36,057 nt of DNA, taken from NCBI RefSeq assembly GCF_001561915.1, contig NZ_LSKU01000001.1:31253-67309 (forward strand). Direction: 5' to 3'. The notes under the pieces are model-generated. The model made no database searches. It saw nothing but the letters and a program-made list of their open reading frames with translations, and was not told the DNA's origin. The position numbers were made by a program, and so were the translations under genes. This DNA comes from Tepidibacillus decaturensis (GTDB lineage Bacteria > Bacillota > Bacilli > Tepidibacillales > Tepidibacillaceae). Below, piece by piece: positions 1 to 36,057 of the stretch (position 1 is its first letter; every line of letters starts with the position of its first letter).

Positions 1-48
1 TAGGTGGCGGGTAGTTCACTTGTTTTCACGAATCATTATCAGGATTTC

Positions 49-654
49 TTATTTTACCACCTTCTTTTGCTTCCAGGTTAAAAGAGATGTGGCCACACCG
101 ACTGCCATGATCGTAATAAAGGAGAGAATTAAGGTTTCCTTCGAAATCAAAACCCCGCCTAAGTAGATCACGATCGCATCAATCATAAAAATGATCAAGC
201 CAACGTTAATAGGAAGAATTGTAGACAAATATTGGGCTAATAGATCTGCGCCGCCTGTACTTGTTTTAAATCGGAGCATGATGCCAATTCCCGTTCCGAC
301 AAAGAGCCCACCTATAATCGAACTGCTTAATGGATCAAGTTCTACATAATACAAAAAATAGTATTGATACGGACGTAAAACGTCGATAAATAAAGAAGAG
401 ATGAGCATCCCATGAATACTATGATAGAAAAATGATCGATATTTAAACCAAGCCAATAGATATATTGGAATGCTTAATAAAATAATAGTTAAGCCCACCT
501 TTAATCCTGATAAATAATTGACAATCAATGCAATCCCAATCATTCCCCCATCTAATAAATGAAAAGGAACAAGGAAAAAGTTGATTCCTACCGCAAGAAT
601 CAAACTACCTAATAGAATCGCAATTGCTTTAGAAAAGAGCTGCACTTTATTCAT
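49..654 (-). CDS. YczE/YyaS/YitT-family membrane protein
   Basis: Integral membrane protein of 201 aa with about five hydrophobic segments, starting with a helix at residues 7-29 (motif LILAVGINFFLVPFHLLDGG). The GGxxGIxL and STGGADLLAQ patterns are typical of the YitT/YczE family, whose biochemical role is not established. It lacks the C-terminal DUF2179 domain of full-length YitT (about 280 aa), so it resembles the shorter YczE-like members; the stop codon is inside the window, so this is not an edge truncation. The start ATG sits almost directly against a GGGG run, an unusually short SD spacing. It is divergent from pcrA. Confidence 0.8.
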   Translation of the reverse strand: MNKVQLFSKAIAILLGSLILAVGINFFLVPFHLLDGGMIGIALIVNYLSGLKVGLTIILLSIPIYLLAWFKYRSFFYHSIHGMLISSLFIDVLRPYQYYFLYYVELDPLSSSIIGGLFVGTGIGIMLRFKTSTGGADLLAQYLSTILPINVGLIIFMIDAIVIYLGGVLISKETLILSFITIMAVGVATSLLTWKQKKVVK

Positions 655-765
655 CCCCTATTTTGTCCATCTCTTTATGTATATTTTTGTATGCTTGTTA
701 AAATTCATAGAAACGAAAAACCATTGTCCCACTCTGAAAAAAACTTTCTGAATCCTGCCTTCTTA

Positions 766-794
766 TTGAATCAAGGGGACGGATTCGATATAAT
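766..794 (+). promoter_or_regulatory. Sigma-A promoter of pcrA-ligA
   Basis: A TTGAAT -35 box (766-771), a 17-bp spacer and a perfect TATAAT -10 box (789-794) lie about 50 bp before the pcrA start. No other promoter of this quality is seen before ligA, so both genes are probably co-transcribed from it. Confidence 0.75.
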
Positions 795-844
795 TTGGTA
801 GAGAAACCGGAAAACGAACAAACGTGCGATAAAGGGTGGAGAAA

Positions 845-5075
<4,231 letters not shown>

Positions 5076-5136
5076 AAAACAACTGATCAAAACAATTTTT
5101 CAAAATAGCGGAATATAGAACTATCGAGGTGTAAAC

Positions 5137-5748
5137 ATGGAGCAATTATGGGATTGGATCATCATCATTTTTCGTACCATTGGAATCCCTGGATTAGGGG
5201 TAGGGCTATTTCTTGAGGGGATGGGAGTTCCCTTTCCGGGAGAAACCACAATGGCCTTTTTTGGTTTTTTATCCCAACGGGGTGATTATCCCTTCCTGCT
5301 CCTTGTGGCTACTGCTTCACTTGGTTCATGGATAGGTTCCTGGATCGCTTTTTATTTAGGGAGGACATATGGTATCGGCCTATTGTTCCGATATGGGAAA
5401 TATCTTTTCCTAAAAAGGCGTCATATCAAAATGACGATGAGATTATCTAGACGTTTTGGTGTCTGGGTACTGGTCTTAGGCAGACATCTCCCAGGAGTTC
5501 GGACCATTTCCTCCTATATGGCGGGAATTGGTCGAATGAGCTGGCCAGTATTCTTGGTCTATAGTTTGTTAGGCTTTGTTTTTTGGACGACGACATGGTT
5601 AGCTTTTGGCTATATAGTAGCGAATCGTTGGGAACAAATGGTTCAAGTGTTTAGCTCATGGGTAGCTATCATTTTTCTAATTCTTTTCATAGGTATTGGT
5701 TTAATCTATTATGTTAAAAGATATAGAAAACAAGGAAAAGTAAATTAG
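5137..5748 (+). CDS. DedA-family (VTT domain) membrane protein
   Basis: Predicted integral membrane protein of 203 aa from the DedA/SNARE-associated family. Family signatures are present: FLEGMGVPFPGETT near the N-terminus, GSWIGSWIAFYLGRTYG in the middle, and the G-R-H/F-x-P-G-V-R motif as GRHLPGVRTISSYMAG. Members are proposed to be flippases or proton-coupled transporters that recycle undecaprenyl phosphate or phosphatidylethanolamine; which applies here cannot be read from sequence. SD is GAGGTG, 5-6 nt before ATG. It lies 61 nt after ligA and ends in a long hairpin terminator shared with the 86-nt structured repeat. Confidence 0.9.
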   Translation: MEQLWDWIIIIFRTIGIPGLGVGLFLEGMGVPFPGETTMAFFGFLSQRGDYPFLLLVATASLGSWIGSWIAFYLGRTYGIGLLFRYGKYLFLKRRHIKMTMRLSRRFGVWVLVLGRHLPGVRTISSYMAGIGRMSWPVFLVYSLLGFVFWTTTWLAFGYIVANRWEQMVQVFSSWVAIIFLILFIGIGLIYYVKRYRKQGKVN

Positions 5749-5754
5749 AGTATA

Positions 5755-5868
5755 AAAGGGTTTGAATATTCCATAAGCTGCGACCTTCAGAAGTGCCCTT
5801 CTCTCCGTAATCTTTATTCATAGAAGGGCACGGATGACGGAGCGCGATGGAATATACAAACCTTTTTT
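5755..5868 (+). terminator. Long hairpin terminator enclosing repeat copy A
   Basis: GGTTTG (5759-5764) and ATATTCCAT pair with ATGGAATAT and CAAACC (857-862 of the 5 kb block), followed by six T residues (5863-5868). The enclosed sequence is the 86-nt structured element. It lies between the converging dedA and AI-2E genes, so it can serve as dedA terminator. Confidence 0.7.
5768..5853 (+). repeat. 86-nt structured intergenic repeat, copy A
   Basis: It aligns without gaps to 8259-8344, with about 60 of 86 positions identical. Stem 1 pairs ATTCCA with TGGAAT at the two ends. Stem 2 pairs GTGCCCTTCT (positions 26-35 of the repeat) with AGAAGGGCAC (55-64). Conserved single-stranded blocks are CATAAG, CGAC, TTTATTC and CACGGA..ACGGAG.GCG. 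Orientation is arbitrary. I do not recognise it as a known riboswitch or ncRNA family. Confidence 0.7.
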
Positions 5869-5894
5869 ATTTATGAGTCCCCTTATGGGTATTG

Positions 5895-6959
5895 TTATAT
5901 TTTAAGCCGATAACGAATCACTTTTGCTTTGACTAATGCCTTATAAAGAATCAACAATAATGGACCTAGGAAAACACCAAGGATACCCAGTACTTTAAAT
6001 CCTACCCAAATACTAATTAATGTGGTTAATGGATCCAATCCAATTCTTTCTCCTAATATTTTTGGTTCGATTACTCGTCGTACCACAGTAATCACGATAA
6101 AGAGAACAATTAATCCGATTCCTAAAAGGGTATTTCCTTTTGTAATTGAAAAAATAGCCCATGGCATAAGTACAGAACCAGTACCTAGAATCGGTAAAAT
6201 ATCGACCACAACAATCAACAAAGCGATCGCAGAAGCGTAGCCTACATTTAATAGAACTAATCCAATTAAGCTGATGATATAAGTAATCGAACTAAGAATG
6301 ACTTGTGCATGTAAGAAACCAAAGGTTGCAACTCGGATATCTTTTAAAATAATCTCTAACTTTGCTTTTGATTCTTTTTTAAAATAGCTAAAAAACTTCC
6401 GATTTATATAAGGAAGATTTAAACTAATTAAGAAGAGAGAAACAAAAAAGAGAATCAGTGTAATAAAGTAGTTTGGTATCGCTGTTGTAATATTATAGGT
6501 TTGAGTTCCTATCGTAGATAATAGGTCCATGTTGGCTAAATCGTTGATAAATTGAGTAAAAGATTGGTTAATTTGCGTTGATACTTCAGTAGGGAGCATC
6601 TGAATCACATCTTGCGTTTGTCGATATATATGGAAGAACCAAAGCTGGATATTCGGAATATTCTTTTGGATATATTGAATCAAATTCACCATTTCAATGC
6701 TGATCCGTGTAACAATCATATAAACTAACCAGGAAAAAGTACCCAAAAAGAGGAAATAAGTAATGTTAACAGCAATGCTTCGTTTTAGTTTTGTCATTTT
6801 CATTAACCAGAGGTTAACGGGTTCTAACATCAATGCAAATAGATAAGCAAAGATAAACGGAATAAAATGTGGAAAAACATAATAAAAGACCAAAGGTATC
6901 AATAAAATACCAATAATGATGCCAATTGTAATTAGAACTTTTACCGCATAATGCTTCAT
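5895..6959 (-). CDS. AI-2E family transporter (YtvI/TqsA-like)
   Basis: Membrane protein of about 354 aa with the topology of the AI-2E transporter superfamily: two or three N-terminal helices, a long hydrophilic amphipathic region (about residues 90-150), then five hydrophobic segments. The C-terminal block GxGSVLMPWAIFSI...RVIEPKILGERIGLDPLTTLISIWVGFKVLGILGVFLGP matches the family's conserved region. Members export autoinducer-2 or act as Na+(Li+)/H+ antiporters; the substrate here is undetermined. ATG 6959 is preferred over the in-frame TTG two codons upstream, because AAAGGGA is spaced about 7-8 nt from it. It converges on dedA. Confidence 0.88.
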   Translation of the reverse strand: MKHYAVKVLITIGIIIGILLIPLVFYYVFPHFIPFIFAYLFALMLEPVNLWLMKMTKLKRSIAVNITYFLFLGTFSWLVYMIVTRISIEMVNLIQYIQKNIPNIQLWFFHIYRQTQDVIQMLPTEVSTQINQSFTQFINDLANMDLLSTIGTQTYNITTAIPNYFITLILFFVSLFLISLNLPYINRKFFSYFKKESKAKLEIILKDIRVATFGFLHAQVILSSITYIISLIGLVLLNVGYASAIALLIVVVDILPILGTGSVLMPWAIFSITKGNTLLGIGLIVLFIVITVVRRVIEPKILGERIGLDPLTTLISIWVGFKVLGILGVFLGPLLLILYKALVKAKVIRYRLKI

Positions 6960-7083
6960 GAACAATCCCTTTCTCTATCCTTTTGAGATTCATTGTATAG
7001 AAAAATTTTGATAGATGCAAACACTTGTTATCAGTGATAAAATGGACAAAGGTAGTCTGCAACATAGATAAGGGGGCTTTTTT

Positions 7084-8124
7084 ATGCGATTTAAGAGGAA
7101 AAGGTTATTTATCCTTTTATTTTCTTTTACGTTTATCTTTAGCGGTTGTTCCATTTGGCAACCACTTGAAAATAGTAAAAAACAGAATGAAGCGATGGAA
7201 CCTACTTCTATTATTGCGCCAGACGTAAAGGTAAACGAAGAATATTACCGTGGTGTTTTGCCATATAAGCCAAGTCCAATTGGTGGAATGTTAAAGGAAC
7301 TTCCTAGACGTCTAGATTCCAACAAATTCGAACTAGGTTTGATTGAAATGGCAAAAAATGAATACGATCCTAGCGAATTTGTTTTTCAAGAAGGACAAGT
7401 TTTAACGATGAATGAGATTGAACCGATCCTAGACCAATACCAAGATTTCCTTTATTCTGTCGTTGAACATGATTACTTACATGAAGATGGAACCTATGGC
7501 GGGGTTGTGGTTGGATTATTCGTGTCCTCTGTCTATCAGGAAGGGGAAACGAGAAAGTCCTATACCGATGATCAGATTAGAGAGAGATCGAAAGAAATTG
7601 CAAACAAAATCTTGTCCATGGTACGGAAGAAAGTAACAGATCCTTCTATTTTGTTTGGGATCGTGAAAGCTGAAGAAATTGATATGAAACTCCCTGGAAC
7701 TTTTATCTTAAAAGGAGAAGTGAAAGAAAAGGAAAATAGTATAGATGATTGGACAAATATAGAAGAGTCTTATCTTTTCCTACCTGCAAAAGGAAGTTCA
7801 TATAATGGTAGTGAAGGCGATATATCTCTTGGCTTTAACCAGTTAAAAGATCAGTTAAATGAGTATCTCCCAGGATTTGCAGGGCTAACTGGCTTGGCCA
7901 GATTTGTAAATGGCAACTTAATTGAATTGACAATCAATGTAAATACTGAGTTTGATTCAACCGTTGAAGTGATTCAATTTACCCAATTTGCAATTGCATT
8001 GATTTCTAAATATTTCCCCACAGACAGTCAAATCAACCTTTATGTTCAAACGATCGACCAACCAAAGGCGATTTATATTAGACAAGCAAATGGAGATGAC
8101 TTTGTCCATATTTATAGGGATTAA
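7084..8124 (+). CDS. camS: CamS-family sex-pheromone lipoprotein precursor
   Basis: Lipoprotein of 346 aa: positive N-terminus (MRFKRKR), hydrophobic core and lipobox FSGC, with Cys at about residue 21 as the lipidated residue. The mature part matches the CamS family (PYKPSPIGGML, ...YGGVVVGLFVSSVYQ..., DQIRERSKEIANKIL). In Enterococcus/Staphylococcus the released signal peptide of CamS gives a conjugation pheromone; in Bacillales the physiological role of the lipoprotein is unclear. SD AAGGGGGC precedes ATG. In related genomes this family sits close to pcrA-ligA-gatCAB, which fits the neighbourhood here. Confidence 0.88.
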   Translation: MRFKRKRLFILLFSFTFIFSGCSIWQPLENSKKQNEAMEPTSIIAPDVKVNEEYYRGVLPYKPSPIGGMLKELPRRLDSNKFELGLIEMAKNEYDPSEFVFQEGQVLTMNEIEPILDQYQDFLYSVVEHDYLHEDGTYGGVVVGLFVSSVYQEGETRKSYTDDQIRERSKEIANKILSMVRKKVTDPSILFGIVKAEEIDMKLPGTFILKGEVKEKENSIDDWTNIEESYLFLPAKGSSYNGSEGDISLGFNQLKDQLNEYLPGFAGLTGLARFVNGNLIELTINVNTEFDSTVEVIQFTQFAIALISKYFPTDSQINLYVQTIDQPKAIYIRQANGDDFVHIYRD

Positions 8125-8149
8125 TCCTACAAAATAAAGAATAACAAGA

Positions 8150-8186
8150 AGAACGTATCCTTAAAAAATAAGGTACGTTCTTTTTT
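8150..8186 (+). terminator. Rho-independent terminator after camS
   Basis: AGAACGTA(T)CCTTA pairs with TAAGGTACGTTCT through a short A-rich loop, with one bulged T, and is followed by TTTTTT. Confidence 0.85.
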
Positions 8187-8258
8187 GCACGACTATTATT
8201 TCAAAGTAATTATGGAACCCTGCAAAAATCTTCCTCTTAGTATTTGGTGGATTTTTAT

Positions 8259-8344
8259 ATTTCATAAGTAACGACTTTTGGGAGTGTATTTCTTACCTAA
8301 TGTTTTATTCTAAGAAATGCACGGACAACGGAGTGCGTTGGAAT
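8259..8344 (+). repeat. 86-nt structured intergenic repeat, copy B
   Basis: Second copy of the element at 5768-5853, the same length and with no gaps. The inner stem is GTGTATTTCT with AGAAATGCAC: two C-G pairs of copy A are replaced by A-U and U-A, and a third becomes U-G. The outer stem keeps pairing with one wobble (ATTTCA with TGGAAT). Like copy A, it lies between converging genes, here camS and the proline dehydrogenase, 4 nt from the latter's stop codon. Confidence 0.7.
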
Positions 8345-8347
8345 CCT

Positions 8348-9277
8348 TTATGATTTAAACAAACTTTTTAAGATGAATAGCCCATTAGCAGGTCTTTCGG
8401 CAATACGTCTTGAAAAGTAAGGATACCAATGCTTTCCATAAGGGGTATATACTCTTACTTTATACCCTTCTTTTACTAATTCACGTTGTAACCCATTACG
8501 AACCCCATATAACATTTGAAATTCAAATTGATCATTGGAAATGTTATTTTCTTTGACAAAGCGTTTTGTCTCCTGAATAATTTTTTCATCATGAGTAGCA
8601 ACAGCTGTATAATGGCCATTTTTTAAATGGAGGGCCACGATTTTATTATAATTGGCATCTACGTCTCTCTTTAGCGGGAAAGCAACTTCCTTAGGTTCCT
8701 TATAGGCGCCTTTAACGATGCGAAGGCTTGCCCCTAATTTTCCTAGCCCTTCTACGTCTTTTTCTGTTCGATAAAGGTAAGATTGAACGACTAAGCCTAC
8801 ATGTTCCTTGCCGTATTTGGCTAATACACGTTTAAAAATATCTATCGTAATGTCAACGACTGGAGAGTCTTCGATATCGATTCTGACAAAATTGTTACGT
8901 TCTTTAGCTGCGGCTACAATTCGGTCCATATTTTGATAACAAAAATCATGGTCAATACTTAACCCAAGCTGGGTGAGTTTGACAGAAACATTGGATTGTA
9001 ATTGATGTTGTTCGATCATTTCAAAAATTCGGATCGCCTCATCGGTTGCTTGTATCGCTTCATCCTTTGTGGATACGCTTTCTCCCACATGGTCTAAGGT
9101 AACTAGAAGTCCTTCCTTATTTAACTGTTTGACCATTTCTACAGCTTGCTCTAAGCTCTCTCCAGCGATAAAGCGCTTTGCCCCCATTCTCATACCATGC
9201 TTTGTAACCACATTGGTGACTGCTTTATTGCTTGCTATCCCTAAAACGACTTTACGACCTAATTGTTCAAAGGCCAT
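8348..9277 (-). CDS. putB: Proline dehydrogenase (PutB/FadM type)
   Basis: FAD enzyme of 309 aa that oxidises L-proline to pyrroline-5-carboxylate, the first step of proline catabolism. Family features are the beta-strand core LVTLDHVGESV, VSVKLTQLG, FVRIDIEDSP, GLVVQSYLYRT, LRIVKGAYKEP, VATHD, EFQMLYGVR, and the C-terminal substrate-binding motif YFSRRIAERPAN with two arginines. The length is that of stand-alone Gram-positive enzymes, not the bifunctional PutA. ATG 9277 has a GAGG-type SD. Its product is the substrate of the aldehyde dehydrogenase at 11197-12744, and the start region carries a sigma-54 promoter. Confidence 0.93.
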   Translation of the reverse strand: MAFEQLGRKVVLGIASNKAVTNVVTKHGMRMGAKRFIAGESLEQAVEMVKQLNKEGLLVTLDHVGESVSTKDEAIQATDEAIRIFEMIEQHQLQSNVSVKLTQLGLSIDHDFCYQNMDRIVAAAKERNNFVRIDIEDSPVVDITIDIFKRVLAKYGKEHVGLVVQSYLYRTEKDVEGLGKLGASLRIVKGAYKEPKEVAFPLKRDVDANYNKIVALHLKNGHYTAVATHDEKIIQETKRFVKENNISNDQFEFQMLYGVRNGLQRELVKEGYKVRVYTPYGKHWYPYFSRRIAERPANGLFILKSLFKS

Positions 9278-9356
9278 ACTCCTCTACCTCACTTTTTTTA
9301 CGATTTTTCTTTCTATGCGGCTAAAAATGATTTAACTATTCAATAAGCAATTTTTA

Positions 9357-9373
9357 AGCAATTTTTATGCCAA
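9357..9373 (-). promoter_or_regulatory. Sigma-54 (-24/-12) promoter of putB
   Basis: On the minus strand the sequence reads TTGGCATAAAAATTGCT. It matches the SigL/RpoN consensus TGGCACRNNNNTTGCW with the exact GG-GC spacing; only one core base differs (TGGCAT). It lies about 80 nt before the putB ATG. The direct repeat AAGCAATTTTT is duplicated just downstream of it (9346-9366). Confidence 0.8.
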
Positions 9374-9438
9374 TTTTCCAAAGAGAATAAAAATAATCAA
9401 TAGACAAAATTTTTTGTATAAGTGTCTAGTCGATTTTT

Positions 9439-9448
9439 ACAATATTGT
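9439..9448. promoter_or_regulatory. Possible activator-binding palindrome
   Basis: ACAATATTGT is a perfect 10-bp palindrome. It sits in the AT-rich gap between the putB promoter and the activator gene, near a TAGACA/TGTCTA inverted pair (around 9402-9427) and a related ACAAAATTGTAT at 9469-9480. Sigma-54 activators bind dyads 80-150 bp from the promoter, and these are at that distance from 9357-9373. This is only a candidate site, because palindromes are common in AT-rich DNA. Confidence 0.3.
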
Positions 9449-9496
9449 TTAAAATATAAATAATATTAACAAAATTGTATAACGGGAGTGGGAGTC

Positions 9497-11062
9497 ATGC
9501 TTCAGCAAGTGTTAAAGCTAAAAGATATCGCAGAACCATGGGATAAAACAAAAAAGATGACAAACTTGAATCTTTTTCCCTACGAGGCAACTTTAGCAGA
9601 TTTAAATCAGCTAGAAGAGGGAAAAGATATTGGCTTAGAGCAAGATGGGGAAATCATTGCTTGGATTCCTTTTCAACGCTTGGTTTTAACACTTTTTCAA
9701 GCTTGGAAGATGACCCAAGCCTATTATAAAGCACTGCTTTTATCGATTAGTGATGCGGTTACAGGGGTAAATGCTAATGGGGATATTGTTACCTGGAATA
9801 TAGCCTCTGAGCAGTTTTATGGTTTTAAAACACAGGAGGTTTTAGGACAGCCAATTACGAAGTTTTTCCAAGAAGATGCAGTTGTTTTAAAGCAAACCCT
9901 CAATAAGGGTTTAAAAATCGAGCACAAATATAACCAGCCTATTCCCAATGTTCATGTTCTAATCAATGCTACCCCTGTTTATATGGAAGGTAGGTTAATA
10001 GGCGGAATATCGGTAGAACGGGACATTAGTGATGTCGTACGCTTAAACGAGGAGTTGTCAACGACTAAAGCATATATTCATGATTTAGAAAATAAATATG
10101 AAAAGAATTACTCAGTCGATCCGTTTGAAAAGATTAAAGGGAAAAGCCATGTGATTAAAGAAACCATTGCTATAGCAAAAAAAGTAGCAAAAACAGATGC
10201 CACTGTATTGATCACTGGAGAAAGTGGAGTAGGAAAGGAGTTATTTGCTGAAGCGATTCATAAAGGAAGTAGGCGAGCAGACCTTCCTTTCGTAGCCATA
10301 AACTGTGGGGCAATCCCAGCTTCACTCTTTGAAAGTGAGCTGTTTGGCTATGAAAAAGGTGCCTTTACAGGGGCAATAAAGGAAGGCAAAAAAGGGAAAA
10401 TTGACCTTGCCAAAGGAGGAACGCTATTTTTAGATGAGGTTGGGGAGTTACCACTAGATTTACAGGTTAAGCTTTTACGTGTTTTACAAGAAAAACAATT
10501 TTACCGTCTAGGTGGAAATACAGCAATCCCTGTAGATGTGCGGATTATCACTGCAACCAATCGCAATTTGGAGGAAATGGTAGCTACGGGTAAGTTTAGG
10601 GAGGATTTATATTATCGTTTAAATGTCATTTCATTATATATCCCACCATTACGGGAAAGAGCAGAGGACATCCCTGATCTATTAACACTCTTTTTAAAGG
10701 AATTTTCCTTTAAATATGATACCAATGTACCTAAAATCTCCGCAAAGGTAATGTCGATCTTTTTACATGATGAATGGCGCGGGAATATTCGACAGCTTCG
10801 GAATGTTGCAGAGCGTTTAATTATTTTAGCGGGTGAAGAGGAGAGAATTGAACCTTACCATTTACATCATATTCTTAAAAAAGGGGTTTCCGTTGCTAAA
10901 CAGCAATTACTAGATTCAACACTAGATGAAACAAAACAGGAAGAATGGAAAATACGCCAAGCCTTACAAACGACCTATCGTAACAAAAGTGCAGCTGCTA
11001 AGATGTTAGGGATTTCACGCGCAACCCTATACAATAAAATGAAAAAGTATGGGATTGATTAA
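9497..11062 (+). CDS. Sigma-54-dependent activator, PAS-AAA+-Fis (RocR-like)
   Basis: Enhancer-binding protein of about 521 aa. It has a unique N-terminal segment (about 1-80), a PAS sensor (about 80-195, starting near [19 protein letters not shown]), an AAA+ domain with Walker A GESGVGKE, the sigma-54-contacting loop GAFTGA, Walker [14 protein letters not shown] and the arginine-finger region [11 protein letters not shown]. The C-terminal HTH_8/Fis domain is [25 protein letters not shown]. It should hydrolyse ATP to open SigL polymerase at -24/-12 promoters. It lies between putB and rocA, both preceded by such promoters, so a role as proline/arginine-catabolism regulator is a strong inference. 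ATG 9497 is preferred over GTG 9488 because GGGAG is then spaced about 8 nt. The inducer is unknown. Confidence 0.9.
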
Positions 11063-11064
11063 AT

Positions 11065-11081
11065 TTGGCATTATTTTTGCA
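11065..11081 (+). promoter_or_regulatory. Sigma-54 (-24/-12) promoter of rocA
   Basis: TTGGCATTATTTTTGCA matches the consensus TGGCACRNNNNTTGCW with correct spacing and ends in TTGCA. It starts 3 nt after the activator's stop codon and about 116 nt before the rocA ATG, so rocA has a long leader of about 105 nt. Confidence 0.82.
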
Positions 11082-11196
11082 TATAAAATACATGAGAAAA
11101 TAAGATTTTTAATGAAAAGGGGGAGTGAGAATTTAATCAAATTTGAGAAAAACATTTCTTCCAAAATTCTAAAGAAAAATAAAAGGAGCTGATTGT

Positions 11197-12744
11197 ATGA
11201 TTAAAGAGTTTACGCCAGAACCACTTACGGATTTTTCAAAAGAGGAAAATCGAAAAGCTTTTGAGGCTGCATTAGAACTTGTGAAGTCACAATTAGGAAA
11301 AGAATATCCTTTAATTATAAATGGAGAAAAAATCTTTACCGAGAAAAAAATCGTATCCTATAACCCTGCAAAAAAAGATGAAGTCATTGGTGTTGTTTCT
11401 AAAGCAAATCAAGAATTAGCCGAAAAAGCGATTCAAGAGGCAGCGAAAAAGTTTGAAGAATGGAAAAGGTTCCCTGCAGAAGGTCGTGCTCGCTTACTAT
11501 TCAAAGCAGCAGCGATTCTTCGTCGTCGTAAACACGAATTCTCCGCTACAATGGTTTATGAAGCTGGGAAGAGTTGGGCTGAAGCAGATGCAGACACAGC
11601 AGAAGCAATTGATTTCATGGAATACTATGGCCGTGAAATGGTTCGTTTAGCAGGGCCACAAAAGGTTACTCCACTAGATGGTGAAACAAATGACCTTGTT
11701 TATATACCATTAGGAGTAGGAATCATTATACCGCCATGGAACTTCCCGTTAGCGATCTTGGTTGGGATGACAACAGGTGCGGTTGTATCAGGAAATACCG
11801 TTATTTTAAAACCAGCGAGTGCAACCCCAGTCATTGCAGCTAAATTTGCTGAACTTCTTGAGGAGGCGGGCATTCCTGCTGGAGTGGTTAACTATCTACC
11901 TGGAAGTGGTGGCGAAGTAGGAGATTATTTAGTAGAGCATCCATTAACTAGATTTATTAGCTTTACCGGTTCTCGTGAAATTGGTTTACGCATTACTGAA
12001 AAGGCAGCAAAGATTAGCCCTGGTCAAAAATGGATCAAACGTGTCGTTGCTGAAATGGGTGGTAAAGATGCAATTTTAGTCGATCATGATGCTGATTTAA
12101 ATGATGCCGCTAATGCAATCGTTGCCTCTGCCTATGGGTTCCAAGGGCAAAAATGTTCTGCATGTTCTAGGGCTATTGTCCATAAAGACGTATACGATGA
12201 GGTATTAAACTTAGTTACTGAGAAAGCAAAGGCTCTTTCTATCGGTGACCCAGTCAATGTAAAAAATAATTTTGGCCCTGTGATAGATAAAGCTGCTTTT
12301 GATAGTATCAACCGTTACATTGAAATAGGTAAAAAAGAAGGACGTCTTGTTTTGGGTGGAAATAGTGATGACTCAGTTGGCTACTTTATTGAACCAACGA
12401 TTATTGCTGACGTTGATTCCAAAGCAGTGATTGGTCAAGAAGAAATCTTTGGTCCTGTGTTGGCAGTAATTAAGGCAGAAGATTTTGAGGATGGGGTACG
12501 GATCTTTAATGACACAGAATATGGTTTAACTGGTTCACTCTTTGCAAGAAGCAGAGAAACGATTGAAAAAGGTCGTGAAGAATTACATTGTGGTAACCTC
12601 TACTTCAACCGTAAATCGACAGGAGCTATTGTAGGCGCTCATCCATTTGGTGGCTTTAATATGTCTGGTACAGACTCAAAAACAGGTGGCCAAGACTATC
12701 TCTTACTCTTTATGCAACTAAAATCGATCTCCGAAAAACTATAA
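11197..12744 (+). CDS. rocA: L-glutamate gamma-semialdehyde (P5C) dehydrogenase
   Basis: NAD-dependent aldehyde dehydrogenase of 515 aa, the exact length of Bacillus RocA. It converts pyrroline-5-carboxylate/glutamate semialdehyde to glutamate. Visible features are the NAD-binding [22 protein letters not shown], the catalytic Glu region [11 protein letters not shown], the catalytic Cys in [25 protein letters not shown] and the C-terminal [16 protein letters not shown] typical of P5CDH. SD AAAAGGAGC is strong. With the proline dehydrogenase at 8348-9277 it completes proline to glutamate conversion, both under the sigma-54 promoters noted here. Confidence 0.95.
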
Positions 12745-12774
12745 GTTGATTTAAATAATATGACCTCGCGAAAA

Positions 12775-12802
12775 AGAGATGCTAGAAAAATAGCATCTCT
12801 TA
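12775..12802 (+). terminator. Hairpin terminator after rocA
   Basis: AGAGATGCTA pairs with TAGCATCTCT around a 6-nt A-rich loop. The downstream T-run is short (TTATC), so termination may be partial or mainly mRNA-stabilising. Confidence 0.6.
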
Positions 12803-12805
12803 TCG

Positions 12806-12834
12806 TTTGCAATCGTCTTATTTGGGGGTATAAT
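12806..12834 (+). promoter_or_regulatory. Sigma-A promoter of amj
   Basis: A TTTGCA -35 (12806-12811), 17-bp spacer and perfect TATAAT (12829-12834) lie about 45 nt before the amj ATG. Confidence 0.65.
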
Positions 12835-12878
12835 AGGATGAACTTATTTTTGCAAAGTTAAAAGGACGGATCTCATTT

Positions 12879-13685
12879 ATGACGATGTTCCAAGACTTAA
12901 TCATTGTTAGTTCATTGACCATTATTATCCATATGATTGATACCTTCTCCTATTCGGTGCGCTTGGCAGGAGTTCGAACGAGAAGGTTAGCTTTGGCTTT
13001 GTCCTTGTTCAATATTCTAGTACTTATTTCTAGAACATCAAATATGGTTCAAGGACCATTGGCTGGAGGTTTCGTGGATTATGGCGCACAAACTGGAGAT
13101 TTGGGTTGGGTTGAGACAAGATTTCGGTTGATTATTCTTTCTGCAACAATCGGAAGCTTTTTAGGGGCGCTATTAATTCCAACGTTTATTCGTATCTTTT
13201 CAAAGGCGATTGTGAAGCTTGAATTGTATGGATCGATTCCTCATCTTTTGAGAAGAACCTTAACGATTGGGAAAATCAGAAGGCTAGGTAAGGAGTTTTC
13301 TCCTCCTCGTGTCAATATTCATCGGTTTCGAATTGCTGGTGTTCCAAAAAGGTTGATTATCCTGCAAATCGCAATAACAGCCATCTATACTGTAGGGGTC
13401 TTGGCTGCCATGTTTGCCTCCTTGCTTGTGCCTGAGCATGCAACTAGAGCCGTCATGTCTTCGGGGATTATTAACGGAATCGCCACCATTCTTTTTACCG
13501 TTTTCGTTGACCCTCAAGTTGCACTTTTAACAGATGAAGTGATCCATGACAAAAAAAGTTACTTAAATATCTCTAACATGGTAGGGGTACTCATTATGGG
13601 GAAAATTGTCGGAACATTGATTGGACAATTGATCTTTATACCTAGTGCCAAAATCATTGCTTATTTCACCATTTTTATCTCATAA
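12879..13685 (+). CDS. amj: Amj-family lipid II flippase
   Basis: Polytopic membrane protein of 268 aa matching the Amj (YdaH) family. Diagnostic segments are HMIDTFSYSVRLAGVRTRRLALALSLFN near the N-terminus, SRTSNMVQGPLAGGFVD, and TILFTVFVDPQVALLTDEV near the C-terminus. In Bacillus subtilis Amj flips lipid-linked peptidoglycan precursors and can replace MurJ, being induced by envelope stress through SigM. Here it has its own sigma-A-like promoter. The next gene also makes or consumes undecaprenyl-linked intermediates, so the pair forms an envelope-polymer neighbourhood. SD AAGGACGGA precedes ATG. Confidence 0.88.
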   Translation: MTMFQDLIIVSSLTIIIHMIDTFSYSVRLAGVRTRRLALALSLFNILVLISRTSNMVQGPLAGGFVDYGAQTGDLGWVETRFRLIILSATIGSFLGALLIPTFIRIFSKAIVKLELYGSIPHLLRRTLTIGKIRRLGKEFSPPRVNIHRFRIAGVPKRLIILQIAITAIYTVGVLAAMFASLLVPEHATRAVMSSGIINGIATILFTVFVDPQVALLTDEVIHDKKSYLNISNMVGVLIMGKIVGTLIGQLIFIPSAKIIAYFTIFIS

Positions 13686-13764
13686 GGAATCTTTTTGATT
13701 AGGTATCATAAGAGAGCGCTTGGAAGTAAAGACTAGAAGGTAAAAAGATAATGGGGGCTTTGCG

Positions 13765-14724
13765 ATGAAAAGTTATCTCCTTCCATTCATTTTTGCCTTT
13801 TTTTCTGTTCTGATCTTAGTTCCTATTTTACGTATCATTGCTTTTAGATATCATTTTGTGGATATTCCGAATCAAAGGAAAATTCATCGAGAGCCTATTC
13901 CTCTTCTTGGAGGGATCGCCATTTTTATAGGGTATATCTTATCCTCTTGGATCTGGATTAAACCCTTAAATTTACGCCTAGCTATTTTTATTGCTGGCCT
14001 GCTTATCGTGGGAATAGGCCTTCTTGATGATTATTACAAAACAAGGAATAAGGATTTATCTGCTTTTCCTAAGTTTTTGATTCATTTTTTGATCGGATTA
14101 CTGTTATTTGCTTTGGATATACGGATTGAGGGCATCACTTCACCTTTACAGGATCAATTTATTCCTTTTCCTCCTGGGTTATCTTTATTTGTCACTTTAC
14201 TGTGGGTAATCGGTTTAATGAACATGATGAATTTTCTCGATGGGGCAGATGGGTTAGCAAGCGGCATTACCTTAATCTCGTCGATGACGTTATTTCTTAT
14301 TGCTTTTGTAAAAGGACAGGAGGTAACTCCACTTTTATCTGCTATTTTAATGGGATCTAGCTTAGGTTTTCTAAGGCATAATTTTTACCCTGCAAAAATT
14401 TTTATGGGAGATGCCGGCTCTGCCTTTCTGGGCATGGTATTAGCTATTATTTCCATCGAAGGAGCTTTAAAAAGTGCTACACTAATATCCATTGTGATGG
14501 TTATTTTAGCACTAGGGGTTCCTATTTTCGATACGATCCTTGTATTATTTAAACGAATAAGACAAAGCAAGCCTTTGTATATCGCCGATCAAAACCATGC
14601 TCATCATCGCTTAATTCGAATGGGTTATACCCAAAAACAAGCTGTCACCTTGATCTATGTTATCGGCATTCTTTTTTCAATGATTGCAATCCTTGTTTTG
14701 TACTTGTATTATCAGAAAGTATAA
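13765..14724 (+). CDS. Undecaprenyl-phosphate sugar-1-P transferase (TagO/WecA type)
   Basis: Membrane enzyme of 319 aa of glycosyltransferase family 4 (MraY/WecA/TagO). It transfers a sugar-1-phosphate, in TagO-type enzymes GlcNAc-1-P, to undecaprenyl phosphate, beginning teichoic acid or other cell-wall glycan synthesis. Conserved catalytic motifs are HREPIPLLGG (residues about 32-41), GLLDDYYKTR, NFLDGADGLASG, FMGDAGSAFLG and the cytoplasmic HAHHRL motif. About ten hydrophobic helices are seen. The family also includes MraY, but the DGADGLA and HAHHRL forms point to the TagO/WecA branch. SD ATGGGGGC precedes ATG. Confidence 0.88.
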   Translation: MKSYLLPFIFAFFSVLILVPILRIIAFRYHFVDIPNQRKIHREPIPLLGGIAIFIGYILSSWIWIKPLNLRLAIFIAGLLIVGIGLLDDYYKTRNKDLSAFPKFLIHFLIGLLLFALDIRIEGITSPLQDQFIPFPPGLSLFVTLLWVIGLMNMMNFLDGADGLASGITLISSMTLFLIAFVKGQEVTPLLSAILMGSSLGFLRHNFYPAKIFMGDAGSAFLGMVLAIISIEGALKSATLISIVMVILALGVPIFDTILVLFKRIRQSKPLYIADQNHAHHRLIRMGYTQKQAVTLIYVIGILFSMIAILVLYLYYQKV

Positions 14725-14803
14725 AAGATTATAGATAGATCGTATAAGTGCAGCATAGGCTTCTGCTTACGCTAAAGGCTTGGCACAAGTCAAGTTTTCT
14801 TTA

Positions 14804-14832
14804 TTGGTTCTTTAGTTAAAAAGTATTATAAT
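14804..14832 (+). promoter_or_regulatory. Sigma-A promoter of ktrB
   Basis: TTGGTT (14804-14809), a 17-bp spacer and TATAAT (14827-14832) lie 38 nt before ATG 14870. This leaves a very short leader with no room for a c-di-AMP (ydaO/kimA-type) riboswitch, which controls ktrAB in some Bacilli. Confidence 0.65.
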
Positions 14833-14869
14833 GAGAAGGATATTTACTGTACGTTTTGGAGGTCACAGA

Positions 14870-16201
14870 ATGAATCAACGGTTGCAACTTAATCCACCAC
14901 AAATCCTTGTATTAGGTTTTTTAAGCACGATCCTAATCGGAAGTCTACTATTGTATCTGCCGTTTACCCATGAACCAGGCATTGAACTTAATTACATTGA
15001 AGCTTTATTTACCGCCACATCGGCAGTAACTGTGACTGGACTGAATGTCATTGATCCAGGGACAACCTTTAATCTGTTTGGTGAACTCATTATTATGCTT
15101 TTAATTCAAGTAGGCGGATTAGGTTTTATGTCTTTTGCGATTACGATCTTTGTCTTGTTAGGGAAAAAAATTGGTTTAAAACAAAGACTATTGATGCAAG
15201 AGGGTAGTAATCAGATTCACATGGCAGGTATTGTAAATCTTGCTCTACATCTTCTTCGCATTACATTGCTTTTAGAACTCATAGGTTCTATTTTTCTAAC
15301 TTATAGTTGGCATGAACGACTAGGATGGGCAAAAGCAGCCTACTATGGTGCTTTTCATGCTGTATCTGCTTTTAATAATGCAGGATTTAGTCTGTTTGCT
15401 ATAGGTTTAGTTGAGGATGTCAACCATCCCATTGTCAATCTAGTAGTCGCTACTCTGATTATTTTAGGAGGATTAGGTTTTGTTGTACTTTTAGAAGTAT
15501 GGAATAAAAAATTCCATTTTCGAAAGCTCTCTTTACATAGTAAGGTTACGTTAACGGTCAGTTTATTTTTAATCTTATTAGGTACTTTGCTGATATTCCT
15601 ATTAGAATTTGGGAATCCTAATTCCTTAGCTCAACTGCCTTTTGGGACAAAAGTGATGGCTTCTTTTTTCCAATCTGTAGTAACAAGAACAGCCGGCTTT
15701 AACACCTTAGATATTGGCTCTTTACGGCAAGCTACTTTATTTATTATGACCTTATTTATGTTTATTGGTGCTGCACCTGGTTCTACAGGTGGTGGAATTA
15801 AAATTACCACAATAACGATTCTTTTAAGTACGGCAAAATCTCTACTACTCGGGAAACAAGATGTGATCCTTTTTGAAAGAAGGTTACCGATCGATCATAT
15901 TTTTCGTGCTTTGACGATTATTATTTTGGCCCTTGGTATCGTGATTGTGATGACATTAATCTTAGATATCACAGAACATGGAGTACCTTTTCTAACGATC
16001 CTATTTGAAGTGGTATCTGCATTTGGTACAGTTGGCTTAAGTATGGGACTTACCCCTAATTTAACAACAATTGGCCGTTTTATCATTATGTTAACGATGT
16101 TTATAGGGAAATTAGGGCCATTAACGATTGGATATGCGTTAGCAAAAAGAAGTGGAAAAGAATATTTCAAATATCCTGAGGAAAAGATGATGATTGGATA
16201 A
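14870..16201 (+). CDS. ktrB: Potassium uptake channel subunit KtrB/TrkH family
   Basis: Membrane translocation subunit of 443 aa of a Ktr/Trk K+ uptake system. The four pore loops with their filter glycines are visible as TSAVTVTGLNV, SAFNNAGFSLF, TRTAGFNTLD and SAFGTVGLSMG, and the PGSTGGGIKITT element follows the third. No KtrA/TrkA NAD-binding partner is present within the window, so the gating subunit must be encoded elsewhere, as with unlinked ktrC/ktrD pairs. ATG 14870 is chosen for its TTGGAGGTC SD; an ATG at 14831 would lie inside the promoter. Confidence 0.92.
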   Translation: MNQRLQLNPPQILVLGFLSTILIGSLLLYLPFTHEPGIELNYIEALFTATSAVTVTGLNVIDPGTTFNLFGELIIMLLIQVGGLGFMSFAITIFVLLGKKIGLKQRLLMQEGSNQIHMAGIVNLALHLLRITLLLELIGSIFLTYSWHERLGWAKAAYYGAFHAVSAFNNAGFSLFAIGLVEDVNHPIVNLVVATLIILGGLGFVVLLEVWNKKFHFRKLSLHSKVTLTVSLFLILLGTLLIFLLEFGNPNSLAQLPFGTKVMASFFQSVVTRTAGFNTLDIGSLRQATLFIMTLFMFIGAAPGSTGGGIKITTITILLSTAKSLLLGKQDVILFERRLPIDHIFRALTIIILALGIVIVMTLILDITEHGVPFLTILFEVVSAFGTVGLSMGLTPNLTTIGRFIIMLTMFIGKLGPLTIGYALAKRSGKEYFKYPEEKMMIG

Positions 16202-16261
16202 AATGATGATATAATTCTTTTAATCGTGTAAATATTTAAAGCCTAAGGGGGGGTGTTCATA

Positions 16262-16552
16262 TTGAGTATTTCAACACAAGAAGTTCAACATGTAGCCAAT
16301 CTTGCCAGATTATCATTAACCGAAAAAGAAGTAGATATATATACAGAACATTTAAACTCTATTTTGGAATTTGCCCAAAAGTTAAATGAACTAGATACAG
16401 AACATGTGAAACCTACAAGTCATGCATTAGATCTTAGCAATGTGTTAAGAGAAGATGAAAAAAGAGATTCAATTCCTAGAGAGGTCGCTTTAAAGAATGC
16501 TCCAGACCACAGAAATGGACAATTTAAGGTACCTGCTGTGATGGAAGGATAA
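16262..16552 (+). CDS. gatC: Asp/Glu-tRNA amidotransferase subunit GatC
   Basis: Small subunit (96 aa) that wraps around GatA and stabilises the GatCAB complex, which converts misacylated Asp-tRNAAsn/Glu-tRNAGln to the amidated forms. Family features are [34 protein letters not shown] and the C-terminal [11 protein letters not shown]. The start is TTG 16262 with a long AAGGGGGGG SD about 8 nt upstream; an in-frame GTG at 16253 overlaps the SD. First gene of the gatCAB operon, 17 nt before gatA. Confidence 0.93.
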
Positions 16553-16569
16553 GAAAAGGAGGGGGCAGT

Positions 16570-18036
16570 TTGTCTTTATTTGATTTATCGATGACAGAAA
16601 TACATACTCGTTTAAAAAATAGAGATTTGACTTCTACAGATTTAGTAGAGGAGTCTTTTAAAAGAATTAAAGAGGTAGAAAAAGAGGTACAAGCCTTTTT
16701 ACTAATTGATGAAGAAAGTGCTAGAAATAAGGCAAAGCAAATCGATGAAGAGATTAAACAATCAGAAGAGCTTGGAATCCTAGCTGGATTACCCGCTGGG
16801 GTCAAAGACAATATTGTCACTGAAGGGGTTACAACCACTTGTGCAAGTAAAATTTTGGCCAATTACCAGCCAATCTATAGCGCAACCGTATATAAGAAAA
16901 TATTAGCAGAGCAATCGATCATGGTGGGCAAAACCAATATGGATGAATTTGCAATGGGCTCTTCTACAGAACATTCGGCGTTTCATCCCACATATAATCC
17001 TTGGCAGTTAGACCATGTTCCTGGTGGTTCAAGTGGAGGGTCAGCAGCCGCAGTCGCAGCAGGAGAAGTCTATTATGCACTTGGCTCTGATACCGGTGGC
17101 TCAATTCGCCAACCTGCGTCCTTCACCGGAACAGTAGGTTTGAAGCCTACTTATGGTTTGGTTTCCCGATTTGGTCTTGTTGCTTTTGCTTCCTCTTTGG
17201 ATCAGATCGGACCAATCACTAAGAATGTAGAAGATGCAGCCTATGTCTTACAAGCGATTGCAGGTTACGATCCATATGATTCCACATCTGCCAATGTACA
17301 GATTCCCAATTATCTTTCAGCTTTAACAGGGGAGATCAAGGGATTAAAAATTGGTGTACCTAAGGAATATATGGGTGAAGGAATCGAACCAAAAGTAAAG
17401 GAAAAGATCCTAGCTGCTCTGAAAGTATTTGAAGGCTTAGGTGCTACATGGGAAGAGGTTACTTTACCCCATACTGAATATGCTGTGGCCACTTATTATA
17501 TTTTAGCACCATCTGAAGCCTCATCCAATTTAGCACGTTATGATGGTGTTCGTTATGGCGTTCGAGCTGATTCAGCAGAGAATCTAATCGAGATGTATAA
17601 GAAAACCCGCAGTGAAGGCTTTGGCTCTGAGGTAAAACGGCGAATCATGTTAGGGACCTATGCTTTAAGTTCAGGTTATTATGATGCTTACTACCTTAAA
17701 GCCCAAAAAGCAAGAACCTTAATCAAGCAGGATTTTGAAAATGTTTTTGAAAAGTATGACCTGATTCTTGGGCCAACTGTGCCAACAACAGCATTTAAAA
17801 TTGGTGAAAAAATAAGCGATCCGTTAACCATGTATATCAATGATGTATTAACCGTTCCCGTCAATTTGGCTGGATTACCTGCCATTAGTATTCCTGCCGG
17901 TTTGGTAGATGGATTGCCAGTTGGCTTGCAGCTTATTGGCAAGCATTTTGATGAATCGACCATATTAAAAGCGGCTTATGCTTTTGAACAATATACAGAA
18001 CACCATAAATTAAAGGCACCAGTGAGAAGGGGGTAG
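16570..18036 (+). CDS. gatA: Asp/Glu-tRNA amidotransferase subunit GatA
   Basis: Amidase-signature subunit of 488 aa that releases ammonia from glutamine for the GatB site. The catalytic Lys is in [11 protein letters not shown], the cis-Ser and nucleophile Ser in the glycine/serine-rich [14 protein letters not shown] and [12 protein letters not shown] segments. The C-terminal [15 protein letters not shown] is typical. It starts with TTG 16570, preceded by the strong SD GGAGGGGG. It lies 17 nt after gatC and 4 nt before gatB, so translation is coupled. Confidence 0.96.
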
Positions 18037-18040
18037 GAAA

Positions 18041-19477
18041 ATGGGATATGAAACAGTGATTGGCTTAGAGGTTCATGCTGAGTTATCGACAGAATCTAAA
18101 ATTTTTTGTGGCTGCTCGACTGAATTTGGCGCACCACCGAATACCCATACCTGCCCGATCTGTTTGGGCCATCCAGGAGTGTTGCCTATCTTAAATAAAC
18201 AAGCAGTAGAGTTTGCCATCAAAGCCGCATTGGCATTAAATTGTGAAATATCTAGAGAAACAAAATTTGATCGTAAGAATTACTTTTATCCTGATTTACC
18301 AAAGGCTTATCAGATCTCACAATATGATAAACCGATTGGACGTAATGGTTGGATTGAAATCGAGGTGAATGGAGAAAAGAAGAAGATTCGAATCAATCGT
18401 CTCCATTTAGAAGAAGATGCCGGAAAATTAACTCATGCAGAAAATGGGGAAGGAACCCTAGTCGATTATAATCGTGTAGGGGTACCATTGATCGAGATTG
18501 TATCAGAAGCAGATCTTCGTTCCCCTGAAGAAGCAAGAGCTTATTTGGAAAAATTAAAAAGCATTATTCAATATACAGGCGTCTCTGATGTAAAAATGGA
18601 AGAAGGCTCGTTACGCTGTGATGCCAATATCAGCTTACGGCCTGTTGGACAAGAAGAATTTGGCACCAAGACAGAACTAAAAAATATGAACTCCTTCCGC
18701 GGGGTACAACGAGCCCTTGAATATGAAGAAAAAAGACAAGCTGAAGTGTTAGATGCAGGGGGCAAAATCATTCAAGAAACGCTTCGCTGGAATGAAGAGC
18801 AAGGCGTCACCATTACGATGAGGAGCAAAGAAGAGGCCCATGATTATCGCTATTTCCCTGATCCAGATTTGGTAGATACGATCATTGATGAGGAATGGAT
18901 CGAGAGGATCAAAAGCGAAATACCTGAGCTTCCTGATGCAAGAAAAGAAAGGTATATCAATCAGTATGGGTTACCTGCTTATGATGCAGAAATCCTCACT
19001 TCTTCTAAGGCTTTAGCTAACTTCTTTGAGGAAACCTTGAATTATACGCAGGATGCAAAAGCTGTATCCAACTGGATCATGGGAGAAGTTTTAGGATATC
19101 TAAATGCGCAAAGCTTAGAGATTCAAGCAAGTAAGCTTACTTCTAAAGGCTTAGGTGATATGGTTCAGCTGATCGAAAAGGGTACGATAAGTAATAAAAT
19201 TGCGAAAACCGTTATAAGGGAAATGTTAGAGACAGGTAAAGCCCCAGAAACGATTGTCAAAGAAAAAGGCCTGATTCAAATTAGCGATGAGGGTGAAATT
19301 GCTAAAATCGTTGAACAAGTATTGGCTAATAATACTCAATCAGTAGAAGATTACCGAAATGGGAAAGAAAAAGCATTAGGCTTCTTAGTTGGGCAAGTGA
19401 TGAAGGAAAGCCGAGGAAAAGCTAATCCAGCTCTTGTCAACAAGTTGATCTTGGAAAAATTAAATGAACAGAGTTAA
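18041..19477 (+). CDS. gatB: Asp/Glu-tRNA amidotransferase subunit GatB
   Basis: tRNA-binding kinase/transamidase subunit of 478 aa. It shows the [10 protein letters not shown] start, the zinc-type CGCS...CPICLGHPG motif (residues about 24-50), [42 protein letters not shown] and YRYFPDPDL. The C-terminal YqeY-like domain ends in [16 protein letters not shown]. Last gene of gatCAB, followed at once by a terminator. Confidence 0.96.
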
Positions 19478-19488
19478 ACTGAAGATAT

Positions 19489-19520
19489 AATGGAGGAACC
19501 ATCAAGGGACCTCCATTTTT
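19489..19520 (+). terminator. Rho-independent terminator after gatCAB
   Basis: AATGGAGG pairs with CCTCCATT around a 13-nt loop and is followed by a T-run. It ends the gatCAB transcript before the chelatase gene. Confidence 0.85.
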
Positions 19521-19538
19521 ATAAGGGGAAAGAGTAAA

Positions 19539-20246
19539 ATGGAGAAAGCTGTATGGGTCATTGCCCACGGATCAAGAAATAAACATTGGGTTGAATTGGT
19601 GGATCACGAAATAAGGAAGGTAAAATCTGACTATCCGATTGTGACTTCCTTTTTAGAAAAAGTAGAAGGTCGTTTAATTAATGATGGGATTAACCAACTT
19701 CAAGAGTTGAGAGCAAAGGAAGTCTTTGTCATCCCAATGTTTGTTTCATCAGGTAGTACACATATCGAAGAAACTAAAAGCATATTATTTAATCATAGTA
19801 ACCGCTTACACTTTCATTTTGGATCATGCATGGATGACCACTTCTATGTGGTTCAGCACATGATTAACCAAGCGATGCAGTTATCTGTAAATCCAGAGGA
19901 AGAAGCGCTCCTATTGATTGCCCATGGTAGTGATGAGTCTATCTTTCATGAAAGATGGGAAAGGATCTTAACTAGTTTAGTAAAACAACTTAAAGAACAA
20001 ACTGACTATGCCCTAGTTCATTATGCTACCTTTCTTCCTCATACCATTGAAAAACAACTTAACCAGCTAAATGGCTTAACAACCATTGTGGTTCCGATGT
20101 TTCTAAGTAAAGGATTGTTTACAGATCAGAAGATTCCTAAGGCGATTGAAGGATATCCTGTAAAATATAAGGGTGAAGCCTATCTACCTAGTAGTTGGAT
20201 AGCAAAATGGATAGAAAGTTTAATCGAGACTTTCCAAAGTGTGTAA
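19539..20246 (+). CDS. Sirohydrochlorin chelatase (CbiX/SirB family)
   Basis: Protein of 235 aa with two tandem CbiX-type halves, as in Gram-positive SirB. Each half begins with the metal-binding His motif AHGS (VIAHGSRNK at residue 8, LLIAHGSDES near residue 127). Members insert Fe2+ or Co2+ into sirohydrochlorin for siroheme or cobalamin synthesis. The typical partner genes (uroporphyrin methylase, siroheme dehydrogenase) are absent nearby, so the metal cannot be inferred from context, and the second half is diverged. SD AAGGGGAAAG precedes ATG. Confidence 0.8.
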   Translation: MEKAVWVIAHGSRNKHWVELVDHEIRKVKSDYPIVTSFLEKVEGRLINDGINQLQELRAKEVFVIPMFVSSGSTHIEETKSILFNHSNRLHFHFGSCMDDHFYVVQHMINQAMQLSVNPEEEALLLIAHGSDESIFHERWERILTSLVKQLKEQTDYALVHYATFLPHTIEKQLNQLNGLTTIVVPMFLSKGLFTDQKIPKAIEGYPVKYKGEAYLPSSWIAKWIESLIETFQSV

Positions 20247-20308
20247 AAACGTGTATAGTAAAATAATGGAAGTAATAGATACTATATTCAAAGGATTAGG
20301 TGATTCTG

Positions 20309-21196
20309 TTGAAACGAGCTCGTTTCATTTATAACCCTACTTCTGGAAGGGAAGAAGTCAAGAAGCGATTACCAGAAATATTAGATATCTTAGAAAGCTA
20401 TGGATTAGAAACCTCGTGTCATCGGACTAAAGGATATGGCGATGCGACAAGAGCGGCAAAAGAAGCGGCAGAAAGAGGATTCGATGTGGTGATTGCTGCA
20501 GGTGGCGATGGCACTTTATATGAAGTGATCAATGGGCTAAGTATGTTGGAAAAGCGTCCGCAAATGGGAATTATTCCTGCAGGCACAACCAATGATTTTG
20601 CTAGGGCGTTGGGAATTCCTAAGGACTATAGAAAAGCAGCAAAAATTATCGGTCAGCAAAATAGCATGGCTATTGATATTGGGCGATATAATGACAATTA
20701 CTTTATTAATATTGCTGGTGGCGGAACGTTAACCGAATTAACCTATGAGGTACCGAGTAAATTAAAAACAGTTTTGGGACAACTCGCTTATTATGTTCAT
20801 GGAATAGAAAAGCTTCCTTTTTTAAAGCCAATTCATGTCACGCTAGAGACAGATGAAAGGGTTATTAGAGAAGAAGTGATGTTATTTTTAATTGCAAACA
20901 GTAACTCGGTAGGAGGATTTGAAAAATTGGCACCAACCGCAGATCTAAGCGATGGCTTATTTGACGTCATTGCCATAAAGAAAACAAATCTTCCTGATTT
21001 CGTTCGTTTGGCTTCCCTTGCTTTAAAGGGAGAACATTTACATGATGAAAATATTATTCATTTTAAAACCAGTCATTTAAAAGTGTATTCTTATGGACCA
21101 GACCCAGTTTTGATAAATTTGGACGGGGAACTAGGGGGTAAACTTCCTGGAGAATTTGAGATACTATCAAAGCATATTGAAGTGTTTATTCCCTAG
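20309..21196 (+). CDS. dagK: Diacylglycerol kinase DgkB/DagK
   Basis: Soluble lipid kinase of about 295 aa that phosphorylates diacylglycerol released during lipoteichoic acid synthesis back to phosphatidic acid. The DAGK catalytic fold is evident: ARFIYNPTSGRE, the nucleotide-binding AAGGDGTLYEVINGL, GIIPAGTTNDFARALGIP, DIGRYNDNYFINIAGGG and the LSDGLFDVI and NLDGELGG elements. TTG 20309 gives the conserved MKRARFIYNP start with AGGTG 8 nt upstream; GTG 20300 falls in that SD. Confidence 0.94.
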   Translation: MKRARFIYNPTSGREEVKKRLPEILDILESYGLETSCHRTKGYGDATRAAKEAAERGFDVVIAAGGDGTLYEVINGLSMLEKRPQMGIIPAGTTNDFARALGIPKDYRKAAKIIGQQNSMAIDIGRYNDNYFINIAGGGTLTELTYEVPSKLKTVLGQLAYYVHGIEKLPFLKPIHVTLETDERVIREEVMLFLIANSNSVGGFEKLAPTADLSDGLFDVIAIKKTNLPDFVRLASLALKGEHLHDENIIHFKTSHLKVYSYGPDPVLINLDGELGGKLPGEFEILSKHIEVFIP

Positions 21197-21226
21197 AGGA
21201 TTTATAACGAAGAAGGGGTTACATCT

Positions 21227-22627
21227 ATGGCAACCATGCAATTACCAGTGAAAATAAACCAAACGATTGAAATGGAGTTTACAGGATTAGGTCATAATGG
21301 CGAAGGAGTAGGTAAATACCAAGGATATACTCTGTTTGTCTCTGGCGCTCTTCCAGGAGAAATTGCAAAAGTAAAAATAACCAAGACCAATAAAAACTAT
21401 GGATTTGCCCGTTTACTTCAAGTGATTAAGCCTAGTCCAGATCGTGTGAAACCAACCTGTTCCATTTACGAACAATGTGGGGGCTGCCAATTACAGCACC
21501 TTTCTTATAAAGGACAATTGGATCAAAAAAGAAAGATCGTTCAAGATAACCTCGAAAGAATCGGAAAAATAGAGGACGTGACCATTCATCCTACATTAGG
21601 TATGGAGAATCCATGGAATTATCGCAATAAATCACAGGTGCCTTTTGCTGAACGGGAAGGTGGCCTTGTTGCAGGATTTTTCGCTAAGGGTACCCATGAA
21701 GTGATCGATATGAAGAAGTGCGTAATTCAACAGGAAGCCAATGATCGAATGGTACAAGATGTACGCAGGATTGCAGAAGAATTAGGCATTTCTGCCTACA
21801 ATGAAGTGACACATACAGGGATTTTGCGCCATGTGGTGTCAAGGGTTGGAGCAAATACAGGTGAACTGATGCTGATCCTAGTAACGAGCAGAAAGGACTT
21901 CCCCAAAAAGGAGCAATTAGTAGAAAAAATTTTGGAGGAAATTCCAGAGTTAACTAGCCTTGTTCAAAATATAAATGAAGAACGAACCAATGTGATTTTA
22001 GGACTAAAATCAATTACATTATGGGGAAGAAATGTGATTTACGACACCATAGGTGATATCAAATTTGCAATCTCCCCTCGTTCCTTTTATCAGGTAAACC
22101 CAGAGCAAACCAAAGTATTATACGATAAAGCGCTTGAATATGCAGAATTAACCGGTGAAGAAATAGTCATAGACGCATATTGTGGCATTGGAACAATTTC
22201 CTTATTCGTAGCACAACGAGCCAAACATGTTTATGGAGTAGAAATCATTCCTGAAGCCATTAAGGATGCGAAAAGAAATGCTGAAATAAATGAAATTGAG
22301 AATGTCACCTTTGAAGTAGGAGCAGCAGAAAAAGTCATTCCTAAGTGGGTGGAACAGGGGATCAAAGCTGATGTTGTTGTGGTAGATCCACCCCGAAAAG
22401 GCTGTGATGAAGCATTATTGCAAACGATTATCGAGCTTAAACCTAAACGGATGGTCTATGTATCTTGTAATCCTAGCACCTTGGCAAGGGATTTAAGAGT
22501 GTTAGAAGATGGAGGATTTAAGACGGTTGAGGTCCAGCCGGTTGATATGTTCCCGCAGACGAGCCATGTTGAAACCGTTTGTTTATTAACCAGTAATAGC
22601 AAGGGTTCAAGGGGTTTGGACAAATAA
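21227..22627 (+). CDS. rlmD: 23S rRNA (uracil-5-)-methyltransferase RlmD (RumA)
   Basis: Class I SAM methylase of 466 aa that methylates U1939-type positions of 23S rRNA. It has an N-terminal TRAM domain (residues about 10-68), an Fe-S cluster segment ([13 protein letters not shown] plus a distal Cys), the SAM motif [13 protein letters not shown], catalytic [14 protein letters not shown] and the conserved end SHVETVCLL. After HVETVCLL the protein ends in [12 protein letters not shown], a low-similarity tail. That is where integration at this gene's 3' end would replace the native codons. Confidence 0.95.
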
Positions 22628-22649
22628 AAAAGGGCGGTTTTTCCACCCT
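22626..22649 (-). terminator. Terminator of the integrase gene
   Basis: On the minus strand GGGTGG, an AAAAA loop and CCGCCC form a stem with one G-U pair, followed by TTTTTT. On the plus strand the same stem would have a C-A mismatch and lacks a T-run, so it serves the integrase. Confidence 0.7.
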
Positions 22650-22658
22650 ATTGCCACC

Positions 22659-23879
22659 CTATTTTGATTGTGGGTGGAAAAGTCTTTCAAATATATCTAC
22701 TGTATCCTTTGACATTTTTTCAGTTGCATGGGAATAAGTATCCATTGTTGTTGCTAACCTGGAATGTCCAAGTCTTTTCTGAACATCTTTCATGTTAGCA
22801 CCTAATTCAATCAACAAAGTAGCGTGTGTATGCCTTAAAGCATGGAAATTGAATTGTATCATTAATTCATAGTTTATGACCCTGCTGCAATATCTGATTG
22901 ATTCAGGTGTAACCAGTTCACCATTTTCTTTTGTGCAAACAAATTGAATTGAATCATCAGTGGTTTTATTTTCTTTTGTTCCATCAACTGAATAAATCCT
23001 GTCATTTTTATCAACATAATAAAAGTTGAAGTATTGACCATATTTCAAACGGTTCTCTATTTGCCATTTCTTATGTTTCTTTAATATTTCAAGTAAAGTG
23101 TTTCCAATTGGAATTTTGCGAATAGATGAAAGGGTCTTGGGAGTTCCAAAATACCATTGTTTATGTTCCTTCTTGACCAAGATTCTTTTTACTTCAATAA
23201 GCTTATTTTCAAAGTCAATATCATCCCAAGACAAGGCACAACATTCACCAACCCTTGTTCCAGTATGGTAAGCAATTTGTAATGGGATATAGAATGGATT
23301 GCCTTTAGGAAATCGTTCAATTATCCTTTTGAATTCATCCTGGGATATAATCTTTCTGTCAGTTTCATATTTCTTATTTTCGTTCTTTGGCAACTTCACA
23401 TATTGCATTGGGTTATCCTTGATGAACTTGTAAGGGAAAACCGCTGCTTTAAATGAACCTGAAAGAACTGAAATAATATTTACTAAATGATTCTTTGAAT
23501 AACCCATATTTGATTTTTCATTAACAAATTGTTGAAGAACAGCAGGTGTAATTGATTTTATTTTAAATGCTCCAAGTGAAGGTTTGATGTGATTCTTGAT
23601 AATTCGTGAATAACCTTCAATAGTGTTGTATTTACAGTTCATTTCAACATAGTTTTTCAACCAATAATCCATGTAATCAGCAACAGATATTTCACTTGGT
23701 TCAAAGTGTAACCCTGCATTCTCATATTCTTGAAGTGCTTTTCTTAAAGCAGCTTCTGCTTCTTTTTTTGTTCTTCCACCTTTTCTTTCGATTTTCTTTC
23801 TTTTTCCATCAACCTTACCTAAATCAAAATAGTAATACCAGTTGTTTCCACGTTTTCTTACTCCACCAGTCATAATCAT
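22659..23879 (-). CDS. int: Tyrosine site-specific integrase
   Basis: Phage-type tyrosine recombinase of about 406 aa that would catalyse integration and excision of the element. It has an N-terminal arm-binding AP2-like domain (VRKRGNNWYYYFDLG, about 5-50), a core-binding SAM-like domain (about 65-150) and a catalytic domain. The catalytic residues are visible: Arg in TGTRVGECCALSW, HALRH (H-x-x-R), His in LGHS and Tyr in TTMDTYSH. Its 3' end faces rlmD. Starts at ATG 23879, ATG 23873 or TTG 23882 are all possible; AAAGGA lies just upstream and best fits 23873. Confidence 0.95.
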   Translation of the reverse strand: MIMTGGVRKRGNNWYYYFDLGKVDGKRKKIERKGGRTKKEAEAALRKALQEYENAGLHFEPSEISVADYMDYWLKNYVEMNCKYNTIEGYSRIIKNHIKPSLGAFKIKSITPAVLQQFVNEKSNMGYSKNHLVNIISVLSGSFKAAVFPYKFIKDNPMQYVKLPKNENKKYETDRKIISQDEFKRIIERFPKGNPFYIPLQIAYHTGTRVGECCALSWDDIDFENKLIEVKRILVKKEHKQWYFGTPKTLSSIRKIPIGNTLLEILKKHKKWQIENRLKYGQYFNFYYVDKNDRIYSVDGTKENKTTDDSIQFVCTKENGELVTPESIRYCSRVINYELMIQFNFHALRHTHATLLIELGANMKDVQKRLGHSRLATTMDTYSHATEKMSKDTVDIFERLFHPQSK

Positions 23880-23922
23880 CAATCCTTTCTAAAATGGGCA
23901 TAAGTAATACACCCTTTATAAC

Positions 23923-23979
23923 TCCAAAGGATTCATGATATAATACAGTTATCAGTGGTACTATTCCAGGTCCTTTGGA
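23923..23979. repeat. 9-bp inverted repeat upstream of int
   Basis: TCCAAAGGA (23923-23931) and TCCTTTGGA (23971-23979) are perfect inverted copies 39 bp apart. They flank an extended -10 sequence. They could be integrase or excisionase arm sites, or part of the small-RNA candidate next to them. Confidence 0.45.
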
Positions 23980-24038
23980 TTTGTAAGGTATCTATGTGAA
24001 AACAGTCCTTGTGTTGCAGCACAGGGGCTGTTTTATTT
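23936..24038 (+). ncRNA. Candidate small RNA between int and repressor
   Basis: An extended -10 promoter TGATATAAT (23936-23944) points right. About 50 nt further a strong terminator begins: AAAACAGTCCTTGTG (23999-24013) pairs fully, with two G-U pairs, with CACAGGGGCTGTTTT (24020-24034), and is followed by ATTTTT. The plus strand gives the better fold, yet both flanking genes are on the minus strand, so no coding gene needs this terminator. The predicted transcript is about 85-90 nt. The -35 box is weak. The terminator could instead act in part as a minus-strand terminator of the repressor gene. Confidence 0.45.
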
Positions 24039-24443
24039 TTATTCATTTGGTTTACGATACTTTTCTTGTTCAACTAAATCAGATACATAATCTAAAGCTT
24101 TGCTTTGTCCTACTTCATTTAATGATGTAAAATCCTCTAATAGATTTTTAGCTTGTTCACCAAAACATGATTTTACATTTTCAATTAACTTCACTTCTTT
24201 TGATACTTCTTCATTTGAATTGAATCTTTTATCAAATTCATCCCAACCCATTAATTCAGATAACTTCACATCAAGAACGTCTGCTATTTGTTGAAGAACA
24301 TCAGTTGGAACTTGTACTAAACCTTTTTCATATTTTCTAATTGAACTTTCAGTTTTACCGATTTTGTCAGCTAATTCTTGTTGGGTTAGCTTCTTGTTTT
24401 TTCTTGCTTTTTTAATATTACCTCCAATTTTGGACAAATCCAT
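24039..24443 (-). CDS. cI-like HTH (XRE) repressor
   Basis: DNA-binding protein of 134 aa. An N-terminal HTH_3 domain (residues about 5-62: IKKARKNKKLTQQELADKIGKTESSIRKYEKG...) is followed by a short helical C-terminal domain with no peptidase signature. Placement next to int, and divergent from a Cro-like gene across repeated operators, marks it as the immunity or master repressor of the element. The lack of a LexA/cI protease domain suggests induction is not by RecA self-cleavage. An antirepressor or a helper-phage protein, as in satellites, is possible but not shown. Confidence 0.85.
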   Translation of the reverse strand: MDLSKIGGNIKKARKNKKLTQQELADKIGKTESSIRKYEKGLVQVPTDVLQQIADVLDVKLSELMGWDEFDKRFNSNEEVSKEVKLIENVKSCFGEQAKNLLEDFTSLNEVGQSKALDYVSDLVEQEKYRKPNE

Positions 24444-24471
24444 ATTTTAACTCCTTTCAAATATTAACTTA

Positions 24472-24499
24472 ATGATACCATAACGACAATTAAAATCAA
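24472..24499 (-). promoter_or_regulatory. Repressor promoter with embedded operator
   Basis: On the minus strand TTGATT (24494-24499), a 16-bp spacer and TATCAT (24472-24477). The operator half-site ACGACAATT (24483-24491) lies inside the spacer, suggesting autoregulation. Confidence 0.5.
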
Positions 24500-24528
24500 G
24501 TTTTATATAAAAAATTTAATAAAACCAC

Positions 24529-24586
24529 TTTACAACGACAATTTAGTTGACTATAATGAATTTATAAACCGACAATTAAATTGTCG
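24529..24586 (+). promoter_or_regulatory. Early promoter with two operators
   Basis: TTTACA (24529-24534), a 17-bp spacer and TATAAT (24552-24557) drive the rightward operon. The half-site ACGACAATT (24535-24543) lies in the spacer. A perfect 17-bp palindrome CGACAATTAAATTGTCG (24570-24586) lies at the predicted transcription start. Binding of the repressor or Cro at these sites would block polymerase. Confidence 0.7.
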
Positions 24587-24604
24587 TTACAGGAGGTGTT
24601 ATTA

Positions 24605-24814
24605 TTGAAAATCGACAAAAATAAGTTTGATTTAGCAATGGCGAGAAATTGTTTTACTTCTGAAAAGCTTTCTAATTTAACAGGCATTTCAAAAGTGACA
24701 ATCATTAGGGTGAAGAATGGCTCACAAAACCCAAGACCAATGACAGTTGGAAAGATTGCAAAAGCACTGAACGTGAAGGTTGAAGATTTAATTGAAGGGG
24801 GGAATAAACTATGA
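24605..24814 (+). CDS. Cro-like HTH regulator
   Basis: Small XRE-family DNA-binding protein of 69 aa, almost entirely one HTH_3 domain (MARNCFTSEKLSNLTGISKVTIIRVKNGSQNPRPMTVGKIAKALNVKVEDLI). TTG 24605 is chosen because AGGAGG lies 7 nt upstream; longer reading would include the operator palindrome. First gene of the rightward operon and opposite the repressor, the classic cro position. It overlaps the next gene by 4 nt (ATGA), so the two are translationally coupled. Confidence 0.82.
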   Translation: MKIDKNKFDLAMARNCFTSEKLSNLTGISKVTIIRVKNGSQNPRPMTVGKIAKALNVKVEDLIEGGNKL

Positions 24815-25038
24815 GTGAAAATGATGTTCTTTATACCGTCAATGAAGTTTCAAAGTTAATAAAGACAAATCCTGCATACGTTTATGAACTTATTAAAGCA
24901 GGGTTGCTTCCAGTTTTGAAACTTCCAAACTACAAAATTAGAAGGTCTGCTTTGTTGGAATTCTTGGAAAAGTATGAAGGCATGGATTTAACCAAACCAC
25001 AACAAATAAAACAACTCTACCCCGATAAATCTAGTTAA
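24811..25038 (+). CDS. Excisionase-like (MerR/HTH_17) DNA-binding protein
   Basis: Protein of 75 aa with a winged-helix HTH_17 fold: LYTVNEVSKLIKTNPAYVYELIKAGLLPVLKLPNYKIRRSALLEFLEKY. This family includes Xis proteins that direct integrases to excise, and AlpA-like activators. Its place directly after the Cro-like gene and far from int is normal for elements where xis is in the early operon. An excisionase role is likely but not proven. Confidence 0.75.
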   Translation: MSENDVLYTVNEVSKLIKTNPAYVYELIKAGLLPVLKLPNYKIRRSALLEFLEKYEGMDLTKPQQIKQLYPDKSS

Positions 25039-25072
25039 TCCCATGAATAAGGTAAAAAGGATGGTGCATAGA

Positions 25073-25384
25073 ATGGATGAATTTACAAATACGTCTGAAT
25101 TGGTCATGTATATCCTGACCAATGATGAACAATCCAGGAACAGTGACAATTACTTGTTTTATTTAGTGGGGAAGAAGATTCTTGGAAGCAAAGGAATTGA
25201 TATTGACAAGATTGGATTCAAAAAGTTGTTCCTATCATTAAAGGAATATGGACTTCCCCAGTTTGAAACAGTGGGAAGAATCAGAAGGAAACTACAACAT
25301 GAATTTCCCCAATTATCAGGGTGTGAAAGTGTCAGTATGCAAAGATTACTAAATGAAGAATCATTTAATGATTTTTCAAAATAA
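25073..25384 (+). CDS. Small early-operon protein, unknown function
   Basis: Soluble, charged protein of about 103 aa; not recognised. It has the segment IDIDKIGFKKLFLSLKEYGLPQFETVGRIRRKLQHEFPQLSG, which resembles the HTH/wing region of phage proteins ahead of replication genes (residues of type FETVSRIRRKLQ are common in such ORFs). ATG 25073 is preferred, with AAGGATGG 7 nt upstream; ATG 25043 has no SD. It sits between the excisionase-like gene and the candidate replication gene, 21 nt before the latter, and so is probably part of the same operon. Confidence 0.65.
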   Translation: MDEFTNTSELVMYILTNDEQSRNSDNYLFYLVGKKILGSKGIDIDKIGFKKLFLSLKEYGLPQFETVGRIRRKLQHEFPQLSGCESVSMQRLLNEESFNDFSK

Positions 25385-25405
25385 GGAAAGAGAAAGGAAG
25401 ATGAT

Positions 25406-25867
25406 ATGAAATCATATGAAGAATTTGAAAAAGAATTCAAAGATACTGAACCCAAATTGAATGAAGTTGAACAGGCAAGAAAAGAACGTATTGTGAAGAT
25501 ACTCAATCAAAAGGTAAGTGAATTAAACACTTACAAGCCTACTGAAACAATTAAAAAGAATTTGGCAGCATTTATTGATTGGCATATGGAAGAAATTCAA
25601 ATCATTGAAAATCTGATTTACGAAGGTTTAGTTGATGGAAAAGCAACAAATGAAGTCTATCAAAAATATGTTAGTCGTTGTGAAGCAGGTGGGCTTCCCG
25701 ACTTCATGAATCAAATTGCTTTTTCACAGTTTCTTATTAAATACTTTGGTTTCAAAATCATTAATAAGAAAATCAAAGGGAAGAAATATAGAATCTTCAT
25801 AATTAAAGAACAAGAAAGGGAAGAAAAGGTTGATACGAATGGCAAAAGTAACTGGTGGAACTCTTAA
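25406..25867 (+). CDS. Candidate replication protein (primase-type winged helix)
   Basis: Protein of 153 aa, Lys/Glu-rich. Its C-terminal half (about residues 75-135: LVDGKATNEVYQKYVSRCEAGG..., MNQIAFSQFLIKYFGFKIINKKIKGKKYRIF) resembles the winged-helix found after D5-type phage primase-helicases, in which a structural wHTH contacts origin DNA. No helicase or primase core is present, so it is either an initiator-like accessory protein or the remnant of a longer protein. It ends immediately before the iteron cluster at 25871-26127, the normal place for an initiator relative to its origin. The assignment rests on fold-like similarity seen by eye and on position. Confidence 0.5.
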   Translation: MKSYEEFEKEFKDTEPKLNEVEQARKERIVKILNQKVSELNTYKPTETIKKNLAAFIDWHMEEIQIIENLIYEGLVDGKATNEVYQKYVSRCEAGGLPDFMNQIAFSQFLIKYFGFKIINKKIKGKKYRIFIIKEQEREEKVDTNGKSNWWNS

Positions 25868-25870
25868 TAT

Positions 25871-26127
25871 GGTTCAATGTGACTGTCACCTTGAACCGAA
25901 CTTGAACCGCTTAAATTACAGTCATATCAAGGGTTATCAGATAAAAGGTTCAAGGTTCAAGGTACATTTCATTTCTTATATATTAAATAAAAAAATATAT
26001 AAGAAATATATAAATACCCTAAAAATAAATAATATATAGGTTCTAACCTTGAACCTTGAACCGCAACGCTTGAAAGCCTTGATACATAAGGGTTTATAAC
26101 GGTTCATGGTAAGGTTCAAGGTTCATG
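25871..26127. other. Candidate replication origin with iterons and AT-rich core
   Basis: Ten GGTTCA/TGAACC hexamers occur in 255 bp: plus-orientated at 25871, 25947, 25954, 26101, 26113, 26120 and minus-orientated at 25892, 25903, 26050, 26057. Doublets have 7-bp spacing. GGTTCAAGGTTCAAGG (25947-25962) is a perfect 16-bp inverted copy of CCTTGAACCTTGAACC (26047-26062). The 84 bp between them are nearly pure A/T and contain a 13-bp perfect hairpin, TTTCTTATATATT (25972-25984) with AATATATAAGAAA (25994-26006). Iterons flanking an AT-rich segment is the origin layout known from staphylococcal pathogenicity islands and theta-type replicons. No gene is expected here. Confidence 0.75.
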
Positions 26128-26162
26128 GTAAATCAGTTAAATTTAGAAAGGTGGAAATGTAA

Positions 26163-26636
26163 ATGAAAAATTTTGAAATGACATTAGATGAAATCATTGA
26201 ATCTATCAATCCATTAAATATTGTCGGTTTAGACCTTGTTCCTGATAAGAAGGAAGGAGTGCCATTACTAATTGTGACGGAAGAAGTAGAAGGTGAATTG
26301 CAGTTTTACCGTTTACCTGCCACAAAGACAGATGAAATTATTGCAATAAATACGCTGTTAAGGTCATTTGATTTAGGCATTACCATTGAATTTATGAATT
26401 ATCGACAATACACATCATTATTGGAAACAGTGATGCATCTGTTGAATATTAATAAAGCTATGGAAAAGGTCAAACCTGCATCTAGTGTTCATGTGTCCGA
26501 AGTATATTCAGTATTGATGGATGAATTATCTTTCAAATATAAAGCATCAGGTATACAAGATTACATGGATAATTTGGAAGGGTATATTTCAGAAGCAATT
26601 GATTTGGTACTAAGCATGAGAAAAGCCACTGCATAA
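26163..26636 (+). CDS. Unknown acidic protein after the origin
   Basis: Protein of 157 aa, not recognised. It is acidic, predicted alpha/beta in the first 80 residues (LLIVTEEVEGELQFYRLP) and helical after that, without membrane segments or a known motif. AAAGGTGG lies 8 nt before ATG, so it is very likely translated. It stands alone between the origin and a 13-bp inverted repeat. Confidence 0.7.
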   Translation: MKNFEMTLDEIIESINPLNIVGLDLVPDKKEGVPLLIVTEEVEGELQFYRLPATKTDEIIAINTLLRSFDLGITIEFMNYRQYTSLLETVMHLLNINKAMEKVKPASSVHVSEVYSVLMDELSFKYKASGIQDYMDNLEGYISEAIDLVLSMRKATA

Positions 26637-26650
26637 TTAAATTACACAAT

Positions 26651-26701
26651 GGCTTCACGTGATACTATTGAATTCGCACTTTGATTTTATCATGTGAAGC
26701 C
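26651..26701. repeat. 13-bp inverted repeat (possible terminator or operator)
   Basis: GGCTTCACGTGAT (26651-26663) and ATCATGTGAAGCC (26689-26701) are inverted copies with one G-U type mismatch and a 25-nt spacer. There is no T-run, so it may be an RNA hairpin or a protein site ahead of the next gene, not a simple terminator. Confidence 0.5.
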
Positions 26702-26715
26702 AATCTAAATCAAGA

Positions 26716-26940
26716 TTGGATGTGATTATCATAGACCATGTATTGAATTCTATTAGAGCACATTATGAAGTAACCCTGGATTGGTTTATTGAAGAACATA
26801 GAACAGGTAAATATAAAAAGCTTTCTGATAATCCGCATTATGGGGAAATCAAAGCCATGATTGATGCTATGAATTGCATCAGGAAGTATCTTGGATGGGA
26901 GCGAATCACATTGAAGCAGGAACTTGAATTCTATTTGTAA
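26716..26940 (+). CDS. Small unknown protein
   Basis: Protein of about 74 aa (HVLNSIRAHYEVTLDWFIEEHRTGKYKKLSDNPHYGEIKAMIDAMNCIRKYLGWE), not recognised. It is helical, with no known motif. The only plausible start near the 5' end is TTG 26716, and no good SD is visible, so the start is uncertain. It ends 8 nt before the Mor-like gene, suggesting a shared transcript. Confidence 0.55.
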   Translation: MDVIIIDHVLNSIRAHYEVTLDWFIEEHRTGKYKKLSDNPHYGEIKAMIDAMNCIRKYLGWERITLKQELEFYL

Positions 26941-26948
26941 GGGGGGAA

Positions 26949-27203
26949 TTGATATTGCCAAAATCCGTATCATTTGCAGAAATTAAGCCAATTATTGGTG
27001 AAGAAGCTGCATTAAGATTAATTGATAAATACGCTGATTCACAAGTGTATATTCCAAATAAAATGCCTGAATTCCCCAATCCTGAAACTAGGAATGAATA
27101 CATTAGAAATCTATCGTATTCAGGTAAATCAATTCAAGAGTTAGCGGAACAGTTTGATTTGTCTAAAGGATATATCTATAAAATACTAGCAGGTAAAAAT
27201 TGA
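26949..27203 (+). CDS. Mor-family transcription activator-like protein
   Basis: Protein of about 84 aa resembling the Mor/C family of phage middle and late gene activators. The N-terminal half has IGEEAALRLIDKYADSQVYIPNKMPE, the dimerisation region, and the C-terminal half a helix-turn-helix R.EYIRNLSYSGKSIQELAEQFDLSKGYIYKIL. TTG 26949 (or TTG 26955) follows the SD GGGGGG. It is followed by a strong terminator. In Mu-like and Firmicute phages such proteins switch on later operons; here the genes beyond 27.9 kb are candidates. Confidence 0.72.
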   Translation: MILPKSVSFAEIKPIIGEEAALRLIDKYADSQVYIPNKMPEFPNPETRNEYIRNLSYSGKSIQELAEQFDLSKGYIYKILAGKN

Positions 27204-27230
27204 CCCACATTAAATATGGGTCAATTTTTT
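27198..27230 (+). terminator. Terminator after the Mor-like gene
   Basis: AATTGACCCA pairs with TGGGTCAATT around a 9-nt loop, then TTTT. It closes the early operon. Confidence 0.85.
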
Positions 27231-27381
27231 GAAAGTTAATATTCAATATATAGTATTATTTTTTATCATTTTTCCGAAAAACATCTAAATGTTGTGGTTT
27301 TTTATGACAAGCTATGTTTTTGGAAGGTATAATTTGAGTATGGGAAAATAATGAAATTTATCTTACGCTTTTGGAATATGC

Positions 27382-27409
27382 GTTCCCTTTGCTGACTTTC
27401 AAAGGGAAC
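27382..27409. repeat. 10-bp hairpin
   Basis: GTTCCCTTTG (27382-27391) pairs perfectly with CAAAGGGAAC (27400-27409) around an 8-nt loop. There is no T-run after it. It precedes the decayed HTH gene. Confidence 0.5.
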
Positions 27410-27422
27410 AAAATCATTTTCA

Positions 27423-27797
27423 AACGAATTACTAGGTAAAACTAGAGATTTTAGAGACCCTAATAAGCATCCCGACATTTCCGACACCCTAAAAAAGAAG
27501 TATCAAGACATTCAAGACACCCTAAAAAAGAAGTTGCATCAAATATGGGGATAGCACGTTCCACATTAAATGAGTGGAAGAAAAAGTATCCTGACATTTC
27601 TTACACCCTAAAAAAAGGGGAAAGATAAATATAGTCAGATTTGTCAGTCCCTAAAAAAGGCAAGGAACGGACTGACAAATGAGCAGATTGCTTCAAATAT
27701 CGGAATAACACGAAAGACATTGCAAGAATGGATTTCAAAGTATAGTGACATAAGTGACACCCTAAAAAAGGGGAAAGAAGTTGTTGACAAATGTTGA
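27423..27797 (+). pseudogene. Decayed repetitive HTH gene (phBC6A51-type)
   Basis: No full ORF, but two frames carry successive pieces of one protein family. Frame A gives RDPNKHPDISDTLKKK and YQDIQDTLKKK (27465-27530). Frame B gives SNMGIARSTLNEWKKK then YPDISYTLKKGE (27539-27622). Frame A again gives LTNEQIASNIGITRKTLQEW then ISKYSDISDTLKKGKEVVDKC (27678-27797, stop at 27795). The module 'EQIAxNxGIxRxTLxEWxxKYxDISxTLKKGKEVVD' is the HTH of phBC6A51-type phage proteins, found near or as small terminases. The conserved region after EVVD is missing and there is no start with an SD. The 717-bp gap 27204-27920 holds this, the hairpin above and a CCCTAA-rich tract. Confidence 0.65.
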
Positions 27798-27884
27798 CTT
27801 TAGAAAATAAATAAGTTGGTTGCATTTTAAATGTTAGCAAATGTTAAGGTTCAAAATTACTAAGAAACCCTAAGGCAACCCTAA
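27458..27884 (+). repeat. Dispersed CCCTAA repeats (8 copies)
   Basis: CCCTAA occurs at 27458, 27487, 27520, 27606, 27649, 27760, 27868 and 27879. Four of them (27487, 27520, 27606, 27760) belong to a longer block, GAC-A-T/A..GACACCCTAAAAAAG-like, and the last two to a tandem CCCTAAGGCAA. Part is explained by the repeated protein module (the codons of DTLKK); the pair at 27868-27884 lies beyond it. Confidence 0.6.
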
Positions 27885-27920
27885 GGCAAAAATATTAAAA
27901 ACGAAAGGAAAGATGAAAAA

Positions 27921-28481
27921 ATGACAGAACAAGAATTCATAACTAATATCAGAACCGCTATTAAAGCTAGTGTGGATGATACTGAACTTCAAAAGAAAAG
28001 GCAGTTAGAACAGCAACAGAAAACCTTACAAGAAAGCGTTCAACAGCTTCAAGCTGAATTGAATACTTTAATTAAAAATCATGATTATGAAAATGCAATG
28101 ACCAAAGAATCAGAATTAAAAGATGCTCAAAAACAATTGAAAATGGTCAATGATGTGTTGAATACCTATGGTGATGACGTTAATTTATATGCAATTGATT
28201 ATGATGCATTAGATGATATTCAAAGGCAAGTGAATAGTCACTATAAAGCACAACTAAAAGCAAAGTGTGAAGAACTGAAAGCATTACTGGTTCAAGCAGA
28301 TAGTATTAAATCAGACATTATGAAAATTAATGGTGCTGCAAATCAATTAATACATGCCATCCTAGCTGCTAAAAAAGACAACACTACACCAAGGACAGCT
28401 TTAAATTGGGATTTTATGACCAAAGACACAGAAGAAGCAAAGGCATTAAACAAGCTTCATGAGTTCACCAAGCGTTTTTAA
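27921..28481 (+). CDS. Unknown coiled-coil protein
   Basis: Soluble protein of 186 aa, not recognised. Residues about 20-80 are Gln/Glu/Lys-rich with heptad-like spacing (LEQQQKTLQESVQQLQAELNTLIKNHDYENAMTKESELKDAQKQL), predicting a long coiled coil, followed by a helical region with ALKAKCEELKALLVQADSIKSDIMKI. No signal or membrane segment. SD GAAAGGAAAG is 9 nt before ATG. First gene of a three-gene cluster with the next two. A scaffold- or structural-type role is conceivable but not supported by a motif. Confidence 0.7.
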   Translation: MTEQEFITNIRTAIKASVDDTELQKKRQLEQQQKTLQESVQQLQAELNTLIKNHDYENAMTKESELKDAQKQLKMVNDVLNTYGDDVNLYAIDYDALDDIQRQVNSHYKAQLKAKCEELKALLVQADSIKSDIMKINGAANQLIHAILAAKKDNTTPRTALNWDFMTKDTEEAKALNKLHEFTKRF

Positions 28482-28500
28482 TATAGGTGGGGATATTTCT

Positions 28501-28809
28501 ATGTATCAATTCATCATTGAACAACTGGACAAGGTACTAAAGCTTCACCAGGAAAAGAAAAAAGCATTGTTGGTTGTATCGAATACTAAAACAAAAAGGG
28601 TTGGATTGTATCAGTTAAAATTAACCGCTGCTGAAAAATCCAAAATGATTCATAAGGTCAATAATAACTATGATTCAAAGATTGCAGTAATTTACAACAA
28701 CATGAATAAAAAACTGAAAGAAGCAGGTTATAAGGAATTAATAAATCCATTTGAAGCAAATACGAAAGGGGAAATTAACGGTGAAAATTGGGTTAAGAAA
28801 AGCCATTGA
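28501..28809 (+). CDS. Unknown small basic protein
   Basis: Protein of about 102 aa, Lys-rich (MYQFIIEQLDKVLKLHQEKKKALLVVSNTKTKRVGLYQLKLTAAEKSKMIHKV...), not recognised. ATG 28501 is chosen because GGTGGGG lies about 10 nt upstream; the longer frame opens within the preceding gene. The final 29 nt overlap the next gene, which begins at GTG 28781, so the two are probably translationally coupled. Confidence 0.65.
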   Translation: MYQFIIEQLDKVLKLHQEKKKALLVVSNTKTKRVGLYQLKLTAAEKSKMIHKVNNNYDSKIAVIYNNMNKKLKEAGYKELINPFEANTKGEINGENWVKKSH

Positions 28810-29524
28810 AGATTTAATTGCAGCTTATCAAGGGAGTAGAGAAGTTGCCATTGAGAGTATGCGGGAAGTTATTGATGAATGGAAAGACAAGGTGAATATT
28901 TATCAAGCTGACCATATTCATAAGCAAATTAAGGATGGTCTTGAATCGGTTGTTAGTAATGTGACCAAAGTAAACACAACCTTGAATCAAAAACTGAATG
29001 CACTGGTTCAAGGTACTAAAGAAAAGGTCATGCCATTATATGTGACTGAATTTGAAAAACCTGCTGACTATGAAACACAAATTAGTAATGCACTAAGGTA
29101 TTTGGATATTGAAGGTGAAGATATTACGGATGATAGTGCCTATCCTATTCTAAAAAAATTCATAGATGACCATGACCAAATGAAATTGTTCAAGAACATC
29201 ATTAAAAAGCGTGTTAAAGCTAATGGTGGACAAATGGAAGATGCCAATGGAAAAAGCACCTTCCCTAAAACATTTGGAAAGCTTAATGAAATCGAAATGA
29301 TACTGGATATATTTAATGAAATGGAATCTATTGCAGAAAAACTATTTATGCATGACAAAGAAAATGGTGAAACATTTATTATCAATGGTTATAAATATTC
29401 ATTACCAATAGAATCATATGAAGAAATAGCAAGTGAAGAAGGTATTGTTGCATTGGCTAAAAAACTTGAAGATGAACTTAAAAAAATTGATGGTGTGGAA
29501 CAAGTAGCAAACCAAACTGCTTAA
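28781..29524 (+). CDS. Unknown helical protein of the 27.9-29.5 kb cluster
   Basis: Protein of about 247 aa, not recognised: acidic, helical, no membrane segment. GTG 28781 has GAAAGGGG 9 nt upstream; the upstream in-frame ATG lacks an SD. Contains AIEDLIAAYQGSREVAIESMREVIDEWKDKV at the N-terminus and a central IIKKRVKANGG. The position of this three-gene cluster, after the decayed HTH gene and before the ArpU-like regulator, would be occupied by head or packaging genes in a complete phage, but none of their signatures are seen. Confidence 0.65.
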   Translation: MKIGLRKAIEDLIAAYQGSREVAIESMREVIDEWKDKVNIYQADHIHKQIKDGLESVVSNVTKVNTTLNQKLNALVQGTKEKVMPLYVTEFEKPADYETQISNALRYLDIEGEDITDDSAYPILKKFIDDHDQMKLFKNIIKKRVKANGGQMEDANGKSTFPKTFGKLNEIEMILDIFNEMESIAEKLFMHDKENGETFIINGYKYSLPIESYEEIASEEGIVALAKKLEDELKKIDGVEQVANQTA

Positions 29525-29540
29525 TAGCTTGAATCAAAAG

Positions 29541-29570
29541 GGGAACAAGGTGAAATTAATCCTTGTTCCC
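29541..29570 (+). terminator. Hairpin after the unknown cluster
   Basis: GGGAACAAGG (29541-29550) pairs perfectly with CCTTGTTCCC (29561-29570) around a 10-nt loop. Only TTAAC follows, so termination may be weak, or the hairpin may attenuate the following regulator genes. Confidence 0.55.
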
Positions 29571-29598
29571 TTAACTGCTAGATTAGGGGATTGATGCA

Positions 29599-30024
29599 AT
29601 GATTGAACAAAGTTTAATAGAAATGGTCAGTGCCAAAATAGGGGATGCATTGATAAAAGAACTGAAAAAACATAGATTGTTGAAATTAGAACCATCAGCA
29701 ATTGAACTGGTAAAAGCTGATATTGAACAATTTAACTATTTAATTGAACAATTAAGTAATAATTCTTTGTATGAACATATGAAAACAGATGCTATTCATC
29801 TTATTAAAGAAATTCAACAAGCATTGAACAAAGTTCAAAACCAATTAAATGAAAAAGAATTTGCTATTTTTTATAGTTGTTTATTCAATAAGAAACCCAA
29901 GCGAACAGTAGCTTTTGAATTTGATATAGACGTTGGAACAGTATATAGAATCATCAACAAAGGATTGGAAAAGATGGCGATATGGATTTACCCACATGTA
30001 TTTCTGAATGAACTAATGAATTAG
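29599..30024 (+). CDS. ArpU-like phage transcription regulator
   Basis: Protein of 141 aa with an N-terminal helical region (residues about 1-85) and a C-terminal sigma-70 region-4-like HTH (LNEKEFAIFYSCLFNKKPKRTVAFEFDIDVGTVYRIINKGLEKMA). This matches the architecture of ArpU/RinA-type Gram-positive phage late regulators that act before the packaging and structural operon. SD AGGGGATTG precedes ATG 29599. The sigma-like gene starts 11 nt later. Confidence 0.7.
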   Translation: MIEQSLIEMVSAKIGDALIKELKKHRLLKLEPSAIELVKADIEQFNYLIEQLSNNSLYEHMKTDAIHLIKEIQQALNKVQNQLNEKEFAIFYSCLFNKKPKRTVAFEFDIDVGTVYRIINKGLEKMAIWIYPHVFLNELMN

Positions 30025-30035
30025 GCGGTGAGGGA

Positions 30036-30947
30036 ATGACCAATGAAGAATTAGTGGAACTTATACAATCAGGTGTTAATGTAACAGAAAACTTGGGCAT
30101 CCTCTACCAACAAAATCAAGGGATTTTAATGAAGTGGGCATATCCATATTCAAAGCAAGTGGATATAGAAGATTTAATGCAAGAAGCATATTTTGGATTA
30201 AAGGAAGCTGCAGAAAACCATAATGCTGCATTGAATTTTAAGTTTTTGACTTATGCACATTGGCGAGTGCTTCAAAAAATTGTTCGTTATGTTCACTCAA
30301 ACCAACATTCAAAACGGATTCCTGAATACTTACTTCAAAGGATATCTAACTACCATAAATTAAAAAAAGCTTTTCTTGAAGATTATGGTAGAGAACCAAC
30401 AAAAGATGAGTACATGGAACACTTACAAATCAGCAAGAAGGTATTTAGAGAATTGGAAAGGTACATTTCAGAAATTGATTATATTAATTTGGATGCACCA
30501 ATCTTGGAAGGTAAGACGTTATCAGAAGTAGTTTCTGATAATTATGATTTAGAAAAAGATGTAACTGAAAGACTGACACAGAATCAATTATCAAGTGATG
30601 TATGGAAAGCAGTAGACGAACTGGATGAACTAAAAAGGGATATTATCATTCAAAAGTATAAAAACAACTGCACATTGACTGAAATTGCTTTAAATAAGCA
30701 AATATCAGCTACAAGGGTGGAACAGATTGAAAAGAAAGCATTACATCTATTATCAAAGAAACAATGGCTTCAGTATTTGGCAATAGAAAGATTTGGTTAT
30801 GACAGTAGGATAAGTTACAAATATGGAGTTCAGAAATTTAAAGATAGAAGAACGTCATCAACTGAATTTATTGCAATGAAAAATATCCAAATTCAAGAAG
30901 AAATATCGAAGGTAGATAATTTATTGAACAATATAGCAAATCTTTAA
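30036..30947 (+). CDS. Element-encoded sigma-70 family sigma factor
   Basis: Protein of 303 aa with all the regions of a group 3-like sigma factor. Region 2 (about 35-85) has DIEDLMQEAYFGLKEAAENH and FKFLTYAHWRVLQKIVRYV; region 3 (about 95-150) has LQRISNYHKLKKAFLEDYGREPTKDEYMEHLQISKKVF; region 4 (about 180-225) has LKRDIIIQKYKNNCTLTEIALNKQISATRVEQIEKKALHLL. A basic tail follows. It would bind core RNA polymerase and redirect it to element promoters, presumably the tail genes downstream. SD GGCGGTGAGGG precedes ATG. Promoter targets are unknown. Confidence 0.88.
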   Translation: MTNEELVELIQSGVNVTENLGILYQQNQGILMKWAYPYSKQVDIEDLMQEAYFGLKEAAENHNAALNFKFLTYAHWRVLQKIVRYVHSNQHSKRIPEYLLQRISNYHKLKKAFLEDYGREPTKDEYMEHLQISKKVFRELERYISEIDYINLDAPILEGKTLSEVVSDNYDLEKDVTERLTQNQLSSDVWKAVDELDELKRDIIIQKYKNNCTLTEIALNKQISATRVEQIEKKALHLLSKKQWLQYLAIERFGYDSRISYKYGVQKFKDRRTSSTEFIAMKNIQIQEEISKVDNLLNNIANL

Positions 30948-30964
30948 AAAGGTAGGTGAAAACC

Positions 30965-31435
30965 ATGAATAAAAATATTGAAGTGATTAATGAAAACCTA
31001 TTGGCGGTTAATTTTGAACATATTAATGCAGGATTAATTAAGGAAATCACATTTGACAGTGAAAATTGTTCTGACTATGCCAGTCTAACAAAGGATGGAA
31101 AGATTCTCTTAAACAAAAATGATTCAATGTATCAAAAAAATCTTACTCTTATTCAAGAAATCATGCAATTAACAGATGAACAGCTAAATAGTGAAAAAGG
31201 TTTGTATGAAGTCATGCGAAAGATTTTTAAACCATTTCAGAAATTATCGAATGAAGAGATAGACAAGTTCATTAAAGAAAACGGTTTTGAAAAAGCAATT
31301 CACTTTTATTACAGCTTTTTTCAGTTAGAAAAGCAAAGAAGAATTTATCAAAACAATAGTGACAAACATCAAAAATCATCCTTTAACCTGAAAAGATTGT
31401 TTAATCGAAAGGTAGGTGAAGTTAAAAATGGCTAG
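30965..31435 (+). CDS. Unknown protein before tape measure (tail chaperone position)
   Basis: Protein of about 156 aa, not recognised by motif. In tailed phages the gene directly before the tape measure usually encodes a tail assembly chaperone, and the acidic N-terminus and helical middle ([33 protein letters not shown]...) do not contradict this; there is, however, no visible slippery-site second ORF. SD AGGTAGGTG precedes ATG 30965, and the last 8 nt overlap the tape measure start. The role is inferred from position only. Confidence 0.6.
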
Positions 31436-33593
31436 TATAAGAACACAAATTGAAATATATGATGCTATGTCAGCACCATTACAGCATATTACCAATGCAA
31501 TCCAATCAACAGTTAGTGCTTTTGATGATATGGATGCAGCTTTAAACAATTCCTTTGATTCTTCAAGTTTTAATACTGCAAGGATGGAAATTGATGCTGC
31601 TAATGTTGAACTTGACCAAATGGTTCAAAACATTAGGGAAAATGAAGAAGCACAAGAACGATTGAATAATGATATACGAAATGGAACATCAGCAATAGAT
31701 TCACTACAAGATAAAGTTATAGGATTGGTTGCAACATATGCAACTTTGGCTTCAATAGTAAAAACAATTAATCTATCAGATGAACTTACCCAAACAACCG
31801 CAAGATTGAACATGATGAATGATGGACTTCAAAGCACAGAAGAACTTCAAAATATGATTTATGCTGCTGCTGAAAGGTCAAGGGGTTCATATTTAGCAAC
31901 AGCAGATGTAGTTGCTAAATTAGGACAAAGGGCAGGTGATGCTTTTAGTTCTAATGCAGAAACCATTGCATTTGCGGAAAACTTGAATAAAATGTTTGTC
32001 ATTGCAGGTGCTTCTCAAGAAGAAATGAATTCAGCAAGTTTGCAATTGACCCAAGCTTTAGGTTCAGGGGTCTTACGTGGTGAAGAATTGAATGCAGTAT
32101 TTGAAGCTGCACCAAACGTCATTCAAACAATTGCTGATTATTTAGATGTTCCGATAGGTCAAATTAGAGAAATGGCATCAGAAGGACAGATAACAGCAGA
32201 TATTGTTAAAAATGCAATGCTTTCAGCTACAAGTGAAATTAATGAACAATTTGAACAAATGCCAATGACGTTTGGTCAAATTGCAACGAGTATTCAAAAT
32301 CAAGCATTAATGGCATTTCAACCACTATTAACGAGAATGAATGAGATTGCAAATAGTGATAGGTTTCAGGGAATGGTGGACAATGTGACAAATTCACTAC
32401 TTACCTTGTCAGGTGTAGCAATGGGTACATTGGATTTAATGATTGGAATTGGTTCATTCTTGTATGATAATTGGTCCATTATTGAACCTGTTATCTATGG
32501 TGTTGGAACAGCACTTGGAGTATATGCAGGATATTTAGCGATAACCAATACACTAGGCTTAATCAGTACAGCAATCCAAACTGCACAAGCTATTGCAATG
32601 GCTGTTAAAACTGGTGCAACGATTGCAGAAACAGCAGCTACAAATAATTTAACAGTAGCACAGTGGGCATTAAACAGTGCATTACTTGCTTCACCTATTA
32701 CCTGGATCATCATTGGAATTATAGCAGTTGTCACAGTGCTATATATGGCAATTGCAGCAATAAATAAATTTGCAGGTACTTCTATTAGTGCAACAGGAAT
32801 TGTGTTTGGTGTATTTTCTACATTAGGTGCATTCCTATGGAATTTATTTTTGGGATTGTTTGACCTTATTCTTGGTGTTATTAACGGTTTAATTAATCCA
32901 TTCATTAGGATTGCTAATTTCATTGGAAACGTGTTTCAAAATCCAGTTTCATCTGTCATTTACTTATTCCAAAGTATGGCTGATGGTGTTCTTGCGGTAC
33001 TTGAAAAAATTGCTTCTGCTATGGACTTCGTATTCGGTTCAAACATGGCAGATACGGTTGCAGGATGGCGGTCAGGTTTAAAAGGTATGGCAGATGCAGT
33101 AGTTGCAGAATATGCACCAAATGAAAACTATCAAAATGTCATTGATGAACTTGATTTGAGTGCTGAAAGTCTTGGCTTGAAAAGGTGGGAATATGGTGAT
33201 GCATGGAATGCAGGTTATTCATTAGGTGAAGGTATTGAAGATAAAGTTTCAAGTTTTAATCCATCTGATTTATTTAATGTGGGTGATATTCCTGACCCAA
33301 ATGATTATGCAATGTCTAGTGATATAGGTGCAGTACCAGGGAACATTGCAGATACTGCTGAAAATACTGGTGCAATTAAAGATTCAGTGGATATTTCATC
33401 AGAGGATTTAAAATATATGCGTGATTTGGCTGAACAAGATGCAGTAAATAGATATACAACCAATGAAATTAGAGTTGAAATGGTAAACCATAACAATATC
33501 AATTCAGAAATGGATTTAGATGGTATAATAGATTACCTTGGTGAAGGTGTTCATGAAGCTATGGAAAAATCATCAAGTGGAGTGCATATTTAA
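31428..33593 (+). CDS. Phage tail tape measure protein (contractile-tail type)
   Basis: Protein of 721 aa matching TMP_3/TIGR02675-type tape measure proteins. The N-terminal repeat ([33 protein letters not shown]) is followed by the conserved segment [39 protein letters not shown]...GQRAGDAF and [34 protein letters not shown]. Several long hydrophobic stretches lie at about residues 330-510. The C-terminus [31 protein letters not shown] is typical of PBSX/XkdO-like proteins. It sets tail length and feeds DNA passage. 721 aa is short for a tape measure, implying a tail of roughly 100 nm if about 1.5 angstrom per residue applies. ATG 31428 has AGGTAGGTGAAG upstream. Confidence 0.9.
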
Positions 33594-33946
33594 TGCGTGA
33601 TGCAGGTTATTTAGTCAACCTTATTAAAAGAATTGCACTAGGTGCAGTAGCAACAACTTATCCAACTGCAATACAATTTGGAAAAGTCACCAGTGTTTCC
33701 CCTCTTAAAATAAATGTAGAACAGAAAATGACGTTATCTAAAGAGCATCTTATTCTGACAAGGAATGTGAAAGACTATAAATCCAAAGTCACAGTGAACT
33801 GGTCAACAGAATCAACAGATAACCATACACATCAAATTCAAGGTGTTAAGGAAATAACATTTCATAATGCATTGGAAATAGGTGACAATGTTTTAATGCT
33901 TAGAATGCAAGGTGATCAGAAATTTATTGTATGGCATAAGCTTTAA
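33593..33946 (+). CDS. DUF2577 (XkdR-like) baseplate protein
   Basis: Protein of 117 aa matching the DUF2577 family, to which PBSX XkdR belongs: IALGAVATTYPTAIQFGKVTSVSPLKINVEQKMTLSKEHLILT, then VGDNVLMLRMQGDQKFIVWHKL-like end. It sits near the tail hub/baseplate in contractile phages. Its start overlaps the tape measure stop by one base (TAATG). In PBSX xkdP and xkdQ lie between the tape measure and XkdR; here they are absent, and so is the usual XkdS/XkdT baseplate series after it. A terminator follows immediately. Confidence 0.85.
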   Translation: MRDAGYLVNLIKRIALGAVATTYPTAIQFGKVTSVSPLKINVEQKMTLSKEHLILTRNVKDYKSKVTVNWSTESTDNHTHQIQGVKEITFHNALEIGDNVLMLRMQGDQKFIVWHKL

Positions 33947-33951
33947 TTTTG

Positions 33952-33990
33952 ACAGACCTTTGAACTTAATGTTCAGGGGTCTGTTTTCTT
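33952..33990 (+). terminator. Terminator after the tail genes
   Basis: ACAGACC pairs with GGTCTGT and inside it TGAAC pairs with GTTCA, then TTTTCTTT. This ends the tail operon after only two structural genes, separating it from the surface-protein gene. Confidence 0.85.
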
Positions 33991-34066
33991 TGTCCATCTG
34001 CTATCCCAATATAAAATTTATTTAAGCAGTGTTTGCTGCTAATAAAAAAAATGGGAGGTTCACAAG

Positions 34067-35767
34067 ATGAACAAAAGATGGAGAAACCGTTTCTTATTTT
34101 TAATGTTGGTAGTGTGCTTATTAGGGATTGTGCAGTTTGTTCAGGTATATGCAAATGCAGAAAAGCCAATTGCAATTGTATCAAATTTGTCTGATTTACA
34201 AATGGCTATTGAAAAAGCCGAAGATGGTGATGTTATTGCAATTGATGCAGGTATGAATATTTTAGAAGATGCCATAATTGGTGATTCTAATAAAACGATA
34301 ACATTAAGAAGAAATTCCAACACCAGTCTGATTTATGTGAAGAGTGGATATAATATTCTGTTTAGAAATTTAGTATTTGATGGTGTTGGAATTTCTTCCC
34401 AATATCCTTTTATAGACATTAGCAATAATGTTACTTTTGATAATGTAGTTTTTAAAAATTTTGCATCAAGTTCAAATGGCGGTGTAATAAGTGCTGCAAG
34501 TGGTGAAATTTATTTTAGTAATTGCACCTTTGAAAATAATAAGGCATTAAATGGTGGTCACGTAGCAATAAGTGGTGATGCAATTTTATCTTTCGATAGT
34601 TGCAGTTTCATAGATGGAAATGCAACAGAAAATGGTGGTGCTATTTACAATGGTGTAAGCAGTTCTACTGTTAATATTACCAAAAGCACAATCACACAAA
34701 ATGAAGCAGGTAATGTGGGCGGTGGTGTTTATAACCATGGTGCAATGACTATTTCCGAAACAAAACTATACGGCAATATTGCATCCATTGGTGGTTCTGA
34801 AATTGCTAATGTAGGTTGGATGGGGTTTGATGATTCAGATGCAGCATTGCAAGAATTATATGGCAATGATGAAAGAATAAACCCTATTGGTTGGTTTGCA
34901 GATTATTCTGATGGGGAACCATACACAAGATACTTACAACTTGAATATGAATTATTACCAACAGAAGTAATTCTTGCCCCTTCATCCTTAGGAACAGCAG
35001 GTGATAGTAAGATTATAGGATTGGAAGCAGGAAAGCATTATACAGTTACACTGGATGATACCATTCATTATGTGAAAGGTGATGGTTCATTGACAACGAA
35101 TGAATCAGAAGGTGATGCACTGGAAGGAACAGAAATCATTGGACTGACAAACGGATTGACCTATTTGGTTGAAGAATATACACCAATTGTAGAAGAACCG
35201 ACAGATGAAACACCAGTTGATGAAGAACCCCCAGCTGATGAACAGCCAAATGACAAGGAAGAACCAAATGACACTGAACAAGATGTATCATCTGATGACC
35301 AAAACCAGGATGAAAATGCTTCTGACTCGCAAAATGGTAAGATTCTCAGTGAGCAGGAACATTCATCTTCTTTAAATGCTGATATTTCAGATATAAACCC
35401 AAATTCGACAGTCAATAATTATTTCTATTCTGATAATGGTTCAAGCTACACACGAGAAAATAGCACACAGCTTCCTTATAGTGGTGCTTTACCTTCAAAT
35501 AATGGACAACCATCCATCAATATTGAACCTGGTAATCCTATTGAATTTGAAGTGAATGATGAAGGTGTTTCAATCAATATCAATGTGAATGTAGGTGCTG
35601 ATGATAGTGATGATTCAGAAGCAATTGAACAACCTTATATTCAAGAACTTGTTGCATCAGAAAGAATTGAACCTATTCAGGAAGAAAGCAGCGGTATGCC
35701 CTGGATGGAAGTCATTAAGATAGGCTTATTATTAGGCATACTTGGAATTATACTTAAAAAGGCATAA
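34067..35767 (+). CDS. Secreted beta-helix surface protein with C-terminal anchor
   Basis: Protein of 566 aa. It has a Sec-type signal (RWRNRF then a hydrophobic core, likely cleavage after YANA near residue 29). A right-handed beta-helix domain follows (about 45-260) with repeated patterns such as NCTFENNKALNGGH, CSFIDGNATENGGAIYN and TITQNEAGNVGGGVYNHG. A 35-residue Asp/Glu/Pro-rich linker (about 370-415) and a low-complexity Ser/Asn region come next. The C-terminus is a transmembrane segment, WMEVIKIGLLLGILGIILKKA, with no LPXTG motif. It is thus probably displayed outside the membrane. Parallel beta-helices occur in adhesins, pectate lyase-like enzymes and phage tailspikes, but a signal peptide argues against a tailspike. 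SD GGGAGG is strong. It forms a one-gene transcript between two terminators. Confidence 0.75.
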   Translation: MNKRWRNRFLFLMLVVCLLGIVQFVQVYANAEKPIAIVSNLSDLQMAIEKAEDGDVIAIDAGMNILEDAIIGDSNKTITLRRNSNTSLIYVKSGYNILFRNLVFDGVGISSQYPFIDISNNVTFDNVVFKNFASSSNGGVISAASGEIYFSNCTFENNKALNGGHVAISGDAILSFDSCSFIDGNATENGGAIYNGVSSSTVNITKSTITQNEAGNVGGGVYNHGAMTISETKLYGNIASIGGSEIANVGWMGFDDSDAALQELYGNDERINPIGWFADYSDGEPYTRYLQLEYELLPTEVILAPSSLGTAGDSKIIGLEAGKHYTVTLDDTIHYVKGDGSLTTNESEGDALEGTEIIGLTNGLTYLVEEYTPIVEEPTDETPVDEEPPADEQPNDKEEPNDTEQDVSSDDQNQDENASDSQNGKILSEQEHSSSLNADISDINPNSTVNNYFYSDNGSSYTRENSTQLPYSGALPSNNGQPSINIEPGNPIEFEVNDEGVSININVNVGADDSDDSEAIEQPYIQELVASERIEPIQEESSGMPWMEVIKIGLLLGILGIILKKA

Positions 35768-35771
35768 AAAT

Positions 35772-35810
35772 AAAAAGAACATGGTAACCGCTAATTACCA
35801 TGTTCTTTTT
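35772..35810. terminator. Bidirectional terminator, hairpin 1
   Basis: AAAAAGAACATGGTAA (35772-35787) pairs perfectly with TTACCATGTTCTTTTT (35795-35810). The 7-nt loop is CCGCTAA. T-runs exist on both strands, so it can terminate both ways. Its loop is exactly complementary to that of the hairpin at 35934-35968. Confidence 0.88.
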
Positions 35811-35925
35811 ATATGAATCAGGTCTTGATACTGAAACATTTGCGAATGATGAAGAAGTAGTTGATTGGATTGCAATTCAGTTTCCAAAGATGTTGAAAGC
35901 ATTTCAAGAATTGGATTGCTTATAG
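35800..35925 (+). pseudogene. 41-codon ORF or remnant between two terminators
   Basis: Open frame from ATG 35800 to TAG 35925 giving MFFLYESGLDTETFANDEEVV then DWIAIQFPKMLKAFQELDCL, acidic and apparently protein-like. The ATG lies in the descending arm of hairpin 1 and there is no SD, so translation from it is doubtful. It looks like the 3' remnant of a longer gene whose 5' part was lost, or a spurious frame. Confidence 0.3.
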
Positions 35926-35933
35926 AACAAAAT

Positions 35934-35968
35934 AAAAACCACGACAATTAGCGGTTGTCGTGGTTTTT
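35934..35968. terminator. Bidirectional terminator, hairpin 2
   Basis: AAAAACCACGACAA (35934-35947) pairs perfectly with TTGTCGTGGTTTTT (35955-35968), with loop TTAGCGG. Contains ACGACAATT, the half-site seen in the repressor operators. Confidence 0.88.
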
Positions 35969-35980
35969 ATTCTTTACTAT

Positions 35981-36055
35981 CTTTTACCTAAAGCAAAGTA
36001 TCATTAAGTATTATTATAATACAGATTTTTAGTATTATCAATCTTTGGGTAAAAG
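35981..36055. repeat. 13-bp inverted repeat at window edge
   Basis: CTTTTACCTAAAG (35981-35993) and CTTTGGGTAAAAG (36043-36055) are inverted copies with one G-T wobble. A 15-bp palindrome GTATTATTATAATAC (36008-36022) lies between them. It may be a control region of the next gene or a recombination site; the window ends before this can be decided. Confidence 0.45.
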
Positions 36056-36057
36056 GT

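Follow-up and report, generated by a model that had tools for sequence, protein, structure and literature searches.

The window analyzed here, a 36,057-nt stretch of the 2.96-Mb genome of Tepidibacillus decaturensis (G000), contained two related segments, copies A and B. Each was located in a gap between convergent genes, as described in an earlier sequence-only reading. Copy A was found between a DedA/VTT gene and an AI-2E transporter gene, and copy B between a CamS gene and a proline dehydrogenase gene. The genes and the parts of both copies are listed below in window coordinates.

5137..5748, + strand: gene encoding a DedA-like (VTT domain) membrane protein, upstream of copy A (PF09335).
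5754..5774, + strand: left arm of the copy A outer stem, AAAAGGGTTTGAATATTCCAT, which pairs with the right arm and co-varies in 23 copies of this genome and 48 copies of the family.
5757..5861, + strand: copy A, a full hairpin core with an outer stem of ~20 bp, an internal-loop core and a 10-bp apical stem (covariance model R1 match G000:C1:37006-37116, 127.7 bits; fold).
5776..5791, + strand: 5' side of the conserved core of copy A, AAGCTGCGACCTTCAG, in which AAG..GCGAC.TT is nearly invariant across five genera and common to the G048 family described below.
5795..5830, + strand: apical stem-loop of copy A, GTGCCCTTCT...AGAAGGGCAC, variable among copies (helix 3, two-sided changes in 6/6 counted pairs).
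5831..5846, + strand: 3' side of the conserved core of copy A, GGATGACGGAGCGCG, conserved across genera (genome-wide pattern CACGGANNACGGAGNGCG).
5848..5868, + strand: right arm of the copy A outer stem, ATGGAATATACAAACCTTTTT, followed by a T-rich tail (fold).
5895..6965, - strand: gene encoding an AI-2E family transporter, the convergent neighbor of copy A (PF01594).
7084..8124, + strand: gene encoding a CamS-type lipoprotein, upstream of copy B (PF07537).
8259..8344, + strand: copy B, partly degraded, with an outer stem of ~6 bp, just beyond the stop codon of the proline dehydrogenase gene on its 3' side (R1 match G000:C1:39499-39607, 85.6 bits; orthologous gap empty in three genera).
8286..8322, + strand: apical stem-loop of copy B, GTGTATTTCT...AGAAATGCAC, differing from that of copy A by compensatory changes (alignment, fold).
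8348..9277, - strand: gene encoding proline dehydrogenase, the convergent neighbor of copy B (PF01619).

The window also harbored a prophage-like region (22659-33946) with a tyrosine integrase gene (PF00589) at its start, a phage-type repressor-like gene and a gene for a tape measure protein (PF20155).

The 86-nt segments 5768-5853 and 8259-8344 aligned without gaps at 60 identities, the ~70% originally reported, compared with 21 ± 4 identities (maximum, 34) in 2000 shuffles in the same register. The inner 10-bp stem differed at the three pairs that had been named (C-G to A-U, C-G to U-A, and C-G to U-G). The extent of the outer stem had been misjudged: it comprised ~20 bp in copy A (GGGTTTGAATATTCCAT / ATGGAATATACAAACCTT) and only ~6 bp in copy B, so the element is ~105-111 nt long and the first coordinates were slightly short. 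In copy B, which is degraded, most of the outer stem has been lost. The blocks described as conserved and unpaired turned out to be mostly internal loops and short helices within one long hairpin, and the minimum free energy had a z-score of -5.9 in copy A and -3.5 in copy B.

The element had been taken to occur in two copies, whereas ~86 sites, comprising full copies, copies with internal deletions and one-armed copies, were counted in the T. decaturensis genome when all match lists were merged. A pattern for the 3' core matched ~70 times in this genome against 9 times for its reversed control, and patterns for the left and right halves matched 51 and 62 times, respectively, with no matches for the controls. 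The covariance model R1, which was built from 23 full copies of this genome, yielded 67 matches there, a few of which represented the opposite strand of the same palindrome. R1 also matched in each of the five genomes from the family to which the host belongs (G000-G004, five genera, with Vulcanibacillus modesticaldus as G004), and the covariance search proposed earlier thus returned dozens of further copies from this genome and related Bacillales. Among 394 other Bacilli genomes, R1 found the element in none. This result applies to the close form only, because the broader model R2 gave two matches (E 1.3e-8 and 1.9e-6) in the genome G048, which belongs to a different Bacilli family. G048 contained nine copies per ~560 kb of sampled stretches (L239-L258, L271-L278) by a strict scan; a loose regular expression, applied to G048 and three genomes of its family, produced mostly chance matches. 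The G048 copies shared the core AAG..CGACYTT / CGGAG..CGTT and had entirely different, G+C-rich stems; judged by this core, they are a homologous family. R2 gave no significant match in G007, G030, or G076, of which 80 kb each were searched. A pattern search over genome contigs with a gap limit of 33 matched in Vulcanibacillus only, and because this limit is below the length of the long apical form, the search says nothing on that form elsewhere. A distant blastn search of records from plasmids and phages and a pattern search of IMG/VR gave no match to the element. Rfam gave no match in the window at the gathering threshold, nothing relevant for ten element loci at E up to 5, and no match for three G048 loci, so that no family known to it explains the repeat. 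A literature search on repeats of the host genus and on the EFAR repeats of E. faecalis returned nothing usable. The repeat constitutes a family of small, hairpin-forming mobile DNA repeats that had not been catalogued before.

The hairpin was supported by covariation at two levels. Within T. decaturensis, 95.6% of the cells in stem columns were paired (shuffles, 87.9%), and two-sided changes were present in 20 of 35 pairs, whereas shuffling gave 8.7 and slid controls no more than 8. Across the five genera (48 copies), pairing reached 94.5% compared with 77.9% in shuffles, and two-sided changes affected 29 of 31 pairs (17.5 shuffled; at most 14 slid). Outer stems were replaced as a whole with pairing kept (GGGTTTGTATATTCC, AATTGTGTTTTGC, GTGTTAGATATTC, GTTGTATTTTGTA), and inner stems consisted of several unrelated sequences, with a minimal apex, GTGAAAC, in Vulcanibacillus. 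The constant core comprised a 5' part, AAG..GCGACTTTTGGGAG, and a 3' part, CGGACAACGGAGCGCGTT; as AAG..CGACYUU / CGGAG..CGUU, it possibly forms a tandem G.A motif. In some copies, a further structured insert was present, ATAGCGTGACTAGCAGCTTTAGCTGTGTAGCACGACTTGTACACTTTGTGTGC, and its helix co-varied (CGTG/CACG to GACG/CGTC, by inspection). The modules of the element are a left one on the terminator side, a two-helix insert that is optional, and the hairpin core. When stems were delimited by Watson-Crick pairs only, G.T cells outnumbered A.C cells in the outer stems (38 vs. 11, p = 1.4e-4); in the apical stems the difference (10 vs. 4) was not significant. The excess of G.T over A.C indicates that the drawn strand, as RNA or as single-stranded DNA, is the selected folded one, and a strand-specific mutation bias could contribute to it. 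The covariation is unlikely to have arisen purely by palindromic correction, given that every lineage retains the same asymmetric internal loops. In G003 (L085, L094, L162, L163), some elements were situated within the apical region of another, forming nested hairpins.

The gap between the proline dehydrogenase and CamS genes was syntenic in all five genomes of the family. In G001, G003, and G004, it was plain, terminator-sized and devoid of the element. In T. decaturensis, copy B adjoined the proline dehydrogenase stop codon and the host terminator was still present, whereas in G002 the gap was occupied by a different subfamily in the opposite orientation, and no terminator other than the element was seen. 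The two occupants are independent insertions. This difference in the occupancy of an orthologous site shows that the repeat is mobile. No clean target-site duplication was seen when the orthologous gaps were compared, nor was a parent transposon found. Head-to-tail tandem copies were found with a period of 113 nt in G002 and 90 nt in G004, 5'-truncated copies were frequent, and 3'-truncated copies and internal deletion derivatives were also present. Six tandem partial left arms (ATTAAGAAGTTGTATT) preceded a full element in Vulcanibacillus (L065:1580-1670), as if arms had been abortively copied again and again.

The longest form starts with AAAGATTAAGAAAGTATAACTTTCTTCC. In 27 of 41 copies, a full left end was located directly 3' of an intrinsic terminator (a hairpin and T-run); among control positions, this held for 23 of 1683 (1.4%) that were 12-300 nt upstream of these sites and for 27 of 1965 chosen at random. 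The terminators ahead of the left end varied between sites, and at L035 and L013, left-end-like sequence followed the T-rich right end of another copy. The right side of the element often abutted the stop codon of the convergent gene. In the 146-bp gap of copy A, the element was the sole large hairpin, and it was accompanied by T-rich tails on both strands (CCTTTTTTATTT on the + strand and CCCTTTTATA on the - strand). A consensus terminator scan, whose loop limit is exceeded by the loop of the element, did not flag it. Judged from hairpin and tails, an inserted element can plausibly act as a gene-end terminator, including a two-way one.

Relative to a terminus near 1.1 Mb and an origin between ~2.65 Mb and the contig end, both placed only by the GC skew of sampled stretches, the sense strand was in leading-strand orientation in 49 of 59 chromosomal copies (p = 2.7e-7). 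Of 13 copies whose upstream gene was on the lagging strand, 11 still had the leading-strand orientation, as did five of five with both neighbors on the lagging strand. These counts indicate that the direction is set by replication and not by genes; transcription was rejected as its cause, since the element follows replication where the two disagree. In this orientation, the sense (folding) strand is the lagging-strand template, which is exposed as single-stranded DNA.

We consider it probable that the two segments belong to a non-autonomous hairpin element that is moved as folded single-stranded DNA (or as reverse-transcribed RNA) and that can double as a terminator at gene ends. The folded core would be recognized by an enzyme provided in trans, either on single-stranded DNA of the lagging-strand template or on RNA that is copied back there, and this enzyme would insert the element after a hairpin and T-tract. 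Behind terminators, the element would survive because it is harmless there and is itself usable as a two-way terminator through its own hairpin and T-rich tail. The specificity for the folded strand, the lagging-template orientation and the structured target together point to single-stranded DNA (HUH-like) movement or to lagging-strand-primed reverse transcription. The further copies and the empty and occupied orthologous site support the sequence-only reading, according to which selection acts either on an RNA or on a mobile DNA repeat that forms hairpins. Between these options, the mobile DNA repeat is favored because the orientation tracks replication and not gene direction; the life of the element may include an RNA-level stage.

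Neither a Y1 transposase (PF01797) nor an RVT_1 reverse transcriptase was found in G000 or G004, and RVT_1 proteins were present in G001-G003. The T. decaturensis contigs have N runs at repeats, where multi-copy genes may be missing, and the absence of mover enzymes from this genome is therefore weak evidence. RAYT-like Y1 transposases were detected in G003 and G001 (L113, L114); they were rejected as the mover, as the nearby palindromes (such as GGGGCCTGGCCCC and GACAAGGGGACGTTTCGTTTGTC) were unrelated to the element. A wider proposal, which we put forward tentatively, is that the two families represent a new class of mobile hairpin element that occurs in at least two Bacilli families with the same internal-loop core and wholly replaced stems, and that an undescribed enzyme reads the folded core and inserts the element behind terminators during lagging-strand synthesis.

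Among the alternatives, a cis-acting RNA structure that is kept by the host for 3'-end processing, mRNA stability or termination, spread by duplication and selected on the transcript, would account for the strong covariation, the tolerance of G-U on one strand, the location at gene 3' ends, the hairpin with its T-rich tail, and the element taking the place of the terminator in the G002 proline dehydrogenase/CamS gap. It is nevertheless unlikely, given that the element follows replication even against the direction of the upstream gene (11/13), that many copies are located past the own terminator of the host gene (27/41 left ends), and that the orthologous gap is without the element in three of the five genera. 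It appears rather more doubtful that the element is a derivative mobilized by the reverse transcriptase of a group IIC-type retroelement. Group IIC introns insert next to DNA stem-loops such as terminators and depend on lagging strands (PMC10190682), and the insertion of the element 3' of a hairpin and T-tract, its lagging-template orientation, the RVT_1 proteins of G001-G003 and the frequent 5'-truncated copies agree with such an origin. On the other hand, T. decaturensis and G004 lack RVT_1, the element is only 80-200 nt long with no intron ribozyme and no Rfam match, and 3'-truncated copies exist too. Least probable is a miniature inverted-repeat transposable element (MITE), i.e., a deletion derivative of a cut-and-paste transposon with the outer stem as terminal inverted repeats and with inner pairing that is incidental or due to template-switch palindrome correction: the long perfect inverted repeats, small size, lack of coding capacity, many copies and internal deletion derivatives resemble one, but the outer arms differ completely between subfamilies of one genome with pairing kept (L047, L058), the internal loops have been retained in five genera (and the core in another family) instead of being corrected to perfect pairing, and strand and replication asymmetry is unexpected for a symmetric element.

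To our knowledge, most small dispersed bacterial hairpins, including ERIC, BOX and bcr1, have no known mover and no known reason for their shape. Bcr1 is reportedly mobile, according to the title of the paper on it. Pneumococcal BOX elements are modular, with constant ends and optional structured middle modules (boxA-boxB-boxC); compared by description, the element is similarly modular but consists of its own modules, namely the left module, the two-helix insert and the hairpin core. REP/REPIN sequences, which are mobilized by RAYTs, are likewise extragenic, palindromic, multi-copy and consistent with a single-stranded DNA logic, whereas the element is three to five times longer, has another core and is without a RAYT in its own genome; REPs are 20-40 nt palindromes with a GTAG or CGTC-type tag, compared with 79-111 nt and a different core here. 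The element shares with the IS200/IS605 type a folded strand, as assigned from the G.T excess, on the lagging-strand template (49/59 copies). Ends common to an autonomous Y1 (IS200/IS605) element were sought: G000 has no Y1 gene, and inspection of an IS605-type locus in G002 revealed no such ends. The likeness to group IIC introns lies in target choice, and the element has neither ribozyme nor reverse transcriptase; a search of ten element loci for a group II intron produced no match to an Rfam intron family. The element works like ERIC, BOX, bcr1 and REP, and on the features tested it is a member of neither the REP/RAYT nor the group II intron systems. ERIC (or IRU) repeats of enterobacteria (PMC2267715) are also dispersed intergenic imperfect palindromes (~127 bp) that form one long hairpin and carry internal insertions or deletions. 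By description only, the element differs from them in its core, its replication-biased orientation, its terminator-tied left end and the replacement of outer stems between subfamilies. The repeats bcr1 of the Bacillus cereus group (147-167 nt) and Bhal-1 of B. halodurans (74 nt) are interspersed repeats of Bacillales with predicted conserved stem-loops (PMC2267715), and they too were compared by description only. The same survey lists stem-loop repeat families in B. anthracis and B. halodurans, one of which could be a distant relative of the element.

The family provides an unusually clean handle, as it combines a covariation-defined core common to another family, a describable landing site and a direction that tracks replication. 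The movement of such repeats becomes testable in cultured organisms, e.g., V. modesticaldus.

The left end of the element also occurred on its own. The module AAGAAAGTATAACTTTCTTCC was found alone 3' of terminators (L199:1501, L212:1501, L216:1501), once after the terminator of a tRNA gene, and possibly represents an independent unit. T. decaturensis also carried a second family of hairpin repeats, CCCACAAAAGTAATCGGAATATGCTTCGAAGGAAGTCGTCACTTTTGTGGG, which are shorter (L212:1501-1600, L176:9150-9300, L017, L027, L035, L004), and some copies of this family followed the same left-end module behind a terminator.
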